DNA of 64,000 nucleotides from Corbicula japonica (Eukaryota > Mollusca > Bivalvia > Venerida > Cyrenidae), in the NCBI GenBank assembly GCA_038501625.1, contig JAZAYU010000005.1, positions 4,030,001 to 4,094,000 on the forward strand, in the 5' to 3' direction. Positions 1-64,000 of the stretch are shown piece by piece (position 1 is the first letter of the stretch; every line of letters starts with the position of its first letter). The notes under the pieces are model-generated. The model saw nothing but the letters and a program-made list of their open reading frames with translations. It had not been told where the DNA came from and did no database searches. The position numbers and the translations under genes are program-made.

Positions 1-204
1 GGAGATAACCTTGACCTCTGTGAAAAAATAACATTTTCCCACTTTATCAAAAATATAGGTATGTGCAAATACCACAAATTAAATGAAAGATAAAATATAG
101 CATCACTTAACAAAATTTTTGATTTAAAAAACTGGTTAGTTTTTCTTTTATCAGTATATTATCCCATACCTTCTAACAGCCGGTTATAACGTGAAAGACC
201 TTAC

Positions 205-289
205 CTGTATACCAAGTACATGACGGCAGCGCCAATACCAAGAACAATTATCACAACTACCAATGCAACTATTAAACCAGTGTTGTCCT
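205..289 (-). CDS. rGC1 exon 9, transmembrane helix
   Basis: Encodes DNTGLIVALVVVIIVLGIGA then AVMYLVYR: about 22 hydrophobic residues followed by a basic stop-transfer, the single membrane pass of receptor cyclases. Acceptor ttttttcag; donor GTAAGG. The next exons lie outside the window. Confidence 0.88.
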
Positions 290-3200
290 CTGAAAAAAAA
301 CAACAAAACAATGCGCTAATCTTGATCAAAAGCTGGATCTAAATAACACAACTTATTTGATTAATGTTGGTTTTAAGAATCAGTTTTTAATTATTAGTTA
401 TAAATATGTATATTTAATATTTCTTGTTTTAAATGGGTTTTTTTTAAATTTGTTATACACATACATGTATTCTAATTACGAAATCCCCACTAAAAACTGA
501 GTAGAAACTCGAAGATCAGAGTTTGAACTCAAATACTTTTTCAAGACTCTCTCTTTCTCTGATGTTATTTAAAATATGTCCTTGAACACAGGAAGATTTC
601 CTTTCCTTTTTTCTAAAGTATTCTAAGGAAATAACACATATTTCCGCAGAATAAGAATAAATATGTTGAGAACACATATTTCCACAGAATAAGAATAAAT
701 ATGTTGAGAACACACATTTCCTCAGAATAAGAATATATATGTTGAGAACACATATTTCCTCAGAATAAGAATATATATGTTGAGAACACATATTTCCTCA
801 GAATAAAAATAAATATGTTGAAAACACAAATTTCCTCAGAATAAGAATAAATATGTCGAGTCAAAAATTCAGTTTGAGCATAAGATTTTTGTGCCTGGTG
901 TATTAAAATAATTAAATTCTGGCATATCCACTGGTTTCGATTTCGGCCAAAAAATCTGTACTCCAGGCACCTCCGTGAAGGCATGCCCTGCTCCAGAAAA
1001 TTTACCTACCATCTGCCCAGAATAGATAAAATAACCAGGATATTGCTTGTATCTATATACACTGGTAGTTGTTAGAATATTACACTACGTACTGTGAATG
1101 GGCGGGCATAATTCTCCTCTGTAACCACATTCTGGCATGTCCACTGGTTTCGATTTTGGCCAAACAATCTGTACCCCAGGCTCCTCCGTATAGGCATGCC
1201 GTGCTCCAGCAAACCTACCCACCATCTGACCAGAATAAATAAAATAACCATGACATTGATGACATCTCTTAAGTTTGTTTAAGTTGACTGGGTGGTTGTT
1301 ACTTCACATACCACAACCATGGACTTTTTGACCATAAGGCAGTATTTATCAAATTTAAATGTTTAGCTTTTTCTGAAACAGCATTGTCTGTTTTTATTTA
1401 TTATACATAAAAACATCGTATTCCTCAAAAGTAATGCTGTCATAATAAAAAAAATCGGTTGTATTATTTATAACAGGCATGCAAAAACGGCAATTATGTT
1501 TGCCTTTTCAATACTGCAAATGAAACATTCTTTATGCTTCTTATATGCCCGTCATCGTGATCTTATTGATTTGACTCCGAGAACTCTGGTCCCAGTAAGG
1601 TCACCGAGTATCCACCGTGTTTCGATTGGGTTGTATTATAGAGCACACAAGACGTGTGTTTCATACGCTTTATTCCATACAACTGCCAGGATGCTACAAG
1701 TTGGCGGAGCTATGAAATTACAGTGAGCATGCGCAGTAGAATAACCAAACACATAACATTCCGTTTGTTTTAAGAAAAACGAAAATTACTTTACGCTGCT
1801 AAGAAACGTTATAACTTTTTTGCATGCTATAGTGACACTATACTTATATGGTTATTCTACTGCGCATGCTCATTGTTATTTCATAGCCCCGCCAACTTGT
1901 AGCGTCCTTGCAGTTGTATGGAATAAAGCGTATGAAACACACGTCTTGTGTGCTCTATGTTTAATACAACCCGAACGAAACAAGTTGGCTGGGCTATGAA
2001 ATAACAGTGAGCATGCGCAGTAGAATAACCAAATACATAACACACCGTACAATGCAATATGCTACTTGTGTTTAATATATTTGTATGCGTTGAATGGAAC
2101 ACTGTCAAAATGATGGACAGATTGGAGTTGATTCACCAGGACAACTTGTTCTTGTTTGTTCATATGGCATAATGAGAACCAGTTTGGACCAGTGCGAGGT
2201 TGATGCAAACTAGAATCTGGTAAAATCTCTAGTGGTAAAATGTTTGCCACTGATCGTTCCAATGGGCTAAAACCTGAGGTTCTCATTTTTGTAATTTGTA
2301 GTGTCCTTTTCGAAAATAATCCTTTTTTTTACCGGCAAAATATCAGGATCATAAAAATAGTCAATATTGAGGGACACTCTTTTCGAATAATGAATACATT
2401 TGTCGCATTTTCGAAAATTATCATTTTATAACCGGCATATTTTCGGGATCATAAAAATGGTCAATATTGAGGGACACTTTTGTCTTTGATTCGGGACAAA
2501 TACTGAAACTGAATGATAACAATTTTATCAGTATTTGCCCAAATCACAGACACAAGTATACACATGGCGACAAAGTATTGACAACCGTGGGTAGTGTTCA
2601 ACTTTACTCCTAAGAGTGCGCTAAATTTCGTCGAAAATGGTGAACTTATAAAATACTAACAATAATTCAATGATTTCAATCGATGGGTTTTTCTAGCCGT
2701 AATACCGAAAAATGACGTTATGGACCATGAAATATGGCAACACCGTACATCGAGATACTAAATATGCCATATCAATGTAAATAAAATTAAACAAATTTGT
2801 ACAGCAAGAATAACCGACACACAATCGCTTGATATAGGCTTCCTGAATTTTGTGACCAAGGGCAAAACAAAATATAGTCTCTATACAGACCTGAAATTCT
2901 TTGCTCGCTGGAGATTTCATGTCGAACAAATCAAAGTCAGCCTCTCGGTCGCCTATCTCGTTGACATAAACATCACCCGTAATTCCTGAAAAATGTATAA
3001 CGGCATTGTTTTCTCATTTTCCTAGGTGAAAATGTGAACTTTGAAAGCAACCAATCAACAGTTCTATTTCGATCTATCCTAAACGATAATGTTCAGTTTG
3101 GGGTGGGGGGGGGGGGGGGGGGGGAGGAGTAGGTAGTAAGTTTTCCTCGAATTTCTTGAAAACCCTAACATTATTTTGATGAATTGGCACTAAACATTGT

Positions 3201-6200
3201 AGACCAGCATATACTTATTTCAGGTATGGGTTGCTTTGGTATATAGTCCATGAATTTCAGAGTTCTCATGCAACCGGTTTTTCTTTTGTTTTTGTATGTG
3301 CTTGGTAATTAGAACATGAATTAGACTAAATCGAGCTTGCAAAAATTTACTACATCCTTAGCTGAATACTTTTTTTACTAAAATGTAGGTGGCAATAAGT
3401 ATTTCCGCCAAAATTCATTTTTGAAATTTTAGCCAGTTTTCGCCGTTTGCAATGTTTGCGACCCCTTAATTGCTGTAAAATCATTAATAATCGAGGGCTA
3501 CTAACTTTAATGAGTTTCGTATGCAGAAAGATAAGCGAATTTAAAACCACCACGCTAATAGAGTTGAATATAAACGTAGTTTAGAGTATTGAGTTCCACA
3601 AAATTAAGAAACCGCGAAAACGGTATCTACCGGAAAACAATTATTTGTGTCTACAATTCTTAGTGCATCCACATCAATGGTAGTTTGTGACGAAAGCTGC
3701 TGATAAGCCAACTTACTACATATTTCGATTTCAGTTAGATTTTGGCTTGCAGCAAAAACATCAAAAGCGTTGCGCGGCGATTGACATTTTCTTTGAGAAG
3801 TAACGGGAAAGGTTAATTGACAGAACGCTGTTCATAGTTAATCAAGTCTTCAGGTTGCTTTACTTTAGGCCACACCTTTGTTACTGCGTCAATGCTACAT
3901 GTATCATTCAGATCTTTGAAAGCATCGTTTTCCGTTCAACTTCTGCAAGGAGAATGAACCACATTTCTAAAAATGGTTCCTTATTGCTTTTGTTATTACT
4001 ATTTTACTATATATCTTTATTAAACTTTATTTAATAAAAAAATATATAGGCCTCCTAGCAGGCCTGAACAAAAATAAAGGTTTTTATAAAGGCCTTTCAG
4101 GGTAAAATATTAATAAATAAAGAGTAAATAAAGGCAATTTATGTCGAATTTCGTGTGGAAAAAACGTTATATATTCGGTTATTTATGAAAAAAAGTTGAT
4201 TTATATAAGGCAACCCACACTCTAAAAACAGATATCAGGAAAAGGCATAATTGATATTACTTTCATACTGTCTGAATTATACATTATGTCAGATACACAT
4301 CTTAATAACAACACTTAAAAGGGGGAAGAAATACAGTAGCGCAACTATTACTAGCTTAAAATATTCACTGCAAGCAGTCCGAACAAAAATAAAGGTTTTG
4401 AGTGAAAATTACAGGCTATTTGGCCATTTAAAGGTTTTTCCAGATGATTTAATGGTTTTAAAGGGTTGCCATGAAATTAAAGGGTTTTAAAGGTTTTGCT
4501 AGGAGGCCTGTATATATAGCAACATAAAACAAACTGTTAAACATACCGCTAAAGGTTTTACCCCACATTTTCTGTGATACCCATGCTCCATCGTGAAAAT
4601 CCTCTCCGTCTTCTCTTGTTCGATTGAAAGCTTCTCCAAGATATAGCAGGGCATCGTAGAAAGCCGTTAAATAATAATTTACCTAAAATATTCAACAAGA
4701 CCGTTTCAGCCAATCAGATGCTTGAGATTTGAGACTGGTTTACATTCTCAGTTTTGTAACCTTGATACAAGGCTGCGTAAACCTGGTCCCGTGATTATAA
4801 AACGTTTTTCATGCTAGATGGTAAATTTTATCGCTTCATTTTGTTTTATTATCAAAATGCATGTAAAACATTTTAAACTGAAAATACAATATATTTTATC
4901 TTTTTAACAAATGTAGAACAAACGGTTATTTCTTATTTCTTATATGAAGGCTGTTAATGTTCTAGACACAAGTTGGAGCAAATGTTTTCTCTTACAGCTT
5001 TCAAAATACTACACCATTGCATAACATTTTTATCACCTGTTACATTGTAATTTATGCATGCCAAAGTGTAGTAATTAAAATTACTGAAGTCTTGCAGGGT
5101 AATACAGTAAGAAACTGCAGATTTTAGACGCAATAGACGCAAGACTGTCGTAACTCACAATCAATCAAATATATCATTTTGTTTTGAAGTTGAAGAACTT
5201 CAAAAGGCAAAAACTGAGAATCAGGAGGTTAATGCTTTGGCTGATTGAACAACATCCAAAGCTATAATGGCTGAGGGATTGAAACCAACGATGCAAAATT
5301 TGATAATTCAGAAACTGTGAGGAGTATGTGCAAAATTATCACACAAAATACCAGCATTTCAGTAATTTTTTCTGTCTGAAATTGTACAAGTATATTAACA
5401 TATTCTAAAGATTGAAATGATATTGCCTCTACCTGGGAGCGAACCCGCACCTCAAGGCGACAGCGCCTAGCTCTGCAATTCCGACGACGCAACCAATTCA
5501 GCTAACCGGGACAACCCCAAAAACTTTGATCGGATAACCCTGATATACGCATATTATATGTTTTACAATATTTACCTCCTCGTTAGCTGCTTCAAAATCG
5601 AAATTATACGGTGGAAGTTTTGCGGCGGCTTTTAATTGGTTAGAAAATACCATGTATTCCGGGTTGGTGGGCTTTTTCAGGGACAGTACCAAGACAGTCT
5701 CGTAGGCCTGTGTCACCCCCGCATCCTTCTCGTCGTCTACAGTAGCAAACAGCAAGAACCAAATGCCACATGTATGTAATGATAAACAAAAAAACAGCAA
5801 TACAATTGAAACAGGTTTTCGACTGGTGATAAATCAAGGTGGCTATACTACGTCACTTTTAGAATGTCGTGCACAAACATAAAATCACTCGATTAAGGTA
5901 GGGATTTTTTTTGCTTTTTGTTCTCGGTTATTTCTGGACCGATTTTGATCAGATAAAGAGCACCGTACTCGTGTTAAAAAGCTTATTCGTCGATATTTAA
6001 CCTCCACTATCAATCGGATGTCATTATCTCAAACAGTTAAAGACAAATTTTGTGTCTTTGAAGTGTAAGCTGGTAGCCTTCTCAACAGTTCACATATCGG
6101 GTAAGTAATTTAAATCACTAGTTTCAGACGTACTGTCGGTCTCGGGGTAATTAGTAATCACAAAGGCTTCTGTAATCTTTGTTATACATTTCATGTAACA

Positions 6201-9200
6201 TTTTATTATTGTACAATGTTTATCCATGAAGGGATAGGAAATAATAATCACATATTTAATAAAACTCTTTAATTTCAAAACGTTTCGGCCATCGGCCTTC
6301 TTCAGTTGAAATTTCCACAACAAGCTTACATTTTCTTATTATCACAACATACATACAGGAAGTTAAGAATAATGTTTGTATGACGTCAATGACGTCATAA
6401 TTGACGTCTGACGTTGCATCAGTCCCACACATGCTTCTTGGTGCCAAATTTTTGTGAAGTATTTTTCTAATCAATTGATGATGATATATTTTTAGCAAAA
6501 TTTATATTTAAAGGAATATATATATATATAAATAAATTACATAAATAAATAAATTATATTACTATTAAAATTAATAATTATAACATTACATGATTATCAC
6601 TTTAGTTGTTGAAGCAGTGAAAGCCACAGTCATCTGGATGCATAGTAGTCTAAATGATGATCAAATGATGATAATGATGATGCTGCTGATGATGATGATA
6701 GTTATAAGGATGATGCTGTTATTGATGATGATGATGATGATGAGGATGATAATAATGTTGATGAGGGTGGTGTTGGTGACAATGATTTAGTGATCATGAT
6801 AATGGTGATGATGATGATTATGATGATGATAATGAAAAATGAACTTTAAGAAAAGCAGTATGTACTATGATCCTCATTTCCAAGCAACTTGTGGCATGGT
6901 GATGATGATGATGATGATGATGATGATGACAGTGATGATGATGATGATGATGATGACAGTGATGATGATGGTGGCAGTTGTGACATCGATAATTATGATA
7001 ATAATGCTAATGATGATGGTGATGTTGATGATGATGATGAAAGGAAATATTTATTACACGTCTATGTGTATCCAATTTTTATAGCAAGATAACTATTAAG
7101 TTTGGATGAACATACGATGTTATTGAATATTTTTGTGAAACAATTTGAACGTTAATAAGCTTTATTCCACAAAACGCCCATGTCAGTTTTTGTGTTAATT
7201 CCATCTGGACTTTCTGTTTCCAACTGTTTGATCCACGACACCTCTCGAAGTTATCGATAGTACCTTGATTCATCCCGTATTCTTTCTAAAATAACTACCC
7301 CAACATTGTCTCCCGAGTGACCCTTCTGAATAAAATGGTTCGGGACCGCTTTGTCCTTTTTAAGTCTTATATCCGCCTCATGTTCCTTATATCTTTCCGC
7401 CACTGATCTTCCTGTCTCTCCTACATATACAATCTTCTTACAGGCACTGCAGGTGAGTCCGTAAATGACGTTTGTCAATTGGCACTTTTGATTTTCGGAT
7501 TGTGTAGGATATGTCCCTGCTCCCTTCTCTAAACCTTGGCAGCCCTTGCATACCTTTTTACAGCACAGTTGCTGAATTTCCCCTCTCTCTCTATTTATTT
7601 TGTTTAGTTTCCCATGTACAAGGATATCTCCTATGTTGGTATCTCTGCGGTAGGATACTAGTGGTGGAGAACTGAACACCTGTTGCATTTTCTCGGACTT
7701 GTAAAGTGTTTTCATGTGCTCATTGACTATTTTAGTGATATTTGGGAGTTGTTGTTTGAACGTCACAACCAGCAGTACCCTTGTATCTTGTTTATTTTGC
7801 TTCTGTCTATATTTTAGCAAATCCCTTCTATCTAACCTGTCTACTTTTGTCAGCTGGCCTTCAATAAACTTGCCACTATATCCTCTTTTGCGTAGCTGCA
7901 TTTTAAGCTCCTGTCTGTGTCGTTTATAATCACTTTCTTTAGAACATATTCTTCTTATTCTTATGCCAAGACCATATGGTAGTGATTTTTTCATGTTGTT
8001 TGGATGGCTTGATTTAAATTGTAAATATTGGTGCTTGTCAGTTGTCTTGGAGTACAAATCCGTGTATAGCGATCCATCTCGGTCTTTTATCACAATAGTG
8101 TCGAGAAATTCTATTTTGTTGTAGTCCCACCTCAGTTCTACTTTGATCTTGTCATGAATTGAATTTGCATATTGTTGGAATTTTATAAGCTCCTCTTGCC
8201 CATGTTCCCATATCCCAAAGCCATCGTCTATGAATCTTTTGTAAAAACTCGGTTGTTTTTCATGTTTTTCCAACTCCTCATCCCAGTGGCGCATAAAAGT
8301 GCATGCGAAGTTCTTACCAAGTTTAGACCCAATAGCTACCCCATTTGTTTGGCGATATTCCTTGCCATTGAATTCAAATAGATTGTTTTCTAAAACTGTT
8401 TCCATCATTTTGATTATACTTTCGGTATTGTGTTTTTTGTATTTCCGACTTTCCAAGGCTTTTCGACACTCTTTTAAACCGTCATCTTTAGGGATAGATG
8501 GGTACAGCTTAACAACATCAAAGCAAAGTAGTATGGTGTTTTTGCCTAGTTTCTTTTGGTAGTTTTCAATTTTATTCAGAAAGTCTGTTGTATCCTGTAT
8601 ATAACTAGGTGTGTTTGTAACATATTCTTCTAGCTCTTTTTCTGCTATACCAGCCATATTTTCTGTAGGTGTTCGTTTACAATTAATAATAGTTCTCATA
8701 GGGTGTCCATTTTTGTGAATCTTGGGGTTTTCTTTTAGTTTACCATTTTTTTGGATATTTTGGTATTAAGTAATTTTTTAGTTCTTTATTAATCAAGCCA
8801 CTCTTGTACATTTCATTTGCCACCTTTCTTACTTTCTTTTCTGCTGTTTTAAAAGCATCCCCATTAGTCTGTTGGTATGTGTCATCTTGGCTTAGTTCTT
8901 GATCTAGGCTCTCCATATACTGATCAGTGTCCATAATCACTATGCCAGAACCTTTATCTGCTGGTCTAATAACTATGCTTTTGTCCTTTAAGAGGGAATC
9001 AATAGCTTTTTTTCTTGTTTTGTTAAATTAGGTGTTATTTTTGTCTTGATACTGTTTAGAATGTCGGTTTTAACAGTACTAATGTATTCATCCAACCACT
9101 TATCTCTTCCTTGTTCTGGGGTAAACATACTTTCCTTCTTTTGCCATTCTTCCTCTTCTCCTATTCTCTTGTCCTCTTTGTCATAAAAATACTCTCTTAA

Positions 9201-12200
9201 CCGCATGCGCCTCTCCCATTCGATGCGATCACTATGAAGTTTTGTTACATCTATATTCTTACTTGACGGCACAAACGATAACCCCTTTTCAAGTACTGAT
9301 ATTTCTGCTTGGGACAATCTCTTGTTTGAAATGTTAACCACAGTTCTTTCCATTGACTGCTTCTTGTGGACATTTTCTGTTCTTTCACCATCATGTAAAG
9401 CATTGTTTTCCCCATATTTTGTTTTTATTTTCTGTTTACTCAGAGTAGATTCATCTATACCTTTTTTGACACAGGTTGTTTTATTCCTGTCACAAATATC
9501 ATGCACGCTTGAAACATCAAACCAGTCTACATATGAATTTTCTGTACCATTTTCAAACGATTTTTTTGAATAATTTAAAAACCTTTCACTGTGCTTGTTT
9601 GTTGTATTTTCTTGAACAAGGTCAAAATGATTGTTCATCAGTCTTAAATTCATAGTCTGAGCTTTGTCTGTGTTTTTTGCATTTTGCGGTTTAAAGATTA
9701 TGCCTTCATTTGAACTATTTTGGGCGTTTTCAACTACAATTGTTATATTATATAATCCAACAATATTGTTATATTATTAATTTCAACAACTAAAGTGATA
9801 ATCATGTAATGTTATAATTATTAATTTTAATAGTAATATAATTTATTTATTTATGTAATTTATTTATATATATATATATTCCTTTAAATATAAATTTTGC
9901 TAAAAATATATCATCATCAATTGATTAGAAAAATACTTCACAAAAATTTGGCACCAAGAAGCCTGTGTGGGACTGATGCAACGTCAGACGTCAATTATGA
10001 CGTCATTGACGTCATACAAACATTATTCTTAACTTCCTGTATGTATGTTGTGATAATAAGAAAATGTAAGCTTGTTGTGGAAATTTCAACTGAAGAAGGC
10101 CGATGGCCGAATCGTTTTGAAATTAAAGAGTTTAATTTAATATGTGATTATTGTACAATGTTTTACGCATGACGTCGGCCATCTTGAATTTGGACTTTCA
10201 CTTATGGCACAATGCTGTCAGGGAAAGGAAGGCATTCCCCGATAGAAAAAAACACCGTAAATTGTTATTTAGGAACGCAACTAGTTTAGCGGACCCTAAC
10301 ACTAAAGAGCATTGCTTGTGAGAGAATTCATTATTGTGTGTCAAACAAATATAAATTATATCGAGTTTAAATGGGGGCTACCGCCCCCACAACCCCGCTT
10401 TACTCGCTCAAACGGGCTTTTGTTTTGAATATCCAGGGTCCGCTAAACTAGATTCTACCCGTTATTTAAATAAAAATAAAAAACAACACCTTATCGTTTT
10501 TTAATCATCTTTTAATGATATTGCTCCTAATGGGAATCGAACCCGTACGACGCCAGCGCCAGCGCCAGCGCCTAGCCATGCAATTTCAATTACGCTACCT
10601 GTTGAGCTTACCTGGACTGCAACCTATTATCGATTATTTACAGTATTGACTATATGTACGTGGAGAATTTTAACGGCCGTCACACTACACAAATAGCACT
10701 ACTGAGATTTTCAAATAAGGTTATGTTTATAACAACGTGTTTCAGTGTATTATTACGTACTTACTTCTTGTAAACTTCATATAATGACCAAGCCAGTCAC
10801 TCGGAAATAGCTCCAGTGTGATGAAAACGTATTCGCCATTTGCCAGTCCGTTCTGGTGTGCGACCCACATAAACTCACGGAAGGTAGAGGCATAGCAGAA
10901 GAATATAAACACTACAAAAATCAATATTAAATTTTATAACGAAGTAAAACATTATAATACAATACTTTAATATTTAGTAGTCAACCATTTAAACGCTAAA
11001 ATTTGGTCTGGCAAAAGAATTGTAGTCAAATAAAAAAATCGAATTCTGTTCAGTAAATGTTACACTTCAAAATGTAACTAAAGGGCCCATACATAGTTTT
11101 TGTGTCAGAGGTCTGTTAAAAACCCGTTTTGTAATAAATACGAGAATTGTAATAATAATCACAATTTTCATTTTTATTACAAAACGGGTTGTAAGGTATC
11201 AACCACTTTTGTAATAACGAGGATTGTAATAAAATGTGAAACTATGTTTTTATTATTGCCATAAAGAGTCTCTATTTTTTAATAACTGTTTTTAGACAGA
11301 AATTAGTACATTCTGAATTGTCCTTGATCATTTAAAACCGTCTGGTGTTGATTTTAGATTCAGCTTATATATGAACGAACATTTTATTACATTTTGTAAT
11401 TTTATTACCAAACGGGTTGAAAGGCATAAACCACTTTTGTAATAATGAGAATTGTAACAAGAAATATCTTTAAAAAAGATAAACGGCGTTGATGGAAAAT
11501 ATTTATATATACACGTATATAAGAAAGAAAGAAATACAGAGAGGCGAAGCAGACACAGTTTAATTATTTTATTTTACTTGTTATAGCTGTTGACGAACCC
11601 TCCCTGCCTTCTTAGTATGACCTAGAGATTAAGCGACCGAATCATGACAACTCATAAATTCATTGAAAGTGTCTTTCAAAAAAAATGTTCAAGCTGTTGC
11701 AACAATTTCATACAGTGATAACAAGTCGGTTAAAGAAGCAATGTCTTACATTAAGTCTTGATCTACATTTATTCAGTTTCAATAAAATACATCTTGTAGA
11801 GTTAGAACTCAAGATGAATAAATGTCCTTGAAATTTAATAAAAATAAATACAAACAGCCTGTTACAAGAGCGAAATCTACCAACTTTTACGTCAATTAAC
11901 TTTAAAAAAAGTGTCCCTCCCGAGTATTGAAACCGGGGCCTTCGCTTGGGAGACGAGAGTGACATCCACTACACTACAATGAACCTGTATTTTTGTACTT
12001 GAAACTAACAATCAGTATCAAAGGAACTAGAAAGAAACCAGTAAGAACTAGAAATATCTACACTTCTCTTTCGTTTTACACTGTGTAAACTTGTATGCAA
12101 GTGTTTAGCTGACACCCAAAAATATTCCATATAAAATTGTATTTAAGCCATCAATATTGACTTAACTGGTTATTTAAATCGTAAATATGTTTTTTTCTCC

Positions 12201-15200
12201 AATACAACACCCACTAATAACCAATCGAAATAATCTATTTGAATTTTCCGCTGCATAATAATAAAAATCCCACTAGATACCTCTCCACCCTGCTAGATGC
12301 CTCTCTGGTGTGAATAGCTACCAATCGAAATAGTTTACCAATATCAAAGACGTTTTTAATACTGGCGCGCATGCGCCAGTATTTTACTAACGATGCTGTG
12401 AACTCTGCGACGCGCAGTCCTGAACTTCGGGTGTATCATTGCGACCACGAGAGCGTATCAAGTAAGTGGTCACCGCGAGAGCAGGCCGAAATGTTCTGCA
12501 CAAGTGTGAAGCACAATGCAGCACACCATTCCACGAATTCTGAGCGATTGATAGTAAGTTTCCGTGTAATTTTGGAGCATCCATGCCAAAAATTCCATCG
12601 GACAATGTAGAGTGAAATCATGACCAGCTACGGCAGTGAACAAGCAACTGGATATGAATGAGTAGTTTAGTTACGCCTGAAAGATTTCGTAGTTGTGTGG
12701 CATAAAAAGTAGTGCATTTTAAGAAAATACAAATATTTCGAGAAGGAATGCGAACTTTGAAAGATAATTGTACAAATAAAAAAAAGAAAACAATTTAATG
12801 TTGTGATTCGCAAGGAAAGGATATTAAAAGAACGATTAAAAACAAATCAGTCACGTGACAAGCGGGAGATAGCGTGGGTTGCCATTTTGGTTAGGTTGGA
12901 GCAGTTGTGGATCGAGATTTTGCTCGGCTAACAAGGACCGGGCCGGGTCCCAGTGTTCTCCCCAGACAACCGTTAACAAGCTTTGATCTATTTCCAACAA
13001 GTGTTAAATTCGCCGACATCCGTTTATTCAAAATCGACATGTCATAATTTTCTGTTTCTTGCATTGTAAACACAGGTCGCTTTTCAATACACACCTCATT
13101 CAAGGTTAAGCAATGGGCGATTTGACCAATCACAATCGATTTCTTTACTATCAGCTGGATAACTCCGCCTCTCCACGTGGTGAATTCGCAAGTCTGTCGG
13201 TGTCGTTTGATCGTATTTTGGCTCTGTTGACTCTTGATATTCTCAATTAATAGCGGAACCCGGTGTGTTTAACATATTGTTCAATGATTTAAATGAGATG
13301 CGATCATGAGTAATTATTTGGTTATTCTTAGTTCTGTGATTAGAAGACAAACACTTCGAAAATTGTACTGTATACATGTATGAACATAATTGTGCGATAA
13401 TGGAATTGTTTTAAACAAATCTATTGGCAAGTTGCATTTAGAACTTAAATTTCAAAAGAAATACATTCTGTGGCATTTTACTGCGCTATCATCGTAACGA
13501 TCAGTTCATTTTCGTCGGACACATTTTCAAGTATGCATGCGCGAAAGAACGACGACTCGTCAATTCTATCTTATTTCAAGAGAAACCGGCCTTGTGAGGC
13601 TGATGCCAACTCCATCGGGCATTCTGAACTTCAAAATTCTAGAAATGAGATCGAGATCATTTCCGGATAGCCCTTCAAGAGCGACTCTTACGACGCCAAG
13701 TACCCCTTCACGTCGTGAAATTACTCCGACGCCGGACGCGGTACCCCAACATGCCGAGACACTGAATCAACGCCGGCTACCTCGAACAGCCAGTTCGATC
13801 CAGTCAGGTGTCGATCCTAAGTGGAAGAAAGTCTACTTCTGGTTGCAAGAAGTTGGCAATGTTTTTTATATATATTTACTTAGCCTTGTGACTTGCATTA
13901 AATAAATAAAATAACTCAATTTCATGCTACTATATATAACAAGAGGGCCATGATAGCCCTATATCGCTCACCTGAGTACAAAAGTACTCTCTGCTTGTGG
14001 TTTCAGACAAGAAGATTTTTAAAGTTTTGCCTATACAAGTCTTTGTAAAATGAAGTGACCCCTGGGGCGGGGCAAATTTTGACCCCAGGAAAATAATTTG
14101 AACAATCTTTGTAGAGTTCCAATAGAGGATGATAAATGCCAAATATCTAAGCTCTAGGCCTTGTGGTTTCAGACAAGAAGATTTTTAAAGTTTTTCCTAT
14201 ACAAGTCTATATAAAATGAAGTGACCCCTGGGGCGGGGCCAATTTTGACCCCAGGGAAATCATTTGAACAATCTTTGTAGAGTTCCACTAGAGAGTGCTA
14301 AATGCCAATAATCTAAGCTCTAGGCCTTGTGGTTTCAGACAAGAAGATTTTTAAAGTTTTTCCTATATAAGTCTATGTAAAATGAAGTGACCCCTGGGGT
14401 GGGGCTAATTTTGACCCCAGGGAAATAATTTGAACAATCTTTGTAGAGTTCCACTAGAGGATGCTAAATGCCAAATATCTAAGCCGTAGGCCTTGTGGTT
14501 TCAGACAAGAAGATTTTTAAAGTTTTTCCTATACAAGTCTTTATAAAATGAAGTGACCCCTGGGGTGGGGCCAATTTAGACCCCTGGGAAATAATTTGAA
14601 CAATCTTTGTAGAGTTCCACTAGAGGATGCTAAATGCCAAATATCTAAGCTCTAAGCCTTGTGGTTTCAGACAAGAAGATTTTTAAAGTTTTACCTATAT
14701 AAGTCTATGTAAAATGAAGTGACCCCTGGGGCGGGGCCAATTTTGACCCCAGGGAAATTATTTGAACAATCATTGTAGAGTTCCACTAGAGGGTGCTAAA
14801 TGCCAAATATCTAAACTCTAGGCCTTGTGGTTTCAGACAAGAAGATTTTTAAAGTTTTTCCTATACAAGTCTTTATAAAATGAAGTGACCCCTGGGGCGG
14901 GGCCAATTTTGACCCCAGGGAAATTATTTGAACAATCATTGTAGAGTTCCACTAAAGGGTGCTAAATGCCAAATATCTAAACTCTAGGCCTTGTGGTTTC
15001 AGACAAGAAGATTTTTAAAGTTTTTCCTATACAAGTCTTTATAAAATGAAGTGACCCCTGGGGCGGGGCAAATTTAGACCCCTGGGGAATAATTTGAACA
15101 ATCTTTGTAGAGTTCCACTAGAGAATGCTAAATGCCAAATATCTAAGCTCTAGGCCTTGTGGTTTCAGACAAGAAGATTTTTAAAGTTTTTCCTATATAA

Positions 15201-18200
15201 GTCTATGCAAAATGAAGTGACCCCTGGGGCGGGGCCAATTTTGACCCCAGGGAAATCATTTGAACAATCTTTGTAAGGTTCCACTAGAGGTTTCAAAATG
15301 CCAAATATCTAAGCTCTAGGCCTTGTGGTTTCAGACAAGAAGATTTTTAAAGTTTTTCCTATATAAGTCTATGCAAAATGAAGTGACCCCTGGGGCGGGG
15401 CCAATTTTGACCCCAGGGGAATAATTTGAACAATCTTTGTAGAGTTCCACTAGAGGATGCTAAATGCCAAATATCTAAGCTTTAGGCCTTGTGGTTTCAG
15501 ACAAGAAGATTTTTAAAGTTTTGCCTATATAAGTCTATGTAAAATGAAGTGACCCCTGGGGCGGGGCCAATTTTGACCCCAGGGAAATAATTTGAACAAA
15601 CTTTGTAGAGTTCCACTAGAGGATGCTAAATGCCAAATATCTAAGCTCTAGGTCTTGTGGTTTCAGACAAGAAGATTTTTAAAGTTTTTCCTATATAAGT
15701 CTATGTAAAATGAAGTGACCCCTGGGGCGGGGCCAATTTTGACCCCAGGGAAATAATTTGAACAAACTTTGTAGAGTTCCACTAGAGGATGCTAAATGCC
15801 AAATATCTAAGCTCTAGGTCTTGTGGTTTCAGACAAGAAGATTTTTAAAGTTTTTCCTTTCAGTTGCCATGGCAACCAGAGTTCTGCATGGAATTGATTT
15901 CTTTGAACAACTTTGGAAGAGCTTCATGCAAGGAACATCCGTGGCAAGTTTCGTCAAAATTGGCCAAGCCGTTTCAGAGAAGAAGTCGTTTGAAGAAAAA
16001 GTTGACGACGGACGGACGGACGGACGGACGACGGACGACGGACATCAGGCGATCACAAAAGCTCACCATGAGCACTTCGTGCTCAGGTGAGCTAAAAAGG
16101 GAAATATGCATATCAGGAATCGCCACACTCATAAAACACAGCCTCCCCTGCAGCAAAAAGAAGAGAGGAAAATAAATGATTTGTTTGTTGATTGTTTAAT
16201 AAAAAAGGGGAACCGTATGGGTTAGCGCCTTGGAACAGTCAGTAGCAAAATAATTTGCTACTAGGGGTTTAAACCAGGTTCTTGGGGTGCACTACATAAT
16301 TTATTATACCTGTTTGTGTTAACTGAATACCTATTATGATATTATTTTTATATATGTGAAGCTATCTATATGTTTACTGGTATCGTAAATTAATTTAATT
16401 TCAGATTGTGAGTGGGGTTTTTCCACTTTATCAAGAGTGAAGACTAAGCTTAGAAGCAGGCTTAACAATTCAACATTAAATTCATTGTTAATGATATCCA
16501 TGGAAGGTCCTGATGTACTGAAGTTTGATTATACAAATGTAATAAGGCAGTCAGCGCTTGGGCCCAAGAAGAAAAGAGGCTTCTGAAAGTTTAATCCTAA
16601 TTCTGTCAGTTGTAATGAAACACTGAGTTTGATATGTGTGAGATATCTTGGACAATGAAGGTGAAAAACTAACTATACAGAGTATATAGTTGGCATTGTA
16701 ACTTGATGAGATCAGATCAGTTTATGTTATTAAAACACATGTTGACATACTGTTTACACATTGTTTCACATTATTTATGTTTTTTAACTTTGTACCTTTC
16801 TTGGCTCTAAAGAGATAAAAAAAAACCATCTATGTACTATATACAGTTTTTGCAGTAAACTTTGGTACAAATATAAAATTGTATAAAATGATAGTTAAAA
16901 AATAAAGTTTCGCGAGCTTATATCCACGAAATATCCAGCGACAACCCTTCCAAAAATCCTGGGGAGACCATCAGTAAGTTAGCGAATATTTTTGTTAATG
17001 CATTGTTGCGATCGACGTAAAAATTAAGATTGTAACTGTTTCAGTCTCTTAAGGTACGTGAGCCTTGTGCATTTCATTGTTGACAATACTCAGTTGTGGC
17101 AGAGCCTGATCATCGTTATTCTAGCAAAATTTAACCACTAATCATACGCTTCTGCATCAAAAAGACCCCCGCCTAAGATTCAGGTGAAAAAAAGTGGAAA
17201 ACCTAATTTCCTTGCATCAGAATACAAGTACCTGCATCTATTGAAATCCCTGAATATACAGAATTATGTGCTAATGTTGATGATAGTAACTGTCACAAAG
17301 TTTAACGAAAAAATCACACATAGTTTCATATGTTTACAGTAATGATATCTGTGCAGGGCATGTTCGATTCAACCAGCGCGCCAGTATTTCAACGCTTTCA
17401 GCGCTTTGATTAACATTAACTCTACTGACAGAACTAACGCAAATAATGGTTCACTTGACAAATTGGAAGAATTTGTGAATACAAGAGTTCCAAATTTTAT
17501 TTACTTTACTATTCCTTTTATTAAAGAAAATGACGTTTTAAATTTTTTACGAAAACTAGACATAACAAAAGCAACTGGTCTAGATGGACTTAGTCCGAAA
17601 TTACTTAGATTATCTGCGAATGTTATAGCTACAAGTATTACCAAGCTAATTAATAACTGTATTATCAACAATACATTTCCTAACACCCTTAAACATGACA
17701 AAGTTTTTCCGAGGTTTAAAACCGGTGACAAATCCAATCCTACTAATTATAGACCAATATCGATACTTCCTGTAACATCAAAAATATTTGAACGACACAT
17801 AGTGAGACACCTTTTGTCTTTCCTTAATAAGTACAACTTAATTAACGAAGGACAATCGGGGTTTAGACACTTGCATTCATGTCAAACAGCCCTTGTTAAA
17901 ATAATTGGTAACTGGTTAGGAAATATGAATGCCGGTGAATTAACCGGGGCAATATTTTACGACCTCAGGAAAGCTTTTGATTTAGTTGATTTCCAGCTGC
18001 TTTTAAATAAACTTAAGATTTACAAATTCTCTGACAATGCGGTCGACTTTTTCAACTCTTACCTGACCGGACGTGTTCAGAGCGTTGTAATTAGTAATAG
18101 GGTATCAGAGCCGCGGCCTGTTACGATGGGAGTCCTACAGGGCTCTGTGTTAGGACCTGTATTATTCCTTATGTTTATCAATGATCTACCCTTATATATC

Positions 18201-21200
18201 AACAATTGTTCGACCGATCTCTTTGCGGATGACACGACTGTACATACGCATGACAAAAATGTAGATGTTATTAAGCAAAAATTGCAATCAGCAAACGATA
18301 AAGTATTAAACTGGTGTGTAAATAATGACATGCTCCTTAATGCAGAAAAATCATCAATAATGTTAATCGGTACACGTAACAGACTTGCACAGGTCTCAAA
18401 TATTAACCTATATATTGATAATACATCTGTTACAAATGTTACCCAACAAAGGTTACTGGGGGTAACTATTGATAATAAACTGACTTGGAACTTACAAGTT
18501 CATCATATGGTTACTCAGATTTCCCGTAAACTTACTCTCATGCAGTTATTATCTTCATATGTCTCTCAAGATTGTTTGATAAAGTATTACAATGCGTATA
18601 TAATTCCCTTATTTGATTATGGTTGTTTGGTTTGGGGCGGAACAATCTCATCCAATATTTTTCAACTCGAAAAACTACAAAAACGAGCAGCGCGAATTAT
18701 TCTTAAAACAGGGCTGACTACGCCTTCATCTATCATGTTTAAACATTTAAGCTGGCTGCCTGTCCGATGTCGTATCAAATACCATATTCTTTTACTAACC
18801 TACAAAGCATTACATATAAACATGGCACCAGTGTATATAACTTCGATGTTTAAAGAACTAACATATAGCAATGAAAGGCAATTAAGATCTATTTCAAATC
18901 TATTAGTTCCAAAATTTAACACTCTATTATACAGTAAATCATTTTCAGTTGTTGGTCCAAATTTATGGAACTCTCTTCCTTTGAGCGTAAAGTCATGCAA
19001 AACAGTTAAATTATTTAAAAAACATGTTAAAAAATTCTTATTTGATAATATGTAATGCATTGTCAATACAATTACAGTGTAATTATGTGTAAATGTTTAA
19101 GATGTTTGGGTAATGAATCTTTTGTTATAATTGCTATTGTTACAATTTTTCATTTAAATATGTCTGTTTCCAGCATTTTCATATTGTTCTTGAAATTTTA
19201 TTGGAAATTTTTTTCTTTCTTTCAATTATATTTTGAGAATGTATGAATGTATATATGAATATAAATTTGTAATAATTTGTACATGTTTTTAAGAGGACCA
19301 TATGTAAGAATGGCCATGCCAAATATGTTATCCTCTAAAAATAAAGAATTTATTATTATTATTATTATTTATTTATTTCATTTTCCCTCTGCATAATAAT
19401 ACGAGTATTATTTACAACATTGACATTACTAGGTCAAAAGTGAGCTTAGACAGCTAACGCCGAATAAAATGTGAAATGTTATTTTGCCAAAAACGTTTCT
19501 ATCCGTAGAATAACTGTTTCTTTAGATAAAAATTAGCACGTTCTTACTGGCCTGAATCGTCCTTGATTTTTTTTGGCGTTCACCTTTTCGGCGTGTAAGC
19601 GTGGTGCTGCGCTTTTTGGATAGGAGACCGCCATATTGCAGGCTCAGCACCTCCGACTTTGGATCTCTTTGCGGGTTCTCCTATACCGACACCCGCCGAA
19701 TCGGTCGTAATGCTAACCCTTAAACCCTGAGCGCCAAGGAGGGAAGCCATTACTACCATTTTTAAAGTCTTTGGTATGACCCGGCAGGGGATCGAACCCA
19801 CGACCTCCCAGTCTGGAAGCGGACGCTCTACCTACTGAGCTAATCGGGCTGGTAATTGTCCTTGATCATTGAGAGACCTTCAAGTATTGACTAAAACTCA
19901 AATGATTATTATATATGAATGAGCTCAAGTGTTAGATTTTATTACATTTTGAAATTTTATTACAAAACAGGTTGAAATGTATCAACCACTTTTGTAATAA
20001 CGAGAATTGTAATAAAAGTAAAACTATTTTTTTTGCCAAAAAGTTTCTGTCCGTAGACGGTAGAATAACTGTTTTTAGACAGAAATTAGCACATCCTTAT
20101 TGACCTGAATTGTCCTTGATTATTTAGAGACCTTCAAGTATTAATTAAAACTCTAAAAAGATCTATATATGAATGAACTTAAGTGTTAGATTTATTACAT
20201 TTTGAAATTTTATTACAAAACGGGTTGAAAGTATTAACCACGTTTGTAACCACGAGAATTGTAATAAAATGTGAAACTTAGTTATTTTTGCCAAAAATGA
20301 TTCTATTCATGGAATAACTGTTTTCTGAATAGAAATTAGCACGTGCTTATTGACATGAATTGCCATTGATCAGTTTGAGACTGTCAAGTCTTGATTAAAA
20401 CTCAACTTATATATGAATGAACTTAAGTGTTAGATTTTATAACATTTTGACATTTTATTACAATTCTCGTTATTACAAAAGTGGTTGATACCTTACAACC
20501 CGTTTTGTAATAAAAACGAGAATTGTTATAATTATTACAATTTTCGTTTATATTACAAAACAGGTTGTGACAGAGGTCACTGTGACCTTGACATCTGACG
20601 TAATCACCCAGAAGATAATAGGTGTCATAAACACAGTCATGACGACCAGCATTCTTATCGAATAATAAGGAACATACGTGTAATCGCTGTCTAGTTATTG
20701 GTCACACAAGTTTTTTGTGATAGTCTCAGTGACCTTAAACTTTATGAAGCTGACCTCAAAATCAAAATGGGCAGACAAACCATCCTACAAGATCTGAGAA
20801 ATATTGATTAAATAGTTGTTTAGCTACTAATGAGACAAGGTTTTAGTTAAAAGTCTCTGTAACCAGTGGCCACACTGACCTTAACATGAAAAGGGCCAAA
20901 TAGTATGTAGTTATTCAGGGCTTTTTCAGGGGTTTGGGGAAATATGCCCCTGTCCAAATTGGGATTTTTTACGCAGTATACACTGTTTTTTACACCGGTT
21001 CATTCATTTTTTAGATTGTAGACGAAAGGTATTTCTGTTGAAATGGAGTTTTTCTTGAAATTGGGGAATATATTTCTTGAAATTGGGAAAACTGATCCCT
21101 ATCTTGCATTGGGAATATGGATTACAGGGCTCTCATTAAACTTGCAAATAAGGGAGAAGTTTTGTCATAATTTTACTGAATTGTGGAGACGTTTGCAGTT

Positions 21201-24070
21201 AAAAGCATTCTTTCCCTATATAGTTGAAGTACAAAATGACGTCTCTCATAACTCAAAAAGGGAAAAGTCTGGTCACTTTTGGGAGACTTCTTATCCCAAG
21301 TCTCCCTCTAGTTAGAGCCCTAGATATCGGCCACGTGAGACTCCCTAAAAAACCCTTACAATCTACTAACCTCAACATCAAAAGGGGTCATGTCATGTAA
21401 CTTAATTATTTATGAAAACGACAGATATATTGTTAAAATATCTTACGGTAGAAAAATGTTAAACAAACCTCTTGCATATAGTTTAGCTTCCAGAAGATAT
21501 TTAGCATAATCCGCCTCTGTTTTCAATTTATTGCCATCAAAGGGGAGGTCAGCCGGAAGCGAGAAATTATCTGTTGACCTCAAATCCTTTACGAGACTAG
21601 ATCCTGCTATTTTGAAGATGGTCAGTGGGAAATCGTACAACACAGCTGTATGCGACCACTCGTATTTCCGCATTATTTTCGTCAGTGAACCTGAAGTATG
21701 TGAAAAGAGCTCCTTAGCTCTTAAATGCCTAGGGATCGGAACATAAATCATGGTTAGTGGAGTCAACGAAAAAGGTAACTTCTTCGAGGCCTCGTTAACA
21801 AGCATTATATTTTATTTACTCATCTCAGGGCACTAGACAACTTTTGGGGACAGGTACCCAAACCCTTCGAAAAGGGAATTTTGTGTCGTGTTAAGACAAA
21901 ATGGGGGAATTTTAAGTCATATATGCATGTTTTGATTTAGAAGTGTCACACTTAATCAGAACAATGTTATATACCACTGATTACAACAGCAAGTATATTT
22001 TTTGACTTTAGACTTACAAATAAATCAATTTATCAAATATGTGCATTTTCGGGAGTCCATAATTTCAATTTTATTTTAGATTTTGGAGGGAAATTACTTT
22101 CTGAGATAGGGGAAAAACATTCTATTTTGAGAGGGGAATGAGGCCCATAATGGGACCCAAAAATTGCCAAACAAGTTCCCTGAACTCGTCTTTTAAAATT
22201 AGGTTCGCCGATTTGTCGGAGAAAAAGTGCGATCTCAAGCTATTCTGTTCTATGTCGCCGAATTATAAGAGCAGCTAAAGTTAGCGTTTCAGTTTTACAA
22301 ATAAGCATTGATATGTATGAAAATTGAGAAAAGAGCCTTAAAAGTAACGAAACGAAAACAACGAAGGATAAAAATAGACATGCATGCTACAAATAGATTT
22401 TGTTAACCAGTCAGGATCTTAAAAGACTTTGACAAAAGTTCCCGATAAAAAAAGTAAATTGTCAAGTCGTTAAAATCAAGAAGGTACATGTATATAGTTT
22501 AAATGCTTAGATTGTAGGAATGCAAAAACTGCACATGCATATTCTGGAAATTATGAAATATGCACAAAATTTTTGAAAAGTCACGAGCTTGGCACGTCGA
22601 TTAGTTTGGAAATCACGAAATTAAAAAAAAAACGATTATCTATCTACATGTTGTATATGTGCGTTTAACTTGACTAAAGTTATAAACATGGTGAAGCCTG
22701 CTGTTGAAGTATAATAAAATTGGATTTTTACGAAACTTTTCCATGTTATGGGTTTGAGCATCTTGTGGCGGTTTACTATCCTAATGCCTTCAAATGTTAA
22801 CATTCCATTTCGGGAAAAATAAGATTAGTCAATTTACATAATGACCTTCTCTGCCTTAATAATGCCAATTGTAGATTATCAATGCCCGCGCATGCGCGGT
22901 CCCCATGTAGTAATTTATAAGTTATAAAGGATTACATGTTTTTAACTTTTTACCTCAGAGACAATGCAATCGGTTGCTTCCTAAACATTCAAGTTTTAAA
23001 ACTGTTTTGACGATGTAAAAACCTACTTGAGAGCTTCCCAATGTTGTAGGACAAAATCGTAAGTGTTCGGAACATATCGTCATTGTCCGGATTTCGAATC
23101 ACAAGATCTCCCACGCCAGTGACCATTGGTAGTTTATGGTACTCTGCCAGCCGAGCAGCTGCAACAATCGACTCTGAACAAGCGGGACCAATGGTCGCAG
23201 TGATGTTGTGTTTGTAAATCAGCTCTCCTAAGTGTCCTGAAGTGAAACACGGCACAGGATTATAAAACTAAGAAAGAAAACCTGTCTTAAAATGTAGGCA
23301 TCTAAAATGCATGGTTTAACTTTTTTCTTTACTTTTCTAACGCGTCTTACTGTATGCAAAATAAAGATACATTAGTAACATTCATTTGTGCAAAGTTTTA
23401 TTGAACGACATTCTACCGTTATTGAGATTTTGATGATTTTCTTTTTATCGATGAACGTGATGGGGAAGTGTGTGGTAAGCCCTTAACATAACTTAAAACG
23501 AGATACATGTAAAACAGGTGTCCCAAAACGCCAATTTGATAGTAATCTGATGTTGTTTTTTTATTGAAGTCACTGTGACCTTGACCTACTGACCTCAAAA
23601 TCAGTGGAAGTCATCTTGTGATGACTAACCTCCCTACCAAATCTTAGGACTGTAGGTCAACGGCTTGTCTGGTTATTGATCGGACAAGGTTGGTTAAGGA
23701 CGGATGGCCCGACCGACCGACTAACATGTGCAAAGCAATATACCCCCGCTTCTTCGAAGGGGGTCATAATAACTTATTTCACAATTGATGTACAATAAGT
23801 AAGTTTTATTTTACCTATGGTAGCCTCTAGAGGACAGTTTCCGTCGTATGGAAGATGTGTGTAATTGAAACTAACTCTTTTTACGTCATACATGTATGGA
23901 TGAAGAATATCAAGAATCGGAGCGATTCTCTTCCAGTCCCAGGGATAGAAACTGTCCCTCATCAGCAACACTCCGAGGTTTACTTCAATAACATGTGCAG
24001 CTTCTACTGATCGTGTCATCAAACCTACAAACACGATGACACAAAGTCTCGCTGCGGAGTTATCGTCCAT
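205..24070 (-). CDS. Receptor guanylate cyclase 1, extracellular and transmembrane part (9 exons, 3' end outside window)
   Basis: Joined exons, in transcription order: 24070-23815, 23236-23027, 21690-21469, 10911-10765, 5736-5576, 4682-4547, 2985-2891, 1267-1093, 289-205. All junctions have GT donors and AG acceptors and all phases agree (1,1,1,1,0,1,0,1). The 1487 nt give about 495 residues: a signal peptide of roughly 24 residues, an ANF-receptor ligand-binding fold (GPACSES loop, the ITGDVY...GDREADFDLFDM stretch, a Cys pair before the membrane) and one transmembrane helix. Family knowledge: natriuretic-peptide/speract-type receptors bind an extracellular peptide and make cGMP through a cytoplasmic cyclase. 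The kinase-homology and cyclase exons should lie left of position 1. A clearance receptor lacking cyclase cannot be excluded from this window. Introns are large (10.6 kb and 5 kb) and full of repeats. Confidence 0.88.
632..860. repeat. Minisatellite, about 38-bp unit, about 6 copies
   Basis: Repeats of cagaataagaataaatatg joined to ttgagaacacatatttcct, lying in the intron between rGC1 exons 8 and 9. The open frames here are repeat artefacts. Confidence 0.85.
905..1062 (-). pseudogene. Decayed tandem duplicate of rGC1 exon 8
   Basis: The minus strand reads GYFIYSGQMVGKF, then VPGVQIFWPKSKPVDMPE, nearly identical to exon 8 over about 45 codons. The copy then loses the CGYRGELC Cys pair (reads FNYFNT) and shows no GT donor at the matching place. 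It is open in frame but looks unable to be spliced or to supply the juxtamembrane disulfide. It is best read as a dead or alternative exon made by local duplication. Confidence 0.7.
1093..1267 (-). CDS. rGC1 exon 8, juxtamembrane extracellular segment
   Basis: Encodes GYFIYSGQMVGRF, a linker with VQIVWPKSKP, and the Cys-bearing MPECGYRGELCPP, equivalent to the segment just before the membrane in natriuretic receptors. The donor (GTACGT) leaves phase 1, which matches exon 9. The acceptor after cttaag is the only AG in frame but its pyrimidine tract is weak, so the 5' edge is less sure. A degenerate duplicate of this exon lies at about 900-1060. Confidence 0.75.
1550..2500 (-). repeat. Dispersed repeat family R1 (ERSVA-type), copy 1, with an inverted internal duplication
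   Basis: Shares blocks with 46280-46740, for example the minus-strand text gccactgatcgttcca near 2250 and the ggagttgattcaccaggacaacttgt region near 2125. Within it, 1618-1754 and 1846-1983 are inverted copies about 135 bp long (sharing gagcatgcgcagtagaataa), and part of the arm recurs directly at 1984-2035. Confidence 0.65.
2891..2985 (-). CDS. rGC1 exon 7, ligand-binding domain
   Basis: Encodes ITGDVYVNEIGDREADFDLF DMKSPASKEFQ. The GDRE-D-(F)-DM stretch is highly conserved in ANF-type receptors. Acceptor atttttcag; donor GTCTGT. Confidence 0.88.
3101..3123. repeat. Poly-G tract
   Basis: An almost uninterrupted run of about 21 G on the plus strand adjoining the truncated MITE copy at 3125-3461. 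Confidence 0.9.
3125..3461. mobile_element. TTAA-type MITE, copy 1 (left terminal repeat missing)
   Basis: The body matches the full copy at 39993-40437 (shared gaaaaccctaacattatttt and gtagaccagcatatactta). The right end reads gcaatgtttgcgacccc followed by TTAA. The left inverted repeat is absent and replaced by the poly-G tract. Confidence 0.7.
4049..4508. mobile_element. MITE with 12-bp terminal inverted repeats
   Basis: Ends GGCCTCCTAGCA (4049) and TGCTAGGAGGCC (4497-4508) are perfect inverted repeats; both flanks are tatata, a plausible target duplication. The interior is AT-rich with repeated aaaggtttt. It sits just 3' of rGC1 exon 6. Confidence 0.75.
4547..4682 (-). CDS. rGC1 exon 6, ligand-binding domain
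   Basis: Encodes VNYYLTAFYDALLYLGEAFN through WVSQKMWGKTFSG. The YDALLYLGEA helix and the NRT/GKTF(S/E)G segment fit the family. Acceptor tattttag; donor GTATGT. Because exon 5 ends GAGGAG|gta and this exon starts GTAAAT, junction bases are duplicated but phase is unambiguous. A MITE lies about 40 bp beyond the donor. Confidence 0.86.
4690..4800. repeat. Half copy of the snap-back family R2
   Basis: Contains gccaatcagatgcttgagat and gagactggtttacattctca, the right arm of the palindromic elements at 24165-24345 and 59505-59635. Confidence 0.6.
5419..5552 (-). mobile_element. tRNA-derived SINE, family S1, truncated copy
   Basis: The minus strand carries an A-box-like GGTTAGCTGAATTGG and a B-box GGGTTCGCTCCC. 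The 5' head is truncated. It lies within 26 bp of the rGC1 exon 5 donor. Confidence 0.7.
5576..5736 (-). CDS. rGC1 exon 5, ligand-binding domain
   Basis: Encodes DEKDAGVTQAYETVLVLSL through PPYNFDFEAANEE. Acceptor ctactgtag; donor GTAAAT; ends in phase 0. A SINE copy ends about 26 bp beyond the donor. Confidence 0.87.
6242..6613 (-). repeat. Inverted flank (PLTR) of Penelope-like element, left
   Basis: About 370 bp, near-identical inverse of 9780-10154. On the minus strand it contains CTGAAGAAGGCCGATGGCC then GAAACG (6305-6281), which fits the hammerhead ribozyme core order CUGANGA, stem II, GAAA. Hammerhead motifs are known in Penelope-like element terminal repeats. Confidence 0.8.
6281..6305 (-). 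ncRNA. Candidate hammerhead ribozyme core in PLTR (intact copy)
   Basis: CUGA-A-GA, stem II GGCC/GGCC with GAU loop, then GAAAC on the minus strand. The conserved core positions are met; stems I and III were not modelled. The right copy (10090-10114) reads GAATC instead of GAAAC, predicted to damage the core edge. Confidence 0.4.
6654..7041. repeat. Imperfect (ATG/GAT)n microsatellite
   Basis: Long runs of gatgat interrupted by single changes, lying between the Penelope coding region and its left PLTR. The Met- or Asp-rich open frames are artefacts. Confidence 0.9.
7160..9653 (-). pseudogene. Penelope-like element: reverse transcriptase plus GIY-YIG endonuclease, disabled
   Basis: The largest open segment (8699-7251, 482 residues) holds RT motif A (FDVVKLYPSIP, ~60-70), the QTNGVAIGSKLG motif (~117-128) and the catalytic FIDDG box (~156-160). 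A Cys-rich linker (CKGC, CSAC) and a C-terminal GIY-YIG domain (VIYGLTCSACKK, YVGETGRS) follow. Upstream segments 8940-8740 (VIRPADKGSGIVI) and 9653-8988 belong to the same protein. Breaks: single-base indels in A-runs near 9010 and near 8745, and an in-frame TAA at 7251-7253, after which LREVSWIKQLETESP continues the expected C-terminus to about 7160. Family knowledge: PLEs move by target-primed reverse transcription. The copy is therefore non-autonomous but not old. Confidence 0.9.
9780..10154 (+). repeat. Inverted flank (PLTR) of Penelope-like element, right
   Basis: Inverse partner of 6242-6613, sharing the acgtcagacgtcaattatga block and the hammerhead-like segment at 10090-10114. Confidence 0.8.
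10519..10690 (-). mobile_element. tRNA-derived SINE, family S1
   Basis: The minus strand shows a B-box-like GGGTTCGATTCCC and a TAGCGTAATTG-like A-box region, with the head segment gtcaatactgtaaataatcg. A small cagcgc triplication is present (10551-10571). It ends about 75 bp from the rGC1 exon 4 donor. Confidence 0.65.
10765..10911 (-). CDS. rGC1 exon 4, ligand-binding domain
   Basis: Encodes VFIFFCYASTFREFMWVAHQ then GLANGEYVFITLELF, the central ligand-binding segment with the conserved NGEYVF-like motif. Acceptor tttgtag; donor GTAAGT. It lies alone between a 10.6-kb intron and a 5-kb intron; the former holds a LINE and a pearl-like element. Confidence 0.87.
11070..11465. repeat. Hairpin-rich repeat family R3, single copy
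   Basis: Contains ttacaaaacgggttg and accacttttgtaataa in inverted arrangement, the building block multiplied at 19880-20575. Confidence 0.65.
11890..11985 (-). repeat. tRNA-like sequence (pseudogene or SINE head)
   Basis: The minus strand reads TTGTAGTGTAGTGGATGTC then CCCCGGTTTCAATACTC, an A-box and degenerate B-box order at tRNA spacing. No clean acceptor stem is visible. Confidence 0.35.
12000..13470. other. No recognisable gene; CpG-containing stretch
   Basis: AT-rich to about 12350, then more GC-rich with several CpGs. A hairpin/NRF1-like palindrome ACTGGCGCGCATGCGCCAGT (12361-12380) and a cacgtg-type box near 12852 (tcacgtgac) are seen. Open frames on both strands at 12371-12621 match no family I know. 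It may be a promoter region for the small coding remnant at 13533, but nothing proves this. Confidence 0.4.
13533..13905 (+). pseudogene. Possible remnant of a hAT/TTF-zinc-finger type protein
   Basis: Starts MHARKNDDSSILSYFKR, a pattern common at the N-terminus of hAT-transposase-derived and zinc-finger MYM/TTF proteins. That frame ends at 13670, while a second frame downstream gives TPSTPSRREITPTPDAVPQH and SGVDPKWKKVYFWLQEV, resembling the next part of such proteins. A frameshift between the two is therefore inferred. No downstream exons were found. Weak call. Confidence 0.3.
13940..16096 (+). mobile_element. Pearl/Helentron-like element with 166-bp tandem array
   Basis: Inverted subterminal repeats GCTCACCTGAG (13966-13976) and CTCAGGTGAGC (16082-16092). 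A hairpin TGAGCAC-ttc-GTGCTCA (16069-16085) sits just before a CTAA end, as expected for the 3' terminus of Helitron/Helentron elements. The interior is the tandem array below, followed by a unique tail with a (GGAC)n run near 16009-16025. No coding capacity, so non-autonomous. Pearl elements of bivalves have this layout. Confidence 0.7.
13995..15857 (+). repeat. Tandem array, 166-bp unit, about 12 copies
   Basis: The anchor ttgtggtttcagacaagaag recurs at 13995, 14161, 14327, 14493, 14659, 14825, 14991, 15157, 15323, 15489, 15655 and 15821: an exact 166-bp step eleven times. Units differ only by substitutions. Each contains gacccctggggcggggcc and a near-inverted gaccccaggg. Confidence 0.95.
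16097..16300 (+). repeat. Dispersed repeat family R1, copy 2
   Basis: Reads gaaatatgcatatcaggaat, agcgccttggaacagtcagt and ggggtttaaaccaggttct, as in 46280-46500. It begins directly at the end of the pearl-like element. Confidence 0.7.
16300..17360. other. AT-rich intron sequence, nothing recognised
   Basis: Part of the long rGC1 intron between exons 3 and 4. No open frame, repeat or structured RNA was identified. Confidence 0.5.
17360..19372 (+). mobile_element. LINE insertion with (ATT)n 3' tail
   Basis: After the stop there is about 260 bp of 3' UTR, a potential hairpin between agaggaccatatg (~19290) and catattt...tatcctct (~19335), and a tail of aataaagaatttattattatt, a short-microsatellite end as in CR1/L2-type LINEs. 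The 5' edge near 17360 is approximate. Confidence 0.7.
17406..19055 (+). CDS. LINE reverse transcriptase (CR1/Jockey-like), 5'-truncated but open
   Basis: A 549-codon open frame beginning without a proper ATG (TTG at 17406; frame open further upstream). Seen: the TKATGLDGLSPKLLR fingers motif (~54-68), YRPISILPV, SGFRHLHSCQTAL, motif A YDLRKAFDLVD, GVLQGSVLGPVLFLMFINDL, the catalytic FADDT box, the LLGVTIDNKLTW thumb motif and the C-terminal LPLSVKSCKTVKLFKKHVKKF. No endonuclease domain remains, so the copy is 5'-truncated. Absence of any stop or frameshift over 1.65 kb suggests recent insertion. It lies antisense inside the rGC1 intron. Clade is by impression only. Confidence 0.88.
   Translation: MININSTDRTNANNGSLDKLEEFVNTRVPNFIYFTIPFIKENDVLNFLRKLDITKATGLDGLSPKLLRLSANVIATSITKLINNCIINNTFPNTLKHDKVFPRFKTGDKSNPTNYRPISILPVTSKIFERHIVRHLLSFLNKYNLINEGQSGFRHLHSCQTALVKIIGNWLGNMNAGELTGAIFYDLRKAFDLVDFQLLLNKLKIYKFSDNAVDFFNSYLTGRVQSVVISNRVSEPRPVTMGVLQGSVLGPVLFLMFINDLPLYINNCSTDLFADDTTVHTHDKNVDVIKQKLQSANDKVLNWCVNNDMLLNAEKSSIMLIGTRNRLAQVSNINLYIDNTSVTNVTQQRLLGVTIDNKLTWNLQVHHMVTQISRKLTLMQLLSSYVSQDCLIKYYNAYIIPLFDYGCLVWGGTISSNIFQLEKLQKRAARIILKTGLTTPSSIMFKHLSWLPVRCRIKYHILLLTYKALHINMAPVYITSMFKELTYSNERQLRSISNLLVPKFNTLLYSKSFSVVGPNLWNSLPLSVKSCKTVKLFKKHVKKFLFDNM
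19400..20580. repeat. Hairpin-rich repeat family R3, about 3 tandem copies (~245 bp), split by the S2 SINE
   Basis: Blocks with agaaattagcac, gtccttgat, tatatatgaatga and ttattacaaaac recur near 19500, 20060 and 20300. Each holds an inverted pair ttacaaaacgggttg / accacttttgtaata. The last block (20450-20560) is in opposite order, and the S2 SINE interrupts the first unit at 19573-19855. Confidence 0.75.
19573..19855 (-). mobile_element. tRNA-derived SINE, family S2
   Basis: The minus strand starts GCCCGATTAGCTCAGTAGG, has TGGGTTCGATCCCCTGCC as B-box, then a body with CTTCCCTCCTTGGCGCTCAG, resembling the conserved central domain of mollusc SINEs. The head is close to a full tRNA (D-arm GCTC/GAGC paired). 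Confidence 0.8.
20571..20900. repeat. Dispersed repeat R4, copy 1
   Basis: Begins gtcactgtgaccttgac and shares segments with 23565-23770 (copy 2), such as tgacctcaaaatca and the ctagttattggtcacacaag type motif. Confidence 0.55.
20900..21440. other. Repeat-like intron sequence, no gene
   Basis: Contains gaaattggg-type short repeats (21050-21090) and ends near the 3' side of rGC1 exon 3. The open frame 21043-21315 matches nothing I recognise. Confidence 0.4.
21469..21690 (-). CDS. rGC1 exon 3, ligand-binding domain
   Basis: Encodes LTKIMRKYEWSHTAVLYD, the strand-helix segment in which a receptor lobe begins, through LLEAKLYAR. Acceptor cttcag before GTTCACTG; donor GTTTGT. The open frame continues upstream of the acceptor but that extension does not resemble the family, so the splice site was preferred. 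Confidence 0.85.
21830..22980. other. Intron between rGC1 exons 2 and 3
   Basis: AT-rich. One perfect 12-bp palindrome CGCGCATGCGCG (22887-22898), matching the NRF1-type consensus, stands out. No coding signal. Confidence 0.5.
23027..23236 (-). CDS. rGC1 exon 2, ligand-binding domain
   Basis: Encodes HLGELIYKHNITATIGPACS and VTGVGDLVIRNPDNDDMFRT. The GPAC motif and the MFRTL segment are hallmarks of the ANF-receptor fold. Acceptor cacttcag; donor GTAGGT leaves phase 1 (A + GT = Ser with the next exon). Confidence 0.88.
23565..23770. repeat. Dispersed repeat R4, copy 2
   Basis: Contains gtcactgtgaccttgaccta and ends in a hairpin cccccgcttcttcgaaggggg (23744-23764). Confidence 0.55.
23815..24070 (-). 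CDS. rGC1 exon with start codon, signal peptide
   Basis: The start codon at 24070 follows an acceptor (ttttcag ending at 24076) by five bases, so a separate 5'-UTR exon should lie upstream. The N-terminus (MDDNSAARLCVIVFVGLMTRSVEA) is a typical signal peptide; the mature part starts near AHVIEVNLGVLL and runs to DGNCPLEATI, the first conserved Cys of the ligand domain. An N-glycosylation sequon (NYT) is present. It ends in phase 1 at donor GTAAAA. Confidence 0.85.
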
Positions 24071-24164
24071 TGTCTCTGAAAAATATTAAAGTTCGTATGT
24101 AAGTAATATTTTCAATAGCAGCTTGTTTGAATGCTGTTAAACTAGGTTATTTATTGTCAATTAC

Positions 24165-24345
24165 TTAAGCAACGTTACCAATCATAATGACCTGGTCTGA
24201 AGGTAATTAAACTGAGATTGGAAACCAGTCTCAAATCTCAAGCAACTGATTGGCTAAAATGGCGACTGGTCGCCATTTCAGCAATCAGATGCTTGAGATT
24301 TTAGACTGGTTTCCATGCTGAGCGTTATAACCTTGGGCACTGAAA
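24165..24345. repeat. Snap-back (palindromic) element, family R2
   Basis: Arms ggaaaccagtctcaaatctc and gagattttagactggtttcc, with inner aaaatggcgac / gtcgccattt, form a near-complete hairpin with almost no loop. It lies upstream of the rGC1 start codon, between it and the minisatellite. Confidence 0.8.
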
Positions 24346-24379
24346 ATTAAACGTACTGATCGTGAATAAAGCACATTCT

Positions 24380-25083
24380 CCATGTTATGTTCTTGATTTC
24401 TGATGTGTGTAACCACGTTTACTGATAGTTACGCTATGTCCCATGGCAGGAACACAAATTTTTGTTACGATGTTTACTAATAGTTACGCTATGTCCTAGG
24501 AACACACATTTTTGTAACCATGTTTACTTATAGTTACGCTATGTCCCAGGAACACAAATGTTTGCTACCATGTTCACTGATAGTGACGCTATGTCCCAGG
24601 AACAATATTTTTTGTTACCATGATTACTGATAGTTACGCTATGTCTCAGGAGAACACTTTTTTGTGACCATGTTTACTGATATTTACGCTATGTCTCAGG
24701 AGAACACTTTTTGTGACCATGTTTACTGATTGTTACGCTATGTCTCAGGAACAAACATTTTTGTTTCCATGTTTACTGATAGTAACGCTTTGACACAGAA
24801 CATGAAATTTTGTTACCATGTTTACTTATAGTTACGCTATGTCCCATGAACACACATTTTTGTAACCATGTTTACTGAAAGTGACGCTATGTCCCAGGAA
24901 CAAACATTTTTATTACCATGTTTACTGATAGTTACGCTATGTCCCAGGAACAAACATTTTTGTTACCATGTTTACTGAAAGTGACGCTATGTCCCAGGAA
25001 CACACATTTTTGTTACCATGTTTACTGATAGTTACGCAATGTCCCAGGAACAAAAATGTTTGCTACCATGTTCACTGATAGTT
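24380..25083. repeat. Minisatellite array, left half (~49-50-bp unit)
   Basis: About 14 imperfect units of gttacgctatgtcccaggaa + cacacatttttgttaccatg + tttactgata. The array stops abruptly at AGTT (25080-25083), where the transposon begins. Confidence 0.9.
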
Positions 25084-25111
25084 GACTCATTCTCAGATAA
25101 TATTGACAATT
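25084..25111. repeat. Left terminal inverted repeat of the transposon
   Basis: 28 bp, starts GACTCATTCTCAG, perfect inverse of 33470-33497. A further CATGT is shared just inside, after a one-base offset. Confidence 0.95.
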
Positions 25112-25633
25112 GCATGTTAGAAAAGTTGAAATTTCAACTTTATCATACATAGTTTTTGCATTTGTCTCAGTGCTAAGGTGTGTCTATTAAGTGTGTTTCC
25201 AAAAGGGATAAAGTATAGTAAAACAGAAAAGTATTTTTTTCTAGGTTAGACATTGCCAATATATGGGTTTATTTTGGATCATGTTAATATTCCACACCTT
25301 AACTTTAAACTATTACAGCATAGTGTGTAAGGGTTTTGGAATCAAATAAATTTTTTAATATGTTATTGACAGTGATATAGATATGGAATTAATGCATTTG
25401 AAATATATTGTAATAAATTGTTATTAAGAAATATCAAAACAAAAATTTATTCCATTTCATAAAATGATATATTTCAGAATTAATATATCAAACGTTTAAC
25501 ATCACTGAAAATATAAACATTTAAATTGACAAATTGTACCATTTTCAGTTTCCAGGATGTAAATGGAAATAATAATAATCAGCAAATTATAAACCGCTGC
25601 CTTGATCATCTTGCAAATTTTCAATAAATTATT

Positions 25634-25667
25634 GTCCCGTAAATGATTAGAGAATGTCCCGTAGATC
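25634..25667. promoter_or_regulatory. Subterminal motif pair, left (possible transposase-binding sites)
   Basis: GTCCCGTAAATGA (25634) and GTCCCGTAGATCA (25656), 22 bp apart. An inverted pair with the same order is at 32381-32416, and single copies at 32907 and 33096. Confidence 0.5.
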
Positions 25668-25854
25668 AGACTATTGTTTAGAGTACATAAATATTAACCA
25701 AATGGTATGTTTAACGATGTTATGCCATAATCATTAAAGCAAATCAACATGTAATTTATAATCAAGCATACTGTGTGTGATTTCTTCATAGAGTGAAGTT
25801 TACTAGATTCTGTTTCTTCTCAGTGCCAACTTTAACACTGTCACCTTTACCTGG

Positions 25855-26170
25855 CAAAACAAGAGTTGTCACCTCTCTTTAGAATGTTCTGTACATCTTT
25901 CCTCTGTTGTGCTTTGAATTTCTGAGCTCGGTTCTTCACTAAATTACCCATTATCACTTTTCATCTTTCTAAGAATGTCATCTTTTGCATGATCTTATTC
26001 TGTATTTCTTCATAACTTTGCCACTTAATTCCATTTTGTATGTCAATCTTTTGTATTGGCGTTTGGCATATTGTATTCCAGATCTCTGTATTAACACACT
26101 CGGCTAACAACAGCTTCTTCCTGATATCTGGGAAGTCTTTGGGATCTAACCCAAAGGTCTTCAAAAACAC
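25855..26170 (-). pseudogene. Minus-strand coding remnant in the transposon, left
   Basis: After an acceptor (caaaacag) the minus strand reads VFLKTFGLDPKDFPDIRKKL through MQKMTFLER, then an in-frame TGA (25961-25963), then continues in the same frame as KVIMGNLVKNRAQKFKAQQR to a TAA near 25855. Composition is clearly coding-like (basic, helical). I do not recognise the family. A second transposon-encoded protein is a reasonable guess; the stop marks it as decayed or as two separate pieces. Confidence 0.5.
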
Positions 26171-26241
26171 CTGTTTTGCTCTTTGGAGTAAGATTATTCT
26201 TTTAAGCGTTCAATGCGCTTATGTGCAGTTTTCATTATTTG

Positions 26242-26275
26242 TGACGTCGGCTGCGAAAACCAGGCCAATTGCGCA
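26242..26275. repeat. Internal inverted repeat, left copy
   Basis: TGTGACGTCGGCTGCGAAAA + CCAGGCCAATTGCG; its inverse at 31753-31786 differs at about five positions. The pair brackets the plus-strand gene. Confidence 0.7.
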
Positions 26276-26775
26276 AATGACGTTATGCGAGAAAACGCGC
26301 TTTTTCGTCGTACGACGTGAAAATTAAAATTCAATTAAGAGCTGTCGTCTTTTGCGTGACAAATCGTGATATAATAAATATTTTTTCAACCAAAAACTGG
26401 CTGATTTTCGGTAAATGATACATTTTGCAAGGGAAACAACTCGAATTAATTCAATGCTTGTCAAAGTATGAATTATCTTCACGATGTTTTGACTGTAGGT
26501 GTCGCACTGAAACAGCGTGACCTAGAAATTTCGACAGCGCACTTGTTCTGACAAATATTTCGATTTCTCGACGGTGTATCATTCACGGACAGTGAAACTG
26601 GATTTTATGGATTAATTAACATCTCTACCAGGTAATAATAATTTATTGGAAAGATGACAAGCTTTGGTATCAATTTTTTACCCCTAATATTTTGAGATAG
26701 CAACCCGGAAGTAGACATTGCATAGCTACCGTTTGTTTACGGATACTATGGCGGAAAATTATCACAAATTCAAAA

Positions 26776-29700
26776 ATGTCTCAGTGTAGTCAAGCCAGTA
26801 CCGTTATTTATGAAAACAGTCAAGATCCTGAATTTATCCAAGAACTCATTTCTGTTGACAGACTTTATTTTCAAGAACTTGGTCAAAATAACGAAACGTC
26901 CACAACAAATTCCCCTGTTTTTAATCTGACAGCATTAAACGAGTCTGATTCTGATCAAGAAGAAACTGTTGACAATGATGAATCTGATGATGATGATGAT
27001 TTTTTAGATGATTTAAACATCCCTGTCACTGTTGTTACAGAACCCACAGATTATGATAAACAGTATAGAGACAGTGTTGAAACATTTATAAACAAAACCT
27101 GTGGTTGTACAAAATTGTATGGGAAACCTTGCAGCACTGTCATAAACAATGATGATCTTGTCAGTTTGCATGAATTTTGTTCATCCTTAGAAAGAGAAGA
27201 GCTTGACCTTGTTATACAGTCAGCTCTTTTTACCCATAGGCATAATGGTCCTAAAACAAGTAGTGTGTCAAGACATCAGCAAAGGGATAGACAAAGGCCA
27301 AGTCAGAAATTTTTTATCAAAGGTGTTGAAGTGTGTCGGCAGGTGTTTTGTTTTGCATACTGTGTTGGCCGTGAAAAACTTATGAAAATTGGCCAGTTTC
27401 TTGATGAAAATGGATTGAATCCAAGAGTACATGGTAACAAAAATAAACTGCCACACAATGCCTTGCAGTTTAATGACAGAGAACAGATTAAACAGTTTTT
27501 GTTGCGATATGCAAAGGAAAACGCAATGCCTTTGCCAGGACGCCTGCCTAATCACAGGCAGAGTAAAGTCTTGCTCCTTCCATCCGACAAAAGACAGGCA
27601 GATGTACATGAGGCATATTTGCATGTTGCAAGTGAATTAGGTTTAAGGAAAGTGAGTCTCACCACCTTTGTCAGGACATGGCATGATCTATGCCCACAAA
27701 TTGTTCTTTGCAAACCGTCCACTGATTTGTGTCATAAATGTCAGACATTTAACAATAGGCTATCAAATAGTGGCAATCTACCAGAACAACAGAAATCTGA
27801 GATTCTGGAAAATTTTACCAGTCACATAAAGCAGGCCCAGTTGCAAAGAGAAGAATATAAAATCCAATGTGAAAACTCAAAGATGCTTTGCAGTTCTAAC
27901 AATTTTTTGGAAGGTTTGAATCAAATATTGCTAAATATTAAACTGATAACTGTTACACTGTCAGAGATTCATTTTGTTTAATTTTTAGTAATTAAAATTA
28001 TTATATTAGTTCAGTCCAGTTTCCATTGTATTCTTGAGAATATTTCTATTGAACTGGTTACTTATTGTGTGAACAATGTACTGTTAACCACTACAATTTA
28101 ATTGACCAAGATTTGTTATAATTGGGCTTATTAATAACTTGTTCTTTATATTATCATGTAGTTCATTATATTTTTATGTAGATTAAATAATTTATAAAAT
28201 AATGTGTATCTCACAGGATGCATACATGTATTTCAGGTGCTGAGCCATGTTCATTAACAGATACCACCATCCATTACAGCTGGGACTTTGCTCAACAGGT
28301 TTTCATTCCTCACCATAGTCAGCAGGTATGTTATGGCCATTTGTTAGTGTTTTAAAATCTTTTTTAAACATATTAATAGCCAACATGCTTATAAGGTTTT
28401 GAAATACACAAGCTTAAGTATAAGGCAAAATTTGTTCATTCAGGCAGAACTTGTGACTACTGGAATTGATTTTTAATTAAAATATCTATGAAAAAAGCAT
28501 GAAAAGGATGTTATGAAATGTGTATTCTTGTGATTTTGTGTAAATATTAAAATATGGAGAAAGAAATGAATAAAATAAGACAAAGAATTAATGTTGAGTA
28601 TATGAGGGCATTCTATTAATCTATTTATCACATGTATACAACAGGATATTTTGTAACTATATAACAAAACTAATTCACAGACAATGAAAAGTGATATTAT
28701 TTTTCAGGTTGGACCAATCTTCTTTAAAACTCCCAGAAAATGTGAAGTGTTTGGTGTTTGTTGTGAAGGAACTGGTAAGATTTCTTATAATTCTTGTCAT
28801 TGTACAAAATAAGTCAAGTGGATTTTATATGTTTATGATTTGGGATTGGTATGTCCTTGCACATGGAGATTATGTACATCTGTGAACTCAATTATATATA
28901 AATTGCTGTTAAATGATTTGATCAGAACTTTATTCTGTATAGTTGTTTCATTTTAGATAAGAGATGTAATATCTTTATTTTAAGGAGAGAAATTAACACA
29001 AACAATATCACATTTTCAGAGAAGCAGGTGTTTTTCCTGTGTGATGAAGGATTAGCCCCAGGAAAAGGTGCCAACACTGTTATTAGCTATGTACACCACT
29101 ATCTTGCCACCTATGGACTTGGTGAAACCACAGCCCAGTTTCACTTTGACAACTGCTGTGCACAGAACAAAAACAATGCAGTGCTGTGGTATGCCATGTG
29201 GAGAGTTATGACAGGTAAGTTTGAACTTTTGTATAATTGGAATGATAAATAAACTTGTAAAACATAAAATAAGAACAAATTAACATCTGACATGGTCACT
29301 ACTTACATGTAAACAGTAATCAGGAGTTCGAAAGACAAATAATAAAAAAAATTAAAAAGTGATAGAATGATTTTGTTTAAAAGCAAATTTTTACATAACA
29401 CTATCATGATTAAATTGTTTTGCATCACATATTTGTTCCTCTGTTGAAAAAGATTTTCAATATACTAGTCTACAGTACAAAATGTTTTACATTAAATAAA
29501 ATGTAATACAGTGACAACACAATAATAATTTTATTACCAATATTATCATAAAAATATAAAATGATTGGTCTGTTGACTAGTACAATTGTTATGTTTAGGG
29601 TTGCATGTTAACATCCAGTATAACCTGATGGTAGCTGGACATACTAAATTCTCCCCAGACTGGCACTTTGGGCTCTGGAAATCCCGATGGAGGCGCATTG

Positions 29701-30537
29701 ATGCTGAGACTGTTGAGGTGAGATTTTTAGATTTCTATGCTATTTTGTCAACTTTATCATACTTTTATTTGGAAAACACAATTTTCTGTGGAAGACATTA
29801 TAAGTCTGTCTGTCAATGCAAAGTTTAATAAACAAAACGAATATGAATGATGTCACATAATTTATGACAAATAAACTTTATATGGGCTCACTTATTTGAC
29901 AGGTCTGCTCTATAATTTGATGAACATTGATATAAAAAAACACAGTTTTAAAAATGCATTGCACTAAAAGATAAAACCAACTTTCAAATAAATTTATTTG
30001 GTCTGTATGATTAACTTTATGCTGTGGTTAATACAAACAATGATATTTGCAATTGGTAATAATTTTAAAATGATTAAAATGTATAAATGATATCTTCTTT
30101 ATATTCTTGTTTAGGATGTTGCTACTAGTGTAGACCAGTCATCAAAAAATGGACACAATGTCTCTCACTTAGTGGATGACCACACCAGCCCAGTGACCTT
30201 TTACAACTGGAAGAAGTTCTTGGCAAGTTTGTTCAGACCACTGAAAAACATTACCATGTACCATAGCTTCCATGTGTCATCATGTGAACCTGGTGTGGTA
30301 GTCTGTAAGGAGTTCTCAGACAGCCAGGAAGTAAGAGTGTCACTTATACGTAAAGGTGCATCAGTAACACCAGGAATGCTACCAGATGTTCTCTATGGCC
30401 CGGGCCTTGACGCTGAGAGGCAGTGGTATCTGTTTGACCAAATCAGACCATTCTTTAAATCAGACAGTTCCAAAAATCTTACATGTCCATTGCCTAAACT
30501 TTCCAAACCCCAGTGTTGTAAAAAGATGAAAATCTGA
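26776..30537 (+). CDS. Transposase-like RNase-H-fold protein, six exons
   Basis: Exons 26776-27913, 28237-28325, 28708-28774, 29020-29214, 29599-29717 and 30115-30537; all introns GT-AG and all phases agree, giving 676 residues without a stop. N-terminal ~80 residues are acidic (DNDESDDDDDFLDD). A Cys/His region follows (TCGCTKLYGKPC, LCHKCQ), suggesting zinc binding. The second half has FHFDNCCAQNKNNAVLWYAMWRV and LMVAGHTKFSPDWHFGLWKSRW, in which D, N and the later acidic/His residues look like an RNase-H-like DDE active site. From memory it resembles the DNC-GQNKNN / GHTKFSPD family (DUF7869-like) seen in cnidarian, mollusc and fish genomes. Being the only intact gene between the 28-bp TIRs, it is the likely transposase; a domesticated cellular gene is less likely. 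Confidence 0.82.
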
Positions 30538-30539
30538 CC

Positions 30540-31750
30540 TGTGAATGCATTAAGTGTAGAGATAGTATGTCAGCTCAGACTACTATTTATGAGTTAATAA
30601 TACAATGTTTACATAGTTTATTGTCAATTTACCAGGTATAAATGTATGTAGATTTTACTTTGAATACTAGGCATTATTCAAGTGTGAACTAGTATATTCA
30701 CTATGTACATGTAATACTTTATCCTTATAAAGTTGTTCATGTAATTGCATATTATTTGGATACAAAGTTATTTTCAAAAAGAAAATGTACATGTTTTGTA
30801 TTCCATATTCCATGTTCTATGTTCATATATATTTAGAGCTGTGTTTCTGTGTTTGCTTAGGCGATGCACTGTAAACAGAAAAGGAATGCTAAACCACTTA
30901 TTTTAGATTATATCTAACTGAAATGTCTGAAGTAAGCCAACAAACATGACTTAGCTGTTATATTATTATAAACATGAGATAAAATCATAAAAAAGAAAAC
31001 TATTGAGGTTTAATACTATTTTCAATTGCATTTTTGTTGTTTTTTTATATTTTAGGCATACATGTTAGTTACAGGTTTTGGTTGCCATGGTAACCAAATT
31101 GATGTTTTACAATTAACAAAAATCAGCTACAAACTAAAATACATTTAATACTTCTACATATTAGCTTTTGTATTATGTATAAGAAACAGGATTTTTAACT
31201 CCAATATTCTGTCTGATAAATTGTAATAAAAAGAATGTTGGTGTGGTGTGTTATTAGAATGTCACTTTTTCAGGTTATTTCATGTACTTTTAATTTTTTT
31301 CTATTATTAGTCCCTCAAAACAGTAGATTTACTTAAACTTTTTTTACTAACTGGTTAAAATCAAGAATTGAACAACATTTTTTATTCAGTAACAGTTGTT
31401 TTTGTATGTTAAATGGGGAATCATATGTATTCCTGGTTGCCATGGTAACCATGTTTGGCATTTCCATGAAAAAGACGGCTGTAAGTAAAAAACAATTTAA
31501 TTTTTATTTATCTGTGTAAAGCAACTAAGATGATACTTGCAACAGTGAATAAAAGATGAACATATGTATGTCTTGTTTAACTTTTTAAAGATTTCAAAAA
31601 CACTCGATTTTTGTTTGAAATGACAAAAACACCTAGTTTGTTCAATCCGCTATGGGCGCATCAATATTGATCGAACCGCTGTGAAATTTTCAGGAGTTAT
31701 CTAATACATGTTGTAGATTTAGAAAATGCAATAAACTGAAAATGTGATTT
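30540..31750. other. 3' flank of the transposase-like gene, no gene
   Basis: AT-rich. Two copies of ggttgccatggtaacca (31079 and 31435) stand out: each is a near-palindrome around ccatgg (GGTTACCATGG-like, RFX X-box style). No coding signal. Confidence 0.45.
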
Positions 31751-31752
31751 TT

Positions 31753-31786
31753 TCGCCATTGGCCTGGTTTTTGCAGCCATTGTCAC
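31753..31786. repeat. Internal inverted repeat, right copy
   Basis: CGCCATTGGCCTGGTTTTTG + CAGCCATTGTCACA, inverse of 26242-26275. Confidence 0.7.
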
Positions 31787-31849
31787 ATTTTTCTTAACAT
31801 ATCATTCTAGTCTTCAAGTGTCTTAATGCATTTGTTAAATCTTTTTAAA

Positions 31850-32235
31850 TTAATGCTTTTTCTTCGGTTCCTTTCTTGTTCTTGAACTAGCAATTTGTGA
31901 GTGAAATGGCATCTTTGCAGTAAGCAATTCTTCGCCTTGTGTTGAACTGCTTACAACATCAGTGGCACTATCATCATAGGTTTCTGAAGTTTTTGGTTTG
32001 TTTTCTTCTTCTTCGTGTTGTGACGCTGATCTCCTTTTCTTACTATAGTTTACGATTAAGTTCTTTCTGTTTTGCTCTCCTTGCTCTCCTTGCATCTCAT
32101 TATCATCTTCTGTAAGCTGTATAATAGGTACATAATATGCCTTAAATTGCCCTCAATTTCCATCCACTGCTCTCTGAAATTCTCTTTCTTACGCTTTCGA
32201 AATTATTTCATCCATTGAGTCTTTGACATGGCCAT
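31850..32235 (-). pseudogene. Minus-strand coding remnant in the transposon, right
   Basis: The minus strand after acceptor tttgttgcag reads MAMSKTQWMK, a stop, then FRKRKKENFREQWMEIE in the same frame. A one-base shift near 32150 opens GQFKAYYVPIIQLTEDDNEM through SKKRRSASQHEEEENKPKT to KEPKKKH and TAA at 31850. The charged, low-complexity tail looks like a nuclear protein C-terminus. One stop plus one shift mark it as decayed. Function unknown. Confidence 0.45.
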
Positions 32236-32380
32236 TCTGCAACAAAAAATAAATGCATGTATTGAATATATACTTTAAGGATTTTCTCAACTCTTTCCGG
32301 GTACAATTTGTGTGTTATAATTTTGTGCACATTAATATTTATTCAACAAAAATATTTTCATAAGTACCCATGTTCTTTTT

Positions 32381-32416
32381 TTTGACCTACGGGACTTTTT
32401 CTCTCTTTTATGGGAC
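32381..32416. promoter_or_regulatory. Subterminal motif pair, right (inverted)
   Basis: The minus strand reads GTCCCATAAAAGA and, 21 bp on, GTCCCGTAGGTCA, mirroring 25634-25667 in order and near-identical spacing. Additional direct copies: GTCCCGTAGATTA (32907) and GTCCTGTAAATTT (33096). Confidence 0.5.
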
Positions 32417-33469
32417 AAGTTGTTTTTTCAGTGTGTGTCTGTTCTATTACACAAAAAACATATTAATATAATTACTTTTGACAAAATAAATTGAAATATA
32501 CATGCAATCATCAAGTGATTTTACTGTTAGTATCAATTTTCAAAAGATTAAAAACTCACCTTAAGCTTTGGAATAATGCTGACTGCACCTTTCGACAATA
32601 TGGACATCTACGCGAAATGACAACATCTGGGGATGTTCTATAGCCAAAGGAACAAAAAATACTCAAAAAGGAGCAATGAAACCCCAAAAATATCAGTATC
32701 TTTGAGAATTATGACTCGTAAATTAATGTCACGTAAATGAGAAAATCTAATTGAAACAAGATTTTGATACAAATTCCTGTATAGAAATTCACTGCTTTTT
32801 GCATATCTTGATTTTGTCACAATTCTACTATATCGTGTTCGTTTGAAACCGGTTTAAGTTTAGACACAGAACATGAATAGAAAGATGCATCACCAATAAT
32901 ATATTTGTCCCGTAGATTATAACACTATTTTTCCGTGAAGAAAAAATAAGTTCAGCATCCTCTCATAACATCTTATTGGTAAAACCGAATATGTATTCAA
33001 GTTTTTTTATAAACTTGACTTATAGAGACAGCAACGAAGGTAAAGATCTAGCTATTTCATACATTTCAATGTTGTTAGGGCTACAATAAAATTTTGTCCT
33101 GTAAATTTATTGAATTTGGCGACATCCCTTAATCCAAATATATTTACTGAAAACAATGAGTTCTTGTAAATTATAACTTTCTCAGTGAATCATGTCACTA
33201 ACAACGAGGAAATAATATGTCATTTTATTTACAAATCGCTGTTTTGTTGTACTTCTTTTTTCTTCAAAAGAAAGAAAAATTCGCTGGCGACACAGGGATT
33301 TCTGGACTTTGTTAATGTTTATGGCATTATGAATTTTTTACGAATCAAGCTTTTCGTTAGGAATTTGTTTAAAAAAAATGTTTAATGTGTATACTTCAAA
33401 TCTCAATTGCTTTTCTCTACTGTCTGCCTCCCTTTTTTCAGTTATTTTGCCAGAAAGGATGGCGACATG

Positions 33470-33497
33470 AATTGTCAATATTATCTGAGAATGAGTC
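33470..33497. repeat. Right terminal inverted repeat of the transposon
   Basis: Exact inverse of 25084-25111, ending ...CTGAGAATGAGTC, followed by the AGTT duplication at 33498-33501. Confidence 0.95.
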
Positions 33498-34460
33498 AGT
33501 TACGCTATGTCCCAGGAACACACATTTTAGTTACCATGATTACTGATAGTGACGCTATGTCCCAGGAACACATATTTTCGATACCATGTTAACTGATAGT
33601 TACGCTATGTCCCAGGAACATTTTGTTACCATGTTTACTGATAGTGACGCTATGTCCCAGGGACAAACGTTTTTGTTACCATGTTTACTGATAGTTACGC
33701 TATGTCCCAGAAACAAACATGTTTGTTTCCATGTTAACTAATAGTTACGCTATGTCCCAGGAACACACATTTTTGTTACCATGTTTACTGAAATTGACGC
33801 TATGTCCCAGGAACAAACATTTTGTTACCATGTTTACTGTAGTGACGCTATGTCCCAGGGACAAACGTTTTTGTTACCATGTTTACTGATAGTTACGCTA
33901 TGTCCCAGAAACAAACATTTTTGTTTCCATGTTTACTAATAGTTACGCTATGTCCCAGGAACACACATTTCGTTACCATGTTTACTGATAGTGACGCAGT
34001 GTCCCAGGGACAAACGTTTTTTGTTACCGTGTTAACTGATAGTAACGCTATGTCCCAGGAACAAACATTTTGTTACCATGTTTACTGATAGTGACGCTAT
34101 GTCCCAGGGACAAACGTTTTTGTTACCATGTAAACTGATAGTTACGCTATGTCCCAGGAACAAACATTTTGTTACCATGTTTACTGATAGTGACGCTATG
34201 TCCCAGGGACAAACGTTTTTGTTACCATGTTAACTGATAGTTACGCTTTCTCAGGAACAAACATTTTTGTTACCATGTTTACTAATTTTTATTCGTACGC
34301 TTTGTCTTGGAACATAATTTTTTACCATGTTTACTGATACTTAAGTATATGCTATGTCCCCGGAACACAGATGTAACCATGTTTACTAATAGTTACGCTA
34401 TGTCTCAGGAACACAAAATTGTGTTACCATGTTTACTCTAATGACGTTATGTCTCAGGAC
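33498..34460. repeat. Minisatellite array, right half (~49-50-bp unit)
   Basis: About 20 units of the same gttacgctatgtcccaggaa family as 24380-25083 and in the same direction, degenerating after 34250. Here several units form a higher-order pair (gatagtgacgctatgtcccagggacaaacg alternating with gatagttacgc...). Confidence 0.9.
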
Positions 34461-34786
34461 TTCGTTCTTAATAATAAGATGTTCTTGAAATACAGTCCAC
34501 ATTCGTTGTGTCGAAGTCGGCGGGACCGTACATTTTAATTCGAGATATCCGAAGTTCGACACATCCGAATTGGCGCCAATGCACGAATATCACACCAGTA
34601 TGTTTCTTATGCTGACATAATTGTGAGTGCTAGTACTCGTATATGAACATTTCAATGGATCTATTACTTAATCAAAACAGAACAGAAAAAATATATTAAC
34701 TGGATTATATACACACCATACATGTTTGGATTTAAAAAAATACTAATACAGTGCACATATATAGTTCAGTGCATATATATAGATCA

Positions 34787-35005
34787 AATGATAGTGCCTC
34801 TAGCTGGTAGCAAACCCGCACCGTCACGGCGACAGAGCCTAGCCCTGCAATTCCTGCGACGCAACCGATTGAGCTAACCGGGACAACCCCAAAAAAGGTT
34901 GATCGGATAGCCCTGATATACGTAACAATCACTGCATGACATCGGTAACGGGTTATTTTACTGATAACAGTACTGACTATATGTACGGGGAGACAGGGTG
35001 ATTCT
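34787..35005 (-). mobile_element. tRNA-derived SINE, family S1, long copy
   Basis: The minus strand carries the head (GTCAGTACTGTTATCAGTAA), then GTTAGCTCAATCGGTTGCG (A-box) and GTGCGGGTTTGCTACC (altered B-box). Confidence 0.75.
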
Positions 35006-35289
35006 GGAACAGGGCTGCCAAAAAAAATGAAATCAATATCCTGGCGAGAACAGTCCACAAATTTAAATGTATCCTGGGATAGTTGAAAATATTTGGTCAT
35101 ACATCACAAGAAAACTTACAAACACCATGTTATTCACAACAATGAAGATTTTTTCATGGAAATTTAGAAGATTTTAGTGGACATTTCCAGTGTATACATA
35201 CAAGGTCTGTTTTTGTCTATTCCAAGTAGAACAATGTCAGTCATTAGATCAAAGGCGCATTATAGGAAGGTAAAATTTTTGTAATCTAA

Positions 35290-35645
35290 TATTTATGGAA
35301 CATTATTTGTCATTATTAACTCTTTAAGTTGCCAGTTCCTATTGGATAAAATCCAATAAGTTTGCCAATTCACCATTTTGTATGCGACTGTAGGCCTATC
35401 TTGTTCTTTTCGCGTCTTCCCACTGGCCTCTGGTTGGCAGCAATAACTTGCCACTGACCGTTCCAAGGCGGTAACCCCTCGGGTTCTCATTTTTGTTTAT
35501 TGTTAGTGGTGTCTTTTTTGAAACTGATCATTTTATTAACCATGCTCTCTCCCCCTCTCTTCTTCTTGACTGTGTGGGGAGGCTGTTTTTTCTGAATGTG
35601 GCGATTCCTGATATGCATATTTCACCTTTTCATGATTTTGCATTT
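35290..35645 (-). repeat. Dispersed repeat family R1, copy 3
   Basis: The minus strand reads gaaatatgcatatcaggaat (from 35626), gagaacccgaggggttaccg and ccttggaacggtcagtggca, matching 46280-46480. Confidence 0.75.
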
Positions 35646-36057
35646 CAAGTGATCACCCTGACCGCTTAACTTAGCAACAAGGACTGTGGATAAATGTTCT
35701 AAAACGAATTTTACCTTTTTATAAGACTCCTCGACGGTACTTTAGAACTGAATGTCAAGTCTTGTGAATTTTCCGATTTGATTTTTATTCCGCCCAGAAT
35801 TTCATTAAATTTCATGGAATTATTGACGTCACAATAAATTAATGACGTCACGACTACTCAGTAACCTCCCCTAGCTCAAGTACTCAGTAGCAGTTTTTAG
35901 CATACTCCTCGTAGCGGTTACTTCCACTTACAGTGCCAACCGAATCGTTTCGTGGATGTTAACAGTTTAACGGTTATGTACGGTATTTTAAATCTTTCTT
36001 TCTAATGCTTAACGCTTACAACTTACTGCCTACTGCTTACCGCCAACTGCTTACTGC

Positions 36058-36090
<33 letters not shown>

Positions 36091-36225
36091 GATCTATATT
36101 TTAAACTTGCTAAACTTTTTTTCGATCGGTATATTATTATTATTATTATTATTGTTATTATTATTAGTGTTACTATTATTATTATTATATTTATTTATTT
36201 TTCATCATTATTGTTATTGTTATTA

Positions 36226-36268
<43 letters not shown>
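36058..36268. repeat. (ATT)n microsatellites
   Basis: Runs of ttattatta at 36058-36090 and 36131-36268. The Leu/Ile-rich open frame over them is not a gene. Confidence 0.95.
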
Positions 36269-36270
<2 letters not shown>

Positions 36271-36649
36271 AAAGATGGAGTTCGTCTTCACGAACGTAGT
36301 TTTCGGTTGAAGTAGCACTTAACTGCAACTGCTGGAACTTAAGCATAAGCAGATAGGCCTTAAGTAGTGCTACTTGAATTTAATATTGGCCGTATTAAAC
36401 GCATTTGTCTTGGTTTTATCCCCACAAACAAGTTCATTGCCATAATATTAGAGCTAAAAATTATCCAAGTTAATGAAAATATCCAGACTGTTTCCAAAAT
36501 TTAAGATTTTATGATACTTGTGTTTCAATAAAACAATATCATGAATTGTCTAAAGGTCGACCGAGGTCAATTGGCGGTGTTTACCATTATTAATAGAATG
36601 TAAATACTGGTTAAGGCAAATTTAGGACTTACCAGTATTATTTTTCAGA

Positions 36650-36732
36650 ATCGTAGAATAGCGCAGTGGTTAACGCGTTCGGTAAGCAATGACATATCTT
36701 TTTTTTGACACGGGTTCGAATCATTCACGGGA
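36650..36732 (+). repeat. tRNA-like sequence (pseudogene or SINE head)
   Basis: TAGCGCAGTGGTTAACGCG (A-box) and CGGGTTCGAATC (B-box) are 45 bp apart. The anticodon arm region holds a T-run (tttttttt) that would stop Pol III, so an active tRNA is unlikely. Confidence 0.55.
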
Positions 36733-36888
36733 TTCAGAGATATATTTCGATTTCTATGTTTTAAGTTTTATTGCAATTATTTCGTATCTTATATTTTTTG
36801 CTTCAATTTATTTTATCACATCGATTATCTCGAGGATCTCGAGGAAATAATTATTTGTAAACAGTTTTAAAAAAGTTATTAAAAAACA

Positions 36889-36985
36889 TGTTTCGAACCT
36901 ACAACCTATCGTACCGTTTCTACCATTGCATTTCAACGTATTTTTATTGACTGCGTCTTAGACCACTCGGCTAATGGGGCGAGTG
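36889..36985 (-). repeat. tRNA-like sequence, long variable region (Ser/Leu-like)
   Basis: The minus strand reads TTAGCCGAGTGGTCTAAGAC (strong A-box/D-arm) and TTGTAGGTTCGAAAC (B-box), 60 bp apart, as in type II tRNAs or tRNA genes with an intron. No convincing acceptor stem was found. Confidence 0.45.
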
Positions 36986-37116
36986 TTGGGAGCGTTACGC
37001 TTTGTATTAAACAACAATTATTATATATGTCCATTGTTTACATGCAACGCCAATGTAAACACGCCAATGCAAACATTGCCAAATTACCTCTGTCCAATAA
37101 TACTTATCCATAACCA

Positions 37117-38870
37117 CAAGGGGTCTAACCTAAAGTAAGAAGATCGATGCTTTAAGACGGCCATTTCATGGAGAGTGGTGTCAATTGGTGATAAAACAGC
37201 ATTGTTTTGTTTACATCGACCACTAATTCAGTAAAGTAAGTACATTTTCTTGTATTATAGGTATTGTGTATGAGATAACCACCTAGCCACTTGTTTCAGA
37301 CATCTGCTTCTGGTCCGTTTTTGTCTGTCCATGCAGTGGTTGAAGCGTGAAAGAAGGGATAGCGACATAGGGGTCCAAACTCTGCAATGTCTGCAGACTG
37401 ATTTTGGGAGCTTTAGAGAATTAGATTTCGCTTTGCTGTGTTTGCGGGGTGCGGCATACATTATTTAACACTTTAGAACGTTTCCTGTGCTAATTGGAGC
37501 CTCTGTGTTCATTTTTTTACATTTAAGACGATTTCATGGAGAACTGTCTCACTTTAGGACAATTTCATGGAGAGCTATACATTTTGGAGAGGTTAGACAC
37601 TGATTAGTTTATAATGAACAGAAGTATATCTGTAATTTTTATTGTAATTGTACCATGTATTGAACATGATTATATTGGCAAGTCAAGAACTGCACCCATT
37701 AACTGCAATGAGCACAATTAAGACCAGTATATCATTGCTTGTTAGGTATCCATGACTGTACTATACTTTAGTGCTTAAAACGGATTACGCGACACAATTT
37801 CACCTTAAGACATCCCATTTTAACGTTTGCACCAGCTTAAAAGTCATATGATCGGGATTGGATGCTCGTGATACTGATTATGCAAATTATCTTTATTATG
37901 ACAATCATTTGATAGGGCTTTTTACCTTTTTAGCTTTACCCAATGGTAAAGTTTTGAATTAAAACATACACCGGCATTAGTGAATTCACACCTCATGGCA
38001 AAACTCTTTATTAAACACCGGTCCGTATTGTTATCAAGAAGCCCTGATAATTGATATTAACGGTCACTCAAACTGCCAATCACTGTTAAGTATATTGACT
38101 ATGACACTTCTTATAATAACACCAGGTGTTTCTGTTCATTGTACATCGAATTTAGTGGAAAATTAAATGTCCTGACCAGAAATAATTTAAATTTATTCGC
38201 TTTTCTTTGTATTTCGTTTAACAAAAATTAATATTCGAACACTTAAAAGTATTAGAATGTCTCGTCTGTATTCGAATGTTTGAATAATTGTTGCAGTTCT
38301 TGACTTGACAATATAATCATGTTTAATACATGGTACAATTACAATAAAAATTACAGATATACTTCTGTTCATTATAAACTAATCAGTGTCTAACCTCTCC
38401 AAAATTTATAGCTCTCCATGATATTGTCCTAAAGTGAGACAGTTCTCCATGAAATCGTCTTAAATGTAAAAAAAAATGAACACAGAGGCTCCTATTAGCA
38501 CAGGAAACGTTCTGAGTGTTAAATAATGTATGCCGCACCCCGCAAACACAGCAAGGCGAAATCTAATTCTCTAAAGCTCCCAAAATCAGTCTGCAAACAT
38601 TGCAGAGTTTGGACCCCTATGTCGCTATCCCTTCTTTCACGCTTCAACCACTGCATGGACAGACAAAAACGGACCAGAAGCAGATGTCTGAAACAAGCGG
38701 CTAGGTGGTTATCTCATACACAATACCTATAGTACAAGAAAATGTACTTACTTTACTGAATTAGTGGTCGATGTAAACAAAACAATGCTGTTTTATCACC
38801 AATTGACACCACTCTCCATGAAATGGCCATCTTAAAGCATCGATCTTCTTACTTTAGGTTAGACCCCTTG
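37117..38870. mobile_element. Foldback element with ~580-bp inverted arms
   Basis: Left arm 37117-37697 and right arm 38292-38870 are near-identical inverse copies around a ~595-bp spacer. Ends read caaggggtctaacctaaag and its inverse. The same 68-codon frame (MYAAPRKHSKAKSNS...) appears in both arms with two substitutions, merely mirroring the duplication. No transposase. Confidence 0.88.
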
Positions 38871-38879
38871 CAGTTATCA

Positions 38880-39985
38880 TGTAGTTTGAAAAGTTTTCTT
38901 CGCAAAACTCAATGACATGAGTTGGCGGGTACATCCGGGTTATTTTAACCTATTTTTATATTTAACTGCTGTACCGTGACGCACGTAGATATACCTGTAA
39001 AATCTATACACTATGTACAATATCCATAAATGTACACGAATCAGTACCTGTAAAACGCTCAATTTGCAGATGATTTCAAACACGTATACATATACATGTA
39101 TTTAGAAGTCTTCCTACATATATAGCAAATAATTTAGCTATGAAAATTCGAATTCCTTGAAGCGATTTATGTCAATAGATCATAAGGTCAATGTACACCT
39201 TATAGACTGGCGAATCAACGATAGATTACGGAATTCGAACCGAAGATGTTATGGGCATAGGCCGGTGACACAAACTCACTATTCAGGAAACCCCGTTATA
39301 AAGGACATTTTCCCTAAGTCTGCTAGTTGTCCTTAATAGAGAGGTTTCATTGTAGTTATATATAAAGGACTGTCGTCATTGCACTGTCATTAACAAAATG
39401 AAATTATACAAAATCTCTCCAACGACTAAATTAAGTTTCTTATTAATTAATGCGGACATTTGAAGTATTAGGTGTTTTCAAGTTTTTGTGTTTTTATGTA
39501 AATGGTATATTTAGGACTGGCAATTTTGCCTAAATGTTCTAACATTTCTTAACGCATTTAGATAAAATACACTAATAATAGTTTAGATAATAGTTTTATT
39601 GAACTGCATTTTGCCGTTTGAGAGATCTTAGTAATGTTTGTATTGACGGAAATACAAAATGTCATCTTTATTGAGGTAAAATATGGAATATTCCAACTCT
39701 ATGTAACCTTTTATCTCTTTTATTCCATGGGTGACCAATTTAGATCCAGATTAGCCTGAACATCAGTACAGTCTGATCAGGACATACACTGTAAGCCTCC
39801 TATTATAATCATATGTATCTATAGTCACACCCACTGGGGTAAATGGTTGAAAGTATGTTGAAACCAATCGCACAAAGATTCTGTAAAAATGTGACTCGCA
39901 ACCTCTCGGGATTCATACACACGACGGTTAGTTAAAAAACAAGTAATCACACTAACTTGTTACACAGACTGTTTAAGGAAAAAGC
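38880..39985. other. Intergenic sequence, no gene recognised
   Basis: AT-rich. A degenerate B-box-like minus-strand motif near 39898-39925 is the only hint of a SINE scar. Confidence 0.4.
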
Positions 39986-39992
39986 TATTTAA

Positions 39993-40437
39993 GAGGTCGC
40001 AAACATTGCAAATGGCGAAAACAGGCTAAAATTTCAAAAAAAATGAATTTTGGGGGAAATACTTATTGCCACCTAGATTTTAGTACTTTCACTTTGAACC
40101 AGGAAGTAAGATTTCCTTGAATTTCTTGAAAACCCTAACATTATTTTGACGAGTTGATACTAAACATTGTAGACCAGCATATACTTATGTCAGGTATGAG
40201 TTGCTTTGGTATATTGTTCATGAATTTCAGAGTTCTCATGCAAATGGTTTTTCTTTTGTTTAAGTATGTGCTTGGTAATTAGATCATGAATTAGACTAAA
40301 TTGAGCTTGCAAACATTTACTACATCCATAGCTAAATACATTTAATAAATAAAATCTAGGTGGCAATAAGTATTTCCCCCGAAATTCATTTTTTGAAATT
40401 TTAGCCTGTTTTCGCCATTTGCAATGTTTGCGATACT
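39993..40437. mobile_element. TTAA-type MITE, copy 2 (complete)
   Basis: Inverted arms of about 95 bp: tcgcaaacattgcaaatggc at 39997 and its inverse ending at 40433. Both flanks are TTAA (39989-39992, 40438-40441), as for piggyBac/Kolobok-type insertion. Terminal bases differ (GAGG vs AGTA), so it is not brand new. Confidence 0.8.
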
Positions 40438-40565
40438 TTAACGCAAAGCGCTACACACAATTTGGCCAACGTGTGGATTATCTCTTTTTCCTACAGTGCC
40501 GACCAGCTATTTATAGAACAGCATCCTTTTGTCTGTAGTTCTTAGCGATAGGAAGTTTCGGTTAT

Positions 40566-40611
40566 GCCTGGAAGATCGAAGAATTTGCTGCAGAATCCAT
40601 GTGCGAAAGGT
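40566..40611 (+). CDS. Possible first coding exon of an unknown plus-strand gene
   Basis: ATGCCTGGAAGATCGAAGAA... encodes MPGRSKNLLQNPCAK and meets a good donor (GAAAG|gtatgtc). No partner exon could be assigned. Speculative. Confidence 0.2.
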
Positions 40612-40619
40612 ATGTCGAT

Positions 40620-42260
40620 TGTTTTGATTAATTCACAGTTTAAGGAAATTTTGATTCACAGTTTTAGTATATTTTTTCAATGCGAAAAAACAAAACTTTT
40701 TGACAAAACCATTGTAATTTATGAATAATATTGACCGTGGATTTATCTTAGACTGGCAAATTATAACAGAGGGTGGGGAACGGGACAGAAGAAAGTATTT
40801 GCGGGGAGGGGTCTATATTTCTGTGCAGAAAATGTTGGAAACAATGACTGATCTTAGCTTTTAATCTATTTGACGTTTTGCATTCGTGCTCATCAATTTT
40901 GAGAGGAGAGAAGGGGTGGGGTTGGGGGTTGCCGCTTTCGCCACACCCCGTCCCTAGAATACGCCCAATACCGACAGTATGCATATCATGTTTGGACAGT
41001 TTCGTTCCTAGTGTCTGGTCATTTGTAGTTATGAAATCATAACACTGTTGTTATCAAATGAAAAAATGTCGTGAAACATAATTTTTTTTTTTTTCAGTCC
41101 CGCTGCAGGGGCTTATCAAGAGGTGTTTATGGGAGGGGGAGGGAGTTAGTGTTCTTTTTTGTCTCCCTTTGCAAGACGCGTTTATATATTGTATCTATCT
41201 ATCATGTTGTAAACTTGTGTGTGTCCAGTTTGAAAGATGTTTTAATTGAATGTATGTACACGACCTCGTATTTTTTCAATTACCTCAAAGTACTGATGTA
41301 CATTTACCTCAAAGTATTTGTGTACATGTAATATGATATCAAACTGAAACTGAATCGCTTTATGATATTTCAGTATATTGGTTAATGATTTATTAGTCAG
41401 CTTAAAAAAGGCTATTCAAACACTCGTTATATTGCGAAAACTGCAGTAAATATTTGTCAACTGGGCTAACAATTCAATTATTTGCATTTACAATACTCTT
41501 ATCCATGTAATATACATAGCAGTACCTTGCTCATTCCGAAACTTGAATTTATACGCTATAGTACGTTTAGGATAACTAGACTGTCACGTGACAGAGTAAT
41601 TCAAATATGGTTTATCAGGAAGATGTCTTACATTTCACTTGGCGAGAACTGATAACTGGAATGATATAGCTCTTGTACGATATACCTGGTTTTTCTATTT
41701 TTAACTGGCACTGTTATCTGCGACACGCCCACAGTCTGTGACGTCACGCTCAGATCTGCCATAAAATCATTCTTTGTTATATGAACAAAATGTCATGTGA
41801 TTGCGTACTTATTCATAACCAATAACATATTGTACTGAAGAAAAATAAAAAAGTTTCCATCTTTTATGCTGATATTCTCTTTAAGATGCTTTCTTTTAGA
41901 TATTCTCTTTAAGATATTTTCGTTAAGAACGTTTTAAATGGTGTTTTATTTGACTGATCACATTCCTAAAGTAAACTCTTAATACATATATAAAATGCAG
42001 TTTAACAGTTTAACTGTAACACTTTTCAAACACAGTATAGTGATTTCTCCATTAAGATAATCGACGAAAACAAAAACAGAAACATTAAATGGGGCACGTC
42101 ACGGGAAAAGTACCTTCGGTCATTTTAGTGATATTTTGTTTTTTACTGAATTTAGAAAGAACATACAACTAAAAACTAATTTCTTATAACTAAAATGTGA
42201 TTTTGATACACATTTTGACAATTAATGTTTTTTTTTTACCGCGAAATGCATAATATATAA
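40620..42260. other. Intergenic sequence, no gene recognised
   Basis: AT-rich with a 10-T run near 41085. A short direct repeat (gatattctctttaagat, 41870 and 41900) is the only structure seen. Confidence 0.4.
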
Positions 42261-42265
42261 ATATA

Positions 42266-42385
42266 ACATGTCTGACAGGGTGACAGTAAAATTGTCAACT
42301 TGAGGAAATACTGTCAACCGAGGCGAAGCCGAGGTTGACAGTAATTTCGAAAGTTGACAATTTTACTGTCACCCTGCAGACATGT
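42266..42385. repeat. 120-bp near-perfect palindrome (snap-back MITE)
   Basis: ACATGTCTGACAGGGTGACA at 42266 and its inverse ending at 42385, with an inner tactgtcaacc / ggttgacagta pair around gaggcgaagccgag. One or two mismatches only. Confidence 0.85.
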
Positions 42386-43591
42386 AACATTTATTTTATT
42401 ATACCGAAAAACTATTCAAACCATGAACAACTTTATTCAATAATGGTATTTAATAATGGTGGGGTTTTCCACAATTTCACTTAATTCCATGTTATTTGAC
42501 CGAAGAAATTCGCTAAACAAATTAACCCCACGCTTCACAACACGCTTCGTGTTTTTTAGTCTTTCTCTTGATCCAGAGTCTGCCTCGTTTATGGTAGAAA
42601 AAACGTTTGTTGCTTGACATTATTGTCGTCTGCTTACAACGGAAATGTAAAAGATATTGCGCATGCGTGAATGGTACAGTATAATTTTCGAACATTCCGT
42701 AGCTATGGTAGCGGGTGACAGTATTTTTCCGACAGTTATTTTTTGTTTGACAGTACTTATATGTCACGGTGGCCTATGGAAGATTAACATTGTAAATGAA
42801 ATTGAGGTATAATAATAAATAATGTCGTCTTCGCAAATTAATAACGTCATTTCAAAGATTGACGTCAACTGCCAGAAGGTACTTTTTCACCTGAGGCGCC
42901 CCAAATCTAGAGCTTAAATTACTTCATTACACACACCGATGATTAATACGTACGGAATCGACCCTACGCATGAGCAAAAAGGAGTACCTTGAAACTTTGA
43001 AACCGTGTCGCAAAATAAGGCTTCTGATTGGACAATGTGACTTTCATCCGGGTGCAATAGTCCAGATGGCTTGCTTCCGGATTTTAAAACTGAAAAGCCG
43101 CCATTTTGTTTCTCGATTCACATTTTCAGATGTTCTTCTTCCATATGTTAAATAACAATTAAGATTAAACTCGCCAAAAAAAATTAAGGTAAATAAGTTT
43201 CTACACTGATTAAAACCTAATATTGTCACAGAGTTAGGGTCTAACAGTAGACTCCACCGTAGCGATGAAGTATTACGGTAGTTGTTCGAATTGGTTCATT
43301 AATTAAAATACATTGGCAAAGTGACAATTACACCGGTTTCCCCAACATTCTAAAGATAGGAAATTTGCGACTTTTTTATTATTTTTTTTTACTGCAATCA
43401 TCAACAAGAACAGTAAGTTTAACATTGCAGTTTAGATAGTAATATCGATTGATTTCGTTTTAATTTGGTGTGGGAAAGAGATTAGGTATTGCTTTGAATG
43501 AACTCTGGATATTGTAGACTGGACAGAACTGGTCAACATTTTATGAAATCTGACCAGCTAAGCCTAATGGCATTGAAGATGTGTATTCATG

Positions 43592-43645
43592 ATTAGGACT
43601 CGAACCCAAGGTTCTCAGATATAGCATACAGCTACTCTGTTAATA
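43592..43645 (-). repeat. tRNA-like B-box remnant
   Basis: The minus strand reads CTTGGGTTCGAGTCCTAATC with an A-box-like segment (ACAGAGTAGCTG) 30 bp upstream. Likely a SINE scar. Confidence 0.3.
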
Positions 43646-44430
43646 TAAGTTGAAATTTGAGGCATGGTAAAGCTGTGTTTACCAAATGCTATCTGAATAA
43701 TGCTTCATTTACATTATAAAAGTTATAAGAGCTACATTTCATAAAAAAAATGAGGCATAGTGTAGAATGATTTAAATAGGAAGCACGGCGAAGCTGTGTT
43801 TACCACTAAATATTTATTTCAGATTTTAGGAATAATTGCTCTGTCGAACAAGTAACTGTTACCAGTTCAAATGTGTTGCATGGTGAAGCCATGTTGACCA
43901 TTAATTAATTGATATAAATTTGAAAATTTATTTATTTTATTTAGTTTTCACAGTCCAATAGTTTGTGTCGAGCTTTTGTATACATGCCTGATCCAGATGT
44001 TTGAGTGTAATGATCGCTACAGACTTCCCGACAGCTACACTGCTAATAAAAGTTGAAATTTGAGGCATGGTAAAGCTGTGATTACCAAATGCTATCTGAA
44101 TAATGCTTCATTTACAACAAATAAAAATTATTAGAGCTACATTTCATAAAAAAATGAGGCATAGTGTAGAATGATTTAAATAGGAAGCACGGCGAAGCCG
44201 TGTTTACCACTAAATATTTATTTCAGATTTTAGGAATAATTGCTCTGTCAAACAAGTAACTTTTACAAGTTTAAATGTCTTGCATGGTGAAGCCATGTTG
44301 ACCATTAATTAATTGGTATAGATATGAAAATTTATTTATTTTATTTAGTTTTCACAGTCCAATAGTTTGTGTCGAGCTTTTGTATACATGCCTGGGTCCA
44401 GATGTTTGAGTGTAATGATCGCTTACACAC
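43640..44430. repeat. Two-copy tandem duplication (~400 bp)
   Basis: gttgaaatttgaggcatggt, the gaataatgcttcatttaca block and the cagtccaatagtttgtgtcg block each occur twice (43640-44010 and 44050-44415) with few differences. Contains small hairpins cacggcgaagccgtg and catggtgaagccatg. Confidence 0.85.
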
Positions 44431-44684
44431 TAAGAAAATAAATTAAGTCATCGGAAAGTATATGCATGCATTGGGCAAATAATATCGTTAATAAAATTTG
44501 TTTTTTGTAATTTGTATATCAGTTTGAAGTATACATATGAAAGATGCGTGACAAATCTGGTTCAAAGAGCATGAAACTGGAATAGGAGAAAAATTAGACT
44601 ACTGGAGAGGTAATTTTTTTAATTTACCCTTAATAAACAGTACACTCAAACAGCACAGAATTTGCCCTTCCTTTACATGACTAT

Positions 44685-45087
44685 GCAGGGCTGGACAAAC
44701 CCACTAGCCCGATGCCCTGGACAAGCTGAAAATTGTATCGGACAGTCTCAAAATATCTGATTGCTTGTCCGTTGGCTAGCTCAATTTTTTAGTGCAGACT
44801 AGTTTAAATGTTAATTTGATATGCGCCATTCTTTTAGCACCATATGCATATCATATTACAACAGCAATAAGTTTATTACAAAATAACATGTTTTGAGATC
44901 TGTTTTAACATTATCAAGCCCCCATGTAACGCTTCCTCTTGAATAAATTCCTGTTTCTTTCTTTACTGTTTATACTGACCAATCAGAATTTGCTTAATTG
45001 CGCAAAAGTAGTACTAGCTGAAATGTTTACTCAGCTAGTTCTGGACTAGTTACAAAAAAACAAACAACGAAATTTGTCCAGCCCTGC
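44685..45087. mobile_element. MITE with perfect 15-bp TIRs
   Basis: GCAGGGCTGGACAAA (44685-44699) and TTTGTCCAGCCCTGC (45073-45087); flanked by TAT on both sides, a PIF/Harbinger-like 3-bp duplication. Confidence 0.85.
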
Positions 45088-45089
45088 TA

Positions 45090-46270
45090 TGGTGTACCTT
45101 AATCTCCGGCATGTTCACACAACATCACCTGAACATGTCAAATTTTTGGAAGACACAGATTCAAAACGCCACAAAGTTTCTCTGTGGACCATGTTGTTTC
45201 CGAATATGAATGCTTGTTGGAAAGAGTACTTTGTTAAAAACGAGTGATACCGGCAAATTCAATTAATGGGACAAGCAAATTACTGTATAAAATTACGAAT
45301 TTTTGCTTTCTTTTTGTATTTAAAAATTATCAGATTACCTGGTTTTCATACAAAAAATACTGTACAATTGCTAGACAGTTTATTGTAGTATAGCAGCAAG
45401 TGAAGCGACAATTAATTGACTCCCAACGGAGGTCGGTCGGGATGTTTGATACGCCGCATGGGCACATGCTGTTGATTAGCTAATCAGCTGTTTATGACTA
45501 ACAAGTTTTTTTGACACTGGGTTTCTGTGTATTTGCCACTTGTCCAGATATCGATTAATGACTTGTCTGGGACTAGATTTCAGACGGTCGCTGTAGGGTA
45601 CGTATACACGCATCGCTGCTTTTCTGTTAATTACACTAGGTAACTTGGGAAACACAGACATTGAATAAACAAAGGCAAAATTAGTGGTGGTTATTAATTA
45701 TTGAAGACAAAAGGGCGTTTATGGGGAAAAGGGCAGAGTGTTTGAGTTTAGGGCAGAGGGGCGCTCTCCAAAAAGGGCGGGGCAACGCGCCCCGATATCA
45801 CGCTATAGATACAACACTACATGATGTTGTACATACATGATGGGTCCCTGTGGTCACTTATTTAATCCTTTATTTAGTGGGTAAATCTCATAATCTTGTT
45901 CACTTTTTTAGAAAAAAAAAAGAATGCTGTTTCGGTTTTCACAGTTAATAACTTAACCTACTTCATGGACACACCTTTTTACCACATGGTCAGCCCATGT
46001 AAATCCAGATCAGATGGCATAGATGTAGATTCAGATTAGCTGGCACATCTTTTTGTGGTCTTTAAATTGTGATAACACTTTATTTTAATCTTATGTAGGA
46101 ATTAAAGATGGCATGAAATTTTTCATCATTACCATCTTCCTTTTATGTGATTTTAATAAAAGACCCTACATGTAATAAATACATTATGGCAACAGTATGA
46201 ATTGTTCACTGTTAACTGCAACAGCAATTTATGTACATCTTCATAAGCCACAAAAGTGACCGTATAACTG
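45090..46270. other. Intergenic sequence, no gene recognised
   Basis: An open frame on the minus strand (45661-45476) is not recognised and has no clear splice context. A GC-rich patch at 45720-45800 holds gggcgaa/gggcaga repeats. Confidence 0.4.
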
Positions 46271-46279
46271 ACTTACTAA

Positions 46280-46740
46280 AAAGGTGAAATATGCATATCA
46301 GGAATCGCCACATTCAGAAAAAACAGCCTCCCCACACGGTCAAGAAGAAGAGAGGGGGAGAGAGCATGGTTAATAAAATGATCAGTTTCAAAAAAGACAC
46401 CACTAACAATAAACAAAAATGAGAACCCGAGGGGTTACCGCCTTGGAACGGTCAGTGGCAAATCAAATTGCCACTGGGGGTTTAAACCAGGTTCTAGGGT
46501 GCACCCACCTCACACTTGCCCCAACAGGTTCTCATATCACAAAACAAGTACAAGTTGTCTCGGTGAAAAAACTCCAACCCACTTATCGGCTTAACAATAT
46601 TGCATGCAAGAGCACACAAACATATAAAACATAAGAAGCTAAAAGCATTGCAAAGCCGAAGAGGCGGGTACTCAATGATCTTACCGAGACCAGAGTTCCT
46701 GGAGTAAAATCAGCAAGAACACGATAACAGGGATAAAAGA
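46280..46740 (+). repeat. Dispersed repeat family R1, copy 4 (best copy)
   Basis: Runs from gaaatatgcatatcaggaat through gagaacccgaggggttaccg, ccttggaacggtcagtggca and ggggtttaaaccaggttct to gaccagagttcctggagtaa. Copies at 1550-2500, 16097-16300, 35290-35645 and 54000-54055 share parts. Confidence 0.75.
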
Positions 46741-47649
46741 AACAAATCGAGCTTCTAGGTTCTTTTAAGAAAAGATTTCCCCATTAACCTTCATAAACTC
46801 TTAAACCCCTGCCACCGTCGTGCAACCAAAGAGGTAAGCATAATGATCAACTGTAGAAGGGTTAATCACCAGGCCTGCAGAGCGCTGTAAAATATCATGT
46901 TGGTAACCTTTCTTTTTAAATTTACAGATGGTTTTTACGAATAACCGGGAGAAATTAACACTGCCTTTTATCTTTTTAAGATTATAAATTAAATCTCCAT
47001 AAAAAACTGGCTGTGAAATACCTTGTTGCAAAAGTGATTTTAAACTACATCTGTATTTATGAATTAAATCTGGGTATCGGCGATAACACTTGCAAAAGGT
47101 TTTCCTTAATTTGTGATACCGATAACCTTGTTTTAAAAGTTTTTCTGTAATGCAAAGATTACGTTCATTGAAATCATTAACATCGTTGCAAGCTCTTGAA
47201 AAGCGAACACGCTTTGAGATATAAACCCCATAAGATGTTGCACGGGGAACATCGCCGTCTAAAGACGGAAAATTTACTATATTAAAATTAAAATCATCTC
47301 TTTTATCATAAATTTTAGTAGTGACATAACCATTTTCAATGGACAGATTTAGATCGAGAAAGTTTGCTTGCTTTTCTGAAGTGTTCGCTTTATTAAGTTG
47401 TAGTTCTTTAGGATAAATCCTATTAACCAGTAATGGAAAATGGTTAATGTCCATATTTAATAAATCATCAAGGTACCTCGAGGCGTTGTTAAAAGCTGTA
47501 ATTATATCATCTTGATGTTCAGTAGAAAGAGATAACATAAGGTCTCTTTCATGACAGTATAAAACAGATCAGCAACAAGGGGTGCACAATTAGTACCCAT
47601 TGGGATGCCTATTACTTGTTTATAAATAGAGGTACCGAATCTAACATAT

Positions 47650-49587
47650 ATATATATATCTTTATTGAACAAAAAACAAATGCCTGTGATTACATAATAA
47701 TATACATATTTACAATACCAAAAATTCACACATGAAATGATCAGTGGTCAGTGGCGGTCATGTTAATATATAGAAATCGACATAAACAAATCTGAAAATT
47801 ATAGCAATAATAGATAATAGAAACAAATCAAGTATATCGTTTTCAATCTTATGACTAAAATGTAAAATACTTTTATCCTTGGAGAAAAGTGACTGTTGTT
47901 TAATATAAAAATTCATTACGGCGTTCCATAGCTTTAAACGTGTAAATTGCCAGATTCAAATTAATTGTTTGGTCCTCGCAAGAAAAAAGTTCAATAAATT
48001 TTGGAATGTTTGGTCTTTTGCGGAAATATGGTTTTATATATCTTATTCTTAGATCTTTATAAAGTTCACATTCGAGTAAGAAATGAAATTCGTCTTCTAA
48101 ACTGTTACATAAAATGCATTTGCGTTCATTTCGAGGTATTGCTTGCGGTTTATGCCACCGTCCTGTTTCTATCGCTAGTCTGTGTGAAGATAATCTTAAT
48201 CTTGTCAACGCTGATCTATATTTTTGAATTTTAACTTGTACTAAATATTTTGAAAAATTAAAGTTTGCAAAAAGTCTAAATGTTGAGGCTCTAAGTCGAT
48301 GTATTCAATTCTGCCATCCAGTTTTGAGTAAAAATATCTTTCAGTCTTTGCTTAACTGATGATATAAAAATATTTTCGTTTCCGACTTCTTGAAACAACC
48401 ATGCGTAATTCAAACCTAAATTATAAAGAATAGATCTAACTGTTTTTGCCCAATTTGAAATATCATCATTTCTTTCGATATCACTTAACATCATGTTGTA
48501 TGTTTGCTTAGTAAGTTTAACACTATCACATTTAATAATTTTAAGCCAATATTTTATTATTTGAGTAGTTCTTTGATATTTTAAAGGCATTCTTCCTAAT
48601 TCACCGTAAATGAAATTATTCTGTGTTTGTGTTTTAACCCCTAAAATATTTTTACAAAAATTGGTATGAATATTTTCTAGTTTCGTTGCGTCATTTATTC
48701 CCCAAACTTCACATCCATAATTTAAAATAGGTTTTATGAGTTTATCGAATAAATCAAGTCTGTGCTTAACTTCCAGGTTTGTAATTTTTTGAAGGTACAG
48801 TTTCATTTTGAATATGCTTTTTAATGCTTGACCAGATAACGCTTCGAATGTTTGTTCAAAAGATCCCCCACTTGTGAATACAATTCCAAGATACGTGAAT
48901 TTGTTAACAATTTCGATTTCTAAACCATTGTAAAATAATCTTGTATTTCGCGCAATTCTCCCCCCTTTTCTGAAAAACATAACTTTGGTTTTATTAACGT
49001 TCACTGTAAGTTTCCATCTTTCACAATAATCTTTAAGAATATTCAGGCCTTTTTGTAAATCATCTAAGCTATCTGATATAATAACAATATCATCCGCATA
49101 TAAAAGTAAGAAAAGTTTCAGCATGTCCGTACTTATACCTTTAAAGCCTTTACGACATAGTGTTTCTTCAAGGTCATTCAGATATATAGAAAAAAGGAAA
49201 GGGGATAAACAATCACCCTGACGGACCCCTAATGAGCATAAGAAGCTATCACTTAATAAATTGTTTGTTTTAACTCTAAACTTAACATTTTGGTACATTG
49301 ATCTTAGGACATTTAGAATTTTTCCCCTGACCTCAAATTGAATTAATTTCTGCCAAATATTTTCGCGTACTAGTAAATCAAAAGCTTTTGTAAAATCTAC
49401 AAAAAAAGCGTATATCTTCATGTTTTCATTTAAAACATGATTTATTAATCCATGTAATACGAATACATTGTCAATTGTTCCCATGTGTGACCGAAATCCC
49501 GCTTGAGATTCTATGTAGACTTGATAATATTCAGCCCAACTATTTAACCTATTATTTAGAATTCTGGTGAAAAGTTTACCCATGGTA
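47650..49587 (-). mobile_element. 5'-truncated LINE inserted into the RT element
   Basis: The host frame is cut after ...LLDNIYV (49588) and resumes at YVRFGTSIYKQ (47645). The LINE 3' end has aataaagatatatatatat, and the target text tttatgt/atatgt is repeated at both ends. The 5' end starts within the RT (VMGKLFTRIL). Confidence 0.8.
47900..49583 (-). pseudogene. LINE reverse transcriptase with C-terminal zinc knuckle, one frameshift
   Basis: The 430-residue part (49583-48291) carries SQAGFRSHMGTIDNV, motif A FVDFTKAFDLL, GVRQGDCLSPFLFSIYLNDL, the catalytic YADDIVII box, a KTKVMFFRKGG segment, KFTYLGIVFTSGG and LIKPILNYGCEVWG. A one-base shift near 48290 separates it from ASTFRLFANFNFSKYLVQVK, TRLRLSSHRLAIETGR and CILCNSLEDEFHFLLEC, the CCHC-like knuckle. 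Endonuclease and N-terminus are missing. Clade (RTE-, I- or CR1-like) not resolved. Confidence 0.85.
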
Positions 49588-50689
49588 CATAAATATTATC
49601 CAGTAAGAAAGTTAGCGACTCTATTAGAGCGTGACAGGTCCATAAGGTATAATTATCATAAGAACCATCTGTAAAAATGCCCTATGTTCATTACAAGCGA
49701 TGAAGGTTTTATTTTCTCTAGCAAACTTTTTTTCAATGAGACTAGTTAGTTTGTCTCTTATTAAATTATGAGGGAGCGAAGTGTATAATGTTGAGAAATC
49801 ATAAGTAGACAAACAGAACGCCCGAAAATTATTTGATTTAAGCTTTTTCAAAACGTCATTTGAATTTTTAATCGACCAAAATAAATTTTTGCCAGAAGTT
49901 TCAAAAACCTTATCACAATACCTAATTACATGTTCTTTTATAGCTGTAAGACAAGATGTTAAGAGCACGGATAATTTAGTAGTAATGCAAGAACTAGAGT
50001 TAGCAATAAATCTTGCTTTGTACGGTGTTTTATGCATTTAGGCAACCCATTCATAGTAGGTACTTTGTCTTGTTTCGGCTCAATACTGATTCTAAATTTT
50101 GTAATTTGTAGAGTGTGTGCAGTAACAATATCACTCTCAGATGAAGAAGTCAGTATAAAAGCATTAGTGCTGTTCAGTTCTTCAGTTTGAATATTAATAT
50201 AGTGTATTCGTCACACTATAATTACATTATTAGAAGCCTTATCAGCAGGTGTTAAAACAAATCTGTTACGAAAGTCTTGAATTCCTTTTTTCAAATGACG
50301 AAAGTTAAAACGAGGTCGAGGTGGTAATAAAGCAATGTTTCTTTCATAAAATGAGTCAATTATTTTGAATATGTGTTTTTTTCCAGTTAGAAAGTGCATT
50401 AATCTCGGCATGTTCTCTTTTGCACCATTTATTGCAAAATAAGTTTAAAGACTCAGCAATTTCTGCACGGCATGCATTAAAATCAATTTTGGATGATATT
50501 CTATATTTGGGACCTTTAGAAATTAAATTACGAATTCTAGAGTCTTTGATTAAATTAAGATCACCGATAACAATATGACCGGCAGGCTTATAGCAATATT
50601 TAAAAGTTAAACACTCTCAAGATTTGGTGTATTTTCAATGATCTGTAAATCCGAGGTAATCAGAGAAGTACTAGTACTGGTACTAGTTA

Positions 50690-51540
50690 TCGGAGAAGAT
50701 TTAAAATAAAACATTTATTTTCGGAGATGTGTATCACCAAGCTTATGAAGGCTAAAGATACTTATGCAGAATTGGTAGACAGCTATGGCACTGAATATGA
50801 ACATTACCATAGTAAACAGATACAAGGTTTGCATAAATTTTCTTTATTTTCATTTATTATAGCTGCATGAATGTATAATAGACATCACACTGAATCTACC
50901 GGTGCATGAATATAAGTTACTATGTTAGTTTTTTTACATTTTACTTCATGAATACACCCTTTATCACATTAGTGACCAATGTATATTCAGTTCAGCAGGC
51001 TCATCTGTGCAGTCTGATCAGGATCTACACTGTTAAAGTTTAGATCATGAGGTTATTTCTGACCAAGAAGCAACCAGTTTAGATCCAGATCATACACCAA
51101 AAATGTTCGGCTGACGTGGAACTATATTGTTGACATGTGATTTAAAGAGTCTCCATAGAGTAAGTCAAGAGTCAGGATACCTGAAGTAATTATCAGAGCA
51201 TACAAATCAATGTATTTGACAAATTTTATTTTTGTGTCTAAATATTTTAAATCAATTTTGACTGTCGACAAATAAATTTATAAAAGCAATAAGATATAAA
51301 ATTATTTTTGAAGATAAATTAATTTGCTGTTGAATTTAATATTTCAGGAAAACAGCTTCACATGGAATGCTGTGGGGAGACCAGTTTAACTGTTCTAGAT
51401 AGTAGAGGGAGCATACAGTCTACATATATTACTTCCACTACTAATTCCTGCAATAGAAGGTGCTGCTTTGGAAGTTTACGTCACTTGACAAGAAAAAGAA
51501 TTGTCTATACAATTATACTGTGTGATTGTGATATCAAATA
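50690..51540 (+). CDS. Possible two-exon gene fragment, unknown
   Basis: A frame ending MCITKLMKAKDTYAELVDSY + GTEYEHYHSKQIQ meets a donor (CAAG|gtttgc, 50828). After an acceptor (atttcag, 51352) the phase-matched frame gives GKQLHMECCGETSLTVLDSR then STTNSCNRRCCFGSLRHLTR to TAA at about 51540. Cys-rich and coding-like, but I recognise no family and the first frame overlaps a repeat-rich border. Confidence 0.3.
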
Positions 51541-51678
51541 ATACAAAAACGTTTTAATGTAGACCTCATTGAAGAACAGTAAATGAACAACACCATCAGT
51601 ATAATTTTGTTATGAATATAATTTGCTGTTAAATGGAACCATGGAAAATAGGAATAGACTCCTTCAGCATTTGCTTTT

Positions 51679-52416
51679 TGTGTCGCCCTTTCGAAGAAAC
51701 GGCGATACATAGGGACCGCTTTGTCCATCCGTCCGTCAGTCCGTCCGTCACGAAAACTTAACGTTGGCTATAACTTTGCCATCTCTTTATATTTCTTATT
51801 CAAAGTTTCAAATTATATTGCTTATGACAACACGCTCAAGATGATGCCAAATTCTCAAGGTCAAGGTCACATTTGATGGAGTTATGCCCCTTTTTGTACT
51901 TATATTTAGACACGAAAACTTAACGTTGGCAATAACTTTGCCATTTCTTAATATTTCTTCATGAAACTTTCAAATTATATTCCTTATGACAACACACTCG
52001 TGATGATACCACATTCTTTAGGTCAAGGTCACATTTGATGAAGTTATTTCCCTTTTTACGAAAACTTAACATTGGCTATAACTTTGCCATTTCTTAATAT
52101 TTCTTCATCAAACTTTCAAATTATATTCCTTTTCACAACACACTCCTGATAATACCACATTCTTTAGGTCAAGGTCACACTTGATTGAGTTATTCTCCTT
52201 TATATTAAAACTTAAAATTGGCTATAACTTTCCCATTTATTAATATTTCTTCATCAAATTTTCAAATTATATTCCCTATGACAATACGCTTGTGACGATA
52301 CTATATTCTTCAGGTCAAGGTCACATTTGATGGAGTTATGCCCCTTTTTGTACTTGCATTTTTATTCCGACAGCACCAGAGGGCGACACAAGTGTTCAAC
52401 TGAACACCCATCTAGT
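51679..52416 (+). mobile_element. Helentron-like element with ~150-bp tandem units
   Basis: Inverted repeats TGTGTCGCCCT (51679-51689) and AGGGCGACACA (52380-52390), a hairpin gtgttca-ac-tgaacac just after, and a CTAG end. Four units headed by acgaaaacttaacgttggct (51749, 51913, 52058, 52205) and a tccgtccgtcagtccgtccg block near the 5' end. Confidence 0.7.
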
Positions 52417-52419
52417 CTA

Positions 52420-54000
52420 TTCATGGACTAATTTGAATGTTTCATTCTATTCGGATAATAAATTCCTCTACTGTCACTCATAGTATTATCTTAAGTCCTC
52501 AGACCCAAAAGTATGTTTGTTGATTTCAAGCTTGAATATTCAAAGAATATGACAAGCTTCGCTACTTGCTCTGTCATTGGTGTCACCATATTCCAACTCA
52601 GAATTTTAGGTGTTGTGGAATGATGTTTTACAATCTACCATGTTAACCAGATTTTTATGAGTCTACATTTCTTAAACCATCGATTCAGCCTTGCATTTTG
52701 ATCACATTTTGGTGCTGTTTAACTAAGTGTTTACAGGCAAACTGGTGTATTCAACATCTCACAGGATACTCCCAAACTTCACAGAATCATTCAACTCACT
52801 AAGATGTAGTGTTGCATCTTACAACCTTGACCAGTTTTGGTTAAAAAGTAAAGCAACAAATGATGACTTGTTTCTTTGTTTTACTGTTAAACATACGATA
52901 TACTTCACTTTTGATTCGTCGATTCCGAAAGAGGCAGTGCCTTAGTTCATATTATTGGTATCTTAATATAGTTCAAAGAATTTCTTCAGTCAGATAAAAT
53001 CATTTGCATGTTCTCTAGACGAAAGAAAAACGTTAAATCTGTTGGTAAAGATTTTCATTGGTTTTTACTTGTTTCAAAACTGACCATATAAAAACAACAC
53101 ATTTGCTATGTATTTTTAAAGAATGTTCACGACTAAGGTTCTCTTTATGCCTCGTGGAACTAAAAACAAGCTATTTCATAAACAACTGGACTTCATTTTC
53201 TCTGCTCTCATCAGATGAGAGATGGATTCTACGGCAAGTTAAAACTAGACGCGGTTGGCGCTGCGAGCTTTATGTTTTGGCTTTTTGTATTATGTCACTG
53301 CCTGGGAAAATGGGCTGGCCTTCATCAAATTCATTCAACCAGAATGTCTTCATAACTCCTTTGCCCTAGAATAATAACAATAATTTTGAACGACCGGGCT
53401 AAAATATTCTATTAATCGACCAAGATAAGTTGGCATTGTTTACATTGGCATTACATGTAACAATAAACTAATATTTTAATCGTTGTTAAATATACACTCA
53501 ACAAAAGTTCTAATTGGTCACTTTTTGTCCGTAATTGTTTATTAGAAAGACATTTATTGTACTTTTTATTTATGATCATATACCAAAATCAGTCTTCAAC
53601 TTAAGCTTTAATCTTGTAATAATTGACTTTGGAACAGTTTGGGGAGAGTTATCCTTAATTTTGCTAAAAATGCATTTCTTTATAAAAAAAAAAGGTCAAG
53701 CAAACAGAAATTTGCTCTTAATTCCTTGTTTTGTTTTAATAGGACCCTTCATTAGCAGGAAAAAGCAGAAAACATGATTAATCAAAAGCAAATTTGTTTA
53801 AATAAACCCCTTCCAATGCATCCAATTTTAAAATCAACTCCCTTTTTATTAAAGACTGTTCTAATTTTGACCCTGCGGTGTAAGTAAATGGTATTGGAAT
53901 CATTTAAGAAAACAATCAATAAAGAATAAAATGACATTAGAGAATTGATTTCAAGACAAAAAGGTTCTTTCCACAACATCTCTTGACGTAGGGAAAAAAA
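52420..54000. other. Intergenic sequence, no gene recognised
   Basis: AT-rich; plus-strand open frames at 52727-52945 and 53058-53369 lack recognisable motifs or splice context. No 3' exon for the right-hand cyclase gene could be seen here. Confidence 0.4.
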
Positions 54001-54055
54001 GGTGAAATATGCATATCAGGAATCGCCACATTCAGAAAAAACAGCCTCCCCGAAA
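54000..54055 (+). repeat. Dispersed repeat family R1, fragment
   Basis: ggtgaaatatgcatatcagg through cacattcagaaaaaacagcc, as at 46284-46335. Confidence 0.75.
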
Positions 54056-54686
54056 GGAACGAAACTAGCATACATTGTAAACATATACAATTGATGACCA
54101 ATTAGAACTTTGGTTGAGTGTTAAGTGTAACGTTCCCAATACATGTCCGATTAGCGGAGTGGTCTGACGCACAAAAAAAATTGAAACTCCAACTACATAT
54201 CACAAGAGAGAATTCGATGGTACTAAAAGATGCAAAATAATTAAAGGTAACTTAGGGAGATCCGGAAAATCGTAGCTTATGTCTAAGTAAAGTCTAATTT
54301 TCCAAGTTAATTCTCGATTGCACTGATTTATCAATATCATGGGCCATTTTCGCATGTCGCTTGTTATGTTGTTCATTGTAAAGATTTAATCAATCACACG
54401 CATCGTACTAAAAATACAACGATAACCAGATAACCAAATCAGAGACTAATGAACCTCCAGAAGGGTCCAACACCATTTATGACAATACCGGAAGTTTCCG
54501 ATTTCACGTATTGTAAACTTAACAAGAGCACCGTTGGCATCGTTACGTCCGTTTTGTGGCTGTTTAGTATCAAAGTTTAAATTGCGTAATCTACTGGCAA
54601 GCCAGAGACTTTCTTTCTTTTTTTATGCCCCCGCCATGAAATGGCGACGGTCAATATGAGTTGATTGTCCGTCCGTCCGATATTCT

Positions 54687-55375
54687 CGTGAACGCAACTC
54701 CTCCTACACTACTGGTGGGAATTTAATGAAACTTGACCACAATGCTTGGCCTGATATGTTGTTGTGCATAAAGGTGGGGTTTCGCTCTTACATGTTCCGT
54801 TCAGAAGTTATGGCCCTTTGATACTTCCATTTACATTAGTTTTAATAGGAGTATATCTCGTGAACGCAACTCCTCCTACACTACTGGTGGGAATTTAATG
54901 AAACTTGACCACAATGCTTGGCCTGATATGTTGTTGTGCATGAAGGTGGGGTTTCGCTCTTACATGTTCCGTTCAGAAGTTATGGCCCTTTGATACTTCC
55001 ATTTACATTAGTTTTAATAGGAGTATATCGCGTGAACGCAACTCCTCCTACACTACTAGTGGGAATTTAATGAAACTTTACCACAATGCTTGGTCTGATA
55101 TGTTGTTGTGCATAAAGGTGGGGTTTCGCTCTTACATGTTCCGTTCAGAAGTTATGGCCCTTTGATACTTCCATTTACATTAGTTTTAATAGGAGTATAT
55201 CTCGTGAACGCAACTCCTACTACACCTCTCCTGGGAATTTGATGAAACTTTACCACAATGCTTGGCCTGATATGTTGTTGTGCATAAAGGTGGGGTTTTG
55301 CTCTTACATGATCCGTTCAGAAGATATGGCCCTTTGATACTTCCATTTACATTAGTTTTAATAGGAATATATCTT
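54687..55375 (+). repeat. Tandem array, 172-bp unit, 4 copies
   Basis: The anchor cgtgaacgcaactcct recurs at 54687, 54859, 55031 and 55203, exactly 172 bp apart. Confidence 0.92.
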
Positions 55376-55559
55376 GTTTCTTATATTTTGTGTTAAGCAA
55401 AAGATGCATTTTGCCCATAACTTTAAAACTACTTGAGATACTGCCTTGAAACTTGAAATATATTTTCACCATTAAAATCTACATCATAACCAACAAGACC
55501 CATAACCCTGCTTCCAATATTTTTCAAATTATGCCCCTTTTTCACTTACATTTTGTGTT

Positions 55560-56815
55560 AAGAAAAATATACACTTAGCCCTTAACTTCGTTTGGAATGG
55601 AGGGATTTCAAAATAACTTGGCACAAATGTTCACCATAACAAGGCGGTGTGTCTTGATAGTACCCATGCCTGTAGGTCCACGGTCAAGGTCACTGTTACT
55701 AAAAATAGAATTTTCTTGCAAAATCTTGTCCGCTCTGTAACTTTGTTATTTCTTATTGGATTTTTAAATAACTTGGTATAATTGTTCACCATATCAAGAC
55801 GGTATGTCACGTACATGCCCAAGCCTTTAGGTTGAAGGTCAAGGTCGCTGTAACTTAAAATAGAATTTTCTTGTCCGGGCTGTTACTTTGATATGAATGG
55901 AGGGATTTCAAAATAACTTGGCACAAATGTTCACCATGACAGGGCGATGTGTCGCGTACCATGCCCATGCCTGTAGGTCAAAGGTCAACGTCACTGTTAC
56001 TAAAATAGAATTCTCTTGTCCGGGCTGTTACTTTGTTATGAATGGAGGGATTTCAAAATAACTTTGCACAAATGTTCACTATGACAAGGCAGTGTGTCCG
56101 CACAATACCCAAGCCTGAAGGTCCAAGGTCAAGGTCACTGTTACTAAAAATAGAATTTTCTTGTCCGGGCTGTTACTTCATTATAAATGGAGGGATTTCA
56201 AAATAACTTGACACAAATGTTCACCATGACAGGGCGGTGTATCGCGTACCATGCCCATGCCTGTAGGTCAAGGTCACTGTTACTAAAAATAGAATTCTCT
56301 TGTCCGGGCTGTAACTTTGTTAGGAATAGATTGATTTCAAAATAACTTGAAACAAATATTCATCATGACAAGATGGTGTGTCCCGTACCATGCCCATGCC
56401 TGTAGGTCCAAGGTCAAGGTCACTGTTACTAAAATAGAATTTTCTTGTCAGGGTTGTAACTACGTTAGGAATAGAGTAATTTCAAAATAACTTGGCAGAA
56501 ATGTTCACCATGACAAGATGGTGAGTCGTGTACCATGTCCATGCCTGTAGGTCCAAGGTCAAGGTCACTGTTACTAAAAATAGAATTTTCTTGTCCGGGC
56601 TATAACTTTGTTTTGAATGGAGGTTTTTTAAAACAGCTTGGCACAAATGTTCACCATGACCAGGCGGTGTGTTGCGTACATTACCCATGCCTTAATTCCA
56701 AGGTCAAGGTCACAGTTACTAAAACTAGAATTTACTTGTTCGGGCTATAACTTCTTTATGAATGAAGGGATTTCACAATAACTTGGCAAAAATGTTCACT
56801 ATGACATTGCATTGC
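55560..56815 (+). repeat. Tandem array, ~145-bp unit, about 8 copies
   Basis: tgtccgggctgt-type anchors at 55872, 56017, 56162, 56301, 56446 and 56592 (steps 139-146 bp); each unit contains aaggtcaaggtcactgttac. Confidence 0.9.
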
Positions 56816-57796
56816 ATTACCACCAACTTCTTCACAGACATTTCCGTAATGAGAAGACAACAGTGCCACAAATACAAATAATTTACTTGATCATCAAGTT
56901 TATGCATATTCTTATAATTACTCGAACATCACTGTCTTTGAAATGCTATTATTCCCATCATTGCACTTTAGTATCTGAAAACGATGCATAGCGGGGGCAT
57001 CCATGTCCTATGGACACATTTCTAGTTAAATAATACACGCTTATTATCTCTTTAACGACCGAGTTTGCCAATTTTATTTGTGTCATGCAAACTGTGAACA
57101 TCTAAAATTCATAATCGCAATCGTTTTGAGGGGATATTACTGGCAGAAAAAGAAGTTTGTAACGAATTATAATTATGCTTCGCGTATGTATCAGAATATC
57201 AAAAATTCAGGATGAAATGATAAAAAAGGAAATAGAAAAAAATGTATGCTGAAAGCCCTTAGAGTAACAGTTTATTCTAATTTAAGATCAGTAGCTATAA
57301 CTATTATTGTTATAACATCTAGCAATTAAATTTGAATTCAATTATCAATGACTGCTATCGCTTGCCCCCAGAAACATCAAGCATCCCTTATTCAGCCGGC
57401 GTTCAGAATTCATAAAGTAGCGCAATATTGTTGAAGGTTAAGGGTTCGTTCTTCTATCGAGCATTGTTGGAATATAGTAAAAGTCCAAGATCGTACCAAA
57501 CAATTCTAAGATATTTCAAATAATTTGCTGACCATAACAACGAAGTCCCCAATGCTCCTACTCAGAGGGCAGCAAAAGTCCATGAACTCAAGAAAACAGA
57601 AAGTATTACACAATTAATACTTTAACCTCAACTACATTTATAAAAGGACTGACCCCAAATAACTGTCTACGAGAATTATTTAGGAGATTTTTTGCACATA
57701 AATTTAAAAAATCTTACAATATCTAACGACCGTAAAAGTCTGGCTAAGAAATAACGGCGACCAAAGCTTGCAACAGTACAGCAATTAATATCGTTT

Positions 57797-57797
57797 A

Positions 57798-57850
<53 letters not shown>
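57797..57850. repeat. (ATC)n microsatellite
   Basis: About 18 uninterrupted atc/cat triplets. Confidence 0.95.
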
Positions 57851-57945
57851 ATACTACTCTCACCATTCTAATCATAGGCACTTTTTACAACTTATGATCA
57901 ATGGAACAGTATGCCAATTAGGACATGAACAAATCTAGAGCCTAC

Positions 57946-58037
57946 CTTTACTTCTATTTCTCCTCTTGCCTCTACATTGAACACGGGGTTGAGATCAAGA
58001 AGTGCTTTAGTAAATTGTGAGATGTGAATTCTGTACG
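57946..58037 (-). CDS. rGC2 catalytic exon, C-terminal side
   Basis: Encodes [20 protein letters not shown] then [10 protein letters not shown]. Acceptor cttttacag; donor GTAGGC; ends in phase 0. Confidence 0.8.
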
Positions 58038-61000
58038 CTGTAAAAGACGACAGAATGATATGAAATGAAGATATCTCGAACCAATCAAATTGACAAAACA
58101 AACAATTAATGAAAATATCCTATTAATTAAGGAAGTGAAAAGAATGAGAACTGTTTATATAGGAGGATATGTCTGATGTGTACTTTTTTAATACCAACAA
58201 TTGCAAGCAATACAAGAAGAAGCAAGGTCTGCAAGGCTACCTTAACAGAACTTATTTTGGCTACACATGCCAATTGAGATTTTGGCAATGTCTTAGAGTG
58301 CACCAACCTCTTGAAACCATTGATTAAAATGCTAATACAATACGAACTTGGTATCTAAAAGGCAATTTTAAATCATAAGCAGGTAATTGGTTCAAACTAT
58401 GCACGATCTCCAAACCAACACTCAAATGCTAGAATTTCAAAACGTTTTCAAACCTCTGTTATACAGATTCTAAGCCCAACCAATAATATTAACATCGACT
58501 TAATCGAACTCGATTCCACTTAATGCTGAAAAAGGTGATGTTATATTAAATTCGTATTTATATTGAATCTGTTTGCTCTAGGGAGCGAACCCGCACCGTC
58601 AAGGCGACAGCGCTTAGCCATGCAATTTCGACAACGCTACCGACTGAGCTAGCTGGGACAACCCCCCATAAAGGTTGATCGGATAGCCCTGATAAACGCT
58701 ATCATCACTGCATGACATCGGTAACGGATTATTTTACTGATAACAGTACTGACTAAATGTACGGGGAGACATTTTAGGGCCGCCGCACATTTTACAGAAA
58801 ATTGAATACAACAAATGAATAAATCTAAACTAACGTATAGAATTGGATTCCATTCTGGATGCTGTATTAACAGTATCGCCAAATAGACAGTATCTCGGCA
58901 TAGTTAATCCCACAACACCTGCCACAACCGGACCTGAAGTATAATTTTTTTTTTAAATTTCCGACTGCCAACATGCATCATTAAATTTGTGAATAATAGT
59001 AAACATAATTAATTAATCAATTAATCATTATTATTTTTTTAAATAAATAAATAAATAAATACATGTAAATAAACTCATTGATCATTTATCCGACCAGGGT
59101 ATGTTGTCTAACAGACAAGAAAAAAATATAGTAAAAACCGCTTTAAAAGATTTATAAATAGTAAAACAAATGTTTCTAAGTGCAGAACATTTTATAACCG
59201 ACTTCAATAGTTGATTGCAGAACTATTCTATCTCTTTTATAACTTTATGATATAATGCTTTTGAACTGGGCTTTTGATTCAACTTGAAAACATTCCTAGA
59301 CATATGTTTAAAATGACAATATGCTATAAGAACACAATTCATGAACAACTTTTATTTACAGATATTTGAAAAAAAAACAAGAACTATAAAACTGTATGGG
59401 AAGTATTTTGATAATTTAATTCTACTATGTAATTTTAAATTGGGGGGGGGGATTCTTTTTTTATCTTACTGTAATAAACTCATCAAAGAATACTTTGCCT
59501 AAGATCAGAAACTAAATCTGGAGACCAGTCACACATCTCAAGAGCATCTCATTGGCTGAAATGACGACTGATCACCATATACGCCAATCCGATGCTTAAG
59601 ACTGGTCTCCAATGTAATCGTTATGATCTTAGGCCCTTGTCTAAATACGCTAGACGTATAATATACAAATGTCGAAAATACCTGAGTGAAGACCTATTCG
59701 AACCTTCAATGGTTCTTCGGGCATATGTCTGATCTTGAAGGTTTTCACAGAATACAGTATGGTTAGAGACATCTTTGAGATTTCAGATGCATGCTCATCC
59801 CCTATTCTCTCTGGCAGACCTGATACGCACATATAGGCATCGCCAATAGTTTCCACCTTGCAATATATACATATATGAGATAACAAATGATATTGCCTCT
59901 ACTGGGGGAGCGAACCCGCACCGTCACGGATACAGCGCCTAGCCATACAATTCTGACAACGCTACCGACTGAGCTAGCCGGGAAAACCTCACTTAAAGGT
60001 TCATCGAATCGCCCTGATAAACGTTATCATTACTGCATGACATCGGTAACGGATTAATTTACTGATAACAGTACTGACTTTATGTACTTTATGTGAATTT
60101 ACTCTTACGGTTTAAGAGGATAGGTTTAGCAATGAATCTTAAGACTATGCTTCCTGCATTTTATGTTTGCATTTTGCTAAACTCTTATAGCTCCGCATTT
60201 CGTTTAATTTTAAAATAATGTTTCTGAGCAAAGGCATTCTTTTTTCTGCAGACCATAAGCCGCTGGTTGTTGCATGGTTTTGACATAAAACACATTTCAG
60301 TTTAAACTTATTTATTTTACATTGATTGTGAAACAAGTTCTTCAAACTTATATTAATCACACTCAAGCTTGATGAATGCTTCCTTGGTTGCCAATGGCAC
60401 CAATGACTGCTTCCTAGTTTTAAGCGACTAACAACGTTTCTTATAAAATATCTTAAAAGATTTTTATCATCCGATATATCCAGTAACGTGTTTACGTAGG
60501 CTACATTGGTTATACTAGTATTGGAAAATAAGTTGTAGACCTAAAATACTTCAAGCTGGTTTCACTGCTTACATTGTGGTTACACGCGATTACATGTGGT
60601 TAGAAAGGTTTCTGTTACTCCATCCCAGCCATCTATGTTCTTTATTTTAGGCGTTGTTAATTGCACACAATTGGCCCTTTTTATACTTAGAAAATTGAGA
60701 ATTCGCAAAATATTTAAACTACTAAATAGACCATTAGATTTTATTATATGTTTAGAAAACATTAAACAACCTGTGCCTTAATTAAAAAAGCTAATGTACA
60801 GCATACTATTGGATGAAGAGATTCAGTAAAATATGCCTTTAATTGGTTACACGTATATGCTGTAGAAAAAAAACACAGAAATTTACGTCAACGATGGACT
60901 GCACTTCTAGAAAATTACGGTACATTCCACCTTAATATTCAGACGTTTAGTTTGTTTTAAATACTTTTCAGTCATCATTGCACCGTCATCGGTAAAAACA

Positions 61001-62138
61001 ATATCGAAATCTCTGTAACAGCTAAATTCAGTTCAATCAAACTTTGCAAAAATAATCGTTATTAATGTATCTTCACTTTACATACGTTAAGAAAAGTTAG
61101 AACAATAAGTTCTTTATACTGCTTCTGTACACCTTTAGGTGAATTAAGTGCACGAAATTAGAAAAATTATTACAAACAACAAAAAAAATCAAACAACAAT
61201 GCAGACTCGGTTCGATTACTCCTGCCTATACACTATCAATGCCTTTCAGCCCATATGAGTTCAGTCTGGAACAATAAACACATGGTGTTGCATCCTGGCT
61301 AAGGTGTGAAAATGTGTTCTGATTTGTGAGACATATTTACTTTAATGATATTGTCTCTAATGCGGAGCGAACCTGTACCGTACTGACCATGCAATTCCGA
61401 TTGCGCTACCGACTGAGATGGTCGGGACAACTTCAAAAAGGGTTGATCAGATAACATCTTATAAACGTAATCATCACTATCAAATCTAATTTACTATTTG
61501 TTAAGATAATAGTGTAAGCAAATTACCTTGTAAACTCTGAACTGGTCGATGGCACTGTCAAACATTGTATAAAGGTCATTGAGAAGGTCTACAACCTATA
61601 CGTTAAAAACAAACAAACGAACACAAAGTATGAAAATAATTTTGACAAAACCAAGAAAACTGTAGTTATGACAATATCGTTTATGAAGAAGCCTATTAAT
61701 ATAAAAAAATCTCAAACAGAATAAAACTAACTCAACATTATTGTTATTAATACGACAACAGAACTATATATGATGTAATATATAGGTCTTTGATATGAAA
61801 AAACCCAAGAAATGGCAACAAATCGTAAAACAATCAATGTAATAAGCTTGCATAATGTGGAATACTGGCTCGTTAACGTATCTACAATGGAGTAAGTCTA
61901 CAGGCATAGTTGAAAGTAGGTGCTTATGCTTATTTTATATTTAGGCTCATTCTAAAGAAATAAAAGAAATCAATCAAAGTCATATTAATGCCTGTTGCTA
62001 AGCAAAGCTCGTACCTGGATAGGGGTACTCTTCCCGCATATTGTAGTAAAACCAACAATGTCTGAGAAATAAATGCTGACAGAGTCAAACGATTCAGGAA
62101 TAACTTTCCCTCCAGCTTGAAGCTGTTTCGATACAGTC
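57946..62138 (-). CDS. Receptor guanylate cyclase 2, catalytic domain (5 exons; both ends incomplete)
   Basis: Exons in transcription order: 62138-62015, 61595-61527, 59856-59682, 58933-58835, 58037-57946; phases agree (0,0,1,1,0). Seen: YFSDIVGFT with the first metal Asp; [28 protein letters not shown] with the second metal Asp and the Glu that selects guanine; [17 protein letters not shown] with the Cys partner of guanine recognition and the Asn/Arg transition-state residues. These make it a guanylate, not adenylate, cyclase and apparently catalytically complete. Upstream receptor and kinase-homology exons lie right of the window. The final exon after ...GEIEVK (expected GKG-MKT-type end) was not found to the left. 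It is upstream of, and in the same direction as, rGC1, so a tandem pair rather than one gene. Confidence 0.88.
58568..58789 (-). mobile_element. tRNA-derived SINE, family S1, long copy
   Basis: The minus strand carries the head (GTCAGTACTGTTATCAGTAA), AGCTAGCTCAGTCGGTAGCG (A-box) and GTGCGGGTTCGCTCCC (B-box). About 45 bp from the rGC2 exon donor at 58834. Confidence 0.8.
58835..58933 (-). CDS. rGC2 catalytic exon with [10 protein letters not shown]
   Basis: Encodes [20 protein letters not shown] then [12 protein letters not shown]. Acceptor tacttcag; donor GTTAGT in phase 1 (C + CG = Pro with the next exon). Confidence 0.85.
59505..59640. repeat. Snap-back element, family R2
   Basis: Outer gcctaagatca / tgatcttaggc and inner ggagaccagtc / gactggtctcc pairs, with cattggctgaaat in the middle, as at 24165-24345. 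Its right end is about 45 bp from an rGC2 donor. Confidence 0.75.
59682..59856 (-). CDS. rGC2 catalytic exon with VETIGDAYM
   Basis: Encodes [20 protein letters not shown] through KVRIGLHSG. Acceptor attgcaag (short pyrimidine tract); donor GTATTT, phase 1. Confidence 0.88.
59887..60090 (-). mobile_element. tRNA-derived SINE, family S1
   Basis: The minus strand has GGCTAGCTCAGTCGGTAGCG and GTGCGGGTTCGCTCCC. It lies 31 bp upstream of the acceptor of the VETIGDAYM exon, where a branch point would be expected. Confidence 0.78.
60095..61345. other. rGC2 intron, no gene recognised
   Basis: AT-rich; short open frames on both strands near 60580-60780 lack motifs. A near-palindromic gtggttaca/tgtggttag cluster at 60577-60602. 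Confidence 0.4.
61345..61480 (-). mobile_element. tRNA-derived SINE, family S1, truncated copy
   Basis: The minus strand has ATCTCAGTCGGTAGCGCAAT (A-box region) and a B-box GGTTCGCTCCG with an internal ~15-bp deletion between them. About 47 bp from an rGC2 donor. Confidence 0.7.
61527..61595 (-). CDS. rGC2 catalytic exon VVDLLNDLY
   Basis: 23 codons, [20 protein letters not shown] + VYK, phase 0 at both ends. Acceptor aacgtatag; donor GTAATT. Confidence 0.88.
62015..62138 (-). CDS. rGC2 catalytic exon with YFSDIVGFT
   Basis: Encodes [20 protein letters not shown] then [20 protein letters not shown] + Q. Acceptor tttttcacag, donor GTACGA. It starts in phase 2, so a coding exon must precede it beyond 62138. 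Confidence 0.88.
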
Positions 62139-62221
62139 CTGTGAAAAAAGAACACAGCTAGAATATACATAGTAAACTTTTTACACATAGCACTTCTACT
62201 AAGGAATCTAATCTTTCTGAA

Positions 62222-62236
62222 GGGGGGGGGGGGGGA
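62222..62236. repeat. Poly-G tract
   Basis: 14-15 consecutive G. Confidence 0.9.
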
Positions 62237-62269
62237 GGCATGCGTTGCTGCAATATTATAATGTTACAA

Positions 62270-62365
62270 TTCAAGTGAATTCATATTGGCCTTGTTATTG
62301 GGCTGAGGGTATTCATATTAGCCCGAGGCCGAAGGTTGAGAATTGTTGGGCCAATATGAGATAGT
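62270..62365. repeat. Relic of the 63030 snap-back element
   Basis: Shares aagtgaattcatattg, cttgttattgggc and the cccgaggccgaaggttga hairpin with 63030-63155; the right arm is degraded. Confidence 0.65.
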
Positions 62366-62825
62366 TATTTAATGCCGCCATTTTGGAAATTCTAAGTCAA
62401 TTTTTAAGGATAAAAATGGTAAAAGATGGAATGACTTTGGGCACAAAAGGTGGGAAAAGCGGCAGAGGATAAGTCTATGTTGAAGATTTTGGTGATATCT
62501 TTCTGTGTAATAAAAATCTTTGAGTTTATCTAACTCGCTAGTGCAACAACAACGCGGATGTCTGCAGCAAGAATTCTTAAAACTAAAAAACAGTGAATTT
62601 TAAGGGATTACTCTTGAGTTGAGCAAGTTTATTCAGCATAACTTGCAAAAAGGAGAAAAGCTTAGTTTGGATAACTTACAGACATGTTAAATTGAGTATT
62701 ACATGCGGTAGTATTGGATGGAATGTGCCAAAAAAGTAAACTTATTTTGGATATATTTTGAAATAAACTTAATTTAGACTGGATGAACAAGAGAGTTGGC
62801 TGCCACAGTGTGTAGTAATGTTCAG

Positions 62826-62963
62826 GTTGTTTTTGTATTCAAAACAAAACAACCTGCAAATCTGCATCTCCTTGGTAGCTTATACCAGCCAGATCACTAC
62901 TGTAGACCGATTGAAGATTACCAGGCATTTGAATCAGAGTTGACACTTCATCTCTTCAGGCCG
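62826..62963 (+). CDS. Possible orphan exon, unknown
   Basis: Between acceptor gttcag and donor CCG|gtaaat the plus strand is open: VVFVFKTKQPANLHLLGSLY then RPIEDYQAFESELTLHLFRP. It reads like protein but has no recognised family or partner exon, and lies opposite to the cyclase gene. Confidence 0.22.
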
Positions 62964-63029
62964 GTAAATTAGCAATTTTAAAGTCTAGAACTATGAATAT
63001 TGTGTTAATAAATAAAATTGTTATTAATC

Positions 63030-63155
63030 AAGTGAATTCATATTGCACTTGTTATTGGGCCTCGGGCAGTCATATTAGCCCTCGGCCTTCGGCCTCGGGC
63101 CAATATTACTACCCTTGGCCCAATAACAAGTCCAGTATGAATTCACTTGATTAAT
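63030..63155. repeat. Palindromic snap-back MITE (~125 bp)
   Basis: aatcaagtgaattcatattg and its inverse at the right end, plus cttgttattgggcc / ggcccaataacaag and the central ctcggccttcggcctcggg hairpin. Confidence 0.85.
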
Positions 63156-63159
63156 AACA

Positions 63160-64000
63160 TCATAATACATGTACCTAATCAAAACTAAATCCTACTTTTA
63201 TGAGTGATAAAAATAGCCGTTCAAATGTTGTTTGATAGCAAGAAAAAAAACAGGAAGGACTGGGGAACAAACTTCAAAACCGTCTGTCTGTCTGTCCATC
63301 CGTCCGTCTGTGTGTCTGTCTATGTTTCTGTCTTTCTTTCTGTATGTTTCTCACTCTCGAAAAGTTAAACGATAACATTTTCATTCCTCATTTTTGGAAA
63401 AAAATCTCGGTAATTTAATTAAATCGCCGAATTTCATTTCTACAGTTGGTACAGTTGGTACATACGAATCACAATGATACACATTGTTATGACTCTTCCA
63501 ATGATGCAGTGCGTAGAAACAATATTCAATTCAGTCGAAATGGTTTATAAATTTATTCAATATAAGGGAAAAATAAATAATTTGTTCTTTAAAAAATGCA
63601 ACAGAATGTCAAAAACATTGCCGTAGATCCTGTATTGTGTTGCAGGCGGGATATCAGTCATGTTTTTATTATAAAGTAATTTTCTCAGTATATGTACCTC
63701 TCGAAAACAAAATTTTTACAATCATTTTTTCTTACAAATCTAGAATATATCCTTTTCACCAGTCAGCTGATCGCTGTTCGATTTACTATCAACTGGTTCA
63801 GGTCTTCGTCACTTATAAGAATAGCATATTAAAACTTCTTTATATACAGTTACAATATTTTCTCTTATATATGTGAAGATCTTCTTTTAAATCGTTGTCA
63901 GTTAACCAGCAACTATCATTGGGTTATCTTGAGGTACATGTACAGAAGCAGAAACAAACAGGTTCATTGTTGATAAATACAGGTAATTAATCAAGTGATT
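63160..64000. other. AT-rich intron/intergenic sequence
   Basis: A ctgtctgtctgtccatccgt simple-repeat patch at 63283-63345 is the only clear structure; no gene recognised. Confidence 0.4.

Follow-up and report, generated by a model that had tools for sequence, protein, structure and literature searches.

A minisatellite interrupted by 8.4 kb of DNA

The window analysed here is a 64,000-bp stretch of the Corbicula japonica genome, in which a minisatellite with a 50-bp unit is interrupted at 25083/33498, with both parts of the array running the same way. The borders of the interruption are as follows.

24408..25083, unstranded: minisatellite, left part (TRF, period 50)
25080..25083, unstranded: outer target-site duplication AGTT, left copy
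25084..25111, plus strand: outer terminal inverted repeat, left
33470..33497, minus strand: outer terminal inverted repeat, right
33498..33501, unstranded: outer target-site duplication AGTT, right copy
33498..34459, unstranded: minisatellite, right part, sharing its unit with the left part (TRF, period 50)

A preliminary description of this DNA had read the two arrays as one array split by an insertion with perfect 28-bp inverted ends, bordered on both sides by AGTT, whose excision in silico restores a normal repeat unit, and each of these points was borne out. The two parts have the same 50-bp unit, the inverted ends are identical at 28/28 bases with base-exact coordinates, and joining of the flanks in silico resulted in a unit that matched the array consensus at 48/50 positions, plus one extra end base. 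This value lies within, and at the top of, the range of 42–48 matching positions obtained for ten units of the left array that were excised by exact CCATGTT. An allelic empty site was not found in the assembly, in which the only full-length match to the right flank was the window itself. The contig also holds a paralogous minisatellite copy (L105) that is without the window's insertion; its array is split by a different 3.5-kb stretch, which had no match to anything in 25084–33497.

The outer element family and its relative L013

A search of the 1.07-Gb genome with the 28-bp end, allowing up to 3 mismatches, revealed 45 matches, compared with 0 for the reversed control. Forty of these matches form 20 facing pairs, 11 of which are 2844–2870 bp long. 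All 20 pairs terminate at the same bases, so that copies ending elsewhere, named in the preliminary description as evidence against its reading, did not turn up, and the further copies with the same ends and 4-bp flanks that it proposed to look for did. An exact 4-bp duplication flanks 20/20 pairs, the window copy and L013 (see below) included, compared with 6/380 mispaired flanks, which agrees with the original view that a DNA transposon entered a minisatellite and duplicated 4 bp there. The duplications are of 17 kinds among the 20 pairs (for example, AGTT, TGTC and TGGT), AT-rich but loose. In the window, the family is represented by two arms and two gene remnants.

25084..26240, unstranded: outer element, left arm (adjoining the right arm in 15 of 19 other paired copies)
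31791..33497, unstranded: outer element, right arm (adjoining the left arm in 15 of 19 other paired copies)
31850..32152, minus strand: outer transposase gene remnant, 5′ piece, split off by the nested insertion (100-aa ORF as in copy L018; resembles the L013 ORF)
25961..26209, minus strand: outer transposase gene remnant, 3′ piece (82-aa ORF as in L018; resembles the L013 ORF)

Removal of positions 26241–31786 leaves an outer element of 2864 bp that is 99.8% identical to a 2864-bp sibling; aligned with L018, the outer part without the insert matched at 2859 of 2865 columns. All 19 other pairs align to both window arms, and the 5.5-kb middle part had no match in any of them. The arms are directly adjacent, with an overlap of exactly 4 bp (ATTT), in 15 of these 19 copies; the other four (L012, L013, L017 and L026), in which the junction departs from this exact overlap, are more diverged. 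Further inserts are present in the outer copies L011, L021, L022 and L024.

Ten siblings are 99.0–99.8% identical to the window copy, and because of this the outer insertion can be regarded as recent. The preliminary description was right about recency; the open gene that it also cited lends no support, since this gene sits in the inner transposon and says nothing about the activity of the outer element. The outer element is a member of a recently amplified non-autonomous family.

A 5147-bp relative, L013, carries an intronless, open transposase ORF of 841 codons; its outer ends show 0 and 1 mismatch to the 28-bp end and are flanked by a TCTT duplication. Apart from the window copy and L013 itself, 16 of the 18 pairs matched the L013 protein, only over the first ~330 codons and with 4–13 stops, and L011, L019 and the window copy were absent among the matches listed. 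The window element keeps only a decayed N-terminal part of the L013-type gene. What had been described as a second gene on the minus strand is all that is left, in decayed form, of the transposase gene proper to the outer family, and the inner insertion has cut it in two. With ends as in the autonomous-type relative and a partly deleted gene, the outer element is a non-autonomous derivative. The L013 protein had no Pfam family above cut-off and no match among solved structures in the PDB; its named relatives come from bivalves, abalone, lancelets, a brachiopod and a sea cucumber.

The inner DUF7869 transposon

The 5.5-kb middle part has its own ends and its own duplication and encodes a gene of six exons.

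26237..26240, unstranded: inner target-site duplication ATTT, left copy (siblings that lack the insert have ATTT once)
26241..31786, plus strand: inner autonomous-type transposon, 5546 bp (unmatched in the fetched outer copies; found elsewhere as L049–L052)
26241..26269, plus strand: inner terminal inverted repeat, left (GTGACGTCGGCTGC...; GTGAC...)
26776..27913, plus strand: DUF7869 transposase-type gene, exon 1
28237..28325, plus strand: exon 2
28708..28774, plus strand: exon 3
29020..29214, plus strand: exon 4 (DNCCAQNKNN motif, D475)
29599..29717, plus strand: exon 5 (GHTKFSPD motif, D517)
30115..30537, plus strand: exon 6, TGA stop
31758..31786, minus strand: inner terminal inverted repeat, right (GTGACAATGGCTGC...), like the left at 25/29 bases
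31787..31790, unstranded: inner target-site duplication ATTT, right copy

The element occurs alone elsewhere in the genome: four more copies, L049–L052, are nearly full length and 95–99.5% identical. Examination of 26 end pairs of the inner family revealed a 4-bp duplication in 20, all 20 of them AWWT. No pairs matched at 3 or 5 bp, and the agreement also seen at 2 bp (15/26), 6 bp (3/26) and 8 bp (1/26) is due to their AT repeats. The mispaired-flank control is high for this family (201/650), and 6 of the 26 pairs, the full-size copy L051 among them, are without a matching duplication.

The six-exon frame is open in four of the five inner copies that have the whole gene, and the splice signals of all six exons are conserved in L049–L052. 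The encoded protein matched PF25273/DUF7869 with 53.9 bits (E 2.3e-14), above the Pfam gathering cut-off of 26. DUF7869 stands in Pfam as a domain without a stated function, and a search on this name alone found no paper in the literature collection covered. Across 21 sequences, D475 and D517 are invariant and D396 is nearly so; judging from this conservation, the three residues may form the catalytic triad of an RNase-H-like DD(D/E) transposase. Of three comparisons between inner copies, the one with L050, which involves seven coding differences, gave no sign of purifying selection. Among solved structures the inner protein had no match. A search for DUF7869 elements in viral contigs gave five pattern matches, none of them a relative.

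Nesting, alternative readings and affinities

We conclude, with a probability of roughly 0.93, that the minisatellite contains two DNA transposons of predicted cut-and-paste type, one lodged in the other, the outer one non-autonomous and the inner one encoding a DUF7869 protein. The preliminary description had taken the whole insert for one complete transposon with a mix of features matching no superfamily that could be named with certainty; instead, 26241–31786 is a separate insertion, the intron-bearing gene belongs to it and the minus-strand ORFs belong to the outer remnant. The puzzle of an odd superfamily disappears.

It is very unlikely that the inner transposase also moves the outer element, making the pair a working composite. 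Both elements leave 4-bp AT-rich duplications and the outer one lacks an intact gene, as such a composite would have it; however, the two elements have unlike ends (GACTCATTCTC versus GTGACGTCGGC), the outer sites extend beyond AWWT (AGTT, TGTC and TGGT all occur), and L013, which has the same outer ends, encodes another transposase. Slightly less probable again is an outer family that was not derived from L013-type elements and picked up a piece of their gene by chance, a reading to which the identity of just ~81% between L013 and the window arms lends some weight, but the similarity spans both arms in the same order up to the very ends, and the 28-bp terminal repeats and the duplication length are common to both. 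The poorest reading is a single 8.4-kb transposon of an unusual superfamily, encoding a transposase with introns and, on the minus strand, a second gene: although perfect outer ends and a duplication enclose everything, it is refuted by the sibling copies without the insert (the 5.5-kb part is in 0/19), and the independent occurrence of that part and the L013-type origin of the minus-strand ORFs also stand against it.

In this reading, a 2.86-kb element, an internal-deletion derivative of a ~5.1-kb L013-type element with an 841-codon transposase gene, entered one minisatellite unit and duplicated AGTT, presumably mobilised in trans by an L013-type transposase. The 5.5-kb DUF7869 transposon, of another family, went into an ATTT site of this element and cut through what remained of its decayed transposase gene, presumably later, or else already in the donor copy before the outer element moved. 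For both, the predicted chemistry is cut-and-paste by an RNase-H-like DD(D/E) enzyme.

Both elements seem young and appear to fall within known general kinds, and an apparent new transposon type is replaced by two ordinary ones. DUF7869 is linked here to a transposon whose ends are defined and whose 4-bp duplications are AWWT, and therefore the many DUF7869 genes of marine animals that are annotated as 'uncharacterized protein' probably encode transposases. For a transposase family missing from the Pfam copy searched, the analysis also supplies the ends, the duplications and an open gene.

Chapaev (EnSpm/CACTA) elements have a terminal CAC and a related transposase; the ends here are GACTCA (outer) and GTGACG (inner), not CAC. 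KolobokP resembles the present elements in being bivalve-rich and having a 4-bp duplication, and is characterized in a passage of PMC9587614 by a homing endonuclease and by long direct repeats at its termini, with TTAA as the Kolobok duplication; the outer element differs in its AGTT and the various other duplications of its family, and no long direct repeats turned up at its ends. Kolobok and piggyBac were rejected by the TTAA rule as given there, with TTAA in 2/20 outer pairs among the 17 kinds and AWWT in the inner family.

The preliminary guess of Sola, made from the 4-bp duplications, proved a good one. The inner element is probably of Sola2 type, a label taken from duplication type, size and architecture. 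It shares with Sola2 the 4-bp AWWT duplications (as a passage in PMC3627910 gives them), short inverted ends and one large transposase-type gene, and its 5546 bp falls within the 2–9 kb stated for most Sola elements, which have a DDD transposase and 4-bp duplications (passages in PMC10741241). Sola2 has been reported from bivalves, in which curated Sola1 elements average 5445 bp, near the 5.1 kb of L013 (parts of PMC10294476). The outer element is putatively Sola-like, by its anatomy: L013 shares with Sola1 and Sola3 its size, a 4-bp duplication and one large, putatively DD(D/E)-like protein with D468, D552 and E584 as candidate residues, whereas the outer duplications are loose and the L013 protein falls below every Pfam cut-off. 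We consider it possible, if rather unlikely, that the L013 transposase represents an undescribed 4-bp-duplication superfamily or a deep Sola branch and may be a distant sister of DUF7869, as the pattern D...Q(N/Y)(K/R)N...GH(T/G)K...D would suggest; a profile alignment of the two was not significant (probability 1.1%, E 0.047).

The Ds-type relation is a known case in which internal deletion of a DNA transposon gives rise to non-autonomous derivatives. The 2.86-kb family, with L013 ends and without the C-terminal part of the L013 gene, resembles such derivatives and differs from them in detail alone, one of its copies holding a nested transposon.

Two nested elements in a minisatellite

The preliminary description had read 25084-33497 as one complete 8.4-kb DNA transposon caught inside a minisatellite. 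Its account is exact for the two 50-bp arrays, for the perfect 28-bp inverted ends (25084-25111, 33470-33497) and for AGTT on either side (25080-25083, 33498-33501). As it had also claimed, excision in silico restores a normal unit: of the 50 positions in the array consensus, 48 are matched by the joined flanks and 42-48 by ten other left-array units (those separable by exact CCATGTT), confirming that the segment inserted into the minisatellite. No second allele of the site was found, the right flank having one full-length match in the genome, the window itself.

A search of the genome (1.07 Gb, 1630 contigs) with the 28-bp end, allowing up to 3 mismatches, returned at least 45 matches, and the reversed control returned none. 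Forty of these form 20 facing pairs, the window included, and five are single ends. Eleven pairs span 2844-2870 bp and the others 2549-5147 bp, apart from the window pair, the longest of the 20 at 8414 bp. The 19 remaining pairs, together with a single end taken from the five, were aligned to the window (E 1e-10); these copies matched approximately 1-1157 and 6704-8414 of the 8414-bp element, and none matched the part between. Fifteen of these 19 pairs have the two blocks side by side with exactly 4 bp of overlap, and the four more diverged ones (L012, L013, L017 and L026) have a less exact junction. The siblings match nothing between the blocks, and 26241-31786 is therefore an insertion in the window copy only. 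ATTT flanks it at 26237-26240 and 31787-31790, and the siblings have a single ATTT. The single 8.4-kb transposon is thus ruled out, its 5.5-kb central part being absent from the 19 other pairs and carrying its own duplication. The superfamily puzzle raised by the preliminary description is resolved by this nesting. The inner insertion may have preceded or followed the outer element's entry into the minisatellite, either order being consistent with this one genome.

25084-33497, less the insert: outer element, 2864 bp
26241-31786 (+): inner element, 5546 bp, ends GTGACGTCGGCTGC... and GTGACAATGGCTGC..., alike in 25 of 29 bases

The outer family and its transposase gene

Without its insert, the outer element agrees with a 2864-bp sibling (L018) in 2859 of 2865 columns. 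Identity to the window copy is 99.02-99.79% for ten of the 19 pairs, 91.70-95.96% for seven, 89.25% for L017 and 81.01% for L013. Further copies with the same ends and 4-bp flanks, for which a search had been proposed, thus exist: exact 4-bp duplications border 20 of 20 pairs and 5-bp duplications none, and mispaired flanks from different copies agree over 4 bp in 6 of 380 cases. The duplications are AT-rich yet loose, with 17 kinds among 20.

No long open reading frame (ORF) is present in L018, the sibling inspected; its minus strand retains pieces of 100 and 82 aa. The same pieces underlie the minus-strand second gene proposed for the window, and they resemble the intronless 841-codon ORF of the 5147-bp pair L013. 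Among the matches listed in a genome search with the L013 protein are 16 of the other 18 pairs outside the window, all matching only inside the first 330 codons and interrupted by 4 to 13 stops (11 of the 16 have 8 or 9). L011, L019 and the window copy were not among these matches, for which the best candidates were scored; the window copy is linked to the L013 gene through its near identity to L018. Comparison with L013 places the loss in the window's family at approximately 1.85 kb, from codon ~301 on.

The L013 protein falls below the cut-off for every Pfam family and has no relative among solved structures. It has 177 relatives at E < 0.001, and the names among the best 120 are mostly bivalves and other marine invertebrates. 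In an alignment of the protein with 52 of these 120, two acidic residues (D552, E584) never vary and a third (D468) is nearly invariant; together they form a putative DD(D/E) triad. Three relatives (P0177, P0194 and P0239) are labelled as from Sedimenticola MAGs and may be DNA of the animal host that entered the assembly of its symbiont.

The inner element, its gene and its family

The inner gene comprises six exons with GT-AG borders, giving 676 codons when joined, and its protein matches DUF7869 at 53.9 bits (cut-off 26). Among the best 120 of 498 relatives at E < 0.001, the closest is a partial metagenome protein (86% identical), and the best named ones come from scallop, oyster, soft-shell clam and mussel (47-48%). 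The relatives of this protein and of the L013 protein fit the bivalve origin that the preliminary description gives for the window. Aligned with 20 of the 120, the inner protein has two invariant aspartates, D475 and D517, and a nearly invariant one, D396. Four near-full copies elsewhere (L049-L052) are 95.1-99.5% identical over the aligned part; the window copy and L049-L051 keep an open reading frame, and that of L052, a copy whose left end is replaced by another sequence, is broken. Synonymous and replacement codon changes relative to the window copy number 7 and 3 (L049), 1 and 6 (L050) and 7 and 6 (L051), suggesting purifying selection in two of the three comparisons only.

Genome searches matched the left inner end 44 times and the right one 55 times (three of the 55 being left ends recounted), with 26 pairs within 20 kb. 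All 26 pairs were examined, 22 as 45-base ends plus the window, L049, L050 and L051. Exact 4-bp duplications flank 20 of the 26 (ATAT 13, AAAT 4, ATTT 2, AATT 1; all AWWT); the six without are L051, a pair 19.6 kb apart that probably represents two elements, and four further pairs. The mispaired control is high (201 of 650) because the target sites are so uniform; the duplication is supported, less cleanly than that of the outer family. Of eight more distant DUF7869 relatives (L053-L060), the four with ends that could be placed by eye also have AWWT duplications: ATAT at L053 and ATTT at L054 (ends GTGAC), and ATAT at L058 and L059 (ends GAGCC). Two inner-family copies, at G000:C70:3252742 and G000:C80:2471724 (L075/L076 and L081/L082), differ in length and are flanked almost identically (CTCCAAATAT/CTCCATATAT and ATATATGCAT), which may reflect duplication of the locus or a target that is itself repeated.

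Known superfamilies and neighbouring repeats

In published descriptions, Sola elements encode a DDD transposase, make 4-bp duplications, mostly measure 2-9 kb and end in inverted repeats of 11-1124 bp (PMC10741241); Sola2 duplications are AWWT (PMC3627910), and bivalves are reported to carry Sola1, Sola2 and Sola3 (PMC10294476). By these descriptions, the inner element resembles Sola2 in its AWWT duplication and Sola in the remaining features tested, and the outer family resembles Sola in duplication and size. Both differ from the bivalve element KolobokP, which carries long direct repeats at its termini and duplicates TTAA (PMC9587614). Between the inner and L013 transposases one motif aligns (D...QNKN...GHTKFxPD / D...QYRNK...GHGKxxCD), and comparing their profiles gives no significant match (probability 1.1%, E 0.047). 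Both elements are probably new members of kinds already known. Judging from duplications and protein family, both would move by cut-and-paste, each transposase binding its own inverted ends and joining them to staggered cuts four bases apart; the outer element would rely on the transposase of a relative such as L013, and the inner one looks self-sufficient.

All 27 genomic matches to the 50-bp unit lie on the window's contig. A second locus of this minisatellite (L105, G000:C5:4138500-4143700), approximately 75 kb past the right array, is likewise interrupted, here by a ~3.5-kb stretch (about 797-4340 of L105) that does not match 25084-33497; its single window match is 139 bp at 71% to 17853-17989, inside a reverse-transcriptase ORF. 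Two dispersed repeats follow closely on the right array and have many copies elsewhere (91-100% identical), the second type often tandem. The three PF00078 ORFs are probably retrotransposon remains.

7254-8765 (-): reverse-transcriptase ORF (PF00078)
13994-15858: tandem array, 166-bp unit, 11.2 copies, 94% matches
17346-19052 (+): reverse-transcriptase ORF (PF00078)
34488-34710: dispersed repeat, ~223 bp
34784-34994: dispersed repeat, ~211 bp
48294-49595 (-): reverse-transcriptase ORF (PF00078)
54684-55374 and 55583-56806: two neighbouring tandem arrays, 172-bp and 145-bp units
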